Shown here: positions 1 to 64,000 of the stretch, piece by piece | How the letters are laid out: the number at the start of each line of letters is the position of its first letter | How positions within the stretch are numbered: the first letter of the stretch is position 1 | From: Halomonas ventosae | Lineage (GTDB): Bacteria; Pseudomonadota; Gammaproteobacteria; Pseudomonadales; Halomonadaceae | DNA length: 64,000 nucleotides | Assembly (NCBI RefSeq): GCF_004361885.1 | Contig: NZ_SNWH01000006.1 | Coordinates: forward strand, 124,001-188,000 | Direction of reading: 5' to 3' | Notes under the pieces: generated by a model | The model's input: only the letters and a program-made list of their open reading frames with translations | What the model was told of the DNA's origin: nothing | Database searches by the model: none | Translations under genes and position numbers: made by a program

Positions 1-575
1 AGCTCTCACGGCGCACCGGCGTCGCTCAGTCGCGCTTCGAAGCGTTGGTCGCGCCAGGCGATGTTCCCGAGGCTGAGCCTGCCCGCGCTGCGCGGTCTGA
101 GCGTGACACCGTACCGCGCACCAGGCCGTCGCGAGGCGGCGGCTCGTCGGGTGGGGCGTTAAGCCTGATGGGGCGGGTGCTGCAGTTGCTGGTTCACGAG
201 CCGCGGCTGGTGTCGCGTTTGCCCGAAGGGGGTGACTGGTATCCCATGCAGGACCCGGAGGCTCAGCTGTGCCACGAGGTGGAGCGACTGTTGCGAGCCG
301 GGCGCTACCGCAGCGCCCAGGTGCTGCTGGCGCACTTCCACGGCACGCCGGAGGGCGAGCGGTTGACCGAGCTGGCGCGACGCGAGCTGCTCATCCCCTC
401 GGAAGCGCGGGCCGCCGAGCTGGACGGGTTGGTCGAACACTTCCGGCGCTACCGTCTCAAACCGTCGCACCAGGAGGAAGTCGACGCCTTGCTGTCAAAG
501 CAGCAGCGGGGCGAGCGACTCTCGCAGGAGGAGCGCCAGCACCTCATGGAGCTGCTCACCGAGCTCAAGGGGTGA
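1..575 (+). CDS. dnaG: DNA primase DnaG, C-terminal part (5' end outside window)
   Basis: The frame is open from base 3 with no stop before 573-575, so this is the tail of a gene that begins upstream. A low-complexity Ser/Gly/Arg-rich linker (about 100-165) is followed by a helical C-terminal domain of about 130 residues. It resembles the DnaB helicase-interaction domain of DnaG, which recruits primase to the replication fork. Placement directly before rpoD on the same strand matches the rpsU-dnaG-rpoD macromolecular synthesis operon of gammaproteobacteria. The catalytic TOPRIM part is not in the window, so the name rests on the C-terminal domain and on synteny. Confidence 0.85.
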   Translation, partial: LSRRTGVAQSRFEALVAPGDVPEAEPARAARSERDTVPRTRPSRGGGSSGGALSLMGRVLQLLVHEPRLVSRLPEGGDWYPMQDPEAQLCHEVERLLRAGRYRSAQVLLAHFHGTPEGERLTELARRELLIPSEARAAELDGLVEHFRRYRLKPSHQEEVDALLSKQQRGERLSQEERQHLMELLTELKG

Positions 576-730
576 GCCAGGCTCAAGCGCCCGCCTGGCG
601 ATGGGGAAGAAACTGGCGGCGGGGTTGATTTCTCTCCTACGATCACCACATAGAGCATTTAGATAGGTGCCTGCATACAGGGTAACCTGACAACCTAACA
701 CACCTGAATGACCGCGCAAATACATCGAGC

Positions 731-760
731 TGGCAGAAATGGGGTTTCACCCGCTATACT
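731..760 (+). promoter_or_regulatory. possible rpoD-proximal promoter
   Basis: In the 258-bp gap between dnaG and rpoD a good -10 hexamer TATACT lies at 755-760. A weak -35 (TGGCAG, 731-736) lies 18 bp upstream. Internal promoters before rpoD are usual in this operon. The -35 is poor, so this is only a candidate. Confidence 0.3.
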
Positions 761-833
761 GTTCGACTTATTGAGTTTTTTACCGCCTCAGTGCTTCAGG
801 TGCTTCATTCTTCTTCGTCGAGATAGGATTTCT

Positions 834-2672
<1,839 letters not shown>

Positions 2673-2709
2673 GCATCACCGGGCATTTATTGCACCTTTG
2701 CTGAACGAC

Positions 2710-2738
2710 AAGCCCCGCAGGCAGCGCCTGCGGGGCTT
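2710..2738 (+). terminator. rho-independent terminator after rpoD
   Basis: A 13-bp perfect stem (2710-2722 with 2726-2738) closes a 3-nt loop, followed by a T-containing tract. It lies between rpoD and the convergent LysR gene and may serve both strands. Confidence 0.85.
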
Positions 2739-2768
2739 GTCGCCTTTTGGAGCATGGCGCGTGTGGCT

Positions 2769-3702
2769 TTACGTCGACAGTGCGCCGACGGCGCGGCGCG
2801 CCTCCTCGACGATCCAGTCGTGCACGGCGGCCACTCGTCGATCGTCCCGGGCACCCGAAGCATGCACGATGCCGTAGTGCATACCGGTGGGCACCCGCTG
2901 CGCGAAGGGAGCGATCAACATACCGCTCTCCAGCTCGCCGCGGATCAGCGTCTGGCGGGCGATGGCGACCCCCATGCCGGCGATGGCTGCCTCCATGGTC
3001 AGGTGGTGGCGGTTGAAGGTATAGCCCCGGTGCAGGTTGAGGGGTGGCGCCTCGATGGCCTCGAGGTAGCGCTCCCATTCGGCATGCTCGTGGCTACCTC
3101 GCCAGGCGGTGACATCGTGCAGCAGCGGGTACCAGGCCAGGTCGGCGGGATGGCGAAGGGGAGGGCGGCTGCGCAGCAGGGTCGGGGCGCATACCGGGAA
3201 GATGTGCTCCTCCATCAGCGGGGTGATGGAGAGTCCCGGGACGTGGCCGTCGTTGAGGTCGAGGGCCAGGTCGAAGTCACCGTCACTCAGCGAGAGGCTG
3301 CTGTCCTCGGCACAGCACATGCAGCTCGATATCGGGAAAGCGCGCCTGCAGTCGCGGCAGGCGAGGCATTAGCCACTTGTGCAGAAAGGAAGGCACCGAG
3401 CGCAGCCGGATCACCCCGCTCATCACCCCGCTGCGCAGCCGCCGCACCTCCAGGCCCACGGCCTGGTAGGCCTCGTCCACCACCGCCGCCAGGCGGCGGC
3501 CCTCCTCTGTCAGCTCTAGTTGCCGGGGCAGGCGACGGAACAGCTTGAAGCCGAGCCGCTCCTCGAGCTGCTTGATCTGCTGGCTGACTGCCCCGGTGGT
3601 GACATGCAGCTCCTCCGCCGCCCGGGTGAAGGAGAGGTGGCGAGCGCTGATCGCGAAGACCTTCAGCCAGGCGTGAGTCTGGGCGTGCAGGAGTCGGCTC
3701 AT
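2769..3702 (-). pseudogene. LysR-family regulator, broken by a one-base frameshift
   Basis: The N-terminal frame (3702 down to about 3313) encodes a LysR winged helix-turn-helix (HLSFTRAAEELHVTTGAVSQQIKQLE) of the GcvA/DsdC-like group. The C-terminal frame (about 3311 to 2769) encodes the rest of the substrate-binding domain (DGDFDLALDLNDG, MEAAIAGMGVAIARQ). Removing one base, the A at 3312 on the plus strand, joins them as HVL-AEDSSLSLSDGDFDLAL and gives about 310 residues, the normal LysR length. It is divergent from sdaA across 166 bp, so it probably regulates serine deaminase. Either the gene is inactivated or the base is a sequencing error; no programmed-shift signal is evident. Confidence 0.8.
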
Positions 3703-3868
3703 GGTTTAGATTAACTATATCGTGGGCGAGATATTCTGGCTTGCCGCCCTGGTAATCCCGCACCAGCATAGAGCAATACCAGGTCATGGCCAGCAGCGTT
3801 CAGCCATACTGAACGCAGCGCCGCCAGACCCTTCTCGTTCACTTTACCCGCCACGCGAGGCTTCTCCC

Positions 3869-5248
3869 ATGGCAATCAGCGTCTTCGACCTGTTCAAGAT
3901 CGGCATCGGGCCCTCGAGCTCCCACACCGTAGGGCCTATGGCCGCGGCTTACGAGTTCGTCCAGGTGCTCAAACGTCGCGAGCTGCTAGATCGCGTGACG
4001 CGCCTCGAGATTCACCTGCATGGCTCGCTATCCGCCACAGGCAAGGGCCATGGCAGCGACCGCGCAGTGGTGATGGGGCTGATGGGCGAGCATCCTTCGC
4101 GCATTGACCCGTCCATGGTCGCGCCGCGCATCGAGGCACTACTCGCCACGCAGGTCCTGTCGCTGGGAGGTCATCAGGCGATCCCCTTCCACTGGAGCCG
4201 GGATCTGCAGTGGCATGACGAGAGCCTGCCCTACCATCCCAACGCCCTAACGCTTGTCGCCCACGGGCAGAAGGAGGTGCTCTATCGCAACGTCTATTAC
4301 TCGGTGGGGGGCGGCTTCGTGGTCGACGAGATCCAGGCACGCTCCGGCGAGTTGGACAGCGACACCACGGCGCTGCCCTACGATTTCCACTCTGCTGCCG
4401 AGTTGATGGCGTTGTGTCGCATGTATGGCCTGCGTATCAGCGAGCTGATGTTGGAAAACGAGAAGGCCTGGCGCGGCGAGGCCGAGGTGCGCGCCGGCCT
4501 CTGGGAGATCTGGCAGGCCATGCAGGCTTGTGTACAGCGCGGACTGGCCGCCGAAGGCGTGCTGCCCGGTGGGCTGGAGGTCCGGCGCCGGGCCGCCTTG
4601 CTGCATCGACGCCTGCTGACCGTGGATGCCAGCGAGAGCGTGATCGCCTCGACCTTTTCGGCCATGGACTGGGTCAACGTCTTCGCCCTGGCCGTCAACG
4701 AGGAAAATGCCGCCGGCGGACGCATGGTCACCGCCCCCACGAATGGGGCTGCCGGGATCATCCCCGCGGTGCTGCACTATTATATGAAGTTCCAGCCGGA
4801 TGCCTGCGAGCGCGAGGTGGTGGATTTCCTGCTTACCGCTGGAGCGGTGGGGATCCTGTGCAAGAAGAATGCCTCCATCTCCGGCGCGGAGGTGGGCTGC
4901 CAGGGCGAGGTTGGTTCAGCCTGCGCCATGGCCGCCGCCGGCCTCGCCGAGGTGATGGGCGGCAGCGTGGGCCAGGTCGAGAATGCCGCCGAGATCGGCC
5001 TGGAGCATAATCTGGGGCTGACCTGCGACCCGATCGGCGGGCTTGTCCAGGTGCCTTGCATCGAGCGCAACGCCATCGCCTCGGTCAAGGCCATCAATGC
5101 CGCACGCATGGCCCTGCGCGGTGACGGCGAGCACTTCGTCTCCCTGGACCACGTGATCCGCACCATGCGCGACACCGGCGCCGACATGCAGGAGAAGTAC
5201 AAGGAGACCTCCCGCGGCGGGCTGGCCGTCAACGCCATCGAGTGTTGA
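3869..5248 (+). CDS. sdaA: L-serine ammonia-lyase (serine deaminase), single-chain type
   Basis: Converts L-serine to pyruvate and ammonia using an oxygen-sensitive 4Fe-4S cluster. The ATG at 3869 starts [20 protein letters not shown], the conserved N-terminus of the family; the 49 codons upstream in frame do not look like it. The length is 459 residues, usual for SdaA/SdaB. The C-terminal half holds the cysteine-containing motifs [22 protein letters not shown] and [19 protein letters not shown] expected for cluster binding. It is divergent from the broken LysR gene and followed by a hairpin terminator. The paralogue letter (sdaA versus sdaB) cannot be fixed from sequence alone. Confidence 0.95.
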
Positions 5249-5358
5249 GTGCCGCCAGGCCCTGCTTGACCTTGACCTCAGTCGAAAGAAAGGAAGTTCT
5301 GCACATCTGGCGCACCGTTCACTCGCCCTTCGGCCAGATCCTCAAGGTGATCCGCGAT

Positions 5359-5380
5359 ATCGCCCCGTGGGCGATCTTTT
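5359..5380 (+). terminator. rho-independent terminator after sdaA
   Basis: A 7-bp stem (5359-5365 with 5369-5375), 3-nt loop, then CTTTT. The 85-codon open frame across this gap (5242-5499) has no recognisable content and was not called. Confidence 0.6.
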
Positions 5381-5423
5381 CGTGGGGTAGTGAGACACGC
5401 ACCGCAATTCATTGTGCTCGCGG

Positions 5424-5435
5424 GAGGTTAACCTC
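5424..5435. promoter_or_regulatory. 12-bp palindrome upstream of frmA, possible operator
   Basis: GAGGTTAACCTC is a perfect palindrome 60 bp before the frmA start codon, in the region where a promoter is expected. Formaldehyde operons are often controlled by FrmR or MerR-type regulators, but no such gene is in the window and the site matches no consensus I can name with confidence. Confidence 0.3.
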
Positions 5436-5453
5436 AGAGGCTGAATTGCTTAA

Positions 5454-6605
<1,152 letters not shown>

Positions 6606-6623
6606 GCCTCGAGGAATCCCATC

Positions 6624-7478
6624 ATGACCATGAGTGAACACCTCGAACTGGTCTCCGCCAACAAGAGCTTCGGTGGCTGGCACAAGCGCTATCGTCACCT
6701 TTCTCGCGCGCTGGACTGCGAGATGACCTTCGCCATCTATCTGCCGCCCCAGGCCGAGGAAGGCCGCGTCCCCTTGCTGTGGTGGCTGTCCGGCCTGACC
6801 TGCACCGACGAGAACTTCATGCAGAAGGCCGGCGCCCACCGCGTCGCCGCCGAGCTCGGTATCGCCATCGTCTGCCCGGACACCAGCCCGCGGGGCACCG
6901 ACCTGCCGGGCGAGGACGACAGCTACGACTTCGGCAGCGGGGCCGGCTTCTATGTCAATGCGATCCGCGAGCCCTGGAAGAAGCACTACCGCATGTACGA
7001 TTACGTGGCCGAGGAGTTGCCTTCGGTGGTGCGCCAGCACTTCCCGGTCAACGGCCGCGAGTCGATCAGCGGCCACTCCATGGGGGGGCATGGCGCGCTG
7101 GTCATGGCCTTGCGCCGACCGGGCCACTACCGTTCGGTATCGGCCTTCGCACCGGTCGTCAACCCCAGCGAATGTCCCTGGGGGCAGAAGGCCTTCTCCG
7201 GCTACCTGGGCGAGGACCGCGGCCTCTGGACTCAGTACGATACCTGCGAGCTGGTGGCCCGCGGGGCCTCGAGCCAGCCGCTGTTCATCGACCAGGGGGA
7301 GGACGACGACTTCCTCGAGGAGCAGCTCTGTCCCGAGCGGCTCGAGGCGGTCTGCGCCGAGCACGACCATCCACTGACCCTGCGGCGCCAGCCGGGCTAC
7401 GACCACAGCTATTTCTTCATCGCCACCTTCATCGAGGATCATCTGCGCTATCATGCCGAGCGACTGAACAAGCGCTGA
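6624..7478 (+). CDS. fghA: S-formylglutathione hydrolase
   Basis: Serine hydrolase that cleaves S-formylglutathione to formate and glutathione, the second step after FrmA. It has 284 residues and an alpha/beta-hydrolase fold of the esterase D family. The nucleophile elbow is GHSMGGHGAL with Ser152, the conserved GLTCTDENF motif is near residue 57, and the C-terminal His lies in YDHSYFF. The RBS gagga sits 9 nt before the ATG at 6624; a second ATG at 6630 is possible. It is cotranscribed with frmA (18-bp gap). Confidence 0.95.
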   Translation: MTMSEHLELVSANKSFGGWHKRYRHLSRALDCEMTFAIYLPPQAEEGRVPLLWWLSGLTCTDENFMQKAGAHRVAAELGIAIVCPDTSPRGTDLPGEDDSYDFGSGAGFYVNAIREPWKKHYRMYDYVAEELPSVVRQHFPVNGRESISGHSMGGHGALVMALRRPGHYRSVSAFAPVVNPSECPWGQKAFSGYLGEDRGLWTQYDTCELVARGASSQPLFIDQGEDDDFLEEQLCPERLEAVCAEHDHPLTLRRQPGYDHSYFFIATFIEDHLRYHAERLNKR

Positions 7479-7591
7479 ACGGACACGCTATCTCGCGCCA
7501 GACCGACTGCCTCCCTGCCGGGAGGCAGTGTCGTGATACTGGCAGGCATTCACGCAGCGATAAGGAAGCCCATGGCCGAGCGAGACGCGCA

Positions 7592-8293
7592 ATGACGGGA
7601 TGGCGACGGCGAACCTGGCGGATAGTCTGGCGCAGCCTGCTGGGATTCGTGGTGGGCTCGCTGGTGCTGGTGCTGCTGTTTCGTGTGGTGCCGGTGTTCG
7701 GCTCCATGGTGATGGTGGAGCGCAAGGTCCAGTCCTGGATCGCCGGCGAGACGCTCGACATCCGCCACCAGTGGCAGCCCTGGCCGCGGCTTTCTGACCG
7801 CGCCAAGCTGGCGGTGATCGCCGCCGAGGATCAGCGCTTCCCGCGACATCATGGCTTCGACCTCGCCGAGATGCGCCGCGCCTGGGAGGCCAGTCGCAAC
7901 GGCGGGCGCCTGCGCGGGGCCAGCACCATCAGCCAGCAGACCGCCAAGAACCTCTTCCTGTGGAGCGGGCGCAGCTGGCTGCGCAAGGGACTCGAGGCCT
8001 GGTTCACGCTGTTGATCGAGGCGCTGTGGCCCAAGCAGCGCATTCTCGAGGTCTACCTCAATATCGTCGAGTGGGACAGCGGGGTGTTCGGCCTCGAGGC
8101 CGCCTCACGCCACTATTTCGGTGTTTCCGCGGCGCAGCTCACGGAGGTCCAGGCCAGCCGCCTGGCGGCGATCCTGCCCGACCCCCGCGGACGTGATGCC
8201 GCGCGCCCGGGCCCGCTGGTGGAGCGTCGCAGCGCCTGGGTCCGCCAGCAGATGCACAACCTCGGCGGCACCGCCTATCTCGAACGCCTCTGA
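7592..8293 (+). CDS. mtgA: monofunctional biosynthetic peptidoglycan transglycosylase
   Basis: Glycosyltransferase family 51 enzyme that polymerises lipid II into glycan strands at the cytoplasmic membrane. The ATG at 7592 gives 233 residues beginning MTGWRRRTWRIVWRSLLGFV, with one N-terminal transmembrane anchor (about residues 12-35). The frame is open far upstream but overlaps fghA there, so the long version was rejected. GT51 motifs are visible: AAEDQRFPRHHGFD with the catalytic Glu, then RGASTISQQTAKNLFLW, and KQRILEVYLNIVEWD. No transpeptidase domain is present, so it is not a class A penicillin-binding protein. Its 3' end overlaps the convergent DMT gene by 19 bp. Confidence 0.94.
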   Translation: MTGWRRRTWRIVWRSLLGFVVGSLVLVLLFRVVPVFGSMVMVERKVQSWIAGETLDIRHQWQPWPRLSDRAKLAVIAAEDQRFPRHHGFDLAEMRRAWEASRNGGRLRGASTISQQTAKNLFLWSGRSWLRKGLEAWFTLLIEALWPKQRILEVYLNIVEWDSGVFGLEAASRHYFGVSAAQLTEVQASRLAAILPDPRGRDAARPGPLVERRSAWVRQQMHNLGGTAYLERL

Positions 8294-9189
8294 GGGCCGC
8301 TTCTCACCACCAGCACCACGCCCGCGATGGCGATCGCCATGCCGGCGAGCGATACGGGCGGCAGGCGCTCGTCGAACAGCCACCACGCCTCCAGCGCGGT
8401 AACCGGCGGCACCAGGTAGAAGAGGCTGGCCACCCGGGAGGCCTCCCCGCGTTTGATCAGCGCCATCAGCAACAGGATGGCGGAGATCGAGAGCACCAGC
8501 ACCAGCCAGGCGAGGGTCAGCAGGAAGGTGGGCGCCCATTCGATCTGTCGGGTCTCGAACAGCAGGGCACCCAGGCCCAGCAGGATGCCTGCGCCCAGAT
8601 ACTGCACCACGGTGCCGGAGAGCAGCGGCATGCCGGTGCAGAAGCGCTTCTGGTAGAGGGTGCCCAGCGAGATGCCGACCAAGGCCACCAGGATGCTGGC
8701 CAATGCGCCGAGGCCGAAGCCCTGGAACAGCGTCTCGCCCGGGTCCAGCTTGCCACCCAGCACCATGGCGATGCCGGCGAGTCCCATGACCAGCCCCAGC
8801 CACTGCAGGCGTGACAGCCGTTCGTCCAGCAGCGGGCCGGCGAGCGCGGCGGTCAGCAGTGGCTGCAGCCCCACCAGCAGGGCGGCCAGGCCCGCGGGCA
8901 TGCCTTGATAGATGCTATAGAAGACTCCGCCCAGATAGGCACCGTGGACCAGCAGGCCGGATACCGCGATATGCCCCCACAAACGAGGACCCTGTGGCCA
9001 GCGACCGTGCAGCAGCATGACCAGCGGGATCAGCAGGGCCAGGGTCAGCACGAAGCGTACGAACAGGAAGGTGAAGGGCTCGGCATGGGGCAGGCCGAAC
9101 TTGGCGCCGATGAAGCCGGTGCTCCACAGCGCCACGAAGAGGATGGGCATGGCGACTCGCCAGGCTTGGCGGTGACGTTCCGATGTCAT
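8275..9189 (-). CDS. EamA/DMT-family metabolite exporter
   Basis: A predicted 10-helix inner-membrane protein of about 304 residues with two EamA repeats, the drug/metabolite transporter fold of RhaT, YdcZ and amino-acid exporters. The N-terminal repeat has ALWSTGFIGAKFGL; the C-terminal repeat ends in ALEAWWLFDERLPPVSLAGMAIAIAGV, a typical EamA signature. The start is placed at ATG 9189; the longer frame begins with TTG. The substrate cannot be read from the sequence, and the gene stands alone, convergent to mtgA. Confidence 0.88.
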   Translation of the reverse strand: MTSERHRQAWRVAMPILFVALWSTGFIGAKFGLPHAEPFTFLFVRFVLTLALLIPLVMLLHGRWPQGPRLWGHIAVSGLLVHGAYLGGVFYSIYQGMPAGLAALLVGLQPLLTAALAGPLLDERLSRLQWLGLVMGLAGIAMVLGGKLDPGETLFQGFGLGALASILVALVGISLGTLYQKRFCTGMPLLSGTVVQYLGAGILLGLGALLFETRQIEWAPTFLLTLAWLVLVLSISAILLLMALIKRGEASRVASLFYLVPPVTALEAWWLFDERLPPVSLAGMAIAIAGVVLVVRSGPQRRSR

Positions 9190-9298
9190 GACGACGGCTT
9201 CCAAGTGTCAGTGGGTGTGGGCATCATCGCGGTCAGTGTCACGGGATGCCACTCTCGCGGCTCGTGCTTTGGTCGTAGAGTCGGCTCCGGCGGAAAAT

Positions 9299-9309
9299 TG
9301 GTCAGACCA
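9299..9309. promoter_or_regulatory. FadR/GntR-type operator palindrome before the TRAP operon
   Basis: TGGTCAGACCA fits the TNGTNNNACNA consensus of FadR-subfamily GntR regulators exactly and is a near-perfect palindrome. AT-rich sequence follows (9310-9330), suited to a promoter. The 445-bp gap 9190-9634 otherwise holds nothing I can support; a 64-codon frame at 9368-9562 has no recognisable content. The first gene downstream on the plus strand is dctP at 9635. No GntR gene is in the window. Confidence 0.55.
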
Positions 9310-9634
9310 TTATTTTATTCGTTTATACAAGGTCTTGTCTCTCAATTATCGTAGGCCAGTGCCATAGTTGACGAAGGCTTGCGTTGAAAGTCGCTATTGG
9401 CCGGAAGAGCCATTTTCGCTAGGTTTCGTCATGGAAGACGTTTCCAGATTTTTCTCCAGAAACATGGAAATCTTCCCTGAGGCCCACACGGACAGCGGGT
9501 CGGGCGTGCCGGCCGGTTACCTTTCATGCGTTGGCCATGCGTTGGCACGCGAGATGGCATAGGGAAGACACGACGAAGATCCCGTTGTACCTGCTCATGA
9601 GGGCGGGTTCGCTACCCAACCAGGAGACCATGCC

Positions 9635-10804
9635 ATGCAAGACGACAAGCAGCCGTCAAGCATTTCTTCCGTCGACAACGACAACACCAACGTCCTGAAG
9701 GAGTTCCAGACTCCGAGCCGGCGCAACTTCCTGAAAGCCGCCGCCGTCGGTTCGGCGGCAGCCGTGGCGGCGCCCTGGATCGGTAACGCCCAGGCCCAGG
9801 ACGGCATCCGCATCCGCATGCAGTCCTCCTGGCAGCCGGGCACCACGGGCTACAAGATCTTCGAGGAGTGGGCTGCCGGCGTCGCCGAGTCAACGGGGGG
9901 TGAGGTGCGCATCGAGCCGTTCCCGTCAGGTGCCGTGGCCGGGGCCTTCGAGGTTGCCGATGCGGTACGCAACGGCGTGCTCGATGGCCAGAACTGGTTC
10001 ACCGTCTACTGGCCCGGCAAGATGCCGGCTGGGGTGTTCCTCACCGCCTATCCGATGGGGTTGTCGATGCCGCATCAGTGGGACATGATGTTCGGCGCCT
10101 ATGGCGGGTTCGGCATCGCCAAGGATCTCTACCGCAAGCAGGGCCAGGAATTGCTGGGCTATGTCCACCATGACATGAACCTGATCCACTCCAAGAAGCC
10201 GCTGCGCAGCTTCGATGACTTCAATGGCATCAAGCTGCGCATGCCGGGCGGTATCGTCGCCGAGACCTTCGCCTCCATCGGCGCCCAGACCACCCTGCTG
10301 CCAGGCTCCGAGGTCTATCCGGCGCTGGAGAAGGGAACCATCGACGCGGCCGACTACACCGGTGCAGCGGTCAACTACGAGCTGGGCTTCTGGCAGGTGG
10401 CCGATTACATCATCCTGGGGCCGCCCTCCACACCTTGCCTGCACCAGGCCGTCGACCTGATGGACATCGCCGTGAACCGTCGTGTCTTCGAGCGCATGTC
10501 ACCGCAGACCCAGGATCTCATGCACGACCTGGTGGCGGCCTATTCTCGCGAGCATTATGCGGCGATCCAGAAGGCCAACGCCGAAGCCTGGCCGAAGTAT
10601 CGCGAGAAGGGCGTGGAGATCATTCACCTCTCTGAAGACGACGCCAGTCGTTTCCGCGATGCCGCCATCCCGCTGTGGTTCAAGTGGGCCAACAAGGATC
10701 CGGATGCCTCGCGGCTGTTCAAGGCGCACTTGGATACCATGATGGATCCGGCCGTGGCACTGGTCACCGACGAGGACATCAAGGACTTCAAGCTCAACGT
10801 CTGA
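9635..10804 (+). CDS. dctP: TRAP transporter substrate-binding protein, DctP family, Tat-exported
   Basis: Periplasmic receptor of a tripartite ATP-independent (sodium- or proton-driven) uptake system, 389 residues. The N-terminus carries a twin-arginine signal: SRRNFLK at residues 28-34, an Ala-rich stretch, and a probable cleavage site after AQA near residue 54. The mature part is a DctP/TakP-type fold, with KLRMPGG and the LPGSEVYPALEKGTIDAADYTG segment typical of alpha-keto or sugar acid TRAP receptors. The RBS is aggaga. The fused permease gene follows after a hairpin. The ligand is unknown; 2-oxo acids or other carboxylates are the family norm. Confidence 0.92.
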   Translation: MQDDKQPSSISSVDNDNTNVLKEFQTPSRRNFLKAAAVGSAAAVAAPWIGNAQAQDGIRIRMQSSWQPGTTGYKIFEEWAAGVAESTGGEVRIEPFPSGAVAGAFEVADAVRNGVLDGQNWFTVYWPGKMPAGVFLTAYPMGLSMPHQWDMMFGAYGGFGIAKDLYRKQGQELLGYVHHDMNLIHSKKPLRSFDDFNGIKLRMPGGIVAETFASIGAQTTLLPGSEVYPALEKGTIDAADYTGAAVNYELGFWQVADYIILGPPSTPCLHQAVDLMDIAVNRRVFERMSPQTQDLMHDLVAAYSREHYAAIQKANAEAWPKYREKGVEIIHLSEDDASRFRDAAIPLWFKWANKDPDASRLFKAHLDTMMDPAVALVTDEDIKDFKLNV

Positions 10805-10822
10805 TCTACCTGCTCTACTAAG

Positions 10823-10856
10823 CCGGGTGTTGTGGGCCAAGGGCCGCAACACCCGG
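10823..10856 (+). terminator. intercistronic hairpin between dctP and the permease gene
   Basis: A 10-bp perfect stem (10823-10832 with 10847-10856), extendable by 3 pairs, followed by TTT. In binding-protein operons such a hairpin usually protects the upstream mRNA and lets only part of transcription reach the permease, giving receptor excess. That role is inferred. Confidence 0.6.
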
Positions 10857-10949
10857 TTTGGGTAAGGAAACCACTACTGATCCCGCATCCCCTCGACTCG
10901 ATGATCCGTAACCATCGCCAGCAGGTGATGGTATCGCGGAGGAGTGTCC

Positions 10950-13148
10950 ATGAATCTTGATATCAATTTTGTCCTGCCGCACTGGCTCTACTGGTCGGTG
11001 CTGCTTGTGTTGCCGCTGGTGGTGATGTTCTTTGTCGACCGCAGTTTCCGTCGTGGCGGCACTATCGACGGCGGTGATACCGCCGAGGTGCCTGCCGGCG
11101 AGGAGGTCGCGGTCGCTTATCAGCCGCCCGGTAACCTCTTCACGGTCATCGTCGACCGCCTATCAGGGTTTTCCGGCCGCTATGTAGCCTACTGGGCGCT
11201 GATTGCCCCCTTCGCCTTCGCCTACGAAGTGCTGGTGCGCTATGCCTTCAACTCGCCGACCAACTGGGTTCATGAGTCGATGACCCTGATGTTCGGCATG
11301 CAGTATTTGGTGGCCGGGGCCTATGCCCTGCGCGAGGGGGGGCATGTGCGCGTGGATATCCTCTACTCGCGTGCCCGGCCGCTCAACAAAGCGGCGCTGG
11401 ATCTGGTCACCTCGATCTTCTTCTTCATCTTCACTATCGCCTTGCTGGTGACCGGCTGGAAGTTCTTCTCCCAGTCGGTGAGCGATGCGTACTTCTTTGG
11501 CTCCAGTTACGCCAATGAGACCTCCTTCACCGAGTGGGCCATCGAGTTCTATCCGGTGAAGTTCATGCTCTTCTTCGGCGCGCTGCTGCTGCTGCTGCAG
11601 GGCTTCGGCCAGCTGGTGCGTGATGTCCAGGCGTATCGTTACCACTGGCGACTGCACGACGGTACCCGGACCTTTGCCCGGGTGCTGCTGATCATCGCTG
11701 GGTTGCTGGCGGCCTGGACGCTGTTCGAAATGATCAATGTCGCGGTGACCGATTACGACAGCCTGGCGGGCAGCCTCGAGAACAGCCTCAGTTCCGTGGG
11801 TATCGGTGCCCTGACCCTGGTGATGTTCGGCTCGCTGATGGTGGTGCTGGTGGCGGGCCTGCCGCTGGCCTTCGTCACCGGCGGCCTGGGGGTGGTCTTT
11901 CTCTACCTGGTCGGCGATCAGGCGATGCTCAACCTGATGCCCTCGCGCATCTTTCCGATGATGACCAACTACCAGCTCTCGGCCATCCCGCTGTTCATCT
12001 TCATGGCCTCGGTGCTGGAGAAGGCGGGAATCATCGAGGAGCTGTTCGACGTCGTCTACAAGTGGATGGGCGGCCTCAAGGCGGGGCTGGCCATCGCCAC
12101 TGTCATCGCCTCCACGCTGCTGGCCGCCATGGTCGGTGTTATCGGGGCGGCGGTGGTGACCATGGGTCTGATCGCCCTGCCGGCGATGCTCAAGCGCCAC
12201 TATGACCCGGAGATCGCCATCGGCTCGATCATGGCCGGCGGCACCCTGGGTATCCTGATCCCGCCTTCGATACTCGCCATCATCTACGGCGTCATCGCCC
12301 AGCAGTCGGTGGGTGAGCTCTACCTTGGCTCGCTGATTCCCGGCCTGCTACTGGCCTTCATGTACGGCTTTTATTGCTGGATGCGTGGCACCCTGAACAC
12401 CAAGATGGCGCCGCCGATGCCGGTCGAGGATCGGGTCGACATGAAGGAGAAGCTGCGCCTGCTGCGCAACATGCTGGCGCCCATCGTGCTGGTGATCCTG
12501 GTGCTGGGCATCATCTTCACCGGCATCGCCACCCCGGTGGAGGCCGCTGGCATCGGCACCTTCGGCGCCCTGGTGGTGGCCGCGATGCACAAGCGCCTCA
12601 CCTGGCCCAACCTGCATGCTGCTTGCATGACCACCCTGGTCGCCTCGGCGATGGTGATGTGGATCATTTTCGGCGCGAGCATCTTCGTTGGCTTCTATAT
12701 CCTGCAGGGCGGCCAGACCTTCGTCCAGGAGCTGATCTCCGGCGCGGGCCTTGGCTCCTATGCGGTGTTGGCGTTGATGATGGTACTGCTGGTGGCGCTG
12801 GGCATGTTCCTCGACTGGGTGGGGATCCTGCTGCTGGCGGTGCCGATCTTCGTGCCGCTAATCAAGGGACTCTCCTTCGACGGTGTGTTCGGCCTGCCCG
12901 GGGTCGACCCGACTGATGTCTCGCTATGGTTCGGTGTCATCTACCTGGTCAACATGCAGATGTCCTTCCTCAGTCCGCCGTTCGGCTATGCGCTCTTCTA
13001 CATCAAGGGGGTCTGTCCGCCGCATATCACCATGGCGCAGATTTTCCGCTCCTCCTTCCCCTTCCTGGGCATCCAAGCACTGGGGCTGCTGCTGGTGATA
13101 CTTTTCCCGGCGCTGGTGACCTGGCTACCCAACCTCGCCTATGGTTGA
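10950..13148 (+). CDS. dctQM: TRAP transporter permease, fused small (DctQ) and large (DctM) subunits
   Basis: Inner-membrane permease of the TRAP system, about 732 residues. The N-terminal 240 residues form the DctQ part with four helices (YEVLVRYAFNSPTNWVHE is the DctQ signature). Residues from about 260 on form the DctM part with about 12 helices, including SAIPLFIFMASVLEKAGI and GGTLGILIPPSI. These subunits are separate in many bacteria; here one frame encodes both. ATG 10950 is preferred over GTG 10944 because ggagg at 10938-10942 sits 7 nt before it. A perfect palindromic terminator follows. It pairs with the dctP product. Confidence 0.93.
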   Translation: MNLDINFVLPHWLYWSVLLVLPLVVMFFVDRSFRRGGTIDGGDTAEVPAGEEVAVAYQPPGNLFTVIVDRLSGFSGRYVAYWALIAPFAFAYEVLVRYAFNSPTNWVHESMTLMFGMQYLVAGAYALREGGHVRVDILYSRARPLNKAALDLVTSIFFFIFTIALLVTGWKFFSQSVSDAYFFGSSYANETSFTEWAIEFYPVKFMLFFGALLLLLQGFGQLVRDVQAYRYHWRLHDGTRTFARVLLIIAGLLAAWTLFEMINVAVTDYDSLAGSLENSLSSVGIGALTLVMFGSLMVVLVAGLPLAFVTGGLGVVFLYLVGDQAMLNLMPSRIFPMMTNYQLSAIPLFIFMASVLEKAGIIEELFDVVYKWMGGLKAGLAIATVIASTLLAAMVGVIGAAVVTMGLIALPAMLKRHYDPEIAIGSIMAGGTLGILIPPSILAIIYGVIAQQSVGELYLGSLIPGLLLAFMYGFYCWMRGTLNTKMAPPMPVEDRVDMKEKLRLLRNMLAPIVLVILVLGIIFTGIATPVEAAGIGTFGALVVAAMHKRLTWPNLHAACMTTLVASAMVMWIIFGASIFVGFYILQGGQTFVQELISGAGLGSYAVLALMMVLLVALGMFLDWVGILLLAVPIFVPLIKGLSFDGVFGLPGVDPTDVSLWFGVIYLVNMQMSFLSPPFGYALFYIKGVCPPHITMAQIFRSSFPFLGIQALGLLLVILFPALVTWLPNLAYG

Positions 13149-13171
13149 CACCCGGCGCATTAACCGTTGAG

Positions 13172-13209
13172 GTAAGAAAGGCGCTCCCCGCGGGGAGCGC
13201 CTTTCTTAC
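13172..13209 (+). terminator. terminator: perfect 38-bp palindrome after the TRAP operon
   Basis: 19-bp arms (13172-13190 and 13191-13209) are fully complementary with no unpaired spacer; the right arm ends in CTTTCTTAC. It is symmetric and may terminate either strand. Confidence 0.85.
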
Positions 13210-13295
13210 AACCCGTTACAACACACCGTGAACTCGCCGTGATGCGGGGCGTCACAAGACAACCCATTCATGACGCAACACCCTGGAGGTATTCA

Positions 13296-13706
13296 ATGCA
13301 ACGAATGACCGCGCTGTTTTCGGCTGCGTTTCTCGCTCTCGGCCTCGCCGCCACCCAGGCACAGGCCCAGCAGAACTCTGCCACCGATACGAAACAGTCG
13401 CAGGCCACTGCGCCGACTCAGGACTTCTCCGACCAGCAGTTGCAGCAGTTCGCTGATGCTGCCCAGGAGATTGCCGTGATCTCCCAGGAGTACACCCAGC
13501 AGCTGCAAGCGGCCGAAGGCAAGCAGGCACAGCAGCAAGTCCGCATGGAAGCCAACGACAAGATGGTCAAGGCTGTCGAGAACAGCGGTCTCGAGGTGGA
13601 TACCTTTAACGCCATCGGTCAGGCCATCCAGCAGGATCCGGAATTGATGCAGCGCGTTCAGGAGATGGCCAAGTCCAGCACCGCCAGCGGCGATCAGAAC
13701 TCTTAA
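13296..13706 (+). CDS. DUF4168 domain protein, secreted
   Basis: 136 residues starting at ATG 13296, with RBS ctggagg 6 nt upstream. A Sec signal peptide is clear (MQRMTALFSAAFLALGLA, cleavage near AQAQ at residues 21-25). The mature part is a Gln/Asp-rich helical domain (DFSDQQLQQFADAAQEIAVI and NAIGQAIQQDPELMQRVQ) matching the DUF4168 pattern. The function is unknown; the family is periplasmic or secreted. It is a single-gene unit between two terminator-bounded blocks. Confidence 0.8.
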   Translation: MQRMTALFSAAFLALGLAATQAQAQQNSATDTKQSQATAPTQDFSDQQLQQFADAAQEIAVISQEYTQQLQAAEGKQAQQQVRMEANDKMVKAVENSGLEVDTFNAIGQAIQQDPELMQRVQEMAKSSTASGDQNS

Positions 13707-13894
13707 CCCGCGCTTTTGCGCCTGCCGCCACATTGTCGGCTACCCAGAGGCCACCCCGTGGACGCCACGGTGTGGCCTTGTTGGTTGCATGGTCGGCATG
13801 AATGCCCTCCAGCCGGTTGCCCAAGGCGTGCCCACGCGCCGCTTTACAGTGCCGACCGGCCCTTCCAGACTGGTCTTCACCACCGCGCGGAGTC

Positions 13895-15808
13895 ATGGAC
13901 ATGGATGTGGAACTGCTAGAGATCCGTCAGCACCTGGGGCGCTTCCCACCTTTCGAAGGGCTCTCCGACGAACTGCTCGACGAGGTAGCCGGCAGCGTGG
14001 AGGTGGCCTACTTCAAGGCTGGAACCGATATTCTGGTGCTCGATCAGGAAGTCCACGACCTGTGCTACATTCGCAGCGGCGCGGTGGAGGTCTACCGTCG
14101 CGGGGGCGAGCTCTACAATCGACTGGTCGAGGGCGACATCTTCGGCCACTTCAGCCTGCTGCGGAATCACCGTGCTCGCTTTCCTGCCCGGGCCATGGAA
14201 GACAGCCTGATCTACTTCATTCCCGAGTCCACCTTCAAGCGGCTCTGCGAGGCCGACGACCACTTCGCCGACTTTGTCGAGCTTGAGCGGCCGCGGCTCG
14301 AGTCCGCGGTGGAGCAGCACAAGAAACATAACGACATGATGATCACCCGGGTGCGCAAGCTACTGACCCGATACCCGATGATGGTCGAGGCGAGCACTTC
14401 GATTCAGGAGGCTGCCCGCCAGATTACGGATTCCGGTGCCTCGGCGGTCCTAGTGCTCGACGCCCCCGGCGACAATCCTCGCTACACCTTTCGCGATAGT
14501 CAGGATCGCTACTGGCAGGTGCAGGGCATCCTGACTGACAGCGATTTTCGTCGCGTGGTAGCCGAGGGACGGGCGCCGGATACACCGGTGGGAGAGGTCA
14601 TCGGGCTGCGCCTGATCGCCATTCAGTCCGAGGAATCGGTGCATGAGGCGATGCTCTGCATGCTGCGCCACAATATCCATCACTTGCCGGTGATGCATCG
14701 CCGCCATCCCGTGGGTATCGTGCATCTCTCCGATATCATCCGCTACGAGACCGGCAGTAGCCTCTATCTGGTGAGTAACATCTTCCACCAGTCGAGTGTC
14801 GAGGGCCTGGCTCGCTTGGCGCCGGACGTGCATGCCGCTTTTACGCGCATGGTCGAGGAGGGCGCCGATTCGCGCATGATAGGCAGCGCGCTCTCCACCA
14901 TCGGGCGCAGCTTCACGCGTCGGCTGCTGGAGCTGGCCGAGGATGAGCTGGGCCCACCGCCGGTGGCCTACTGCTTCATGGCCTTGGGCTCGATGGCCCG
15001 CAACGAGCAGTCCATCGTTACCGACCAGGACAATGCCCTGGTGCTTGCCGACGATTTCGATCCAGCACGTCACGATGACTACTTCCTGACGTTGGCGCAG
15101 CGCGTCAGCGATGGCCTGGATGCCTGCGGTTACCCCTATTGCAAGGGCGACATCATGGCCACCAACACCCGCTGGCGCCAGCCGCTGGCGGTCTGGAAGC
15201 AGTATTTCCGCGACTGGATCGACCACCCTTCACCGGAGCGTTTACTGCATAGCTCGATCTTCTTCGATCTGGACGCCGTGTATGGCGAGAACCCCTTCAT
15301 CGAGCAGCTCCAGGATCTGGTGGCCAGCCGGGCACCAAAGGCCCCGCTGTTCCTGGCTGCTATGGGACGCAACGTCCTCAACCGTACGCCGCCACTGGGC
15401 TTCTTCCGCACCTTCGTCATGGAGAAGGACGGCAAGCACAACAACTCCATCAATCTCAAACGCCGCGGCACCGCGCCCTTGACGGACCTGATCCGCGTGC
15501 ATGCCCTGGCCTGTGGATCGCGGGCCCAGAACAGCTTTGCGCGGCTCGACGACATTGACCGCACCCAACTGCTAGCGCCAGGCGTGAGCCAGAAGCTTCG
15601 CTATGCCCTCGAGTTCCTATCGATGTCACGAATCCGCCATCATGCGTTCGATATCCAGCACGAGCGAACACCGGACAACAACATCGAGCCGGAGAGCGTC
15701 AGCGACAGCGAGCGTCACAACCTCAAGGAGGCGTTCCAGGTGCTGAGCAATGCCCAGAAGTTCCTCAAGTTCCGCTATCCCATGCCGTCGCGAACGAGGT
15801 CGCGCTAA
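13895..15808 (+). CDS. cNMP-binding / CBS pair / DUF294 nucleotidyltransferase-like signalling protein
   Basis: About 637 residues in a recognisable domain order. An N-terminal cyclic-nucleotide-binding domain spans about residues 10-130 (ELLDEVAGSVEVAYFKAGTDIL, LVEGDIFGHFSLL). A CBS pair follows at about 160-290 (MLRHNIHHLPVMHRRHPVGIVHLSDII). Next comes a DUF294 nucleotidyltransferase-like domain at about 335-470 (MALGSMARNEQSIVTDQDNALVLAD), then a DUF294 substrate-binding C-terminal domain. It is presumed to sense adenine nucleotides and control a partner. In many gammaproteobacteria this protein is encoded beside a DnaQ-like exonuclease, as here, and near a solute carrier. Start codon 13895 or 13901. 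Confidence 0.88.
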   Translation: MDMDVELLEIRQHLGRFPPFEGLSDELLDEVAGSVEVAYFKAGTDILVLDQEVHDLCYIRSGAVEVYRRGGELYNRLVEGDIFGHFSLLRNHRARFPARAMEDSLIYFIPESTFKRLCEADDHFADFVELERPRLESAVEQHKKHNDMMITRVRKLLTRYPMMVEASTSIQEAARQITDSGASAVLVLDAPGDNPRYTFRDSQDRYWQVQGILTDSDFRRVVAEGRAPDTPVGEVIGLRLIAIQSEESVHEAMLCMLRHNIHHLPVMHRRHPVGIVHLSDIIRYETGSSLYLVSNIFHQSSVEGLARLAPDVHAAFTRMVEEGADSRMIGSALSTIGRSFTRRLLELAEDELGPPPVAYCFMALGSMARNEQSIVTDQDNALVLADDFDPARHDDYFLTLAQRVSDGLDACGYPYCKGDIMATNTRWRQPLAVWKQYFRDWIDHPSPERLLHSSIFFDLDAVYGENPFIEQLQDLVASRAPKAPLFLAAMGRNVLNRTPPLGFFRTFVMEKDGKHNNSINLKRRGTAPLTDLIRVHALACGSRAQNSFARLDDIDRTQLLAPGVSQKLRYALEFLSMSRIRHHAFDIQHERTPDNNIEPESVSDSERHNLKEAFQVLSNAQKFLKFRYPMPSRTRSR

Positions 15809-15818
15809 GGTGGCCCTG

Positions 15819-16541
15819 ATGCGCCTGAGTCCGCGCGCCTCTGTGCCGACCCCGGGCTGGCCGGAATACCTGGCCGGTCGCGCCGACACAGCTAGGGACG
15901 CGCGCCTGGCGCGCTTTTTCGCCACCGGCCTGCCCGATCCCGAAACACCTATCGGCGAGGCACCGATGGCGGCTCTGGACATGGAGACCACCGGCCTGGA
16001 CGAGCGGCGTCATGCCATCGTTAGCATCGGTGTGGTGCCCTTTACCCTGAAGCGCATCGCCTTGTCACGACGCCGTTACTGGGTCGTGCGACCACCGCGA
16101 CCGCTCAACGAGACCTCGGTGACCTTCCACCACATCACCCACAGTGATATTGCCCAAGCCCCGGATCTTGAGGAGATTCTCGACGAGTTGCTCGAGGCCC
16201 TGGCAGGACGCCTGGTGGTAGTCCACTATCGCCACATCGAGCGGCCCTTCCTGGATGCGGCGGTGAAGGCGCGGATTGGCGAGAGTCTGCTATTTCCGGT
16301 CATCGATACCATGTCGTTGGAGGCGCGCATTCAACGTCAGTCTCTGCTGGCCCGCTTTAAGCGCTGGATCGGCAGGCCGCCGGCGTCCATCCGCCTCTAC
16401 GATAGTCGTGCACGTTACGGCCTGCCGGTATATGCGGGGCACCATGCGCTGATCGATGCGCTGGCCACTGCCGAGCTGCTGCAGGCCCAGGTGGCTTGCC
16501 ACTACAGCACCACGACGCCAGTGAGGGCACTCTGGAGCTGA
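15819..16541 (+). CDS. DnaQ-like 3'-5' exonuclease
   Basis: About 240 residues of the RNase T/DnaQ (DEDD) superfamily. ExoI is ALDMETTGLDERRHAIVSIG with the catalytic Asp and Glu. ExoII/III features follow as VVHYRHIERPFLD and YAGHHALIDALATAELLQAQ, where a His near the final Asp indicates the DEDDh subclass. The start is placed at ATG 15819, with GTG 15810 possible; both lie within 11 bp of the upstream stop, so it is cotranscribed with the cNMP/CBS protein. Not polymerase epsilon itself: the context has no replication genes. Bounded downstream by a palindromic terminator. Confidence 0.85.
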   Translation: MRLSPRASVPTPGWPEYLAGRADTARDARLARFFATGLPDPETPIGEAPMAALDMETTGLDERRHAIVSIGVVPFTLKRIALSRRRYWVVRPPRPLNETSVTFHHITHSDIAQAPDLEEILDELLEALAGRLVVVHYRHIERPFLDAAVKARIGESLLFPVIDTMSLEARIQRQSLLARFKRWIGRPPASIRLYDSRARYGLPVYAGHHALIDALATAELLQAQVACHYSTTTPVRALWS

Positions 16542-16564
16542 TCCCTCCGGCAAGACACGAAAAT

Positions 16565-16594
16565 GATAAAGGCGACCCGCGGGTCGCCTTTATC
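16565..16594. terminator. bidirectional terminator, perfect 30-bp palindrome
   Basis: 15-bp arms (16565-16579 and 16580-16594) ending in A-rich and T-rich flanks on opposite sides. It lies between the convergent exonuclease and BCCT genes and suits both strands. Confidence 0.85.
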
Positions 16595-16629
16595 GTGTTG
16601 TTGCCGAATGCCACTGTGGCATGTCGAAC

Positions 16630-18303
16630 TTACTTGGCTTTCGGCTCGCTCATCAGCCCCTTGACGATGGCATAGCAACCCACCAGCAATACCAGGGTGA
16701 AGGGCAGACCGGTGGTCAGGGCTGCCGTCTGCAGGGCGCCGAGACCGCCGCCGAGCAGCAACGCGATGGCGATGGCACCCTCGATCAGCGCCTAGAAGAT
16801 ACGCTGTGGTTTGGGCGCATCGACCTTGCCGCCAGCTGTGATGGAGTCGATTACCAGCGAGCCGGAGTCCGACGAGGTGACGAAGAACACGATCACCAGC
16901 ACGATACCGACGAAGGAGGTGATGGCGGTGAGCGGCAAGTGCTCGAGCATGGTGAACAGCTGCAGCTCGAGGGCCGCGTCTTGCACTTCGGTAATGCCCT
17001 GATTGACCACCTGATCGATGGCAGTGGTGCCGAAGGCGGTCATCCATACCACCGAAGCCAGCGAAGGCACCAGTAGCACGGCGATCAGGAACTCGCGCAC
17101 CGTGCGCCCGCGGCTGACCCGGGCGATGAACATGCCGACGAAGGGCGACCAAGCGATCCACCAGGCCCAGTAGAAGGCCGTCCAGCCTTGGCTGAAATTG
17201 GCATCCTCACGGTCGAAGGGCATGGAGAGCGCTGGCAGATTCTTCACGTAACCTACCAGGTTCTCGAACACCCCGGTGGCGATCAGCAGTGTCGGGCCCA
17301 CGGCAATGACGAACACCAGCAGCAGCAGGGCGAGTCCCATGTTGAGCTGGGAGAGGCGTTGTACCCCTTTGTCCACGCCGAGCAGGATCGATCCCAGCGC
17401 TACCGCGGTGATGCCCATGATCAGCAGTACCAGGGTGACGTTGTTGTCGGGGATGCCGAACAGGTAGTTGAGGCCCGCGGAGGCTTGGGTGGCGCCGAGG
17501 CCAAGCGAGGTTGCCAGGCCGAACAGGGTGGCAAAGACCGCCAGGATATCGATCAGATGGCCGGGCCAACCCCAGATACGCTCACCCAGAATCGGGTAGA
17601 AGATCGAGCGCATGGTCAGCGGCAAACCCTTGTTGAAGGCGAAGATCGCCAGCGACAGGCCGACGATGGCATAGGCGCCCCACGGGTGCAGCCCCCAGTG
17701 GAAGATGGTGGCTGCCATGCTCAACGAGATGGCGGCCTGGGTGTTGCCTTCGGCACCGCCCAGTGGTGCCCAGTCGGTGCGCACGCCGTTCTCCATGGTG
17801 ACGCCATTCAGGGCAGTACCGAAATGCGTCAGGGGCTCCGATACCCCGTAGAACATCAAACCGATGCCCATGCCCGCGGCAAACAGCATGGCAAACCAGC
17901 CCAAATAGCTGAAGCTGGGTTTGGCATTGGCGCCGCCGATACGCACCTTGCCCATCGGTGTGAAGATCAACACGATCGCCAGGATCACGAAGACGTTGGC
18001 GCTGAGCAGGAAGACCCAGCTCAGGTTGTCGGTGAGAAAGCTGAACATGCTGCTGAAGATCGGCTCCACCTGCTCCTGGAGGGCCAAGGTGATGATCACG
18101 AAGAACAGAATCAGCAGCGAGGAGATGATGAAGACCTTGCCGTGCAGGTCCACATTGATCCCCAAGGGTGAAGCAGTGATGTTGTCCTGGCCGATCACGT
18201 AATCGGTATCGATCAGGTTGGCTGCGCCCTCCGGCGCCGGTATCCCTTCGGAACCTGTGTTATCCGGCGCCTGAGGCTTGTCGTCATTGGGGTGGTTGGC
18301 CAC
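16630..18303 (-). pseudogene. BCCT-family betaine/choline carrier with an in-frame TAG near the C-terminus
   Basis: Sodium-coupled compatible-solute uptake carrier with 12 predicted helices. Family motifs are AAGMGIGLMFYGVSEP and the signature WWIAWSPFVGMFIARVSRGRT. The reading frame runs from 18303, meets TAG at 16792-16794 (codon 504) just after KPQRIF, then continues in the same frame for 53 codons as [18 protein letters not shown]... to TAA at 16630-16632. The family normally reads PQRIFWALIEG here, so the change is Trp to stop (TGG to TAG). The last one or two helices would be lost. A UspA gene lies 45 bp upstream. Truncated protein, readthrough and sequencing error are all open. Confidence 0.85.
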
Positions 18304-18348
18304 AAGACGTCTCCCTTGCAGTTTGCGATAGTCGATCTCTGGACGTGG

Positions 18349-18777
18349 TTACTGGCCGGCTCCCGGGCGCACCAGGAACACCGAGGCCTGGGTATGCGTT
18401 GCCACCTTGCCGCCATGCGATGGCATGATCGCATCCACATGCTTGGGGGGATGGGTCGGCATGACCACCAGGTCGGCCCCCACCTCGTCGATGGCCTTGA
18501 TGAGGGTGTCGTCGAGATCGGCGATGGGATCCGGGCTGACGATGGTCTTGCTGCTGACTGGCTGGCCATGGATGTCGCCGCGTTTCTTGGCGAAGGCCTC
18601 GAGTTTCTGCGCAAACTCCTCCGGCGTGCGTGCCACGCTCCCTGGGGTGCTGGCGGTCACGCCGACATAGCACACCTCTGCCTGGTAGTGCTTCGCCAGG
18701 TCCGCTGCCGCCTGTAGCGAGGGTTCGATCAATTCGAGGTGTGCCAGGTCCACTGGCACCATGATCTTTTTGAACAT
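18349..18777 (-). CDS. universal stress protein, UspA family
   Basis: 142 residues beginning MFKKIMVPVDLAHLE, the standard UspA beta1 with a conserved Asp. The C-terminal segment ADLVVMPTHPPKH and VATHTQASVFLVRPG corresponds to the ATP-loop region, although the classical GxxGxxxxS(S/N)xxxxV motif is altered (MPSHGGKVATHTQASV). RBS aaggag precedes the ATG at 18777. It lies 45 bp upstream of the BCCT carrier on the same strand, so the two are likely cotranscribed. Usp proteins next to osmolyte transporters (TeaD with TeaABC in Halomonas elongata) modulate uptake; a similar role is inferred. Confidence 0.87.
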   Translation of the reverse strand: MFKKIMVPVDLAHLELIEPSLQAAADLAKHYQAEVCYVGVTASTPGSVARTPEEFAQKLEAFAKKRGDIHGQPVSSKTIVSPDPIADLDDTLIKAIDEVGADLVVMPTHPPKHVDAIMPSHGGKVATHTQASVFLVRPGAGQ

Positions 18778-18990
18778 GCCTGTTATCTCCTTGCTGGCCA
18801 CGAAGGTCCGGTAAGTCTGTTCAGTGTGGCCGTTGCGCGCCACCTTGCCAGGCGGCGATTCAACGCGCCACCCTGCAGCTCGAGGCCATGGTACCCATCC
18901 TCGCCGTGGATTGCAGTGTACCTGCTCAGTGTCGGGCGACTCCTGTGTTGGCCGACCGTATTGGCCACATCAGCGTTTGTCACCAACGAC

Positions 18991-19020
18991 AAGGGGAGGT
19001 CCCCTGCGGTGCCTCCCCTT
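18991..19020 (-). terminator. candidate terminator after the betaine ABC operon
   Basis: A 9-bp stem (18991-18999 with 19012-19020) 48 bp beyond the stop of the binding-protein gene on the minus strand. No clear U-tract follows, so the call is tentative. Confidence 0.4.
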
Positions 19021-19067
19021 GCGCATGATGCGGTCAGCCTCGCCGCATTGACGAAGCCTGGTCTTGC

Positions 19068-19943
19068 TCAGGATTCGGGCAGCCATTCCTGGACCAGGTC
19101 CTGGTTCTCTTCGACCCATTGCTTGGCGTTCTCGTAGGGGTCGGCGTCATTCGACTGGTTCATCAGCATGACTTCGCCCATCTGTTCCGGCGTCCAATGG
19201 AAGGCATCCAGGATGGCGTAGGCCTCCGGCATGTCTTCCTCGAGACCCTCGCGGACGATGGTGTGAATTTGCTCTGCGCCACCGTAGACGTTCTTCGGGT
19301 CCTTGAGGTACTTGAGGTCCCAGCGGGCGAACATCCAGTGTGGTGTCCAGCCGGTAACCACGACGTCTTCTTGGTTCTTGATGGCGCTGGACAGGGCCGC
19401 CGTCATGGTGGCGCCGCTGCCACTCTGGAGTTTCATCTCATCGAGATCGTAGGCGTCGATGACGTTCTCGGTGAGGCTCATGATCCCGGCACCCGGGTCG
19501 ATACCGATGATCGTGCCATCGAAGGCGTCGGCGTTCTCGTCGATCTCGGCGATCGAGTCGATGTCAGTGTAGGCGGGAACGACCAGACCCAGCTTGGTGC
19601 CATTCAGGTTGGGACCCAGGTCGACGACCTGGTCGCCCACGCGCTCCATATAATCGGCATGGGTGGTAGGCAGCCAGGCGGCGACGATGGCGTCGGCATC
19701 GCCGGTGGCCACGGCTTGCCACATGGCGGCGGCGGAGAGAGAGGTCATGTCGACCTCGTAACCGGCTTGCTCGAGCACTGCGCGCACCACGTTGGTGGAG
19801 GCGACCTCGGAGGACCATTCAACGTAGGCCAGATGCACACTGCCCTTGTCCTGGGCCTGGGCGGCGCCAGCGGTGAGCGCAGTGCCGGCGGCCATGGCCA
19901 GTCCGGCGAGACGGATGCGGCGGTTCAGTGGATGCTTTTTCAT
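19068..19943 (-). CDS. proX: glycine betaine/proline betaine ABC transporter substrate-binding protein (OpuAC/ProX type)
   Basis: Periplasmic receptor of 291 residues with a Sec signal peptide (KKHPLNRRIRLAGLAMAAG, cleavage after AQA near residue 30). The mature part is an OpuAC domain with aromatic ligand-site candidates in VEWSSEVAS, AAWLPTTHADYM and TGWTPHWMFARWDL; Trp-rich cages bind the quaternary ammonium in this family. It is the last gene of proV-proW-proX on the minus strand, 74 bp after proW. Osmoprotectant uptake fits the halophile setting and the adjacent BCCT carrier. Confidence 0.92.
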   Translation of the reverse strand: MKKHPLNRRIRLAGLAMAAGTALTAGAAQAQDKGSVHLAYVEWSSEVASTNVVRAVLEQAGYEVDMTSLSAAAMWQAVATGDADAIVAAWLPTTHADYMERVGDQVVDLGPNLNGTKLGLVVPAYTDIDSIAEIDENADAFDGTIIGIDPGAGIMSLTENVIDAYDLDEMKLQSGSGATMTAALSSAIKNQEDVVVTGWTPHWMFARWDLKYLKDPKNVYGGAEQIHTIVREGLEEDMPEAYAILDAFHWTPEQMGEVMLMNQSNDADPYENAKQWVEENQDLVQEWLPES

Positions 19944-20017
19944 CGTGTTCCCCTTCTTGTGGCAATCGATCGTTCACTTTGAAGCTGCCCCGCGGCGAAT
20001 TCAAGGGGCTTCGAGGA

Positions 20018-20860
20018 TCAGGTTTTGCGCCCCTTGCGCAGTGACTGGGTTACGCGGTCGAGCAGCATGGCGAGTATCACCACGGCGATACCGGCTTCGA
20101 AGCCGTCGCCCGGGCGCAGGCGCTGGATGGCACGCCATACTTCGCTGCCCAGCCCATCGGCGCCGATCATCGCGGCGATCACCACCATGGAGAGTGCCAG
20201 CATGATGGTCTGGTTGATACCCGCCATCACCGTGGGCAGCGACAGCGGCAGCTGAACCTTGAAGAGTTTCTGGGCACGATTGGCGCCATAGGCATCGGCG
20301 GCCTCGATCAGCTCTACCGGCACCTGGCGGATGCCCAGCGTGGTAAAGCGGATCGCCGGCGGCATGGAGAAGATCACCGTGGCGAAGATCGCCGACACCG
20401 AGCCGATACCGAAGAAGGGAATCGCCGGAATCAGGTAGACGAAGGCCGGCATGGTCTGCATGAAGTCGAGCACCGGCATGATCGTGCGGTAGAGTCGCTC
20501 CGAGAGCGCCGCGGCGATGCCCACCGGAAGCGCGATCACCACCGCCACGAAGGTGGCGATCACCACCAGGGTGAGGGTCTCGATCATCGGCTCCCACAGC
20601 CCCAGGTTCCAGATCAGCGCCAGGCCCAGCGCCGCGCCGATGCCCAGGCGAAGGTTCGCCACCCACCAGCACAGCCCGACGATGATCGCCAGCAGGCCCC
20701 ACTCGGGGAGCCACATCAGCGCATCGTTGAGCCCGTCGATGCCGGTCTGGGTCACTCGCGAGATGCCGCGGGTGACCATGGAGTAATTGCTGGTCAGCCA
20801 GTCGAGGCCAGCCTCGATCCACTGGCCTAGCGGTATGCGCGGAACTTCGATAGCCATCAT
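20018..20860 (-). CDS. proW: glycine betaine ABC transporter permease
   Basis: Inner-membrane subunit of about 280 residues with five to six predicted helices and a BPD-transport domain. The EAA-type loop is IRQVPVELIEAADAYGANRAQKLFKVQLPLSLPTVMAGINQTI, where the Gly-x-x-x-x-x-x-Lys-Val spacing is characteristic. The GlyCys-less AIPFFGIGSVSAIFATVIF segment is ProW/OpuAB-like. Its ATG overlaps the proV stop (20857-20860), so translation is coupled. Confidence 0.93.
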   Translation of the reverse strand: MMAIEVPRIPLGQWIEAGLDWLTSNYSMVTRGISRVTQTGIDGLNDALMWLPEWGLLAIIVGLCWWVANLRLGIGAALGLALIWNLGLWEPMIETLTLVVIATFVAVVIALPVGIAAALSERLYRTIMPVLDFMQTMPAFVYLIPAIPFFGIGSVSAIFATVIFSMPPAIRFTTLGIRQVPVELIEAADAYGANRAQKLFKVQLPLSLPTVMAGINQTIMLALSMVVIAAMIGADGLGSEVWRAIQRLRPGDGFEAGIAVVILAMLLDRVTQSLRKGRKT

Positions 20861-22131
20861 GCGTCTCCTGCGGCGGCCAGGGTCTCGGGGTCGTGTTGTT
20901 TTTCACCCACCTGTTTTTCACCCACCTGGGCGGGTTCGGCCGCCCGGGCCAGCTCATCGAGGACGGCGCCCTTGACCACTACCCCCAGCAGCTTGCGATT
21001 GTCGTCCACTACGGCGATGGGAAAGCTCTTCTCGCTGAACATGGCGAAGAGGTTGTGCAGCGGTTCGTCAGGCCCCACGGCGCGGAAGTCCTGGGTCATG
21101 ATGTCTCGAATGCTCTCCTTGCCCTGCTTCACGGCCTGTTCCACGGCATCCACCTCGACGAGGCCATGCAGCGTGCGGTCGCGGCTGGTGACATAGATGG
21201 AGTCGATACCGCTCTCGCTCATCTTGCGCAGGGTGGTGCGTGGGCCGTCATCCTCGCGGGCGGTGGCGCGCACCGGCCGCATGGCATGCCGGGCGGTGAG
21301 GATCCTGGACATGTCCACGCCCTCGATGAAACGTGCCACATAGTCGTCTGCGGGATGGGTGAGGATATCCTCTGGCGTGCCGATTTGGACGATCTCGCCA
21401 TCCTTGAGCAGGATGATGCGGTCGCCGATGTTGATCGCCTCGTCAAGGTCGTGGGTAATGAATACCGTGGTCTTCTGCATGCGGTTTTGCAGTTCCAGCA
21501 GCTCCTGCTGCATGTCGCCGCGGATCAGTGGATCCAGCGCCGAGAAGGCTTCATCCATCAGTAGTACAGTGGAATCGTTGGCCAGCGCCCTGGCCAGCCC
21601 TACGCGTTGCTGCATGCCGCCTGAGAGCTGGTTGGGGTAGGCATCCTCCCAGCCGTCAAGGCCGACCTGATGCAGGGCATTGCGCGCCACCCGGGCGCGT
21701 TCCTGCTTGTCCACGCCGCGTATCTCGAGGCCGAACTCGGCATTCTGCTGCACCGTGCGATGGGGAAAGAGCGCGAAATTCTGAAACACCATGGAGAAGT
21801 GCCGACGCCGGCACTCGAGCAGTGCCTTGTCGTCCAGCTCGGGGATGTTCTCGCCGTCGATGACGATCTCGCCTTCGGTGGGCTCGATCAGACGATTGAG
21901 GCAGCGGATCAGGGTTGACTTGCCCGAGCCGGACAGCCCCATGATCACCAGCAATTCGCCTTCGTAGACATCGAAGTCGATATTCGACAGGCCCAGCGTC
22001 TGGCCAGTCTTGTCGAGGATCTCGGGCCGCTTCAGGCCCTGGTTGCGCAGCTCGAGCGCCTTCTTCGGCTGGTTGCCGAAGACCTTGCTCAGGTTGCGGA
22101 CCCGAATCTTGACGTTTCGGTTCTCGTTCAT
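20857..22131 (-). CDS. proV: glycine betaine ABC transporter ATP-binding protein with C-terminal CBS domains
   Basis: About 424 residues. Walker A GLSGSGKSTL, signature LSGGMQQRVGLARAL and Walker B STVLLMDEAFSALDP mark the ATPase; the N-terminal KALELRNQGLKRPEILDKTG extension is typical of ProV/OpuAA. Two CBS motifs follow from about residue 290, used in this family to sense ionic strength or nucleotides. The start is placed at MNENRNVKI (22131), ten codons inside the longest frame. The C-terminal tail has a duplicated five-residue block from a 15-bp tandem repeat at 20899-20928. First gene of the operon. Confidence 0.94.
   Translation of the reverse strand: MNENRNVKIRVRNLSKVFGNQPKKALELRNQGLKRPEILDKTGQTLGLSNIDFDVYEGELLVIMGLSGSGKSTLIRCLNRLIEPTEGEIVIDGENIPELDDKALLECRRRHFSMVFQNFALFPHRTVQQNAEFGLEIRGVDKQERARVARNALHQVGLDGWEDAYPNQLSGGMQQRVGLARALANDSTVLLMDEAFSALDPLIRGDMQQELLELQNRMQKTTVFITHDLDEAINIGDRIILLKDGEIVQIGTPEDILTHPADDYVARFIEGVDMSRILTARHAMRPVRATAREDDGPRTTLRKMSESGIDSIYVTSRDRTLHGLVEVDAVEQAVKQGKESIRDIMTQDFRAVGPDEPLHNLFAMFSEKSFPIAVVDDNRKLLGVVVKGAVLDELARAAEPAQVGEKQVGEKQHDPETLAAAGDA
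20899..20928 (-). repeat. perfect 15-bp tandem duplication in the 3' end of proV
   Basis: TTTTTCACCCACCTG occurs twice head to tail (20899-20913, 20914-20928). In the minus-strand frame it duplicates the peptide QVGEK, so the reading frame is kept. Confidence 0.9.
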
Positions 22132-22394
22132 TGGCTCTGCCTTTTCATCGGCTCCCCGCACCCGGCAGGAAGCGCCTAAGGGTCAGTCTCGTGACGTAAA
22201 AACGACGTCATGATGCCAAGCTGTTGCGTTGACAGCGGCATCAGGTGACGGTGAAGTGACGCCTACCCTAAAGGTTTTTGAACGGCCATTCAAATTAAAC
22301 AGAGGGCGTGGCAAGGCCTGCAGAATGACGCATGGCTGCCCCACTGTCGACGCCCTTTGTTTGGGACGAGAGTGTTCTCCGCGAGAGGCCAGCT

Positions 22395-24452
22395 TTAGGT
22401 TACCGTCGGGATTGCGCTGGGAGCGAGGGGGCCAGGCGAGTCATGGGTCCGCTGGGCTTGGCGATGCAGTGCCAGGTCAAGGCGCTCTACCAGCCCGGCG
22501 AGCAGAACCTGATGGCGCTCGCTCAGCGAGGGTTGGCGCTGAACAGCAGCTACCAGTGCCTCGCCGGCACACTGCACCTCTCCAGATGGTCGCCCTTGGG
22601 CGCTGTCGGCATAGGCGCCGGCCAGGGCCGTGATAAAGGCCCGCTTGGCACGCTGCAGATTCGTGTCGGGCAGGTCATCGAGCCACCGGCGCACCTGTAG
22701 GCAGGCATAGCCGATGTCCAGCCCCGTCAGGCCCAGCGTCAACAGATGTCGCTGGTCACCGGGCAGCACGTCGTCAAGCTTGGCCAGGTGCAGCAGGCGG
22801 TCGGCCATGCCGCCGACGAAGCGCGTCTCCGCCTCATGAATGGGCGGCTGCGTCAAGTGGCGCAGATCCCTGACGATGGCGCTGACCAGGCGCCGCTTGC
22901 GCAGGATGGCGCCCGGGCCTGGCAGCAGCCGAAAGCCCATCACCACTGTGCCCATCCCGATCATCAAGGCGATGGCGCGGTTAATGAAGCTGTCAAACGA
23001 AAAGTCCATGCCGTTTCCGGGCATGGTCAGCAGAATGTTGCCGATGGTGAAGGCCAGGCAGTAGGCCATCAGCCTCGGGTTGGCGGCGCCCAGCAGGCCG
23101 AGGAATAGCGGGGTGAGCAAGATCATCGCCAGCATCGGGAAGCCGCTGGCCTGGGCGAGCAGCACATGGCCGAACAGCAAGGCACTGGGAATCGCCGCCA
23201 GCATGCCCTTGGCGAACATCATGCACAGCACGACCGGGTTGTCGCGGCTGGCGAAGAAGGCCGAAAACAGGGTGCCAAGCAGCATGGCCACCTGGCCGTT
23301 GTTCCAGCTGGTAGCCAGCCAGAAGGCGGCTAGCCCACTGAAGATCAGCCCGGCGCGCAGGGCGTTGAGCGCGGCGACCAGGTGGTCGCGGTGCCAGGCC
23401 AGGGCAACGTCGCGCAGCTGCTTGCCTTGGGGCTGGGAGATCGCGTCGCGGGCATCGAGCATCACCAGGGCATGGCCCAGCGCCTCGCGCATGCCCAGCA
23501 AGCAGCGCTGCTCGAGCGGCGATAGCGTCTCGTCGGGGCACGCCAGGGCGCGATAGCGAAGCGCATGCAGGCGGCGATGGGCCGGGGTAACGCCACTGAC
23601 CTCGGCGGCGTGGCGAAAGCCTTCGGCGATCTCGTCGGCCAGGGCGCGAAGCGACGGGCCGAGCCGGTCGCCCTGATGATGCAGCAGCTGCTGCAAGGCA
23701 TACAGGATGGCCATCAGCCGCAGAGTGCGGCGGGTCAGCACGTGGCTGGCGCGGATCCGTCCCGTCCCTTCGGGACTCTCATAGCGGGCGGCTTGACTGT
23801 CGCCCTCGAGCTGGGTGAGAGGCTCCAGGCTGCCGGTCAAGGTGGCCTGCAGGGCTGCCAGGTCGGTGCTGTCGGTGAGGCGCAGTGCAGCATGGCCGAA
23901 GGCCTGGTTGACCACCGCGTCGGCCTGGCGGCCCAGAAGGTCGCCGACCTTGACTGGCCACAGCAGCGAGCTGACCAGGGTGGCGCACACCGCGCCCAGG
24001 GCCAGTTCCGAGAGTCGTGCGACGGCGATGGCGAAGATGCCGCCGGGCTGACTGGCACCAATCACCACGATCAGCATGGCGGTGACGGCGCCCATGATGC
24101 AGCCATAGGCGGCATTGTTGCGCAACAGTGAGCTGCCGTAGGTGCATAACATGATCCACACCGTGAGGCTCGCCAGTGCTGGTATGGGCGCCTGGGCGAA
24201 CATCCCCATGATGGCAATACCGGCGCCGCAGCCCGCCAGGGTGCCAATGATCTGGCTCAGCCCTTTCTCGACCACCATGCCGCTCATCGGGCGGATCTGC
24301 AGGAAGGCCGCCGAGATCAGCGCCCAGTAGGGGCGCTCCAGATCACACCACAGGGCCGCATAGAGCGCCAACAGCATGGCCAGGGTCGCCTTGATGGCGA
24401 ACCGCACGGCGTCGCCATCGGGCGTCAGATAGGCGTGATACCACGGCGACAT
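22395..24452 (-). CDS. aaeB: FUSC-family aromatic acid efflux pump, inner-membrane subunit (AaeB-like)
   Basis: 685 residues with two hydrophobic blocks of about five to six helices each (about residues 20-165 and 365-505) separated and followed by soluble helical segments, the FUSC/AaeB architecture. The motif YWALISAAFLQIRPMSGMVVEKGLSQIIGTLAG is the FUSC signature; its repeat is ATSWNNGQVAMLLGTLFSAFFASRDNP. AaeB exports p-hydroxybenzoate and related aromatic acids together with a HlyD-type adaptor. The adaptor gene lies 6 bp upstream, and a DUF1656 gene precedes that, the aaeXAB order. Confidence 0.9.
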   Translation of the reverse strand: MSPWYHAYLTPDGDAVRFAIKATLAMLLALYAALWCDLERPYWALISAAFLQIRPMSGMVVEKGLSQIIGTLAGCGAGIAIMGMFAQAPIPALASLTVWIMLCTYGSSLLRNNAAYGCIMGAVTAMLIVVIGASQPGGIFAIAVARLSELALGAVCATLVSSLLWPVKVGDLLGRQADAVVNQAFGHAALRLTDSTDLAALQATLTGSLEPLTQLEGDSQAARYESPEGTGRIRASHVLTRRTLRLMAILYALQQLLHHQGDRLGPSLRALADEIAEGFRHAAEVSGVTPAHRRLHALRYRALACPDETLSPLEQRCLLGMREALGHALVMLDARDAISQPQGKQLRDVALAWHRDHLVAALNALRAGLIFSGLAAFWLATSWNNGQVAMLLGTLFSAFFASRDNPVVLCMMFAKGMLAAIPSALLFGHVLLAQASGFPMLAMILLTPLFLGLLGAANPRLMAYCLAFTIGNILLTMPGNGMDFSFDSFINRAIALMIGMGTVVMGFRLLPGPGAILRKRRLVSAIVRDLRHLTQPPIHEAETRFVGGMADRLLHLAKLDDVLPGDQRHLLTLGLTGLDIGYACLQVRRWLDDLPDTNLQRAKRAFITALAGAYADSAQGRPSGEVQCAGEALVAAVQRQPSLSERHQVLLAGLVERLDLALHRQAQRTHDSPGPLAPSAIPTVT

Positions 24453-24458
24453 CCGCGA

Positions 24459-25319
24459 TTACTCCTCTGACTCGATGTAGACAGAGGCGGTCATGCCGGC
24501 ACTCAGGGAAATGTTCTCGGGAATCTCGTCGAGCGCGATGCGCACCGGGATGCGCTGGGCCAGGCGCACCCAGCTGAAGGTAGGCTCCACCTGGGGTAGC
24601 AGCTGGGAATTGGGCGCGGCGTTGGGGTTGGCGATGGCGTGGTCGATGCTCTGGACGTGGCCGCTGAGCTCGGTATTGCCGCTCATCAGGGTGACGCGTG
24701 CTGGGTCGCCGATGTGGATGCGCGGCAACTTGGTTTCCTCGAAATAGCCGGTGACGGAGTAGGAATTCGCCTTGACCAGTGCCATTGCCGGCGTACCGGC
24801 ATTGACGTAGTTGCCTTCACTGAGTTGCAGGTTCAGCACATGACCCGCCGCGGGTGCTTCTACCGTGGTGCGCTCGAGATCGAGGCGTGCGCGCTCTAGT
24901 TCGCTGCGTGCCTGGGTGAGACGCGCAAGGGCCACCTGGCTGTCGATTTGGGCCGTCTCCTGGTTTTCGGCGCTGATCGCCTGGCGGCTTAGGCGTGCAC
25001 GGCGCGAGGCCTCGTGCTGGCGCTGTTCGAGCTCGGCCTCGCGCTGGGCGACCACCGCCTGCGCCTGGTTGACCGCCGCCTGGTAGCGCTGGCGATCGAT
25101 CTGAAACAAGAGCTCGCCCGCCTCGACACGCTGATTGTCCTCTACCGGCAGCGAGACCACGCGACCGGAAACGTCCGGGGCAAGTGTAATGATCTCGGCG
25201 CGGACGCGGCCATCGCGGGTCCAGGGGGTATACAGATAGTAATGCCACAGCCATAGACCGGCGGCGAGGGCCAGGGCGACAATGACCAGAGTGACCAGGC
25301 TGCGAAGCAGGGTTGACAT
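24459..25319 (-). CDS. aaeA: HlyD-family membrane fusion protein of the aromatic acid efflux pump (AaeA-like)
   Basis: 286 residues from ATG 25319 (MSTLLRSLVTLVIVALALAAG), with one N-terminal anchor helix followed by the biotinyl-lipoyl half motif (APDVSGRVVSLPVEDNQRVEAGELLFQID), a long coiled coil (about 90-155) and the second lipoyl/beta-barrel part (APAAGHVLNLQLSEGNYVNAG). The adaptor links AaeB to an outer-membrane channel across the periplasm. The 50 codons upstream in frame overlap the DUF1656 gene and were rejected. Confidence 0.92.
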   Translation of the reverse strand: MSTLLRSLVTLVIVALALAAGLWLWHYYLYTPWTRDGRVRAEIITLAPDVSGRVVSLPVEDNQRVEAGELLFQIDRQRYQAAVNQAQAVVAQREAELEQRQHEASRRARLSRQAISAENQETAQIDSQVALARLTQARSELERARLDLERTTVEAPAAGHVLNLQLSEGNYVNAGTPAMALVKANSYSVTGYFEETKLPRIHIGDPARVTLMSGNTELSGHVQSIDHAIANPNAAPNSQLLPQVEPTFSWVRLAQRIPVRIALDEIPENISLSAGMTASVYIESEE

Positions 25320-25321
25320 AT

Positions 25322-25540
25322 TCAAGACGTCCCGGCGGCCAGGGAAGTGAGGTAGGCAACGGCGGCGGTGCAGATCACCATCAAGGCCGTGTCGAACCAG
25401 GCCTCGAACCATAGACGGTTGGCGCCCAGCAGTCGGTAGAGCATGGCGCGAATCAGCAAAGTGGCGCAAAACCCGATCAGCACGTACAGCAGCATGGGCG
25501 AGAGGTAAATGCCGCCGACGGCGATTTCGCGAGGTACCAT
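25322..25540 (-). CDS. aaeX: DUF1656 small membrane protein (AaeX-like)
   Basis: 72 residues, two predicted transmembrane helices, with the family opening REIAVGGIYLSPML and a short positively charged loop (RAMLYRLLGANRLWF). It is encoded 2 bp before the HlyD-type gene, as aaeX is before aaeA in Escherichia coli. The precise role of DUF1656 proteins in the pump is unknown. Confidence 0.9.
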   Translation of the reverse strand: MVPREIAVGGIYLSPMLLYVLIGFCATLLIRAMLYRLLGANRLWFEAWFDTALMVICTAAVAYLTSLAAGTS

Positions 25541-25621
25541 GCGCGTTCCTTAAAGAAGGATGACGCTACATTCTAGCAACTGCCGCGACACGGTGCATGA
25601 TGGCGTGCAGCCACCGAGCCC

Positions 25622-26497
25622 CTACATCAGGATCGCCAGCAGGATCGGCAGATAGACCAGCGACAACAGGGTCGAGCAGAACACCAGGCTCGCCACATAT
25701 TCTGGTTCACGCTGCGCCTGCTGGGCGAACAGATAGGTGAACACCGCCACCGGCATGCTCATCTGCAGCACCAGGATCGTCAGCGCCAGGGACGGAAGGT
25801 CCAGCAGGGTGCCGATGCCCCAGGCGACGCCGGCGGCGACCGGGATGCGCAGCAGGCTAAAGCCGATGCCGGATCCGAGGTTGCGTACCTCGATGCTGGC
25901 CAGCGAAACGCCCAGGGTGATCAGCATCAGCGGTACCGTGAAGCCTGAGATCAGATCGACACTGTTGGCCAGCCACCGGGGCAGCTGGATCCCGGTGAGC
26001 AGCAGCCCCAGGGCGATGAGGATGGCATAGACCACCGGCGTCTTGGCCAGTGACTTGAACGGGTTACCGCGGCTTGCCAGGACAGTGCCCAGGGTGAACT
26101 GGAAGAGTGCCACCGTGACCATGACGGTGATGCCGTACACGAAACCGGTGCTACCGAAGGCGTAAAGCACCACCGGCAGGCCCATGTTGCCGGTGTTGGG
26201 GTACATGGTGGGGGCCAGCAGCACTCGCCAATCCTTGCCCAATAGCCGAGCCAGCAGCAAGGCCACGGCGGCCATGGCGATAAGCACCACCGCCGTGGCC
26301 AGCATGGTGCGACCGAAGCTGCCGGCATCGATCTCGGCATCGGCGAGCGAGGCTATGACCAGGGCCGGGGTGCCGATGTTGAACACCAGTCGCGTGACGA
26401 AGGCTACCGGGAACTCATGACCAAGGCGGACCCAGCCAAAGCCGAGCCCCGCGCCGGTGAGCACGGGCGCCATCACGGCGAAGAGTTCGACCAGCAT
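25622..26497 (-). CDS. AEC (auxin efflux carrier) family transporter
   Basis: About 291 residues with ten predicted helices in two five-helix halves. ATG 26497 (MLVELFAVMAPVLTGAG) is chosen because aagg lies about 9 nt upstream; an ATG three codons earlier would have the RBS adjacent to it. Family features include NIGTPALVIASL and YPNTGNMGLPVVLYAFG in the first half. AEC carriers move carboxylates such as malate or malonate; the substrate is not evident. It stands alone on the minus strand after the aae genes. Confidence 0.87.
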   Translation of the reverse strand: MLVELFAVMAPVLTGAGLGFGWVRLGHEFPVAFVTRLVFNIGTPALVIASLADAEIDAGSFGRTMLATAVVLIAMAAVALLLARLLGKDWRVLLAPTMYPNTGNMGLPVVLYAFGSTGFVYGITVMVTVALFQFTLGTVLASRGNPFKSLAKTPVVYAILIALGLLLTGIQLPRWLANSVDLISGFTVPLMLITLGVSLASIEVRNLGSGIGFSLLRIPVAAGVAWGIGTLLDLPSLALTILVLQMSMPVAVFTYLFAQQAQREPEYVASLVFCSTLLSLVYLPILLAILM

Positions 26498-26581
26498 CGG
26501 CGGCATCCTTGGGTAGCGCTGTGAACGGAGCACGTATTGTCGTGAAGGTGGCCCCCTGGAGGCAACGCCAGGGGGCCATTC

Positions 26582-26610
26582 AGCAAAAAGCCCGGTCGTT
26601 GCCCGGGCTT
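26582..26610 (-). terminator. rho-independent terminator after the PRC-barrel gene
   Basis: An 8-bp stem (26588-26595 with 26603-26610) followed on the minus strand by TTTTT, 26 bp beyond the stop of the PRC-barrel gene. Confidence 0.75.
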
Positions 26611-26635
26611 GACGAATCATGAGCGGGCCGAAAGG

Positions 26636-27205
26636 TCACTCGGCGGAGCGGCCGGCGGCCTTGCGGGCGCTTTCGCCAACGCTCTCCAGTGCCTGGCCGA
26701 TGCGGTCCAGGGCCCGTGAGGCGCCTTCCTGGGTGGTCTCCCAGGCACTGGCGGCGCCCTCCTTGGTCTGCTCCCAGGCTTGCTGCGCGCCTTGTCGGGC
26801 ATTATCCCACCAGTCATTGGTGTACTGAGGCTGCTGCGTGATCTGCTCCTTGCTGAGGTCGACATTCACCCGGTACGTGATCTGCTCGAGGTTATTGCCA
26901 TCCTGAGTCGCAACGGTGAACTTGCCGGCTTCGATGACGAATTGCTGTTCGCCCTTGAGGTCAAGCAGGTTGCCGGTGTCGATGACCAGGGCGCGGACCC
27001 GCATGTCGTTGTCGAGCAGGATGTCCTCGACATCGCCGATCTGCTCGCTGCCGGAGGTGGCGTAGACATCGGCATCGATCAGTTTGTTGGCCGAATAGAG
27101 GCCTTGAGGCTCGGCCATGGCGCTGCCGGAGACAGCCAGGCCCCCGGCCAGCAGCGCGCCTATCACAGCATGCTGGGCGGGGTTCAGTGGCTTGCGTTGT
27201 GTCAT
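26636..27205 (-). CDS. periplasmic PRC-barrel domain protein
   Basis: 189 residues with a Sec signal peptide (cleavage near SAMAEP, residue 31). The PRC-barrel core is at about residues 35-110 (LIDADVYATSGSEQIGDVEDILLDNDMRVRALVID). The C-terminal 80 residues are a lysine/glutamate/alanine helix with imperfect 11-residue repeats (AQQAWEQTKEGAAS, AWETTQEGASR), resembling LEA or apolipoprotein-like amphipathic helices linked to stress tolerance. Function is inferred only. Divergent from the gene at 27470. Confidence 0.8.
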   Translation of the reverse strand: MTQRKPLNPAQHAVIGALLAGGLAVSGSAMAEPQGLYSANKLIDADVYATSGSEQIGDVEDILLDNDMRVRALVIDTGNLLDLKGEQQFVIEAGKFTVATQDGNNLEQITYRVNVDLSKEQITQQPQYTNDWWDNARQGAQQAWEQTKEGAASAWETTQEGASRALDRIGQALESVGESARKAAGRSAE

Positions 27206-27469
27206 GCGTTCACTCCTTGTGAGCGGTGAGGGTCCGTAGGATCGATGGCGCCAGTTGACGCCTTCCCCACTTAGTCTGGGCGGTGGGCGACGAGTTCAAT
27301 GCCGGTCCGCTCATCGGTGCCTGAGGCTCGATCGAAAAGCTGATATCGCCCAGCACGAGGCCACCGCCCGGCGGTCGCTCTGGGGAATTGGCGATGACGC
27401 TCCTAGCGGTTTCCGGCGCAGGTTTCAGCGTAGTAGGGTGAGGCATTCGACAATCCGGAGGACAGCGAC

Positions 27470-28513
27470 ATGGTGAGTGCCAGTATCCTGCAGCAGGGAA
27501 CCCTTCACTGCTTTCCCGCCGGCCTCAAGGATGCCCAGGGGCGGCTGGTCAACGCCGAGGTCTCGGCGGTGGCCTTCGATGGTGAGCGCCTGTTGCTGGC
27601 CAGCGACAAGCCGATTCCCGGAGAGCAGCGTTCGGCGGTATTCGCCGTGCCCCTCACCCCCGAAGGGCCCGACGACACCCGGCTGAGCTACTTCACCCAG
27701 CCGCTGATCAAGCAGGCTGAAAAGTACGAGGACTTCGCCCTGACCGCCGATGGCCGCCATGTGCTGGCAACCACCGGCTTCGACCGCATCGACGACGAGA
27801 GCCACGCCCTCAATGACTATAATCACCTGCTGATCTGGCCGCTGGGCGAGCCGGACCGGGTGCAGGTGGTGGACCCGGACCCCCGCGACGGCGTGGCGGG
27901 CTCGCTGGCGTTGCGCGACAAGCTCAATGCCGTCATCGGTTTTCCCTACTACAAGATCGAGGGGCTCGCCGCAATTCCCGGCGAGCGGGGCGATGGCCTG
28001 CTGCTGTTCGGTGTGCGCGAGCAGGGCCAGGCCCATGACGACTTTGTCTACGTGAGCCGGGTAGTGGGGGCCCACTACGAAATCAGCGAGAGCGGTAACC
28101 TGGTGTTTATCGATACGCTGCGCGAGCACTATGCCTTCGAGCCGGGTGATGAGCCGGCGGTACGCTTCGACTGCGGCCTCTCGAGCCTTGAGTACGACCC
28201 CTACCATGGGCGGCTCTACCTGCTAAACAGCTTCGAAGTGGAGGAGGCCAACGAGGAGCGTATCGGTGGCTACCTGTGGGAGATCAGCCTGACGGATTTC
28301 CGAGCCGGAAGACGTCCGACCCTGGTCACCACGCCGGCGGGCCTGCCGCTGGAATTCGAGCACAAGGCGGAAGGACTGGCGGTACTGGACCATGATCGGC
28401 TGTTCGTCGCCTACGACAATGACCGTCATCTAGGCCTGGGAAGTGTCGACGAACGCGACGAGCGCCATGCCTGCGAGGCGCCCTACACGGTGCTCAGCAT
28501 CTCCGCGATCTAA
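27470..28513 (+). CDS. conserved hypothetical protein, predicted beta-propeller
   Basis: 347 residues, RBS ggagga 7 nt before ATG 27470. I do not recognise the family with confidence. Repeated short hydrophobic strands alternate with turns (VAFDGERLLLASDKP, DFALTADGRHVLATTGF, IEGLAAIPGERGDGLLLFG, AEGLAVLDHDRLFVAYDN), which suggests a six-bladed propeller of the phytase/esterase-like or SMP-30-like type. There is no signal peptide. It is a single gene divergent from the PRC-barrel gene across 264 bp, ending 204 bp before a tRNA. Confidence 0.6.
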   Translation: MVSASILQQGTLHCFPAGLKDAQGRLVNAEVSAVAFDGERLLLASDKPIPGEQRSAVFAVPLTPEGPDDTRLSYFTQPLIKQAEKYEDFALTADGRHVLATTGFDRIDDESHALNDYNHLLIWPLGEPDRVQVVDPDPRDGVAGSLALRDKLNAVIGFPYYKIEGLAAIPGERGDGLLLFGVREQGQAHDDFVYVSRVVGAHYEISESGNLVFIDTLREHYAFEPGDEPAVRFDCGLSSLEYDPYHGRLYLLNSFEVEEANEERIGGYLWEISLTDFRAGRRPTLVTTPAGLPLEFEHKAEGLAVLDHDRLFVAYDNDRHLGLGSVDERDERHACEAPYTVLSISAI

Positions 28514-28717
28514 CCATTCCTTGCCTCAGCAGGGAAAGGGCAAGAGGGGAAGCTCGCTGCGCTCGATCTCCCGCGGGACAGGCCACGGCCTGGGGAGCAC
28601 GGCCGGGGGAGGAAGTGTCGCGGCGGGAGATTCAGCCAGCCGAGGGCGGCCGGCTATGGTCACCTCCATCGCCATTCGCTATGATACGGCGGCGCCGCTC
28701 GGCGCCATCCGCTGCAA

Positions 28718-28794
<77 letters not shown>

Positions 28795-28953
28795 CTTACT
28801 ACCTCACCAGCCTTCAGACGACCAGAAACCGAATTGATGTGGTGCCGCATCGCGTGACCTTCTCGGCCTTTCCGGCCGCTTCGTGGCCACCCCCTCGCTG
28901 TGTATGATGGTCGGTACTCATCACCATCAGCACCAAGAACGCGGGGAAGCATC

Positions 28954-30929
<1,976 letters not shown>

Positions 30930-30933
<4 letters not shown>

Positions 30934-32300
30934 CGTTCCCGAAATACCCTGAGTACAAGGTCTCCGGCGTCGAGTGGCTGGGCGAGGTGCCGGCGCATTG
31001 GAGCCTGTGCCGCTTCAAGCAGGTCTTTCAAGAGCGTGTAGGACGATCCCGAGATGGCAGCGGTGAACTTCTGTCAGTGTCTGCTTATTGGGGAGTCCGG
31101 CCGCGATCTGAGTCACGAGAAGAAGGTGAGCATCTGAGTCGAGCTGACTCGCTGGAAGGTTACAAGCTATGCGAAGCTGGTGACCTTGTCATGAACATCA
31201 TGCTGGCCTGGAATCGTGGGTTGGGGTTCGCATGGCAGAACGGTATTGTAAGCCCTGCCTATAGCGTTTTTTCTGTCGTAGATGGATCCGAGCCTAAGTT
31301 TCTTGATTACCTCGTTCGTTCAGACGAATACACTCGTTATTACAAAGCCTTTTCTGCAGGTGTGATTGACTCCCGTCTCCGACTGTATCCAGAAGTATTT
31401 GGCCGGCTAACCTGTGCTCTGCCTAACTATGATGAACAGGCTCATATCGCTACCTTCCTCGACCACGAAACCTCGCGCATCGACGCCTTGGTGGAGGAGC
31501 AGCAGCGACTGATCGAACTGCTCAAGGAGAAGCGCCAGGCGGTGATCTCCCATGCCGTCACCAAGGGGCTGGATCCTGATGTGCCGATGAAGGACTCCGG
31601 GGTGGAGTGGCTTGGCGAAGTGCCGGCGCATTGGGAGGTTAAGCCTCTACGACACCTCGGAGAATGTCAGAATGGGATCAACATAGGTGCCGATGCTTTT
31701 GGGTCTGGGTTTCCTTTCGTAAGTTATGGTGATGTTTACAAGAATGAGGTTTTGCCGACAAATCCAAAGGGCCTCGTGCAGTCATCCAGGGAAGATCGTG
31801 AAAGATACTCAATAAAAAAAGGTGATGTTCTTTTTACAAGAACATTAGAGATGGTAGAAGAGATTGGGTTTAGTTCGACTTGCTTCCAAGATATTCCCTC
31901 TGCGACTTTCGCTGGATTCTTGATAAGGTTTAGGCCTGACGAAGGAGTATTGTCGCCCAGTTTCTCTAGATACTTTTTTGGCAGTCAAAGGCTCAGGGAG
32001 TTCTTTGTAAAAGAAATGGAGATTGTGACTCGTGCTTCACTTGGGCAGGATTTGCTGAAAAGGATGAGTGTGCCAATCGCTCCTATTCAAGAGCAGGTTA
32101 GAACAGCGCAGCACTTGGATGCCATAACGCAGAAAATTGACTCATTGCTGGATCAGGCACGTGCTGCAATAAAACTACTAGCAGAACGCCGCTCCGCCCT
32201 GATCTCCGCCGCCGTCACCGGCAAGATCGATGTGCGTGGCTGGCAGCCCCTGGCAGGCTCATCGGTCACCGCTGACACCACACAATCGGAGATGGTATGA
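30930..32300 (+). CDS. hsdS: type I restriction-modification specificity subunit HsdS
   Basis: 456 residues with two target recognition domains (about 17-165 and 235-385), each followed by a conserved helical spacer (about 170-215 and 400-440). The boundary peptide [13 protein letters not shown] occurs before each TRD (DNA repeats 30967-31001 and 31600-31634). TRD DNA is visibly poorer in GC than the spacers and the neighbouring genes, consistent with domain exchange. The protein determines the bipartite recognition sequence of the HsdM complex; the target cannot be predicted here. It is coupled by ATGA overlaps to hsdM and to the GIY-YIG gene. Confidence 0.95.
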
Positions 32301-33250
32301 CGCAAGGACGCAGCATCCGGCTCTTCCTGGTGGACGGCACGCCCAACGGCCTGCTCACCGCCGAGATCATGAACTGGACCGGCCACGTGCTCACCGGGCC
32401 GCGCAGCAAGCTCAGCGAGCTGGTCCAGCGCCCGGAGTGCGGCCGCACCGGGATCTACTTCCTGGTCGGCCCGGATCCCGACAATAGCCTGCGCCCGCTG
32501 GTCTACATCGGCGAGAGCGACGACGTCGGCACCCGACTCAAGCAGCATAACCGACCCGAAGCTGTTTCAGGTTCTGGGGGCGGCAAGGATTTCTGGGAGA
32601 AGGTTTGCCTGGTCACCAGCAAGGACCAGAACCTCACCAAGGCCCATGTGAAATACCTGGAGAGCCTGCTGATCCAGAACGCCAGCCAGGTGGGCCGTTG
32701 CAAGTTGATCAACGGCACTGCACACGAGTACATCAACCTGCCCGAGTCGGACCGCGCCGATATGGCGTTCTTCATGGAACAGATCCGTACCGTGCTACCG
32801 GTGCTCGGGCTCGATTTCCTCCGCGAGACCTCCCGTCCTTCGCGGGAGCCCGCAGCAGCTCCGGCTGCCGAGCCCGAGGTATCGCCTCTCTTCACCCTGG
32901 AGGTGCCACGCCACGGCATCCGCGCCACCGGCCAGGAGATCGACGGCGAGTTCTATGTCTTCAAGGGATCCTTGGCTCGGGGCAGCTGGGTCGGCACCGA
33001 GCGCGGTTACCAGAGCCTCTATAACCAGTTCTGCGAGGACGGAGTGCTGGTAGAAAGCGATGGCACCCGCGTCTTCAACGAGGACCAGAGCTTCAGCAGC
33101 CCCAGCGCTGCCGCCGCGGTGGTCTCCGGCCGTAGTGCCAACGGACGGACATCTTGGAAAGCCGAGGGCAGCGGCTTGACCTATGGCGAGTGGCAGGATC
33201 GGCAGGTAAGTGCAGCTGTGACGATGCCGACGGCAATCGGCCATGAATAA
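32297..33250 (+). CDS. GIY-YIG nuclease domain protein with C-terminal DUF4357
   Basis: 317 residues. The GIY-YIG core is visible as GIYFLVG (GIY at 52-54) and VYIGES (69-74), followed by a conserved Arg (Arg80) and a downstream helix ([12 protein letters not shown]). A Pro/Ala-rich linker (about 180-200) leads to a DUF4357 module near the C-terminus ([23 protein letters not shown]). Proteins of this build recur in type I restriction loci; their role is not established. The start overlaps the hsdS stop (ATGA), so it is translated as part of the hsd operon. Confidence 0.82.
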
Positions 33251-33309
33251 GCTACAACAGCATCGTAATGACGGCACAAGAAGGTATTTCCACAACTGGA
33301 GCAGCTATA

Positions 33310-33903
33310 ATGGCAGAGCATGAGAACGGATCTCCGGTCTGCTGGATAGTCGCTGGGCCCAACGGTGCCGGCAAGACGACATTCGCCTTCAACTATCTGC
33401 CGCAAGTGGCCCGCTGTACGCGCTTTATCAACGCTGACTTGATCGCGGCTGGTCTGTCCCCTTTCGCTCCTGAACGCAACCTGGTGACAGCCAGTCGAAT
33501 CTTCTTGAATGAGATCGAGGAGGCTATTGACGAACGACAAGATTTTGCTTTCGAAACCACGCTGTCCGGCCGTGGATGCTCGCGACTGGTAAAGCGATTG
33601 CTTTCCGATGGATGGAGAGTCGAACTGGTATACCTCGCACTACCATCAGTCGAGATGTCCCGCCTTCGCGTTGCCGAGCGGGTTTCTCATGGTGGGCATA
33701 ACATTGCGCTTAAGGACATTCAGCGCCGCTTCCCGCGAAGCTTGAATAATTTACTGACCCTTTATGCACCCCTTGTCAGTCGCGCACGTTGTCTTATGAA
33801 TGACCGGGATCAGCCGGAACCTGTGTTCGAACAACGCGGCCGATACCGGCAAATTTTCAATAGTTTCCTGTTTGATTCACTGTCCCAGGAGGCAATATCA
33901 TGA
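33310..33903 (+). CDS. zeta-toxin-like P-loop kinase
   Basis: 197 residues from ATG 33310 (gga-containing RBS at about 33296); an upstream ATG at 33268 lacks an RBS. Walker A is GPNGAGKTT (16-24), followed by [10 protein letters not shown], the zeta/PezT-like segment near the substrate site, and FETTLSGRG (81-89). A second Arg-rich segment ([24 protein letters not shown]) resembles the lid of zeta-like kinases. Zeta toxins phosphorylate UDP-N-acetylglucosamine. A 67-codon gene overlaps its stop by 4 bp and is the likely antitoxin. Chromosomal AAA/zeta-like proteins of this type are little studied, so toxicity is inferred. Confidence 0.75.
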
Positions 33904-34103
33904 CTCAACTTCCACCGGATACGCAGGAAATGCTCGATAGCCTTCGCACGGCAGTGGCTGACACATTGGAGCGCAAGCGGCGCCTTGGCCAGTATGCCGT
34001 TTTCTGGCAGGACGGAAAGCCCGTCTTCATCGGCGAGGATGCCCCTCGTTACCCTGATGACGACGAGGTCTCGACACAAGCCGATGATCACCATGGCCAA
34101 TGA
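33900..34103 (+). CDS. small partner of the zeta-like kinase, putative antitoxin
   Basis: 67 residues. A predicted N-terminal helix ([23 protein letters not shown]) is followed by a short beta segment ([17 protein letters not shown]) and an acidic tail. The ATG overlaps the kinase stop (ATGA), showing translational coupling, and the size and charge suit an antitoxin. The order is kinase first, opposite to the epsilon-zeta and PezAT operons. No DNA-binding motif is visible. Confidence 0.6.
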
Positions 34104-34170
34104 ACCCTGCATTCGCCGATCGGTTGTGCCGGATGTTATTGATAGCTAACCGGTCTGACGGAGCTTCCCC

Positions 34171-34362
34171 ATGTGCGGTCGCTTCGCCCTCTACAGTGAC
34201 TTCCCCACCCTGGCGGCTTCTCTCAAGCTGCCGCTGGCTGAAGGCGAGCTGACGCCTCGCTACAACGTGGCGCCGGGTACCTGGATCCCCGCCGTGCGCA
34301 GGCGCGATGAGGACTCCTCCCACTGTCAAACTAGTTGGTGTTTCAACGGTTCTAGACTCTGA
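34171..34362 (+). pseudogene. SRAP (YedK/HMCES) family gene, 5' fragment
   Basis: Begins MCGRFALYSDFPTLA, the invariant SRAP N-terminus with catalytic Cys2, which crosslinks to abasic sites in single-stranded DNA. Homology ends near residue 48 (about base 34312), after TPRYNVAPGTWIPAVRRRD. The remaining codons to the stop at 34362 are unrelated. A full SRAP protein is about 220 residues and the rest is not found nearby. The break marks one edge of a deletion or insertion in the defence island. Confidence 0.8.
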
Positions 34363-34386
34363 ACCGTGTGGGCGTGACGAGGTTCC

Positions 34387-34547
34387 GAGAAGATTCTCGA
34401 CGCCTTCGCCTTCTACTACCGCAAGGCCGAGCTGACCGATGTCTCCGATCTCAACATCTTCTATGACCTCCAGCCGAGCCTGGAGCCAGCGGCATCTACC
34501 CCTGGCTTGGGGTGGAGAGCTTTGCCGATCTTGTCGTCAAGCTGTGA
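34387..34547 (+). pseudogene. probable relic of the C-terminal end of hsdR (type I restriction subunit)
   Basis: Two frames joined by a shift at about 34484-34488 read EKILDAFAFYYRKAELTDVS, DLNIFYDLQPSLEP, then SGIYPWLGVESFADLVVKL and a stop at 34545-34547. The pattern of a helix, a YDL-x-x-x-L segment and an aliphatic C-terminal helix resembles the last 50 residues of some HsdR subunits as I recall them. It sits in the hsd island, where an hsdR would be expected and is missing. The assignment is tentative and needs a homology search. Confidence 0.45.
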
Positions 34548-34551
34548 TCGC

Positions 34552-34578
34552 GCCCGTGCCTGGCGACCAGGCACGGGC
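34552..34578. terminator. strong hairpin between the defence island and ggt
   Basis: A perfect 12-bp stem (34552-34563 with 34567-34578) and 3-nt loop. It lies 9 bp beyond the ggt stop on the minus strand. No T-tract follows on either strand, so termination is likely but not certain. Confidence 0.5.
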
Positions 34579-34586
34579 ATGGGGGG

Positions 34587-36326
34587 TTACAGGCCCAAGG
34601 CAGAGGAGGTGGAGCGGCGCGGGTCGGCACCGCCGTAGAACATGCCGTCCCTGATCGTGATCGACTGGGCGGCCCCCATGGCAGGTTGCAGGCTGATGGT
34701 ATGGCCGCGCTCCTTGAGCAACTCGAGCGTATCGGGGCTGAAGCCGGCCTCGATGCGAATCTCGTCGGGAAGCCATTGGTGATGCATACGGGGCGCGCTG
34801 ACTGCGGATTGGATGTTCATGTCGTGGTCGATGACATTCATCAGTACCTGCAGGGTGGTGGTGATGATGCGCGAGCCGCCGGGACTGCCGGTGATGAGGA
34901 AGTTCTTGCCGTCACGCTTGACGATGGTGGGTGTCATTGACGAGAGCATGCGCTTGCCGGGTTCGACCTTGTTGGCCTCACCCCCTATCAAGCCATAGGC
35001 GTTGGGCACGCCGGGCTTGGCGGAAAAGTCGTCCATCTCGTTGTTGAGCAGAAAGCCGGCGCCCTTGACCACGATGCCGGAGCCATAGCTGAAGTTGATG
35101 GTGTAGGTGTTGGAGACCGCCAGGCCATTTCCGTCGGCGATGGAGAAGTGGGTGGTCTCGTTGGACTCGTAGTCAGAGGGGTTGCCGGGCGCAATCTCGC
35201 TGCTGGGAGTGGCCCGGTCGCCGATCTGGCTGCGCAGCTCCGCGGCATAGGCCTCGGAGGTGAGGCCCGCCAGGGGAACGTCGACAAAGTCGGTGTCGCC
35301 GAGGAACTCCGAGCGGTCGGCGTAGGCACGCTTCATCGCCTCGGCCATCAGATGCATGCTTTCCGCGGAGCCGAAACCCAGCTCACTGATGGGATACGCC
35401 TCGAGAATGTTGAGTATCTGCACGATATGCACGCCGCCGGAAGAGGGCGGGCTCATCGCATAGATATCGTAGCCCCGGTAGGTGCCATGGCTCGGCTCAC
35501 GAATCACCGGCGCATAGTTCGCCATGTCCTCCAGGCTGATCAGGCCGTCGTGACGCTGCATTTCTGCGACGATCATCTGCGCCGTTTTTCCCTCGTAGAA
35601 CTCGCGCGCTCCCTGCGCAGCGATGCGCTTGAGGGTGTCGGCGAGAGCCGGCTGGCGGAAGGTCTCGCCTACCTCGTAGGCACTGCCGTCCTCCTTGAAG
35701 AACTTGGCCATGCTGGCATCCCAGGCCTCGAAGCGCTCTCGGGTGTCCTGCAGGCCCTGGACGAAGCGCGCAGGTACCGCAAAGCCCTCTTCGGCCAGCT
35801 GAATGGCAGGCGCCAGCGCGTCGGCCAGGCTCATGGTACCGTATTGCTCCAATGCCAAGGCCAGGCCGGCGACGGTACCCGGAACGCCCGCGGCAAGGTG
35901 GGTAAAGCGTGAGCGCTGGGGCACGGCATCGCCGCTCTCATCCTGAAACATGGTCTCGAAGGCGGCGGCAGGTGCGGTCTCACGGTAGTCGATGGCGATC
36001 ACCTCGCCGCTGTTCTCATCGGAGATCAGCATGAAGCCGCCGCCGCCGATATTGCCCGAGCGAGGCTGGGTCACCGCCAGGGTAAAACCGGCGACCACGG
36101 CGGCATCCACCGCGTTGCCGCCGTTGGCGAGCACATCACGGGCCACCTGCGAGGCAAGAAAATGACTGGTGGCGACCATGCCACTAGGGCTCTGCTGGGG
36201 ATGGAAACGCTCGCCCTCGAGGATGGCTTGCTGGGCGAGCAGCGTGGGCGTCACCAGTAGGCCGCCGATGACAAGAACCGCGGCGAGCGCTTTACGGGCG
36301 TGTCGGCTATCAAACGTAGTGGTCAT
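34587..36326 (-). CDS. ggt: gamma-glutamyltransferase (glutathione hydrolase), periplasmic
   Basis: Ntn-hydrolase proenzyme of 579 residues that cleaves the gamma-glutamyl bond of glutathione and transfers or hydrolyses it. ATG 36326 opens a Sec signal peptide (ARKALAAVLVIGGLLVTPTLLAQQ). The autoprocessing nucleophile is Thr391 in NETTHFSIADGNGLAVSNTY, the same number as in Escherichia coli Ggt. The substrate-site PRSGNIGGGGFML and the oxyanion-type GSPGGSRIITTT are present. It lies near chaC, another glutathione-degrading gene. Confidence 0.95.
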   Translation of the reverse strand: MTTTFDSRHARKALAAVLVIGGLLVTPTLLAQQAILEGERFHPQQSPSGMVATSHFLASQVARDVLANGGNAVDAAVVAGFTLAVTQPRSGNIGGGGFMLISDENSGEVIAIDYRETAPAAAFETMFQDESGDAVPQRSRFTHLAAGVPGTVAGLALALEQYGTMSLADALAPAIQLAEEGFAVPARFVQGLQDTRERFEAWDASMAKFFKEDGSAYEVGETFRQPALADTLKRIAAQGAREFYEGKTAQMIVAEMQRHDGLISLEDMANYAPVIREPSHGTYRGYDIYAMSPPSSGGVHIVQILNILEAYPISELGFGSAESMHLMAEAMKRAYADRSEFLGDTDFVDVPLAGLTSEAYAAELRSQIGDRATPSSEIAPGNPSDYESNETTHFSIADGNGLAVSNTYTINFSYGSGIVVKGAGFLLNNEMDDFSAKPGVPNAYGLIGGEANKVEPGKRMLSSMTPTIVKRDGKNFLITGSPGGSRIITTTLQVLMNVIDHDMNIQSAVSAPRMHHQWLPDEIRIEAGFSPDTLELLKERGHTISLQPAMGAAQSITIRDGMFYGGADPRRSTSSALGL

Positions 36327-36471
36327 GCTTTGTTGTCCTTTGTTGTTGCGCAGGGTTGTTGCGCAGGCGCGCGGCCGTCTCGGCATCGAAAAGCGTGTCG
36401 TCGCTACGCCCCAGGATCGCCTCGGTGACAAGGGCCTTGTGTAGAGAGGCCACGAGGCCGCTGTGGTCGTG

Positions 36472-38211
36472 TCAGGCATCCAGGCGGCTGGCCACGGCAT
36501 CCAGGAAGCCCTGCATGTCGACGACGGTTTCGGAGGCGGGGTCGGTGGTCTTGCCCTTGAGATCGCCGGTGATGATGCCGTCGGCGACGGTATCGATCAG
36601 TGCGGCCTTGAGGCGGGTGGCATAGTCGATCAGGGGCGCGTTGTCCTCACGCTCGCCAAGGGTCTCCAGGGCGTTGGCCACGGCGAAGATCAGCGCCGAG
36701 GAGTTGAAGTGCGCCTCCTGGCCATCGCTCTCCAGGTACGTCAGGTAGAGATCATGGGCGGTGCCGTGGGGTGCCTCGAAGAGCATGGTGCCGCTCTTGC
36801 TCTCGATGATCGAGCTGGCGGTGGCCAGGCTGCCGCCGAGAGCGGCGGAGATGTCCGAGAAGATGTCGCCGTCGAGGTTCTGCGCCGGATAGAGGGCGTT
36901 GCGCGGCGGGTCGGTGATCATCTTGATCAGCTGGCTGGAGGGTCGCATGATCATGAACGACGGCGGCGGGGTGTCGGCCTGGGCCAGCTCGCGGCGCACA
37001 TCCGTGATGACGGTACTGAACACCTCGTCATAATCCATGTACTCGCGCTTGAGGCCGAAGTAGACCTCCTTCTGTTTGCGCGAGGCGTCGCGGAACACCT
37101 GGGTGACCCAGTCCTTGATGGCCTCGTGGTCGTTGGACATCAGCAGGATGGGGTCGCCCTGCTTGACGTGGCGGGCGTGCTTCTCGTCGCCGTCGACGAT
37201 CACCTTGAGGATGCCGTCCTCCACGGCGGGGGCGTTGTAGCTGCCGTACTGGTCGCCGCCGCCGGCGCTCATCCGCGACAGCGAGACGTGCGCCTTGCGG
37301 GTGGGGATGCCGTGCACCTTGAGCTGCTCGACCAGCTTGTAGAGCTTGCGCCCGGTGGTGTTGTCCGGCACGCCCCACAGCGCCCGCTGGGGCGGGTTGG
37401 CGACGATGCGCGCGGCCTGGGCGTCGATCAGCTCATAGTGGTAGGCGAGTCCCGATGCCTCGACCTGGGCTCGATAGTGTTTATCGTAGATGCCCTCGAT
37501 GGCGGCGCGCATCACGCCGTCGTAGCCGGCGATCACGGTGTCCTTGAGGCCCAGGTAGATATCGCGCTTCTCGTCGATGGCGCGCTGGAAGAAGCGGTGC
37601 GCCCAGGCCTTGATCGCGTCGATGTCGTTGGTGGCGAGCAGCCAGGGGTCGCCCTTCTTGACCTCGCGGCGGTGCAGTTCCACCGGATCACCGCTGGCGC
37701 CCACGAACATCAGCTTGACGATGCCGGTGGCGGAGGAGAGCTCGTTGTAGCTGTCCTTGCTGCCGCCGGTCGCCATGGTGTCGACCTCGATGTCGCGACC
37801 GATCCACTCGGGCTTGTTGAACTGCAGGTTGCGGAACTGGATGTCCTCGCGGGTGATGTTGCCGCCGATGCCCTTGCGGATGGCGCCATTGGGGGATTTG
37901 GTGGCCAGCGGGTGCAAGGTGGTGCCATCGAGCTCGGGATGGGCCGCCAGCAGCTCGCCCAGCTGGGCGCGGTTGACCGTCATGCCGGCGTTCTTCACAC
38001 CCACCCCGTGGCGCTTGAGCGCCTCGATGGCATCGATCACCGCCTGGCCGTTGGTGACCAGGCGATTCTCCGCGGTCAGGTCGATCTCCACCAGCTCGAT
38101 GTCAAGCCTGGAGGTCACGAAGGTGTCGAGGATCCGCTCGAAGGCCACCTGCGCCATCTCGTCGCCGTGCAGGATGACCAGGGGGGCTGTCACGTTGATC
38201 TTGCTGCTCAT
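36472..38211 (-). CDS. icd: NADP-dependent isocitrate dehydrogenase, long form
   Basis: 579 residues from ATG 38211 (MSSKINVTAPLVILHGDEMAQ), RBS aaggga 6-7 nt upstream; the longer frame runs over ilvA and was rejected. It belongs to the isocitrate/isopropylmalate dehydrogenase superfamily: LVILHGDEMAQV at the N-terminus, KSPNGAIRKGIGGNITRE substrate-site segment, and the signature NLDGDIFSDISAALGGSLATA near the C-terminus. At 579 residues it is longer than the 416-residue E. coli Icd and shorter than the 740-residue monomeric type. The reaction is oxidative decarboxylation of isocitrate to 2-oxoglutarate. NADP preference is inferred. Confidence 0.85.
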   Translation of the reverse strand: MSSKINVTAPLVILHGDEMAQVAFERILDTFVTSRLDIELVEIDLTAENRLVTNGQAVIDAIEALKRHGVGVKNAGMTVNRAQLGELLAAHPELDGTTLHPLATKSPNGAIRKGIGGNITREDIQFRNLQFNKPEWIGRDIEVDTMATGGSKDSYNELSSATGIVKLMFVGASGDPVELHRREVKKGDPWLLATNDIDAIKAWAHRFFQRAIDEKRDIYLGLKDTVIAGYDGVMRAAIEGIYDKHYRAQVEASGLAYHYELIDAQAARIVANPPQRALWGVPDNTTGRKLYKLVEQLKVHGIPTRKAHVSLSRMSAGGGDQYGSYNAPAVEDGILKVIVDGDEKHARHVKQGDPILLMSNDHEAIKDWVTQVFRDASRKQKEVYFGLKREYMDYDEVFSTVITDVRRELAQADTPPPSFMIMRPSSQLIKMITDPPRNALYPAQNLDGDIFSDISAALGGSLATASSIIESKSGTMLFEAPHGTAHDLYLTYLESDGQEAHFNSSALIFAVANALETLGEREDNAPLIDYATRLKAALIDTVADGIITGDLKGKTTDPASETVVDMQGFLDAVASRLDA

Positions 38212-38309
38212 CACTTTTCCCTTGTTGAGACGATGTAAACCGCTGCGATGATCGAATGCGCACAGGGTACGCCTGCCGCGGATTCGGCGCCATGTGCTCG
38301 GGCTGGCGG

Positions 38310-39563
38310 TCAGTGCCCCTCGGGGTCGGTGGCCCAGCGTTCGTCCGGATGCACCTCGTTGGCGGGCAGTACCGGGTCGTAGCCCTCGGCGCGCAGCGCG
38401 GCGATCAATTCGCGGGTGTGATCGCCGCCCAGGGTCTCGAGGGTGGCCTCGACCTCGGTGGCGCGCAGCGAGAGGTCGGTGAAGGTACGCTGGTGGGCGA
38501 TCTGGATGACGTTGGCGCGCAGCGCGCCAAGCAGGCGGGTGAGCTCGGCCAGCGAGCCGGGCACGTCGGGGATGCCGACGCGCACCCGCACGATGCGCCC
38601 GGAGCGCACCAGGCCGCGCTGGATCACCGAGGAGAGCGCCAGCATGTCGATGTTGCCGCCGCACAGCACCAGCCCCACCTTGCGGCCGCGGTAGCGCGCC
38701 GGGTCGGTAAGCAGGGCGGCGAGTCCCGCGGCGCCGGCACCCTCGGCCACCGTCTTCTCGATCTCCAGCAGCATCAGGATGGCGCGCTCGAGCTCGGGCT
38801 CGTCCACCAGCACGATATCGTTGACCAGTTCGCGCACGATCTCGCGGGTCAACATGCCCGGCTGCTTCACGGCGATGCCTTCGGCCAGGCTGGCCAGGCC
38901 GCAGTGGATGGGCTCATTGGCCAGTGCCTGCTTCATGGCGGGAAAGCGCTGGGTCTGCACGCCGATTACCTCGATCTCGGGCTTTAGCGCCTTGGCCGCC
39001 ACGGCATTGCCGCTGATCAGCCCGCCGCCGCCGACGGGGATCACCAGGCAGTCGAGGTCGGGGACCTCCTCGAGCATCTCCAGGGCGATGGTGCCCTGGC
39101 CGGCGATGATTCGCTCGTCGTCGTAAGGATGCACGAAGACCAGATTGCGCTCCTTGGCCAGACGCCGGGCATGAAGTCCAGCCTCGTCGACCCCGTTGCC
39201 CTGCAGATGGACCTCGGCGCCGAGGTGGCGGGTGTTGCGTACCTTGAGGTTGGGGGTGTGGCGAGGCATGACGATGGTGGCATGGATGCCCAGCCGCTTG
39301 GCGTGATAGGCCACCGCCTGGGCATGGTTACCCGCCGACATGGCGATCACGCCCCGGGCGCGCTCCTCGGGGCTGAGCGAGAGCAGGTGATTGAGGGCGC
39401 CGCGCTCCTTGAAGGAGGCGGTGAACTGGTGGTTCTCGAACTTGATGTAGAGCTCGCAGCCAGTGAGCCGCGAGAGGGTGGTGGAGGGCAGGCAGGCGGT
39501 GCGCTCCACGCTGCCCTGCAGGCGGGCGGCGGCCTGTCGGACGTCGTCGAGGGTCACGCTCAT
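38310..39563 (-). CDS. ilvA: threonine ammonia-lyase with C-terminal ACT domain
   Basis: PLP enzyme of 417 residues making 2-oxobutanoate from threonine. The PLP lysine is Lys52 in HQFTASFKERGALN; the phosphate-binding loop is PVGGGGLISG. A single ACT-like domain (about 335-410, VRVGIPDVPGSLAELTRLLGAL) replaces the long double regulatory domain of E. coli IlvA, so it is the medium-length form. Assignment to biosynthesis or catabolism is not fixed by sequence. Its ATG overlaps the chaC stop (39560-39563). Confidence 0.92.
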   Translation of the reverse strand: MSVTLDDVRQAAARLQGSVERTACLPSTTLSRLTGCELYIKFENHQFTASFKERGALNHLLSLSPEERARGVIAMSAGNHAQAVAYHAKRLGIHATIVMPRHTPNLKVRNTRHLGAEVHLQGNGVDEAGLHARRLAKERNLVFVHPYDDERIIAGQGTIALEMLEEVPDLDCLVIPVGGGGLISGNAVAAKALKPEIEVIGVQTQRFPAMKQALANEPIHCGLASLAEGIAVKQPGMLTREIVRELVNDIVLVDEPELERAILMLLEIEKTVAEGAGAAGLAALLTDPARYRGRKVGLVLCGGNIDMLALSSVIQRGLVRSGRIVRVRVGIPDVPGSLAELTRLLGALRANVIQIAHQRTFTDLSLRATEVEATLETLGGDHTRELIAALRAEGYDPVLPANEVHPDERWATDPEGH

Positions 39564-40180
39564 GGGCGGGTCGTCTCCGATGAGGGGCGCGGGTGGGGAT
39601 CGCGGGTGTCTTGCCGGGCGGGCAGGCGCGCTGCCAGGGCGAACACGTGGGGGTCGTCGACGCCGAGCTCGCCCAGGGCTTGGGCCAGGTTGACCAGGTA
39701 GTCGCGGTTGGGGCCGCTGGGGCCGTGGGCCATGGCGATCTGCTCGGCGATGGCCTCCAGCGGGGCCTCGCCGAGAAAGGCAGCGTTGTCTTCGGTGGCA
39801 AGGTACACCAGCCCCTCGGCGCTCGGCGGCCGGGCATCATCGTCGAAGTGCAGGCGGATCACCTCGCGCAGGTAACCGTTCTTCTCGCGCACGTCGAGTG
39901 GGCCGAGCACCTCGGGGGTGATGCGGTAGGCCATGCCGTGGCAGGTCGCCCCGGGTTCGCGCACCAGGGTGACCACCCGGCCCGGCGCCTCGGGGGTGCC
40001 GCGGTGGTCGTGGGAGCCCTGCCAGAAGCGGCGCGCCCAGCCCTGGATATGCGCCGGGCGGCGCTCGAGGAAGGGGAAGTCGGCCTTCCAGATCAGCGAG
40101 CCGTAGCCGAACAGCCAGATCTCGTCGTGGCCGTCGAAGTGGGTCATCTGTCGGTTGCGGTGGGTCGTGTCGAGAGTCAT
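39560..40180 (-). CDS. chaC: ChaC-like gamma-glutamylcyclotransferase
   Basis: 206 residues. The glycine loop WLFGYGSLIWKADFPF, the RRFWQGSHDHRGTPEAPGR motif and YLATEDNAAFLG define the ChaC family, which degrades cytosolic glutathione to 5-oxoproline and Cys-Gly. Start 40180 or an internal ATG at 40147; neither has a convincing RBS. It is translationally coupled to ilvA. With ggt 3 kb away, both periplasmic and cytosolic glutathione breakdown are encoded here. Confidence 0.9.
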   Translation of the reverse strand: MTLDTTHRNRQMTHFDGHDEIWLFGYGSLIWKADFPFLERRPAHIQGWARRFWQGSHDHRGTPEAPGRVVTLVREPGATCHGMAYRITPEVLGPLDVREKNGYLREVIRLHFDDDARPPSAEGLVYLATEDNAAFLGEAPLEAIAEQIAMAHGPSGPNRDYLVNLAQALGELGVDDPHVFALAARLPARQDTRDPHPRPSSETTRP

Positions 40181-40245
40181 CCCTGAATGATGCGTCGGCC
40201 GGTGGCGAATGTCGACGGCCGCCGGGCGGGTGAGCCGATAAGCCC

Positions 40246-41166
40246 TCAGCCGACGAGTTGCCAGGGTGAGGTGTCGTCACTGCGCTGCAGGAAGGGGCGG
40301 TCTCCCTTGATGGTCACACGCTCGCCGCGCCGCACCTGGCCGGCATAGTCGAAGATGGCGCGATGTTGAGTGCAGCGGTTATCCCATAGGACCACTGTGT
40401 TGGGTGCCCAGTGTACGCGTACCTGGAACTCCGGTGTCTCCTGGTGGCGATAGAGAAATTCCAGCAGGGCCTGACTTTCGGCATGCCCCAGCTCGACGAT
40501 CTCACGGGTGAATCCGCGGTTGACGAATAGGCTCTTGCGGCCCGTTTCCGGATGCGTGCGAACCACCGGATGCACCGCCTCCGGGTAGGGCTTGTCACTT
40601 GGCACGCCGAATCGGCTGCGATCCTGGGCGGGCTGGTTGCCGTAATATAGCCGGTAGGTGGCTTCTCCCGAGTGCACCGCTGTCAGCCCTTCCAGGAAAG
40701 CCTGCATGGCGGGGGATAGTGCGTCATAGGCGGCATAACCGCTGGCAAACAGGGTGTCGCCGCCCACATCGGGTACCTCATGAAGGTAGAGGATGCTGCC
40801 CAGCGGCGGCTGTGCATCGCAGGAGACATCGGAGTGCCAGTGCCCGCCATTGACGGCCTGTTTACCCGAGCGAATGGCCTTGGGATCGTTGGAAGAATTC
40901 TGCCCAGCCTCGATAGGGAATATCTCCGGGTAGCCTTCGGGCCCCTTGGCCATGGGGTGAATATGCAAGTCACCGAAACGCCGACCCAGGGCGATATGCT
41001 GATCGCGGCTGAGTTGCTGGTCGCGCAGGACCAGTACCTGATGGTCGAGGAAGAGTGCATGCAGCGTTTCGACGTCATGGTCATCGAGGTGTGCCAGGTC
41101 GAGTCCGCTGATTTCGGCGCCGATATGGCCGCTCAACTTTGTCACGCTGATGCCTTGTGTCGTCAT
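40246..41166 (-). CDS. TauD/TfdA-family Fe(II)/2-oxoglutarate dioxygenase (first copy)
   Basis: 306 residues. The iron facial triad is visible as HWHSD (His111, Asp113) and the distal His in WDNRCTQHRAIFDYAG; the downstream Arg in RGERVTIKG binds 2-oxoglutarate. TauD cleaves taurine to sulfite and aminoacetaldehyde; relatives act on other sulfonates, sulfate esters or chlorophenoxy acids, so the substrate is uncertain. RBS aggaga lies before ATG 41166. It is divergent from a taurine/sulfonate-type ABC operon across 228 bp with clustered inverted repeats. Confidence 0.9.
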   Translation of the reverse strand: MTTQGISVTKLSGHIGAEISGLDLAHLDDHDVETLHALFLDHQVLVLRDQQLSRDQHIALGRRFGDLHIHPMAKGPEGYPEIFPIEAGQNSSNDPKAIRSGKQAVNGGHWHSDVSCDAQPPLGSILYLHEVPDVGGDTLFASGYAAYDALSPAMQAFLEGLTAVHSGEATYRLYYGNQPAQDRSRFGVPSDKPYPEAVHPVVRTHPETGRKSLFVNRGFTREIVELGHAESQALLEFLYRHQETPEFQVRVHWAPNTVVLWDNRCTQHRAIFDYAGQVRRGERVTIKGDRPFLQRSDDTSPWQLVG

Positions 41167-41271
41167 GGAACATCTCCTGAGTAGACGGTGAATGTCGGCC
41201 TATCCAAGCAGCCAAAACGACATCCAGGCCAATCACGATTCCTGCTATGGGTTTTACGAAATACATATCCG

Positions 41272-41314
41272 CACTGCAGTGAAAAATACTTCACTGGCTG
41301 AGTGATTTGCTCAG
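41272..41314. promoter_or_regulatory. cluster of inverted repeats between tauD-like gene and ABC operon
   Basis: Three adjacent dyads: CACTGCAGTG (41272-41281), CAGTGAA/TTCACTG with a 6-nt spacer (41277-41296), and CTGAG/CTCAG (41298-41314). They lie in the divergent region shared by the dioxygenase and the ABC operon, where an operator controlling both is expected. The cognate regulator is not identified. Confidence 0.45.
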
Positions 41315-41394
41315 TAAAACAACTCATTGGCGGGCTCTTCAGGCGAGGGGCAAGGTGAGTGTTTCGACAATCACGGACACAGATGGAGAGCCCC

Positions 41395-42405
41395 ATGTCG
41401 CTGACAACATTCCGATACGCCGGCCTGACTCTGCTAGCCTTGGCCGCCACCGGCGGCACCCAGGACGCAGAGGCGAGCGAACGTATTCGCATCGCCGAAC
41501 AGTTTGGGATTGCCTACCTGCCGCTGCAGGTCATTCAAGACCAAGAGCTGATCCAGAAGTATGCCGAAGACGCCGGTCTCGACGTCGACGTCGAGTGGCG
41601 GCGCCTTTCCGGCGGTGCCGCCGTCAATGATGCGCTGCTCTCCGGCAGCATCGATATCGCCAGTGCCGGTGTGGGCCCGCTGCTCATCGCCTGGGACCGC
41701 ACCCGAGGCAACCTCGATGTCAAGGCCATCGCCGCCTTGGGTCATGCCCCCAACTTCCTGCTGACCCGTGACCCGGAAGTGCAATCGATCGAGGACTTCG
41801 GCCCTGAGGATCGCATCGCCCTGCCGGCGGTGGGCGTCTCGGTGCAGGCGCGTTTCCTTCAGTATGCCGCCGCCAATACCTTCGGCGCGGAGGAATACGA
41901 CGTATTGGATCGTCAAACACTGTCGCTCCCCCATCCCGATGCGACGGCGGCGCTGATCTCCGGGGGCACCGAGATCACCGGTTACTTCTCCAGCATTCCC
42001 TATCAGTATCAGGCACTGAAGCATGAAGGTATCCACAAGGTGACCGACTCCTACGAGATCCTCGGCGGCCCCATCACGCCAGTGCTGGTCTATGCCACCG
42101 ATCGCTTCCGCACGGACAACCCTGAACTCTATGAAGTGTTTCGTGCCGCCCTGGAAGAGGCCAGCGAGATCATCGAGGCCGATCGTGACGCCGCCGTGGA
42201 TGCATTCCTGCGCGTCACCGGCTCTGGGTTGGATCGCGACTTCCTCTCTGGGCTGGTTAATGACCCGCAGATCGATTTCACGTTGGTGCCTGACAACACC
42301 TATTCGCTGGCGGAGTTCCTATACCAGGTGGGGGCCATCGAGCATCGCCCCGAGAGCTGGCAGGACTACTTCTTCGATGAGGCACACGCCTGGGAGGGAA
42401 GCTGA
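41395..42405 (+). CDS. sulfonate/taurine-type ABC transporter substrate-binding protein (first system)
   Basis: 336 residues from ATG 41395 (RBS ggagag) with a Sec signal (LTTFRYAGLTLLALAATGG, cleavage near AEA/S). It is an NMT1/THI5-like receptor of the nitrate-sulfonate-taurine class: IAEQFGIAYLPLQVIQDQELIQKYAEDAGLDVDVEW matches the N-lobe, and SGSIDIASAGVGPLLIAWDR the first ligand segment. The ATPase gene overlaps its stop. The ligand is inferred from the divergent TauD-like gene. Confidence 0.88.
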   Translation: MSLTTFRYAGLTLLALAATGGTQDAEASERIRIAEQFGIAYLPLQVIQDQELIQKYAEDAGLDVDVEWRRLSGGAAVNDALLSGSIDIASAGVGPLLIAWDRTRGNLDVKAIAALGHAPNFLLTRDPEVQSIEDFGPEDRIALPAVGVSVQARFLQYAAANTFGAEEYDVLDRQTLSLPHPDATAALISGGTEITGYFSSIPYQYQALKHEGIHKVTDSYEILGGPITPVLVYATDRFRTDNPELYEVFRAALEEASEIIEADRDAAVDAFLRVTGSGLDRDFLSGLVNDPQIDFTLVPDNTYSLAEFLYQVGAIEHRPESWQDYFFDEAHAWEGS

Positions 42406-43238
42406 TGACGAGCCTGACCGCGCTGCGCAAGCAGGAGACCCCACGGCACACGGCAATGCCACCCTTGCCAGCTACGCCGCGCCTGGCGGTGGATGGCGTG
42501 ACGCTGGAGTACCGCACGCCCCGCCAGGTGGTGAAGGCCACCCAGCGGGTCAGCTTCGACGTTCAGGAGGGGGACCGTTTCGTGCTGCTGGGCCCCTCGG
42601 GGTGTGGCAAGTCGACCCTGCTCAAGGCGGTGGCGGGTTTCCTCTCCCCGGCAGAGGGAGAGATCCGGCTCGATGGTCAGCAGGTGGTCGGTCCAGGCCC
42701 CGACCGCCTGGTGGTCTTCCAGGAGTTCGATCAGCTGCCACCCTGGAAGACGGTCAAGCAGAACGTCATGTTCCCGCTTTTGGCCTCGCGCACCCTGGGG
42801 CGCCGAGAAGCGGAGCATCGTGCCCTGGTGACGCTGGAGAAGGTGGGTCTCGACGCCTTCGCCGATGCCTATCCCCATACCCTTTCCGGGGGCATGAAGC
42901 AGCGGGTGGCCATCGCACGGGCCCTGGCCATGCAGCCACGCATTCTGCTGATGGACGAGCCCTTCGCGGCGCTGGATGCCCTGACGCGTCGCAAGATGCA
43001 GGAGGAGTTGCTGACCCTCTGGAAGGAGGTTGGCTTCACCCTGCTGTTCGTTACCCACTCCATCGAGGAGGCACAAATCGTGGGCAACCGGGTGTTGCTG
43101 CTCTCACCTCACCCGGGCCGAGTACGTGCCGAACTGGGCTGCGAGGCGGATAGCCTGTCGAACCTCGGGAGTGCGTCCACCAAGTCCCGTACCCAGCAGA
43201 TCCATCAGTTGCTGTTCGAGCACGAGGGACGACCATGA
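42405..43238 (+). CDS. sulfonate/taurine-type ABC transporter ATP-binding protein (first system)
   Basis: 277 residues. Walker A GPSGCGKST, signature LSGGMKQRVAIARALAMQP, Walker B ILLMDEPFAALDALT and the H-loop THSIEEAQIVG all match the TauB/SsuB group. The start codon overlaps the binding-protein stop (TGATG at 42403-42407), and its own stop overlaps a 77-codon frame (ATGA, 43235-43238). Confidence 0.93.
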   Translation: MTSLTALRKQETPRHTAMPPLPATPRLAVDGVTLEYRTPRQVVKATQRVSFDVQEGDRFVLLGPSGCGKSTLLKAVAGFLSPAEGEIRLDGQQVVGPGPDRLVVFQEFDQLPPWKTVKQNVMFPLLASRTLGRREAEHRALVTLEKVGLDAFADAYPHTLSGGMKQRVAIARALAMQPRILLMDEPFAALDALTRRKMQEELLTLWKEVGFTLLFVTHSIEEAQIVGNRVLLLSPHPGRVRAELGCEADSLSNLGSASTKSRTQQIHQLLFEHEGRP

Positions 43239-43468
43239 GTGAACCTCGGCCCTATCGCTACGCCACCCACCTGGCCTGCCCGCGCTGCAAAGCGATCCCG
43301 GCGCCATGGGGGCCAAGCGCATCAACCGCAATGCCGGGGCGGCCCGGCCGCTCTACGCCGCTCGCGCCGCCATCATGCGCCCCGCCAGCCGCGCACTCGG
43401 GCTTGTTCCTGTTGGCCCCCGAAGAGGATCTGGCGAAACATCACGCACCGCATGGGAGAGCCTTATGA
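43235..43468 (+). CDS. possible 77-residue protein between ATPase and permease genes, ATGA-coupled at both ends
   Basis: The frame starts with the ATGA that ends the ATPase gene and ends with the ATGA that begins the permease gene, filling the 226-bp gap exactly. The product MSEPRPYRYATHLACPRCKAI... has one CxxC pair, then a Pro/Ala/Ser-rich stretch without clear fold. I do not recognise it. High-GC DNA produces such frames by chance, so it could be a degraded 5' extension of the permease gene or a genuine small coupled protein. Confidence 0.35.
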   Translation: MSEPRPYRYATHLACPRCKAIPAPWGPSASTAMPGRPGRSTPLAPPSCAPPAAHSGLFLLAPEEDLAKHHAPHGRAL

Positions 43469-44346
43469 CTCTGCATACTCTGAGCGTCGACCGATTCCAA
43501 CGGGCCGACCGAGTTCACGAATTACCGCCGGTCGAAGCCAGCGAACTGGCGGTGTCGCGTCCGCTCTGGCAGCGAGCTTGGGATCTGGGCGTGGTGAGGA
43601 AGCTGACGATCCTGCTGGCCCTGGTCGGGTTGTGGGAGCTGGCCGCCCGCTATCAGGCCAACCCACTGCTGCTGCCCGGTGCCAGCGATACCGCCACCGC
43701 CCTGTGGCAGGGCCTGGCCTCCGGCACCTTGATCCAACGCAGCGCGGTGTCGCTGTCGGTGCTGCTCAAGGGCTACGCTCTGGGTACGGTGCTGGCATTG
43801 GCCCTCACGACCCTGGCGGTATCTACCCGCCTGGGGCGCGACCTGCTAAGCAGCCTGACGTCCATGTTCAGCCCGCTGCCGGCCATCGCCCTGTTGCCCC
43901 TGGCGCTGCTGTGGTTCGGCCTCGGCGAGGCCAGCCTGGTATTCGTGCTGGTGCACTCGGTGCTGTGGGCCATGGCGGTGAACATCCACCAGGGCTTCCA
44001 GGGCGTTTCCGAAACGCTGCGGATGGCGGGTCGCAACTACGGCCTGCGCGGCCTGCGCTATGTGGCCCATATCCTGATCCCCGCCGCGCTGCCGGCCCTG
44101 TTGGCTGGATTGCGCATCGGTTGGGCCTTCGCCTGGCGCACCCTGATCGCCGCCGAGCTGGTGTTTGGCGCCTCATCCGGGGAGGGCGGGCTCGGCTGGT
44201 ATATCTTCCAGAACCGCAACGAACTCTATACCGACAATGTCTTCGCCGGGCTGGTGGTGGTAATCCTGATCGGCCTGCTGGTGGAGAACCTGATTTTCAA
44301 TACCCTGGAACGCATCACCGTCAAGCGCTGGGGCATGGTGCGCTGA
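43465..44346 (+). CDS. sulfonate/taurine-type ABC transporter permease (first system)
   Basis: 293 residues from ATG 43465 (RBS gggagag at 43454). About six helices; the EAA loop is GVSETLRMAGRNYGLRGLRYVAHILIPAALPALLAGLRIG, typical of SsuC/TauC. The N-terminal 50 residues are cytosolic. The longer frame to 43306 overlaps the 77-codon frame and lacks an RBS. It completes the binding protein-ATPase-permease set; an EAL-like gene follows 76 bp downstream. Confidence 0.92.
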   Translation: MTLHTLSVDRFQRADRVHELPPVEASELAVSRPLWQRAWDLGVVRKLTILLALVGLWELAARYQANPLLLPGASDTATALWQGLASGTLIQRSAVSLSVLLKGYALGTVLALALTTLAVSTRLGRDLLSSLTSMFSPLPAIALLPLALLWFGLGEASLVFVLVHSVLWAMAVNIHQGFQGVSETLRMAGRNYGLRGLRYVAHILIPAALPALLAGLRIGWAFAWRTLIAAELVFGASSGEGGLGWYIFQNRNELYTDNVFAGLVVVILIGLLVENLIFNTLERITVKRWGMVR

Positions 44347-44422
44347 GCGCCTGCTAGCTGCCAAGGTGTTCCTCAAGTGACCGAGGCGCGCCACCCTGAC
44401 TTCACTTGCGAGACATGTCACC

Positions 44423-45253
44423 ATGCCCCTGACCCGAGTGATCGACTATTTCAATACCCATCTTGATGCTTTCAACCCACAAGCCAGCCTGCGCCGGCAT
44501 GCTCGATTCCGCTATGAGAACAATCAGGTGTCGGCCGATGTGGCGGGCAAGCACGTACGGCCACGCCAGCAGCCCATTCTGACGCTTGCCGGGCTCACGC
44601 CGGTGGCCCATGAGAGCCGCATTCAACTCATTGACCCGCACGGCGTTCGTGAGACGACGGACCCGCTCTATTTCTTCTCCTGGGATCGCGAGGATGTGAT
44701 TTTCCTCGACCGCTTGCTGCGCGTGCTGCATGCGCTGCACCATCTCTCACGCCATGGCGTCGATGCCGCGCCGCTGGTGGTCGACGTTCACTGGCGCCAT
44801 CTCCAGGCCGTGGAGGCCTCCCACGGAGCGGTCTTCGAGGCGCTGCTGGCGCGTCTTGGCTTGCACCCCCGGCAGGCGGTGCTGCGCCTGAGTGCCCTGC
44901 GCCTGCTCAGCGACGCTCATGCCCGGGAGGCCGCCGAGAGTTTCCAGCGTCACGGCTATCCGCTGCTGGCTCAGGGTGTCCCGGTGGATGCACCACCGAC
45001 CGCCTGGCGCCTGCTGAGTGAATCAGGGGTAAGGTGGGTGACGCCGGAACCCCACGCTCTGCGCCTGGCACGCCAGGGGCGCGAGCACTGGCCTCGGCTC
45101 ACTCAGTGGAACCGCGAGGCGCATGCCGCCGGTATGACCGTCTGGTGGCCGGGCCTCGACACGCCAGGAGATCTTGGTATCGTCACACAGCTCGAGCCGA
45201 CGCTGGTCAGCGGTGACCTACTGAGTCAAATGCAACCCTATCAATGGGAATGA
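44423..45253 (+). CDS. degenerate EAL-like protein, probably non-catalytic
   Basis: 276 residues. The C-terminal 165 residues follow the EAL (cyclic-di-GMP phosphodiesterase) fold pattern: a VDVHWRHLQA strand-helix in place of NLSxxxL, LARLGLHPRQAVLRLSALRLL in place of the GLxPxxLxLEITES strand, and AHAAGMTVWWPGLDTPGDL in place of the AxxLGxxVVAEGVET segment. The catalytic EAL, E-T-E and DDFGTG residues are absent, so it cannot hydrolyse c-di-GMP by the known mechanism. It may bind a ligand or a partner. It lies downstream of the first sulfonate-type ABC operon, same strand. The fold call is by pattern only. Confidence 0.55.
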   Translation: MPLTRVIDYFNTHLDAFNPQASLRRHARFRYENNQVSADVAGKHVRPRQQPILTLAGLTPVAHESRIQLIDPHGVRETTDPLYFFSWDREDVIFLDRLLRVLHALHHLSRHGVDAAPLVVDVHWRHLQAVEASHGAVFEALLARLGLHPRQAVLRLSALRLLSDAHAREAAESFQRHGYPLLAQGVPVDAPPTAWRLLSESGVRWVTPEPHALRLARQGREHWPRLTQWNREAHAAGMTVWWPGLDTPGDLGIVTQLEPTLVSGDLLSQMQPYQWE

Positions 45254-45774
45254 AGCGGAGTCAGGCCAGGCGCCGCAGGCCAAAGCACCTGCAGTGCCAA
45301 TTCGTTGAAGTAGCGAGTAGATTCCACAATGCCGATAACCGGACAATGTGTTGAGGTGGCGACGTTAATGTCAAGATGCACAGCTGCTGAATGTTCATGC
45401 AGAACACCCCAAAACAGAAATGCTTATGGGAATATAATGTATGCCTCTATTACTTAAAAGCATTAGTGGCGACATCCACATCATCTCCCGACGAAGTCGA
45501 CGAGGGACACCTTAAATTTGAATTCACCACTGTAATGTCACCGTTTCTTGCTTATGACCAGTATCTCACTGGTCGGCCTGATCAGCACTTAGTGCCCAGC
45601 CCGAATTACAGGGGCCACTCCAAAACCTGAATTCCTGGAGTTAAATTCCCAGGAGTTAGTTGTGGGGAATTAGCGGTTCCTCGATTACTGATAATCATAT
45701 GAAATATTCTTGTTTAATCGACCGGCGCGAGGCTCCTATTATCGTGGAATCATCCCGTCGTTATCGAGTACGCC
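45254..45774. other. non-coding relic region, lower GC
   Basis: 521 bp without a supportable gene. A 79-codon frame (45391-45630) has no recognisable content. TCCTGG (45633-45638) and CCAGGA (45649-45654) form a small dyad with an adjacent AGTTA direct repeat. The base composition is distinctly more AT-rich than the flanking operons, suggesting foreign or decaying DNA. Confidence 0.5.
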
Positions 45775-46231
45775 ATGTACCAGGCTTTCGGTTTAAAAAG
45801 CGCATTTCTTGTGGCACCTCAAAATCCATTCTGTGGGTTCCTGTGCCGTGGTGGTACCAGTGATCACAAGGATGGCTGGGGAATCGCCTATTACGCCGAT
45901 GGTGACCATCAGCTTAATGTCGAGAAAACCAGCGCCTTCAATTGTCGCAATGCTCGTTCCTTTCTTGACCGTGACATTGTCACTCGCAATCTGATACTGG
46001 CCCCGGCAAGCCGGTGAGCCAATGAAGGCTCGGCTTGTGGATTGCAATCAGTGGCTCGACGACACGGTCTATACCGGTACTCCCTTGGTGATGGTGGCAA
46101 CCCAGCCGATTACCGAAGGTCATGAATGGCAGCGATTCGAAAAAAACGAACTGGCTGTTTTTGTAGGCGGATCTCGATATCGCGATGAGTCAGACATTTC
46201 GCTGATGGATGGATTTGATCTAATTCAATAA
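45775..46231 (+). pseudogene. dead copy of a class II glutamine amidotransferase gene, internally deleted
   Basis: The first part (45775-46017) matches residues 1-75 of the intact protein at 63033-63899: GFLCRGG, DHKDGWGIAYYADG, KTSAFNCR, FLDRDIVTRNLI. The second part (46022-46231) matches residues 202-267: ARLVDCNQWLDDTVYTG, MVATQPITEGHEW, NELAVFVGGSRY. About 125 residues between them are missing and the two parts are in different frames. The N-terminal catalytic Cys2 is Tyr (MYQAFGL instead of MCQIFGL). It cannot be functional. Confidence 0.9.
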
Positions 46232-46740
46232 ATGTCGTGGTTGAACCGTGGATGTCTGCCGAGCGAGATGTCCTTCTTGCCGCGTGCTGAGTAGATTATA
46301 TTCGCCATCAGCCATGGTCACTGAGCAATTTTTCCCGACAATTCCTTGGGCTTGACCATGCGATGTCAAAACAAAGCTTGAGCACTAGCCCCCGCACGCA
46401 CTCTCAAAATTCTCATTTATTTTCAACCGATTGACATCTTTCAAGCCGGCACCGACGTCATCATTAGGACATGGAAGGGCCCGGGGATGATCATCGCCGC
46501 CGCAAAGTGTCTGTGCTTACTGCTTTAGCCAATGCCAATGTGGTATGGCGCTTGCATTATAATGGATTATCCGTCGCCGGTATCGGCTAAATGTGCTGTG
46601 GCTGTTCATTGAATAAAGGATGGTAGTGCGGAATTTTTAATATGGTTAGCGGAGATAACCATTTAGTCTGATAAGTGATGAGCGATAGGATAAAGGTCTC
46701 ATCAAGCGCAAAGGTATTGTTTGCTCAAGAGGCCATCACT
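46232..46740 (+). promoter_or_regulatory. upstream region of the second ABC operon with promoter and operator candidates
   Basis: 509 bp without a gene. A perfect -10 hexamer TATAAT is at 46558-46563, with no convincing -35. A dyad ATGGTTA/TAACCAT (46642-46648, 46656-46662) lies about 80 bp before the permease start. The region is AT-rich. A sulfur-responsive LysR regulator (CysB/Cbl type) would be expected but none is encoded in the window. Confidence 0.4.
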
Positions 46741-47601
46741 ATGAAAAAAGTAACCACCTATGACGTCACAACAAGAGGCGTCACCAAGGCGCTAAATGGC
46801 AACAATGCACGCCTTCGTCAGCTGGGGCAGGCGCTGACCCGCGCCGGTAATGTTTGCCTGGGTCGGTATGGGGCGCTGGTCGCCTTCTTTGGCCTGTGGC
46901 AACTGGCGAGTTCGCTGGACTGGCTCAACGTCGCGGTGATACCGCCTCTCGATAGGATCGTGGTGGCGCTCTACAACGCGGTCTTGCATGGCACCTTGAT
47001 GGACGATATAGGCATTAGCCTGCAGCGCTCTGGCATCGCCTTTGGCGCCTCGGTGCTGATTGCCATTCCGCTGGGGCTGGTCATGGGCAGTTTTCGTGCC
47101 ATCGAGCAGAGCCTCGACCCGATCCTGCAGCTCTTTCGCCAGACCTCGGCACTGGCCGTCTACCCGGTCTTCATCCTGCTGATGGGGCTCGGCGAGGCCT
47201 CCAAGATTTTCGTCATCTTCTGGGCCTCGGTCTTTCCGCTCTTGATGAACACTATCACCGGCGTGCAGCAGGCCGATTCCAAGCTGATCGAGATGGTGCG
47301 TGTATTTGGTGCTTCCCGCTTCGAGGTGTTTCGCCGCGTCGTGGTGCCCAGCGCCATTCCTTCCATCTTCGTTGGCCTGCGCCTGAGCGCGACGTCGACG
47401 CTGCTGCTGCTGGTTGCCGCCGAGATGATTGGGGCCAACCGAGGCATCGGCTTCCAGGTGATGAACGCTCAATACAACTTTCAGATCCCGCTGATGTTTG
47501 CCGCCATTTTTCTGCTGGCCGGGCTTGGCCTGCTGGCCAACTACTTGCTGGTAGCGCTCCAGAAACGTCTCTGCCGCTGGGAGAATGATGGCAGCACCTG
47601 A
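46741..47601 (+). CDS. sulfonate-type ABC transporter permease (second system)
   Basis: 286 residues from ATG 46741 (agagg upstream; an earlier in-frame ATG at 46675 has no RBS). About six helices with SsuC-like EAA loop (ADSKLIEMVRVFGASRFEVFRRVVVPSAIPSIFVGLRL). The neighbours are its binding protein, ATPase, a TauD-like dioxygenase and SsuE, all on the same strand. The order permease-receptor-ATPase differs from the first system, so the two are not a simple tandem duplication. Confidence 0.92.
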   Translation: MKKVTTYDVTTRGVTKALNGNNARLRQLGQALTRAGNVCLGRYGALVAFFGLWQLASSLDWLNVAVIPPLDRIVVALYNAVLHGTLMDDIGISLQRSGIAFGASVLIAIPLGLVMGSFRAIEQSLDPILQLFRQTSALAVYPVFILLMGLGEASKIFVIFWASVFPLLMNTITGVQQADSKLIEMVRVFGASRFEVFRRVVVPSAIPSIFVGLRLSATSTLLLLVAAEMIGANRGIGFQVMNAQYNFQIPLMFAAIFLLAGLGLLANYLLVALQKRLCRWENDGST

Positions 47602-47651
47602 TTCGAATGTTTCGCCAATCAACGACTTCAATGACGAAGAGGAACTTATTG

Positions 47652-48695
47652 ATGAAAAAACGAACCATCAAGAAACGCGCATTGGTTACAACTACGCTGC
47701 TGTTGCTGGCAGGACAGGCCGTGGCGACCAGTCAGGCGCTGGCCGCGGACGAAGCGGCCAGCGAGCCGGTAACCATCCGCTATCTCAGTAGCCGTGGTCA
47801 GATTTCGATACCAGAAATAGCGCAAGCGAAGGGTTGGCTCGAGGAGAAAGGCGTGACGCTCGAGTCCGAGGGATTCAGCCAGGGCGGGCCGGAGAGTCTG
47901 TTCGCCATGGCGTCTGGGTCGATCGACATTGCCGGTGCGGCTACCTCTGCGACAATTAACGCCATCGCCAATGGAGCGGATAACGTCGGCATCATGGCTT
48001 CCAGCGGTGTCAACGAGGAGGTCAATAGCCGCTTCTATGTGCTTGAGAATAGCCCCATCAAACAGCCCTCAGACCTGATCGGCAAGACTATCGCGGTCAA
48101 TACTCTGGGCGCGCATCTGGATTATGTGGTGCGCGAGTATCTGCGGCAAAACGACATTCCCTATAACGCGGTGCGCCTGGTGACGGTGCCGGGTCCGCAG
48201 CTCGGGCAGACCCTGCGCTCCGGCCAGGTCGATGTCGCTGCCGTCGGCGCTTGGCAAACCGTGTTTGCCGGTCAACTCGAAGAGGGAGGTGGGGTACGCT
48301 CGCTGTTCAGCGACTACGAGTTATTGGGTGATATCACGCTGAGCCCTTACTCCATGGAACGCGACTTCGTCGAGCAGCACCCCGAGGCGGTGCGAGCGCT
48401 GGTGACCCAGTCCGGGCGTGCTGCCAACTGGGTGCGCGACAACCCGGAGAAGGCGCGATCACTGATCGCCGAGCTGCTGGCCAAGCGTAACGAAAATGCT
48501 CAGCTGGCGGAGCACTGGGCCGGCTTTGGTGTGCGCGACAGTGCTCAGCTCAGCGAGCACGATGTGCAGTACTGGCTGGATGTGCTCGAGCGGGAAGGGA
48601 CACTGACCGCAGGGCAACTGTCGGTCGGTGATGTGGTGACCAATGCCTACAACGACGCCGCCAGCATCGAGTTGGGCGGGGGAGTCGAACAATGA
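47652..48695 (+). CDS. sulfonate-type ABC transporter substrate-binding protein (second system)
   Basis: 347 residues from ATG 47652 (RBS aagagg). Signal peptide KKRTIKKRALVTTTLLLLAG with cleavage near ALA/A. SsuA/NMT1-like lobes: IAQAKGWLEEKGVTLESEGFSQGGPESLFAMASGSIDIAGAATSATINAI and IGKTIAVNTLGAHLDYVVREYL. The ligand is inferred as an alkanesulfonate or sulfate ester from the neighbours. Its stop overlaps the ATPase start (ATGA). Confidence 0.9.
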   Translation: MKKRTIKKRALVTTTLLLLAGQAVATSQALAADEAASEPVTIRYLSSRGQISIPEIAQAKGWLEEKGVTLESEGFSQGGPESLFAMASGSIDIAGAATSATINAIANGADNVGIMASSGVNEEVNSRFYVLENSPIKQPSDLIGKTIAVNTLGAHLDYVVREYLRQNDIPYNAVRLVTVPGPQLGQTLRSGQVDVAAVGAWQTVFAGQLEEGGGVRSLFSDYELLGDITLSPYSMERDFVEQHPEAVRALVTQSGRAANWVRDNPEKARSLIAELLAKRNENAQLAEHWAGFGVRDSAQLSEHDVQYWLDVLEREGTLTAGQLSVGDVVTNAYNDAASIELGGGVEQ

Positions 48696-49489
48696 CGGCC
48701 ATAGCCAAGGGCTTGAGCGTGGGCCACATCAGCAAGTCGTTCACGCTCAAAGATAGCCACCTGGAGGTACTCAGCAACATCGATCTGGAGATTGCTGCCG
48801 GTGAGTTCGTGGCCATCATCGGCGCCAGCGGCTCGGGCAAGACCACGCTCTTGAGGATTCTGGCGGGTCTCGAACAGGCGGACAGCGGCACGATTCATCT
48901 GAATGGCCAGTCGATTCAGGGAGTCGGGTCAGAGCGCGCCATGGTCTTCCAGGAACCTCGCCTGTTGCCCTGGCTCACGGTGGAGGCCAATGTCGCCCTG
49001 GGGCTTGAGCTGATTGGCGAAAATAGCACTCAAGCGCTGGAGAAGGCGCGTCACTATCTCGATATCGTCGGCTTGACGGCGTTCTACAACGCCTACCCCC
49101 GCCAGCTCTCCGGCGGCATGGCCCAGCGAGTGGGGATCGCTCGGGGGCTGGCCATCTCCCCGGAAATTCTGTTGCTCGACGAGCCGCTGGGTGCGTTGGA
49201 TGCGATGAAGAAGATTCGCATGCAGCAGGAACTCGAGCGCATCTGGCGCGAGCAGGCTATCACCATGGTGATGGTGACGCACGACATTGAGGAGGCGGTC
49301 TACCTGGCGGATCGCATCGTCATTCTCTCCAGCGACCAAACAGCCACGCTTCAGGTCATGAACATAGACCTCCCGCGGCCACGCCAGCGCAGCGACAGCC
49401 AGTTCGTCGCCTACCGCGAGGCGCTGCTCAAGACCTTTCACCTCAACGATACTCGACATACGACTACCGCAACGGAGAGTACGCCATGA
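48692..49489 (+). CDS. sulfonate-type ABC transporter ATP-binding protein (second system)
   Basis: 265 residues. Walker A GASGSGKTT, signature LSGGMAQRVGIARGLAISP, Walker B ILLLDEPLGALDAMKKI, H-loop THDIEEAVYLA. SsuB/TauB group. Overlaps the receptor gene and the downstream dioxygenase gene by 4 bp each (ATGA), showing tight translational coupling across the operon. Confidence 0.94.
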   Translation: MTAIAKGLSVGHISKSFTLKDSHLEVLSNIDLEIAAGEFVAIIGASGSGKTTLLRILAGLEQADSGTIHLNGQSIQGVGSERAMVFQEPRLLPWLTVEANVALGLELIGENSTQALEKARHYLDIVGLTAFYNAYPRQLSGGMAQRVGIARGLAISPEILLLDEPLGALDAMKKIRMQQELERIWREQAITMVMVTHDIEEAVYLADRIVILSSDQTATLQVMNIDLPRPRQRSDSQFVAYREALLKTFHLNDTRHTTTATESTP

Positions 49490-50412
49490 GTCAGACTGCC
49501 ACCGCTGACGTCTCAGCCTCGATAGATGCATCAACACCCGCGGGTGCCTTGTCCGCTGCGCGCCATGACCAGCCGCTGACCATCACGCCCACGGACGGCG
49601 CGCTCGGCGCCGTGGTGATGGGCATCGACCTGACACAGCCGTTATCACCGACTCACTATCTGCAACTCAAGCAGGCGTGGCTCGAGCACCATATCCTAAT
49701 CTTCAAGGGGCAGCGCTTGACCGACGAGCAACTGCTCGACTTCACGACCTACTTCGGCGACGTCTTCCATCCACCCGGCCATATTCCGGTGCTGGCCACA
49801 AACGAGCAGGGCTTAACCCCGGACATCGTCAAGGTCTCCAACGTCAAGGGCGGTTACACCGGCAATGGTGAACTCTCCGCCCACGTGGATCACCAATGGA
49901 CACCACGCCCCTCCAAAGCCTCGGCGCTCTATGCCCGCCAGATTCCCTCGACCGGCGGTGACACTTATTGGTACAACCTCAATCTCGCCTGGGAAACGCT
50001 CGATTCACACATCCGTCAGTCAATCGCCGGGCTTTCGCTGATCACCTACAACCCCTTTCTCAACCGCGATTCGTCCCGCCCCGGCTATCGTGTGCCGGAC
50101 AATCCGCCCAAGGGCGAGGCGCACCCTCACCCGCTGGTCACCACCCACCCGGAGTCGGGCAACAAGCAGCTGTTTTTGGGTGAGGCGACCGAAGTCGAGA
50201 TTCCCGAGCTGGACTATGCGTCGGGCAAGGCGCTGATCGAGAAGTTGCGCGCTCACCTCTACATCCCGACCCATCGCTACGAGCACCGTTGGGAAGTGGG
50301 CGACGTGGTGCTGTGGGACAACCGCGCCACCGCCCACTACCGCTCCGCTTTCGACGAACGGGAAATTCGTGACATGCGGCGGGTTAGCCTGGCGGGCGGG
50401 CGTCCCTTGTAG
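49486..50412 (+). CDS. TauD/TfdA-family Fe(II)/2-oxoglutarate dioxygenase (second copy)
   Basis: 308 residues. Iron ligands His133 and Asp135 in SAHVDHQWTP and the distal His in LWDNRATAHYRSAFD; the C-terminal Arg is in MRRVSLAGGRP. It lies inside the operon of the second ABC system, so its substrate is probably the sulfonate or alkyl sulfate imported by that system. It shares the fold but little sequence with the first copy at 40246. An AtsK-like alkylsulfatase role is possible. Confidence 0.9.
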   Translation: MSQTATADVSASIDASTPAGALSAARHDQPLTITPTDGALGAVVMGIDLTQPLSPTHYLQLKQAWLEHHILIFKGQRLTDEQLLDFTTYFGDVFHPPGHIPVLATNEQGLTPDIVKVSNVKGGYTGNGELSAHVDHQWTPRPSKASALYARQIPSTGGDTYWYNLNLAWETLDSHIRQSIAGLSLITYNPFLNRDSSRPGYRVPDNPPKGEAHPHPLVTTHPESGNKQLFLGEATEVEIPELDYASGKALIEKLRAHLYIPTHRYEHRWEVGDVVLWDNRATAHYRSAFDEREIRDMRRVSLAGGRPL

Positions 50413-50572
50413 GGTCACAAGCCTTTTCCTGACGATGAGGCAAGCAGCGATGTCACAAATACTGCGCAGTGTTCAACATTCGCAAGGCTGCGTTGCTGCT
50501 GGCTCATGTCGCTGTGTCACGACTTTTCCCGGAAGTGGCCATACTTTCAACTCACAACTCATGGAGGCAATA

Positions 50573-51145
50573 ATGAGTGTTGTGCTGATTGCCGGTAGCC
50601 CCGGAAGTGTGTCGCGGACCTCCGCGCTCATCACATTCATCGATGGGCTGCTGCAGGCCCGGGGCATCAAGACCGAGGTTTTCAACGTCAATGATTTTGA
50701 CGGCAATGCGGTGTTCTTCGCCGATGTATCGGCACCACAGATCGTGCGTTACCGTGAGGCGATTGCCAAGGCGGACGCGGTGATCTTGGCAACCCCCGTT
50801 TATCAGGCCTCATTTTCGGGAGCTATCAAGCTGTTGCTCGACCTGGTACCCGAGCGGGGCTTGAAAGGGAAGCTGGTGCTGCCCCTGGCCAATGGCGGGT
50901 CGGATAACCATCTGCTGGTCATCGATTACGCCTTGAAGCCGGTCTTGTCGGCGCTGGGGGCCAGCAACGTGCTCGGTGGCGTCTACGTCAACGCCAAGCA
51001 ATTGACCCTCGAAGAGGGCCAGGCGTACCGGGTCGGTGGCGATGCGAGGGCCAGGATCCAGCGCGCTCTCGATGAGCTGCTGGAAGCCCTGCCGCTGGTG
51101 ATCGGGGCCAATGAGCGGAACCATTCCGGGGTCGCCTACGCTTGA
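50573..51145 (+). CDS. ssuE: NADPH-dependent FMN reductase (SsuE-like)
   Basis: 190 residues from ATG 50573 with RBS ggagg at 50563; the longer frame overlaps the dioxygenase and was rejected. Flavodoxin-like fold with LIAGSPGSVSRTSAL phosphate loop and ATPVYQASFSGAIKLLLDLV, the SsuE signature. It supplies reduced FMN to the SsuD monooxygenase, whose gene lies 4 kb away on the opposite strand beyond two insertion elements. Confidence 0.92.
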   Translation: MSVVLIAGSPGSVSRTSALITFIDGLLQARGIKTEVFNVNDFDGNAVFFADVSAPQIVRYREAIAKADAVILATPVYQASFSGAIKLLLDLVPERGLKGKLVLPLANGGSDNHLLVIDYALKPVLSALGASNVLGGVYVNAKQLTLEEGQAYRVGGDARARIQRALDELLEALPLVIGANERNHSGVAYA

Positions 51146-51180
51146 TCCTTTTTCCTTCATGCAAGGCCCTTGAAAAAACA

Positions 51181-51202
51181 CCCCGACAACAGAGAGTCGG
51201 GG
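51181..51202. terminator. hairpin after ssuE
   Basis: A 7-bp stem (51181-51187 with 51196-51202) and 8-nt loop, 36 bp after the ssuE stop. There is no T-tract downstream; AAAAAA precedes it, so it would suit minus-strand termination better. Confidence 0.35.
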
Positions 51203-51232
51203 GGCTTCCCAACGTTGCCTAAGGTGTTCGCG

Positions 51233-51331
51233 ATGAAGTCCGATACCTATCTAGCCCATCCCATCGAGCCCCAGCGTGTCTGGGCCTGTATGTTGCCTCT
51301 GGATGGCTCCTTTTTCTGGCTGCTGTGCTGA
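51233..51331 (+). CDS. possible 32-residue leader peptide before the arylsulfatase gene
   Basis: An ATG at 51233 opens 32 codons ending WLLC-stop, in the 267-bp gap before the arylsulfatase gene. No strong RBS is visible and I recognise no homologue. The two cysteines and the position before a sulfur-scavenging gene prompted the note, but a chance frame is quite possible. Confidence 0.2.
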   Translation: MKSDTYLAHPIEPQRVWACMLPLDGSFFWLLC

Positions 51332-53033
<1,702 letters not shown>

Positions 53034-53051
53034 CGTCGCTCGGGGGGTTCA

Positions 53052-53059
53052 TGGGAAAA
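53052..53059. repeat. target-site duplication, left copy
   Basis: TGGGAAAA, identical to 54087-54094, immediately outside the left inverted repeat of the IS1595-type element. Confidence 0.85.
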
Positions 53060-54086
53060 CCTGATTACGCATAAGGCTCAGCCATCTTCAGGAACCGGTA
53101 TGGCATCGGCGGTGTTCGGGCGGCTACCGTGAGAAAGCGCGGGATCATGGCCTTGAGGTCATAGCGCCGATTGAAGCGATACTCGAACTCGGCCAGGTAG
53201 CGCGGGGCATGCTGCCCGCGGATGGCATGGTAGGTACCGGTGATCGCGTTTTTGACGTTACCGAGCAGCGTGTTGACCCAGTTGAATTCGGGGTTCGCCA
53301 CGCTGGCACGCCCACCGCCGGTGATATGGCGCACATGAACGTAGGAAGTCGTTTCGAAGGCTCGAAAGCATCCGAGGCCGTCGCTGATCACCTGACTACC
53401 CGGTGCAATGGCCTGTTGAGCATAACGACGCATCTCGGACAGGGTAAAGCCGTTCACACGGCGCAGCTGAACACGCTGCGGATGGCCGTCTTCATCGGTT
53501 TGCACGGCGGCGACAAAGGGGAACTTATGCTCAGCGCCGCGCCCGCGCTTTCCCGGCCGCTCACCGCCCAGGTAGGCGTCATCGATCTCGATACGCCCGG
53601 AGAGCCTTTCTCCCTGGTTGCGCTCGTGCATGACCTGCAGCAGCTTGTGCTTGAGCTTCCAGGCGGTGTTGTAGGCAACGCCAAGTTCACGGGACAGTTG
53701 CAGCGCTGAGATGCCGCTCTTGCGCTGGGTCAGCAGATAAATGGCGAGAAACCAGGTGGTCAGCGGCAGATGCGTTGCATGGAAAATGGTACCGGCAGTC
53801 AGCGAGGTCTGATGATGGCAGCGATGGCACTGGTAGAGCCCCCGCGACAGCTGGCAACCGGTGGTGTTGCCGCAGTCGGGGCAAACGAACCCCTTGGGCC
53901 AACGATTCCGATAGAGCGCCGCCCGACACTGCGCTTCTGTGCCGTACTGCTCGAGGAAGGCCGGCAGCGACAGGCCGGGCTGAAACTGGATCGGGTTGCG
54001 TGCCATGACGTCACCTCCTCTACTGGATATAACCTCAGTATAGGACAAGCTGGCGGAATGGTGGCTGATCAACATGAGTAATCAGG
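53060..54086 (-). mobile_element. complete IS1595-family insertion sequence, 1027 bp
   Basis: Bounded by imperfect 24-bp inverted repeats (53060-53083 and 54063-54086; 19 of 24 matching, outer part CCTGATTAC identical) and by perfect 8-bp direct repeats TGGGAAAA (53052-53059, 54087-54094). 8-bp duplications are the norm for the IS1595 family. It encodes one intact transposase. Intact gene, ends and duplication indicate a recent insertion, between the arylsulfatase gene and an older IS3-type relic. Confidence 0.92.
53065..54006 (-). CDS. IS1595-family (ISXO2-like) transposase
   Basis: 313 residues from ATG 54006 (MARNPIQFQPGLSLPAFLEQYG). A zinc-ribbon domain carries CPDCG (Cys42, Cys45) and CHRC (Cys60, Cys63); an ISXO2-like DDE domain follows with IEIDDAYLGGERPGKRGRG, ISDGLGCFRAF and NWVNTLLGNVKNAITGTYHAI. 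No stop or shift interrupts it, so it may be active. The frame extends upstream into the terminal repeat, but that part lacks an RBS. Confidence 0.94.
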   Translation of the reverse strand: MARNPIQFQPGLSLPAFLEQYGTEAQCRAALYRNRWPKGFVCPDCGNTTGCQLSRGLYQCHRCHHQTSLTAGTIFHATHLPLTTWFLAIYLLTQRKSGISALQLSRELGVAYNTAWKLKHKLLQVMHERNQGERLSGRIEIDDAYLGGERPGKRGRGAEHKFPFVAAVQTDEDGHPQRVQLRRVNGFTLSEMRRYAQQAIAPGSQVISDGLGCFRAFETTSYVHVRHITGGGRASVANPEFNWVNTLLGNVKNAITGTYHAIRGQHAPRYLAEFEYRFNRRYDLKAMIPRFLTVAARTPPMPYRFLKMAEPYA

Positions 54087-54094
54087 TGGGAAAA
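54087..54094. repeat. target-site duplication, right copy
   Basis: TGGGAAAA, matching 53052-53059, immediately outside the right inverted repeat. Confidence 0.85.
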
Positions 54095-54128
54095 TGCGGT
54101 GCGGTCAGGTAAAAAGATCTTGCAGGGA

Positions 54129-55133
54129 AATATTCTGGCCAGATCAGATCGGACACATTGTCAAACCGCAGCTGCCAATTCAATCCCTCGGCGTCTGGTA
54201 GCCCAGGGTTGATTGGAGCCGGCAGCTGTTGTACTACATCTCGATGTAGTCGACCACGTGCCGCCTGTCGGCTCGCATACCGCTGGCCCGCCAGCCACTG
54301 GCTTTTCAGTGAGCCGAAGAAGCGCTCCATGACGGCGTTGTCCCAGCAGTTTCCCCTTACGACTCATCAAAGCTTGGAAGCCATGCCGGGCCATCGTGTC
54401 GCAGCTCTCATGCGACGCGTGTTGGCAGCCGCGATCGCTGTGATGGATCAGCCCTCTGTCGGCCTGCCAGCGACCTACGGCCATGTCCAAGGCGTCCAGG
54501 ACCAACTGCGTGCGCATTTGATCGGCCATCGCCGAGCCCACCAACTGCCGATCGTGGAGGCCAAGCACCGTCGCCAGATAGAGCCACCCTTCCAGCGTCC
54601 AGATCGCCGCGATATCGGCCACCCAGGTCCGATTCGGTGCCGCCACCATGAGCTGGCGGTTCAGCAGGTTGGGCGCCACCAGACTGTGCTAACTGTCGGT
54701 CGTATGGCGCCAGCGGCGCCGCTGACGTGCCTCGACACCGGCTTCCCGCATTAGGCTGCGGGCCTGGTACTGGCCGACGTCGTAGCCTCGGCGTCGCAGT
54801 TCTCAGGCCATGCAGCGGCTGCCATAGCTGCCACGTTTCTGGCGATGAATCTCTCTGACTTCGTGGAGCAGGACCTAACGCTGGTCATCAGGGCCACGTC
54901 GTCGCCAGGCATAGAAACCACTCCGGCTGACCTGCATGACTCGACACAACACGGCCACAGGATAGGTGGCCTTCTCCGACTCGATGAACTGATATCTCGG
55001 TTCGACTCTTTGGTGAAGAAGACCGCCTTGAATTCATCGGATAACCGACGTCGAGTCTTCTTGGTCATGAACACCTCCACTACCTCCATCATGAAGCTTA
55101 TCAGTGTGTCCGCTCCAATTGGACCACTTCACA
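54129..55133 (-). mobile_element. decayed IS3-family element
   Basis: OrfA starts MTKKTRRRLSDEFK near 55068 but soon loses its frame. OrfB fragments in several frames show the IS3 DDE core: TWVADIAAIWTLEGWLYLATVLGLHDRQ, GLIHHSDRGCQHAS, and MERFFGSLKSQWL. At least three frameshifts separate them. Terminal repeats are likely at 54129-54156 and 55106-55133, sharing the inner GGACAC and about 16 of 28 positions. The right end touches the ssuD stop codon. No target duplication could be identified. Confidence 0.8.
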
Positions 55134-56309
55134 TTAGCGCGGCTTGGTGCTATTGGCCACGACCTCGCCTCGCTGCTCCGTTCGAGCTTTGTCGATAATG
55201 GGCGGGGTGTGATCCTTGGGCAGCAGCGGCAGCACTTTCTCCCCGAAGTGGTAGGCCTCCTCCAGATGGGGGTAGCCGGATAGAATGAAGGTGTCAATGC
55301 CGATTGCCATGTACTCAAGGATACGCTGCGCCACTGTCTCGGGGCTGCCGACCAGGGCTGTGCCGGCACCGCCGCGCACTAGACCCACCCCGGCCCAGAG
55401 GTTGGGGCTGATCTCGAGCTGGTCGCGGCGGCCGCCGTGCAGGGCGGCCATGCGCCGCTGGCCTTCGGAGTCCATACGCGACATCGTGGATTGGGCCGCG
55501 GCAATGGTCTCGTCATCGAGATGCTCGATGAGTTTCTCCGCCGCTGCCCACGCCTCGGTATCGGTATCGCGCACGATGACATGCAGGCGGATGCCGAAGG
55601 TCAGCGTTCGATTCGCCTGGTCGGCGGCTTTCTTGACGGTGGCGAGCTTTTCCGCCACCTGGGCGGGCGGCTCGCCCCAGGTGAGGTATTTGTCCACCGT
55701 CTCGGCGGCGACGTCGATGCCCGCCGCGGACGAGCCGCCAAAATAGAGCGGCGGATGCGGTGTTTGGGCGGGCAGGTATATCAACTCGCTCTCCTCCACG
55801 CGCAGGTGGTTACCGGCGTAGCTCACTTGCTTGCCTGCCAGCAGGTCTCGGTAAATGGCGAGGAATTCGCGGGTCACCTCATAGCGCTGGTCGTGGGGTA
55901 GGAAAACGCCATCACCGCGGTTCTCGACCGGGTCGCCGCCGGTGACCACATTGATCAGCAAGCGACCGTTGGAAATGCGATCCAGGGTAGTGGTCATCCG
56001 GGCCGCCGCGGTGGGTGATTGCAGTCCCGGACGCACGGCCACCAGAAAGCGCAGCCGCTCGGTGACGGGCACCAGCGCCGAGGCAATGATCCAAGCATCC
56101 TCGCAACTGCGGCCCGTCGGTAGCAGTACTCCAAAGAAGCCGAGTTGATCCGCCGCCTGGGCTACCTGGCGCAGGTAGCCCAGGTTGACCTCGCGACTTC
56201 CCTGTGTGGTACCCAAATGGTGGCCATCGCCGTGGGTGGGCAAGAACCAGAGGAACTTGCCGGCGTTAGCGGGCGTAGCGGTCGAGTCGGTGGGCGACGA
56301 GTCTGTCAT
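55134..56309 (-). CDS. ssuD: FMNH2-dependent alkanesulfonate monooxygenase
   Basis: 391 residues, bacterial luciferase-like TIM barrel. [54 protein letters not shown] and [15 protein letters not shown] are SsuD signatures. It releases sulfite from C-SO3 compounds using FMNH2 from SsuE. The last codons abut an IS3-type end, so the exact C-terminus (VANSTKPR) may have been altered by the insertion; the catalytic core is intact. The gene is on the minus strand, opposite to ssuE. Confidence 0.94.
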
Positions 56310-56440
56310 GGCATGCTCCTGACGTTACCGAAAGTTTGGTCAAGACTCGATGGTAGCAACGCCGCCAACGAGGGCTTAAATGGTTAAACCGAGAAAGCTT
56401 ATTCGACCTTGTCAAGTTTCAGGCCTCGGGTGATCGACGA

Positions 56441-56570
56441 CTACCCGGTGGCATGCAACAAAAGGTCGCTGTAGCCTTGGCCAGCGATCCAGAGTTTCTG
56501 CTGTTTGAAGCCCCCTCGGACGCCTTTACCCGTGAACCGTCCCGACTTTCTCGGATGGTCACGACTCAGC
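56441..56570 (+). pseudogene. relic of an ABC transporter ATPase gene
   Basis: LPGGMQQKVAVALASDPEFL then LLFEAPSDAFTREPSR matches the ABC signature and Walker B region of TauB/SsuB-like ATPases (LSGGMQQRVAIA, LLLDEPFGALD). The Walker B aspartate is replaced by Phe (LLFEAP), three residues are lost in the ARAL segment, and no Walker A is found upstream. It lies in the 463-bp gap between ssuD and the pst-like operon and is probably what remains of an ssuB-like gene. Confidence 0.65.
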
Positions 56571-56724
56571 CTCCTTTCCTTGGACAACGCTCTGGATGCT
56601 CTGCTATCCCGAATTCCAGTAGGTTCCGCACGGCTTTATTACTTATACTGATAAGCAGTCCAGTTTTTATTGTTTCAAACGTAAAGTCAGGTCAGGCAGC
56701 CTTGTCACCAGCATTCATCTTGTC

Positions 56725-56755
56725 GGCCCGAACGAACAGAAGGGCCGGCCTTTTT
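56725..56755 (+). terminator. candidate terminator or attenuator before the pst-like operon
   Basis: GGCCC (56725-56729) pairs with GGGCC (56742-56746), followed by GGCC and TTTTT (56751-56755). It lies 17 bp before the first gene, in the probable 5' leader, so it could attenuate the operon or end an older transcript. The short stem keeps confidence low. Confidence 0.4.
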
Positions 56756-56772
56756 AGTCAGGGAGTCTGATC

Positions 56773-57744
56773 ATGAAACAGCTTACCCGTATCGGGGCAT
56801 TGGCCGGTATCGCCGCAGCTCTGGCAACCACGACAGTTCAGGCGGAAGAAGCCACCGTCCGCGTCTCTGGCGGATGGGCGGTGTACCCCCTGATGGTGGT
56901 CTGGGCAGACAAGTACGCCGATGTACGCGACGACGTCGAAATCAAGGTTGCAGGCGGCGGCACTGGCAAGGGTGTATCCGATGTGCTCAATGGTCAGGTC
57001 GATATCGGCATGATGGGCCGGGACCCGCACGAAAAAGAAATCGAACAGGGCCTGTTTCCAACAGCTGTAGCCAAGGATTCCGTCGTCGGCACCATCCACA
57101 AAGACAACCCGGTATTCGATGAAATTCAGGCACAAGGCCTCTCGGAAGGAGATTTTGAGGCGATCTTCACTAAAAAGATCACCCACTGGGGTGAGGTTGT
57201 TGGGAAAGATCTCGATAACGACAAAATTGTCGTTTATGGCCGCTCCGACGCCTCCGGCGCTGCAAAAACCTGGTACAAGTTTTTCAGCAAGGCGTCCCAG
57301 GGAGAATTTCAGAACATAGCCGATGCCAATTTCAATGGCGATCAGCCCCTGGCGGCGGCTGTGGGTAAGGAGCCCAATGCCATCGGCTTCAACAATCTGA
57401 ACTACGCCTACAACATTGAAACGGGTGACTTCGCGGGCAACGTCCGTCCGATACCGCTGGATCTGAACGACAACAATGTCGTTGACCCGGAAGAGTCGTT
57501 CTATCAGGACCGCCGGACTTTTCTTGATGCGGTTGCCGAAGGTCGCTACCCGTCACCTCCGGCCCGGCAGGTCTATCTGGCGGGCAAGGGGCCGTACACG
57601 GGCGAAGTCAAAAAGTTTGTTCTCTGGACGCTGACCGAGGGGCAGAAATATGTCGGTGAGAATGGTTATGTCCAGTTAACGAATAAAACGATTGACGCTC
57701 AACGCCGTTACGTTGAAGGCGACATTGAAGCGACCGACCGGTAA
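56773..57744 (+). CDS. PstS-like oxyanion ABC transporter substrate-binding protein
   Basis: 323 residues with a Sec signal (TRIGALAGIAAALATTTVQAEE). It belongs to the PstS/PBP-like fold: VRVSGGWAVYPLMVVWADKY, GGGTGKGVSDVLNGQVDIGMMGRDPH and FTKKITHWGEV. Phosphate receptors usually carry SGS/GAG at the first loop and SSGT at the later anion loop; here these read SGGWAVYP and GRSDASGAAK, so a different oxyanion is possible. It is the first gene of a four-gene ABC set followed by chrA. No phoU or phoBR is nearby. Confidence 0.82.
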   Translation: MKQLTRIGALAGIAAALATTTVQAEEATVRVSGGWAVYPLMVVWADKYADVRDDVEIKVAGGGTGKGVSDVLNGQVDIGMMGRDPHEKEIEQGLFPTAVAKDSVVGTIHKDNPVFDEIQAQGLSEGDFEAIFTKKITHWGEVVGKDLDNDKIVVYGRSDASGAAKTWYKFFSKASQGEFQNIADANFNGDQPLAAAVGKEPNAIGFNNLNYAYNIETGDFAGNVRPIPLDLNDNNVVDPEESFYQDRRTFLDAVAEGRYPSPPARQVYLAGKGPYTGEVKKFVLWTLTEGQKYVGENGYVQLTNKTIDAQRRYVEGDIEATDR

Positions 57745-57777
57745 CGCCGTGCCATCCCGCTTTCAACGAGGTACCCG

Positions 57778-58683
57778 ATGACAACATTAACCAGGCGCGT
57801 CATCATCGACAACAGTGCCAAGGCAGCGATCCAGGTTATTACCTGGGCCGCGATAGCGCTCTTTGTGGCCATTCTGTTGACTCTGGCAGGGAAATCCCTG
57901 CCAGTGCTGGGGGAGCATTCGCTGGCCGATCTCCTTTTCAGCGGTACCTGGGACCCGGAGGCGGGCTCTTTCGGGTTTCTTCCGGCAATCGTTGGAACCC
58001 TGCTGGTGATGCTGGTGTCCATGACCCTGGCCGTTCCGGTGGCGATTCTGGCGTCTCTCTATATCGCCGAATACGCCAGGGGCAAGGTTCAAACCTGGCT
58101 TTCGGCGGCGGTAGACATGCTGGCGGCGATCCCGTCAGTGATTTTCGGCCTGTTTGGTTTGTTGCTCGTGGTGCCTTTTGTGGACGATTTCCTGGCCCCC
58201 CTGTTGGGCGCCGAGACCACAGGCCTGGGCATCATGACCGCTGGCCTGGTGGTTGCGACGATGACCTTGCCCATCATTATTTCCATGTCGGTGGAGTCAC
58301 TGAGGGCCCTGCCCGACAGCCTGCGGGAGTCAGCATTGTCTCTGGGTGAAACCCGAAGCGGTGTCGCCACGAACATTCTGTTGCGCGCTGCCGGGCCCGG
58401 TATCATTTCGGCGGTACTGCTCGGTCTGGGGCGGGCTTTTGAGGCGTCCATTGCAGTTGCCATGGTCATCGGCGGCAAGAACGTGATTCCCAGCTCCCTG
58501 TTCGATGCCGGCCAGACCTTACCGAGCCTGATCGTTAATACCTTTGGGGAACTGATGTCGCTGCCTATTACCCAGTCGGCGTTGATCTTCGCTGCGCTGG
58601 TGCTGTTCCTTGTGGTCACTTTCTTCAACATTATGGCCACCCTGGTGCGTGGCCATTTCGAGAAGCACTGGAAGTACCAATGA
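57778..58683 (+). CDS. PstC-like ABC transporter permease
   Basis: 301 residues, about six helices. FGFLPAIVGTLLVMLVSMTLAVPVAILASLYIAEYA and AAIPSVIFGLFGLLLVVPFV match PstC/PstA permeases, as does SLRESALSLGETRSGVATNILLRAAGPGIISAVLLGLGRAFE. The segment that reads GRAxGETMAV in phosphate PstC is GRAFEASIAVAMV here, a divergence from phosphate transporters. The stop overlaps the next permease start (58680-58683). Confidence 0.85.
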   Translation: MTTLTRRVIIDNSAKAAIQVITWAAIALFVAILLTLAGKSLPVLGEHSLADLLFSGTWDPEAGSFGFLPAIVGTLLVMLVSMTLAVPVAILASLYIAEYARGKVQTWLSAAVDMLAAIPSVIFGLFGLLLVVPFVDDFLAPLLGAETTGLGIMTAGLVVATMTLPIIISMSVESLRALPDSLRESALSLGETRSGVATNILLRAAGPGIISAVLLGLGRAFEASIAVAMVIGGKNVIPSSLFDAGQTLPSLIVNTFGELMSLPITQSALIFAALVLFLVVTFFNIMATLVRGHFEKHWKYQ

Positions 58684-59531
58684 ACCGGTATACCAAACAA
58701 ACCCTGGTCGAGTCTCTGATCCGCCTGAGCATGGCGCTGGTGGTGGGCGTGCTGGCGCTGATTATCGGCATGACCCTGTACAAGGGCGGCCTGGTTCTGT
58801 GGAACCAGCCCGAGGTCGTGATCACGGCGCCCGGGCCAATGTACCTGCTCGGGGGCAGCGGTGGTTTTCTGCACGCCATTCTCGGCAGTTTTGCCATCGT
58901 CCTGCCGGCGACGCTGATCGCCACCCTGCTGGCTCTGGCCGTCGCCATGTATCTTCAAACCGACTACTGCAGTGAGCGCTTTGCCCGGGCCGTCAATCTT
59001 CTGCTGTATGTGCTGTGGGGTACGCCGGCCATCGTGTACGGCGTATTCGTGCTGACACTGCTGATTGTCATGGAGGCCCGTGCCAGTCTGCTGGCCGCCC
59101 TGGTGGCGGTGACGCTGCTCCAGTTCCCTATCATTGCCCGCTTCATGGATGAGGCTCTGCGCTCGGTGGCGGCCAACCTCAAGGAATCCGGTTACTCGCT
59201 GGGCCTGACCCGACTGGAAACCATGAAGATCACGCTCAAAGCTGCACTGCCCGGGCTCACCGCCGGGGTGATTATGGGGTTCGCCCGCGGGTTGGGCGAC
59301 GGTGCGGCGGTGCTATTCACGGCGGGCGGCGGGATTAACATGCCCAATGAGCTGGACGACTCCGCGACCACCTTGCCCATACTGATTTTCCAGCAGGCGT
59401 CCTCACCCTACCCAAGTGTGCGGGATGACGCCTTTGCGGCGGCCTTTGTGCTGATGATGCTCGTGCTAGGGCTCATCGTGGTGTCAAAGCTGATCGCAAA
59501 CCATTTTTCACGTTACACACAGGATCACTGA
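58680..59531 (+). CDS. PstA-like ABC transporter permease
   Basis: 283 residues, six predicted helices. GGSGGFLHAILGSFAIVLPATLIATLLALAVAMYL and LRSVAANLKESGYSLGLTRLETMKITLKAALPGLTAGVIMGFARGLGDGAAVLFTAGG are PstA-like, with the usual GRALGETAP replaced by ARGLGDGAA. It is coupled to the first permease gene by a 4-bp overlap and to the ATPase gene by a 2-bp gap. Confidence 0.85.
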   Translation: MNRYTKQTLVESLIRLSMALVVGVLALIIGMTLYKGGLVLWNQPEVVITAPGPMYLLGGSGGFLHAILGSFAIVLPATLIATLLALAVAMYLQTDYCSERFARAVNLLLYVLWGTPAIVYGVFVLTLLIVMEARASLLAALVAVTLLQFPIIARFMDEALRSVAANLKESGYSLGLTRLETMKITLKAALPGLTAGVIMGFARGLGDGAAVLFTAGGGINMPNELDDSATTLPILIFQQASSPYPSVRDDAFAAAFVLMMLVLGLIVVSKLIANHFSRYTQDH

Positions 59532-59533
59532 CC

Positions 59534-60331
59534 ATGTCTGATAACGCTGCCATACGCACTGAAAACCTGAACCTGTTTTACACTGGCGGGCATGCAAGTC
59601 AGGCACTGAAAGACATCAATATCGCATTTCCGGCAAACCGCCTGACGACGATTATCGGCCCTTCCGGCTGCGGTAAGTCATCGCTGCTGAAGTCGCTGAA
59701 CCGTCTGCATGATATCCACCAGAATACCCGGATCGAAGGTGAGGTTTATCTGGGCGGTGAACCCGTTTACCAGAGCCGCCGCCCTGTGCCGGATATTCGT
59801 AGCCGCATCGGTTATGTTTCCCAGAAACCCACGGCGCTGCCCATGTCTATCTACCGGAATGTGGCCTACGGGCCTCGCATTCACCGGTCCCTGGGCAAGG
59901 CTGAACTGGACGATCTGGTGGAAACATACCTGCGCAAGGTGAACCTCTGGAACGAGGTCAAGGATCGCCTGCACAGCCCGGCGGCACAACTATCGGTAGG
60001 CCAGATTCAGCGCCTGAGCCTGGCCCGGTCACTTGCTGTTGAGCCGGAGGTTCTCTTGTGCGACGAAGTGACCTCGGCGCTGGATCCGATCTCCGCCCAG
60101 AAGGTGGAAGAGACACTGCTCCAGCTGAAGGAAGATTACACCATCATCATGGTGACCCACCTGATGCACCAGGTTGAGCGGTTGGCGGACCATGTGGTGT
60201 TTGTCTATCTGGGGGAAGTCGTTGAAGCCGGCGAAGCGCGAACACTGCTTAATCATCCCGGCAAGGAAGCAACCCGCCGATTTGTGTCCGGGCATGCCAT
60301 GCCCGATGTTGCCCTGCGGGCAACCGCCTGA
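59534..60331 (+). CDS. PstB-like ABC transporter ATP-binding protein
   Basis: 265 residues. Walker A IGPSGCGKSS (41-50), Q-loop region GYVSQKPTALPMSIYRNVAYGPRIH, Walker B PEVLLCDEVTSALDP and H-loop VTHLMHQVERLAD. The fold and the SALDPISAQKVEE segment are PstB-like. The ABC signature is LSVGQIQRLSLARSL rather than LSGGQQQRLCIARA, and PstB normally has DEPTSALDP where this has DEVTSALDP. These differences fit the divergence in the other three subunits. Confidence 0.87.
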   Translation: MSDNAAIRTENLNLFYTGGHASQALKDINIAFPANRLTTIIGPSGCGKSSLLKSLNRLHDIHQNTRIEGEVYLGGEPVYQSRRPVPDIRSRIGYVSQKPTALPMSIYRNVAYGPRIHRSLGKAELDDLVETYLRKVNLWNEVKDRLHSPAAQLSVGQIQRLSLARSLAVEPEVLLCDEVTSALDPISAQKVEETLLQLKEDYTIIMVTHLMHQVERLADHVVFVYLGEVVEAGEARTLLNHPGKEATRRFVSGHAMPDVALRATA

Positions 60332-60345
60332 CCGAGAATCGCCTG

Positions 60346-61767
60346 ATGACATCTTCCTCGCCAGAGGATGCTTCCCGTAGCTCGCCCCTGGCGACCTCAG
60401 GACAAGCCCAGAACGCCTTTGGCCATAACATCACCTTTGCCGAGGCCGTGCGTGTTTGGTTGCGGGTTGCAATGTTGAGCTTCGGTGGCCCGGCGGGCCA
60501 GATTGCCGTAATGCATCGGATTCTGGTGGATGAGAAACAATGGGTCAGCGAGAGCCGGTTTCTGCACGCGCTCAACTATTGCATGGTGCTACCCGGGCCG
60601 GAAGCGCAGCAACTGGCCACCTATCTGGGTTGGTTACTGCACGGTGTGAAAGGCGGGCTGGTGGCCGGCACCCTGTTCGTGCTGCCCGGCTTTGTGGCGA
60701 TTCTGGGCCTGAGCCTGCTGTACGCTGGCTTTCAGGAAGCTTCTCTGGTTCAGGCACTGTTCTTCGGCATCAAGGCAGCGGTGCTGGCGGTGGTCATCCA
60801 GGCGGTGGTTCGCATCGCCCAGCGGGCACTGAAAAACCGGGTCATGGTCACTCTGGCGGCGCTGGCCTTCGTTGCCATCTTCTTTTTTGCCGTGCCCTTC
60901 CCCCTTGTCATTGCAACGGCCGCACTGGTGGGATTGATTGGCCGCCACCTGGACCCGAAGCGATTTGTGGTGATCAAAGGCCATACCACGCCGGCAGAGG
61001 GCGAGCGCGCCATTGATGCAATGATGGCGAACGGCACTGGCCATCACACCGAGGCAAGCCGCGGGCGCACACTGAAAGTGCTCGGGATTTGGCTGCCCCT
61101 ATGGTTTGTGCCTCTGATAGCGCTGGCCCTCTCGCTGGGCATGGACAATGTATTCACCCAGATCGGTCTGTTCTTCAGCAAGCTGGCCGTGGTGACCTTC
61201 GGGGGTGCCTATTCAGTGTTGGCCTATATGGCGCAAGAGGCGGTCCAGAATCATGGCTGGTTGGCCCCTGGTGAAATGCTCGATGGTCTGGGTATGGCGG
61301 AATCCACACCCGGGCCACTGATTCAGGTGGTGCAGTTTGTCGGGTTTATGGGCGCCTTCCGGGATTCCGGTGGACTGGACCCGTTTACCGCCGGCGTTCT
61401 GGCTTCGATATTGGCCACCTGGGTCACCTTCATACCCTGTTTCCTCTGGATTTTTCTCGGTGCGCCTTACGTGGAGAAACTGCGGGGCAACCAGGCCGTC
61501 AGCGCCGCGCTGTCAGCCGTTACCGCAGCTGTGGTCGGGGTCATGCTGAACCTGGCCATCTGGTTTGCGGTGCACGTAGCTTTTGCTGAGGTGCAGACGT
61601 CGAAAGCCTGGGGCATTCAATGGCTAGCCCCGCAATGGGACAGTGTCCAGCTCGCCAGCGTGGTTCTGGCGCTGGGCGCGTTCGTCGCCATTCTTCGGTT
61701 CAAAATCGGCATGCTGCCGGTGCTATTCACCAGCGCCCTGCTGGGTATGCTGTGGCATTGGTTATAA
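60346..61767 (+). CDS. chrA: chromate transporter ChrA, long (two-domain) form
   Basis: 473 residues with two CHR domains. The first is LRVAMLSFGGPAGQIAVMHRILVDEKQWVSESRFLHALNYCMVLPGPEAQQLATYLGW; the second is FFSKLAVVTFGGAYSVLAYMAQEAV with GLGMAESTPGPLIQVVQFVGFMGAFR. A soluble linker (about 195-250) separates them. ChrA exports chromate, a sulfate analogue, using the proton gradient. The start lies 14 bp after the PstB-like gene, so it belongs to that ABC operon. This association, and the divergent PstSCAB motifs, suggests the operon handles an oxyanion such as sulfate or chromate. Confidence 0.92.
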   Translation: MTSSSPEDASRSSPLATSGQAQNAFGHNITFAEAVRVWLRVAMLSFGGPAGQIAVMHRILVDEKQWVSESRFLHALNYCMVLPGPEAQQLATYLGWLLHGVKGGLVAGTLFVLPGFVAILGLSLLYAGFQEASLVQALFFGIKAAVLAVVIQAVVRIAQRALKNRVMVTLAALAFVAIFFFAVPFPLVIATAALVGLIGRHLDPKRFVVIKGHTTPAEGERAIDAMMANGTGHHTEASRGRTLKVLGIWLPLWFVPLIALALSLGMDNVFTQIGLFFSKLAVVTFGGAYSVLAYMAQEAVQNHGWLAPGEMLDGLGMAESTPGPLIQVVQFVGFMGAFRDSGGLDPFTAGVLASILATWVTFIPCFLWIFLGAPYVEKLRGNQAVSAALSAVTAAVVGVMLNLAIWFAVHVAFAEVQTSKAWGIQWLAPQWDSVQLASVVLALGAFVAILRFKIGMLPVLFTSALLGMLWHWL

Positions 61768-61804
61768 AGGTGGCGCTCCGGGTTCTGATGACCGGCCGGA
61801 AACA

Positions 61805-61826
61805 GCTCAGGGCGTACCCCCTGAGC
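61805..61826. terminator. hairpin after chrA
   Basis: An 8-bp stem GCTCAGGG/CCCTGAGC (61805-61812, 61819-61826) with 6-nt loop, 38 bp past the chrA stop, without a T-tract. The 234-bp gap to the convergent epsC-like gene otherwise holds no supportable gene. Confidence 0.4.
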
Positions 61827-62001
61827 ACTGTCTCGCTTAAGAATAGGACGTCGGTGTGGGTACTTTCTATAGTGGACTCCGAAATTCCTACCAGGCACCA
61901 AGGGAGATCGAAGAATCGCGGAAGCAGCTTAATAAAAGAGTCCGATACGACTTGGCCAGAACATCGCGACTTCATGTAGAACAGCCACTCCGGGGTTTCG
62001 C

Positions 62002-62961
62002 TCAGGTTAGTGGCTGATCCTTGTTTTGCTGGACAGAGGCCTGGGACACCCGGCTTTCCGTCGGTACACTGCGAGTAAGCCAGACATTACCGCCAATCAC
62101 CGATCTCCGGCCGATGGTAATGCGGCCCAGTATCGTGGCGCCCGCGTAGATCACCACGTCGTCTTCGACGATAGGATGGCGGGGCTCGCCTTTGGTCAAG
62201 ACGCCGGTCTCGTCTTCGTTGAACCGCACCGCACCGAGTGTCACATTCTGGTAAATGCGTACACGGTTACCCAGAATGGCGGTTTCGCCGACGACCACGC
62301 CGGTGCCGTGGTCTATGAAAAACGAGCGCCCGATGGTGGCACCGGGGTGAATATCGATACCGGTCGCCGAATGGGCTTTCTCGGCAATGATTCGCGCGAT
62401 CATCGGCAGGCCGGCCCGATAGAAACCATGGGCGATTCGGTGATGGATAATGGCCTGGACGCCGGGATAGGAAATCAGCACCTCGTCCACGCAGGTCGCC
62501 GCGGGGTCGCCATGGTAAGCGGCGAGCACGTCGTCATCCAGTTGCCGCCGCAGTGCCGGCAACTGTGCCAGCAGCTTGCTGACCTGACCGCTGGCCTGAT
62601 CCCTCAGGTCGACCAGTTGCTGCTGATCCCGGTCAAGATACTGGAGTTCCAGCGCCACCTGGCTGATAAGTTCCCGTTCCACGTTGCCCAGCATGTAGGC
62701 CACGAATTGATCTTCCCGCTCTTTCGTCAAATCCGAAGGGCCCAGGCGCATGGGAAACAGGATAGCGCAGAGGGCATCAACCGTTTGATGAACGGCCTGA
62801 TGTGATGGCAGCTCACGGCTGCCCAAATCCACTTCCCGGCCCTGGCGCTGCCGCCAGTCATGACGGGCCAGGCGCAATTCATATGTGATTTTATCGATAA
62901 GACGCTTACCGGATGGCAAAGACTCTCTCCTTAAATGGCGTGACTCTGGCTTAGCACCCAT
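62002..62961 (-). CDS. epsC: serine O-acetyltransferase, EpsC type
   Basis: 319 residues. A long N-terminal helical domain (1-175) precedes a left-handed beta-helix with hexapeptide repeats: IDIHPGATIGRSFFIDHGTGVVVGETAILGNRVRIYQNVTLGA, then DDVVIYAGATILGRITIGRRSVIGGN. The Asp/His pair for catalysis is in the DIHPGA and IDHGTG motifs. It makes O-acetylserine, the acceptor for sulfide and a signal for CysB-type regulation, and so fits the sulfur theme. The length matches EpsC rather than the 270-residue CysE. Confidence 0.92.
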   Translation of the reverse strand: MGAKPESRHLRRESLPSGKRLIDKITYELRLARHDWRQRQGREVDLGSRELPSHQAVHQTVDALCAILFPMRLGPSDLTKEREDQFVAYMLGNVERELISQVALELQYLDRDQQQLVDLRDQASGQVSKLLAQLPALRRQLDDDVLAAYHGDPAATCVDEVLISYPGVQAIIHHRIAHGFYRAGLPMIARIIAEKAHSATGIDIHPGATIGRSFFIDHGTGVVVGETAILGNRVRIYQNVTLGAVRFNEDETGVLTKGEPRHPIVEDDVVIYAGATILGRITIGRRSVIGGNVWLTRSVPTESRVSQASVQQNKDQPLT

Positions 62962-63032
62962 TTTTTACGCATAGGCTTCGTCAAAAAGTTCAAATTTTTG
63001 GTGTTTATGCCCAATAACTTCAAGCGCTCTCG

Positions 63033-63899
63033 TCAGTTCGGGTGAATTCGGTCATCCGAGCGCGTTAACCCTGACTGGGTCAGACGTGGCGCTTTCGGGA
63101 TTAGGTCATACCCATCCATCAATGCAACATAAGATTCTTCATCATAGCGTGATCCGCCTACAAAGACGGCCAGCTCGTTCTTTCCGAATTGATGCCAGTC
63201 ATGGCCATCGGTGATCGGTTGGGTGGCCACCATTACAAGGGGAGCACCAGCATAGACGGTGTCGTCGAGCCAAAGGTCGCAATCCACCAGCCGGGCGCAC
63301 CTCGGCTCATCGGTCTGCCGGGTCCAGTAGAGATCAGTGCTGCCATGGACAAACATCATATCGCCAATGGTCAGCAGGAAATTAAAGGTGCCGTGGGTGG
63401 CAATATCAGCGGCAAGGCGGCGAATTTCGCCCGCCAAAGCATCAAGCTCGGGGCGGGTATCACCAAAGGTAGCCACCAGTTCAGACAGCAATAGGCCGAA
63501 CGCGGCTTCACTGTCGGTATCACCATTGGGTTCGAAGCGCGCATCCAACGTCGGCTGGAAATCGTGCAGATCACCGTTATGGGAAAACACCCAGTCATAA
63601 CCCCACAGCTTGCGGCTGAAGGGGTGGCTGTTGACCAGTTCCACCGGACCGAAGGTAGCCTTTCGGACATGGGCGATCAAATTGCGGGTGAGAATTTCTC
63701 GGTCCAGAAACGCCTGGGCCTTGCGGCAATTGAAGGCACTGGTTTTCTGGACATTCAGGTGATGGGTGCCATCGGCGTAATAGGCAATTCCCCATCCATC
63801 CTTGTGATCACCGGTACCACCACCACGGCACAGGAAGCCACGCAAAGGTTCTTGCGGGGAAACCGGACGGGCGCTGTTTAAACCGAAGATCTGGCACAT
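63033..63899 (-). CDS. class II glutamine amidotransferase (YafJ-like), intact
   Basis: 288 residues. The N-terminal nucleophile is Cys2 (MCQIFGLNSARP), followed by GFLCRGGGTGDHKDGWGIAYYADG, the TRNLIAHVRKATFGPVELVNSHPF glutamine-site segment and WVFSHNGDLHDF. These are GATase II (Ntn) features; the acceptor of the ammonia is unknown for the YafJ group. A dead, internally deleted copy lies at 45775-46231 on the other strand. No partner gene is seen; the right 100 bp of the window (63901-64000) are AT-rich and hold nothing supportable. Confidence 0.9.
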   Translation of the reverse strand: MCQIFGLNSARPVSPQEPLRGFLCRGGGTGDHKDGWGIAYYADGTHHLNVQKTSAFNCRKAQAFLDREILTRNLIAHVRKATFGPVELVNSHPFSRKLWGYDWVFSHNGDLHDFQPTLDARFEPNGDTDSEAAFGLLLSELVATFGDTRPELDALAGEIRRLAADIATHGTFNFLLTIGDMMFVHGSTDLYWTRQTDEPRCARLVDCDLWLDDTVYAGAPLVMVATQPITDGHDWHQFGKNELAVFVGGSRYDEESYVALMDGYDLIPKAPRLTQSGLTRSDDRIHPN

Positions 63900-64000
63900 G
63901 GCTCACTCGGATATAATGAATTATGTCTTCAACACTAGAGAGGTGAAACGGGTAAATTAACCAATAAAAACTTATATCTATATCAAAATTCCGGAGATAC

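Follow-up and report, generated by a model that had tools for sequence, protein, structure and literature searches.

A 64,000-nucleotide stretch of the Halomonas ventosae genome (hereafter the window; positions 124001–188000 of contig C6 in G000, an assembly of 3.24 Mb in 64 contigs) contains a damaged class II glutamine amidotransferase (GATase) gene and an intact paralogue, with sulfur genes between them, raising the question of how two copies came to lie in one place and why one of them has decayed. The relic spans window positions 45775–46225 on the plus strand, 16.8 kb from the intact copy and in the opposite orientation (Table 1). Aligned by blastn, positions 45601–46400 and the intact gene share two collinear blocks, one of 234 columns at 79% identity (E 2e-56) and one of 230 bp at 77% (E 2e-49), values that make a chance similarity untenable. 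Between the blocks, a frameshifting deletion of 346 bp, with a junction ambiguous by 1 nt, removes residues ~76–190 of the intact copy, including all of the motifs HVRKAT, HNGD, and GDTDSE; a single 3-bp in-frame deletion and the replacement of Cys2 by tyrosine are also observed. The remaining parts (74 and 77 codons) are free of stop codons. The region has ORFs of 80 and 69 aa, of which the latter, searched alone against Pfam, gives no GATase match and a weak match to DUF5949 below the cut-off. The GC content of the relic is 50%. In class II GATases the nucleophile is Cys2, which becomes N-terminal once the methionine is removed, and the other conserved motifs bind glutamine and hold the oxyanion; on these general motif roles the relic, lacking Cys2 and all three motifs, cannot be catalytic. 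Significant similarity to an intact gene is thus combined with lesions that abolish the product and, as judged from sequence, the dead copy is a pseudogene of an accessory class II GATase, ordinary in kind.

An earlier note on this DNA had proposed a dead GATase copy far from, and oriented opposite to, an intact paralogue, with a frameshift and a tyrosine in place of Cys2, all of which is borne out by the alignments. Its loss of residues ~76–201 holds as a large deletion but not in extent, the earlier count probably having been made from the ATG at 46022. Homology between the copies begins ~10 nt before the ATG (relic position 45765) and ends at residue 267 of the 288 residues of the intact protein, i.e. 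near the gene borders, and therefore no longer repeat flanks the segment.

Table 1. Positions of features in the window and of the shell gene beyond its right end
Feature	Position	Strand	Basis
Degenerate EAL-like gene, left host flank	44423..45253	+	PF00563 E 9e-5, below cut-off; 94% DNA identity in G123
Final stretch with a weak alignment to the empty site of G123	45322..45358	+	37 bp, 78%, E 7e-4
Relic similar to a LysR-type regulator gene of the host sulfate locus, around its start	45372..45483	.	77% to C23:31145-31258; 76% to G123; LysR by Pfam
Dead GATase, 5' part	45775..45996	+	74 codons, Tyr at position 2, one codon missing; blastn 79%; PF13230 E 4.6e-9
Dead GATase, 3' part	45995..46225	+	77 codons = intact residues 191-267, after the 346-bp frameshifting deletion; blastn 77%
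Foreign sulfur block: ABC permease, substrate-binding protein, ATPase, TauD-type dioxygenase, SsuE-type FMN reductase, sulfatase	46675..52882	+	No genus DNA match here among the matches listed
IS1595-type element	53060..54087	-	Transposase 53065-54075, NF033547 E 6e-60; many genus copies
IS3-type element, apparently broken	54133..55144	-	172-aa transposase fragment 54161-54679; NF033516 116 bits, below cut-off 160; many genus copies
SsuD alkanesulfonate monooxygenase	55134..56309	-	TIGR03565 613.6 bits, above cut-off
Phosphate-type (Pst-like) ABC transporter, four genes	56773..60331	+	PstC-like permease alone passes NCBIfam cut-off
Chromate/sulfate-type transporter ChrA	60346..61767	+	PF02417, TIGR00937
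Serine O-acetyltransferase (EpsC type, cysE)	62002..62961	-	NF041874 157.8 bits, cut-off 150; 71 bp downstream of intact GATase, same strand
Intact accessory class II GATase, 288 aa	63033..63899	-	PF13230 E 2e-64; 1TE5 E 2.9e-38; motifs MC, HVRKAT, HNGD, GDTDSE present
Type 2A encapsulin shell gene	L114:2845-3777, ~1.8 kb beyond the window's right end		PF19307 333.8 bits; in-frame TAG at codon 47

The intact protein passes the PF13230 (GATase_4) cut-off of 23 with 217.6 bits over residues 1–249, and in alignments it keeps Cys2 and the Arg, Asn-Gly, and Asp motifs, whose catalytic meaning is taken from general knowledge of the family. Its match to this family, which has 1TE5 as a close solved relative and is annotated yafJ in E. 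coli records, extends over the whole length; the relic represents a family fragment. A tblastn search of its own genome recovers the intact gene itself, the two relic pieces (74% and 69% amino acid identity), and, on contig C1, a single distant core copy at 36%. Compared with the core copies found across the genus, the window pair forms a separate accessory clade, ~32–38% identical to them; in G031 a partial match reaches 43% over 142 residues. The best NCBIfam match of the intact copy is EgtC (TIGR03442), an ergothioneine biosynthesis protein whose pathway is sulfur-related; membership was rejected at 51.3 bits versus a cut-off of 218.65.

The DNA-level alignment and dating that the earlier note had proposed place the split of the two copies well in the past. 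Over 151 aligned codons the copies differ at 23 first, 14 second, and 60 third positions, with dS 0.73 (0.51–1.06; near saturation over these 151 codons) and dN/dS 0.20 (95% 0.12–0.32) by the Nei-Gojobori method, and this preponderance of third-position changes and low dN/dS imply that they diverged mostly as working genes. The flank genes (EAL, ATPase, and cysA) show dS of 0.16–0.20 to G123, the nearest relative at the locus, and 0.53–0.87 to G036; the copies therefore split long before G000 and G123 did, and the distance between them is similar to that between two species of the genus. In a tree, relic and intact copy are sisters (support 100/98) within the accessory clade, the homologues from Kushneria and Salinicola falling outside the pair. 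The branch of the dead copy exceeds that of the intact one 3.5-fold in length (0.37 versus 0.11; rough lengths, as the tree program flagged long branches, the dead row included), although most of the divergence is older and was constrained, and with two outgroups 9 or 12 lineage-specific residues fall on the dead side versus 6 on the intact side. Both differences are as expected of a late loss of constraint, and thus one copy appears, from the sequences, to have died late. At 79% and 77% identity, neither relic part is closer to the intact gene than the other, which gives no indication that the copies have exchanged sequence.

In four relatives (G123, G097, G036, and G008) the EAL gene is directly followed by a CysA-type sulfate ABC operon, and in a fifth (G009, where CysA was assigned by Pfam) a GGDEF gene and a cysE gene lie between them, which suggests that the EAL–cysA site has been used repeatedly. 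The G009 insert is located at L120:5800–9400, and its cysE product is 68% identical in amino acids to that of the window. In the present genome the sulfate operon is on contig C23 (22850–36284, 93% to G123), while the EAL gene is on C6, followed by other DNA. Clear host homology stops at window positions 45213–45223, placing the dead copy ~0.4–0.55 kb inside the left edge of the island; the LysR-like relic sits between the host flank and the dead GATase. Contig C23 ends ~1.3 kb past cysA with an SsuE gene truncated by an insertion element, of which 95 bp remain on the contig, 96% identical to the element just beyond the window's right end; the end of C6 looks, by eye, like a piece of an insertion element. 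The left junction is thus seen on C6 and the contigs break before the right one; since the right junction is unassembled, insertion between the flanks is deduced from the relatives. At least 25 kb of foreign DNA follows the EAL gene, and would separate the C6 and C23 flanks if these still face each other.

DNA without a match in the site regions of the five relatives continues past 63899 for a further 6.8 kb, to the contig end. The earlier note had taken the two GATase copies as edges of a transferred or inverted segment: the dead copy does lie near the left edge, but with foreign DNA running beyond it the intact copy does not mark the right one. Transfer is supported, the segment being absent where the flanks adjoin in four relatives, and both GATases and the encapsulin shell described below being found in none of the 89 other genomes of the genus. 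Most of the island has a GC content of 55–63% versus 60–70% for the left flank. On this sequence evidence the island, which was not found in sequenced relatives of the genus, seems to have been acquired.

From left to right, the island comprises the dead GATase; an ABC transporter, TauD, SsuE, and a sulfatase; the IS1595 and IS3-type elements; SsuD; the Pst-like transporter; ChrA; CysE; and the intact GATase. The sulfur genes, of sulfonate/taurine type, occur as a block in no genome among the genus DNA matches listed (41.0–56.4 kb and 56.4–63.0 kb searched); the matches listed inside the island are the two transposons, scattered matches of 65–76% to single genes such as chrA and cysE, and pieces of ~70–130 bp of up to 90%. 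On plasmids, 542 records match the region 45254–52900, none covering 80% of the query; the 20 matches listed align at 68–71% to ABC transporter genes, and seven further records lie at 80–95%. The truncated SsuE gene of C23 (G000:C23:37058–37599; L131:11059–11600) encodes a product 68.8% identical in amino acids to the window SsuE (50369–51145), which may point to another redundant pair within the island. Within 60346–63899, cysE and the GATase gene are opposed to chrA; in G060 (L154) chrA and cysE run in the same direction. Among the literature titles listed, none names the island, and for Halomonas with encapsulin there is one broad review.

Past the window's right end (L114) follow a transposon relic (identified by eye; no Pfam match for the longest ORF in it), a rhodanese, an SrpI-like type 2A encapsulin shell, a cysteine desulfurase, and cysK. 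The rhodanese, desulfurase, and cysK genes are open, and PF00266 covers residues 255–623 of the 637 residues of the desulfurase, leaving a long N-terminal extension; the combination of an SrpI-like shell with such a desulfurase is that of a type 2A encapsulin locus. Shell function is in doubt owing to the in-frame TAG, which may be a sequencing error. The shell family is present in one of 90 genus genomes and seven of 369 sampled genomes of the class, the present genome being counted in both, and a search of E. coli genomes with the shell DNA, run in near mode, gave no match. The type 2A locus of the Synechococcus plasmid pANL (SrpI/cysteine desulfurase) has the same kinds of genes as the rhodanese, shell, desulfurase, cysK, cysE, and chrA found here. 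In contrast to pANL, cysE here is set apart and reversed, a transposon relic intervenes, the shell has an in-frame stop, and a GATase is present. The GATase as a regular part of type 2A loci was rejected, as none is nearby in nine other loci (six genomes, 4.7–19 kb each, and three plasmids, 20.7–24.7 kb); a cysE homologue is within the cluster in eight of the nine. At L165, one of the six genomic loci, the shell is only 51% identical and all partner genes are absent. According to a published study (PMC8346489), the accessory components most enriched in these encapsulin operons are serine O-acetyltransferases and rhodaneses, and Family 2 operon types are suggested to be often transferred horizontally, which fits the island.

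The distribution of the GATase clade was analyzed in 90 genus genomes (one per species, i.e. the present genome and 89 others) and in 275 genomes of the family. A DNA search of the 89 others finds neither copy; nine give only matches of 33–107 bp, which in at least seven of them fall at the distant core copy. By tblastn the clade is likewise absent from the 89 (best match 36%, E 1.7e-44), and a relative with both copies intact, which the earlier note had named as the finding that would speak against it, was thus not encountered among them. At an identity of at least 52% the clade occurs in four of the 275 family genomes (G000, G521, G577, and G589), all other family matches being at or below 38% among the matches listed. 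G577 and G589, both probably Salinicola, carry luciferase-type monooxygenase genes within ~4 kb of the GATase; in G589 the GATase is just 48 bp upstream of such a gene in the same direction, and in G577 SsuE and SsuD are also near. Sulfur genes hence neighbor the clade GATase in three of the four genomes (G000, G577, and G589), a weak association, as this proportion stands without a base rate for comparison. When the window's genes were searched for in nine named GATase loci, SsuE and SsuD were found in the Salinicola locus only, and none of the window's other genes was found in the Kushneria GATase locus. Plasmid homologues of the intact GATase (50 records) are all below 60% identity, the top match listed being at 42.9%; phage homologues amount to three records at 34–40%, and no stretch of the viral contigs fits the derived patterns. 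A linkage between GATase and EAL genes, considered for two Duganella loci searched singly, was dismissed, as on pooling 50 loci only one of the two passes 1e-5, at 27% identity, and is treated as chance. EAL genes are common, and the EAL-like gene before the dead copy gives no support to such a linkage because it belongs to the host flank.

These observations bear on how the two copies came together. We consider it probable that the island was stacked from two sulfur modules, each bringing a GATase, and that the redundant one decayed. At least two mobile modules of different origin would have built the sulfur island, each with its own GATase; with one GATase being enough, the superfluous one would have lost selection and decayed recently. 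This reading is favored by the redundancy of both GATase and SsuE, by the transposons that separate the blocks, and by how long ago the GATases split. To give each module an SsuE and a GATase of its own is speculative, and the truncated SsuE is located on C23 and not on the window's contig. The main rival, distinctly less probable though a serious contender, is an ancient duplication in a single donor, in which both copies long remained functional, the island moved once, and one copy then died. The sister relationship of the copies, which leaves the homologues from Kushneria and Salinicola outside the pair, accords with it, purifying selection through most of the divergence fits it equally well, and a duplication preceding a single transfer predicts the same divergence as do two modules. 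What tells against a donor duplication is that, of the three other family genomes bearing the clade, two have a single match, and the second match of G521 is weak (outside the matches listed); that transposons separate the blocks; and that SsuE forms a second redundant pair.

Two further explanations are much harder to reconcile with the data. A recent duplication or inversion in this genome, in which the copies would be inverted repeats bounding a flipped segment, would account for their opposite orientation, but is very improbable given their ~22% DNA divergence and a dS several times the distance to the nearest relative, homology that stops at the gene borders, and relic parts that are equally divergent; the segment is found in no relative in either orientation, and the inversion considered in the earlier note is left without evidence. 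Slightly less credible still is that the relic retains a function, whether as a short gene that still works, as a decoy in regulation, or as a split gene: its two parts are indeed stop-free, but it has lost Cys2 and a central stretch of 115 residues that holds the other conserved motifs, change is faster on its branch, and its GC content is low.

The pseudogene is of use as a marker, in that two long-separated accessory GATase copies met in one sulfur island; the relic itself is ordinary, and the surrounding island, with its protein-nanocompartment locus, is of some interest. That island seems to be decaying via transposons, deletion, and a stop in the shell gene. From its family and its neighbor genes we would guess that the intact copy cleaves γ-glutamyl amide bonds of a small sulfur compound, releasing sulfur or nitrogen for the cysteine pathway. 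A broader proposal, which we regard as doubtful, is that this rare accessory GATase clade travels with organosulfur-scavenging modules in the Halomonadaceae and acts as a γ-glutamyl hydrolase that would free cysteine or another thiol from γ-glutamyl compounds and so supply desulfurase systems, for example the type 2A encapsulin. If true, the hydrolase reading would give an uncharacterized GATase group a testable role. To the left of the island, a 353-aa ORF (42092–43153) has low GC3 and no family match, and the overlapping frame 42405–43238, which matches the ABC ATPases of relatives, is probably the real gene.
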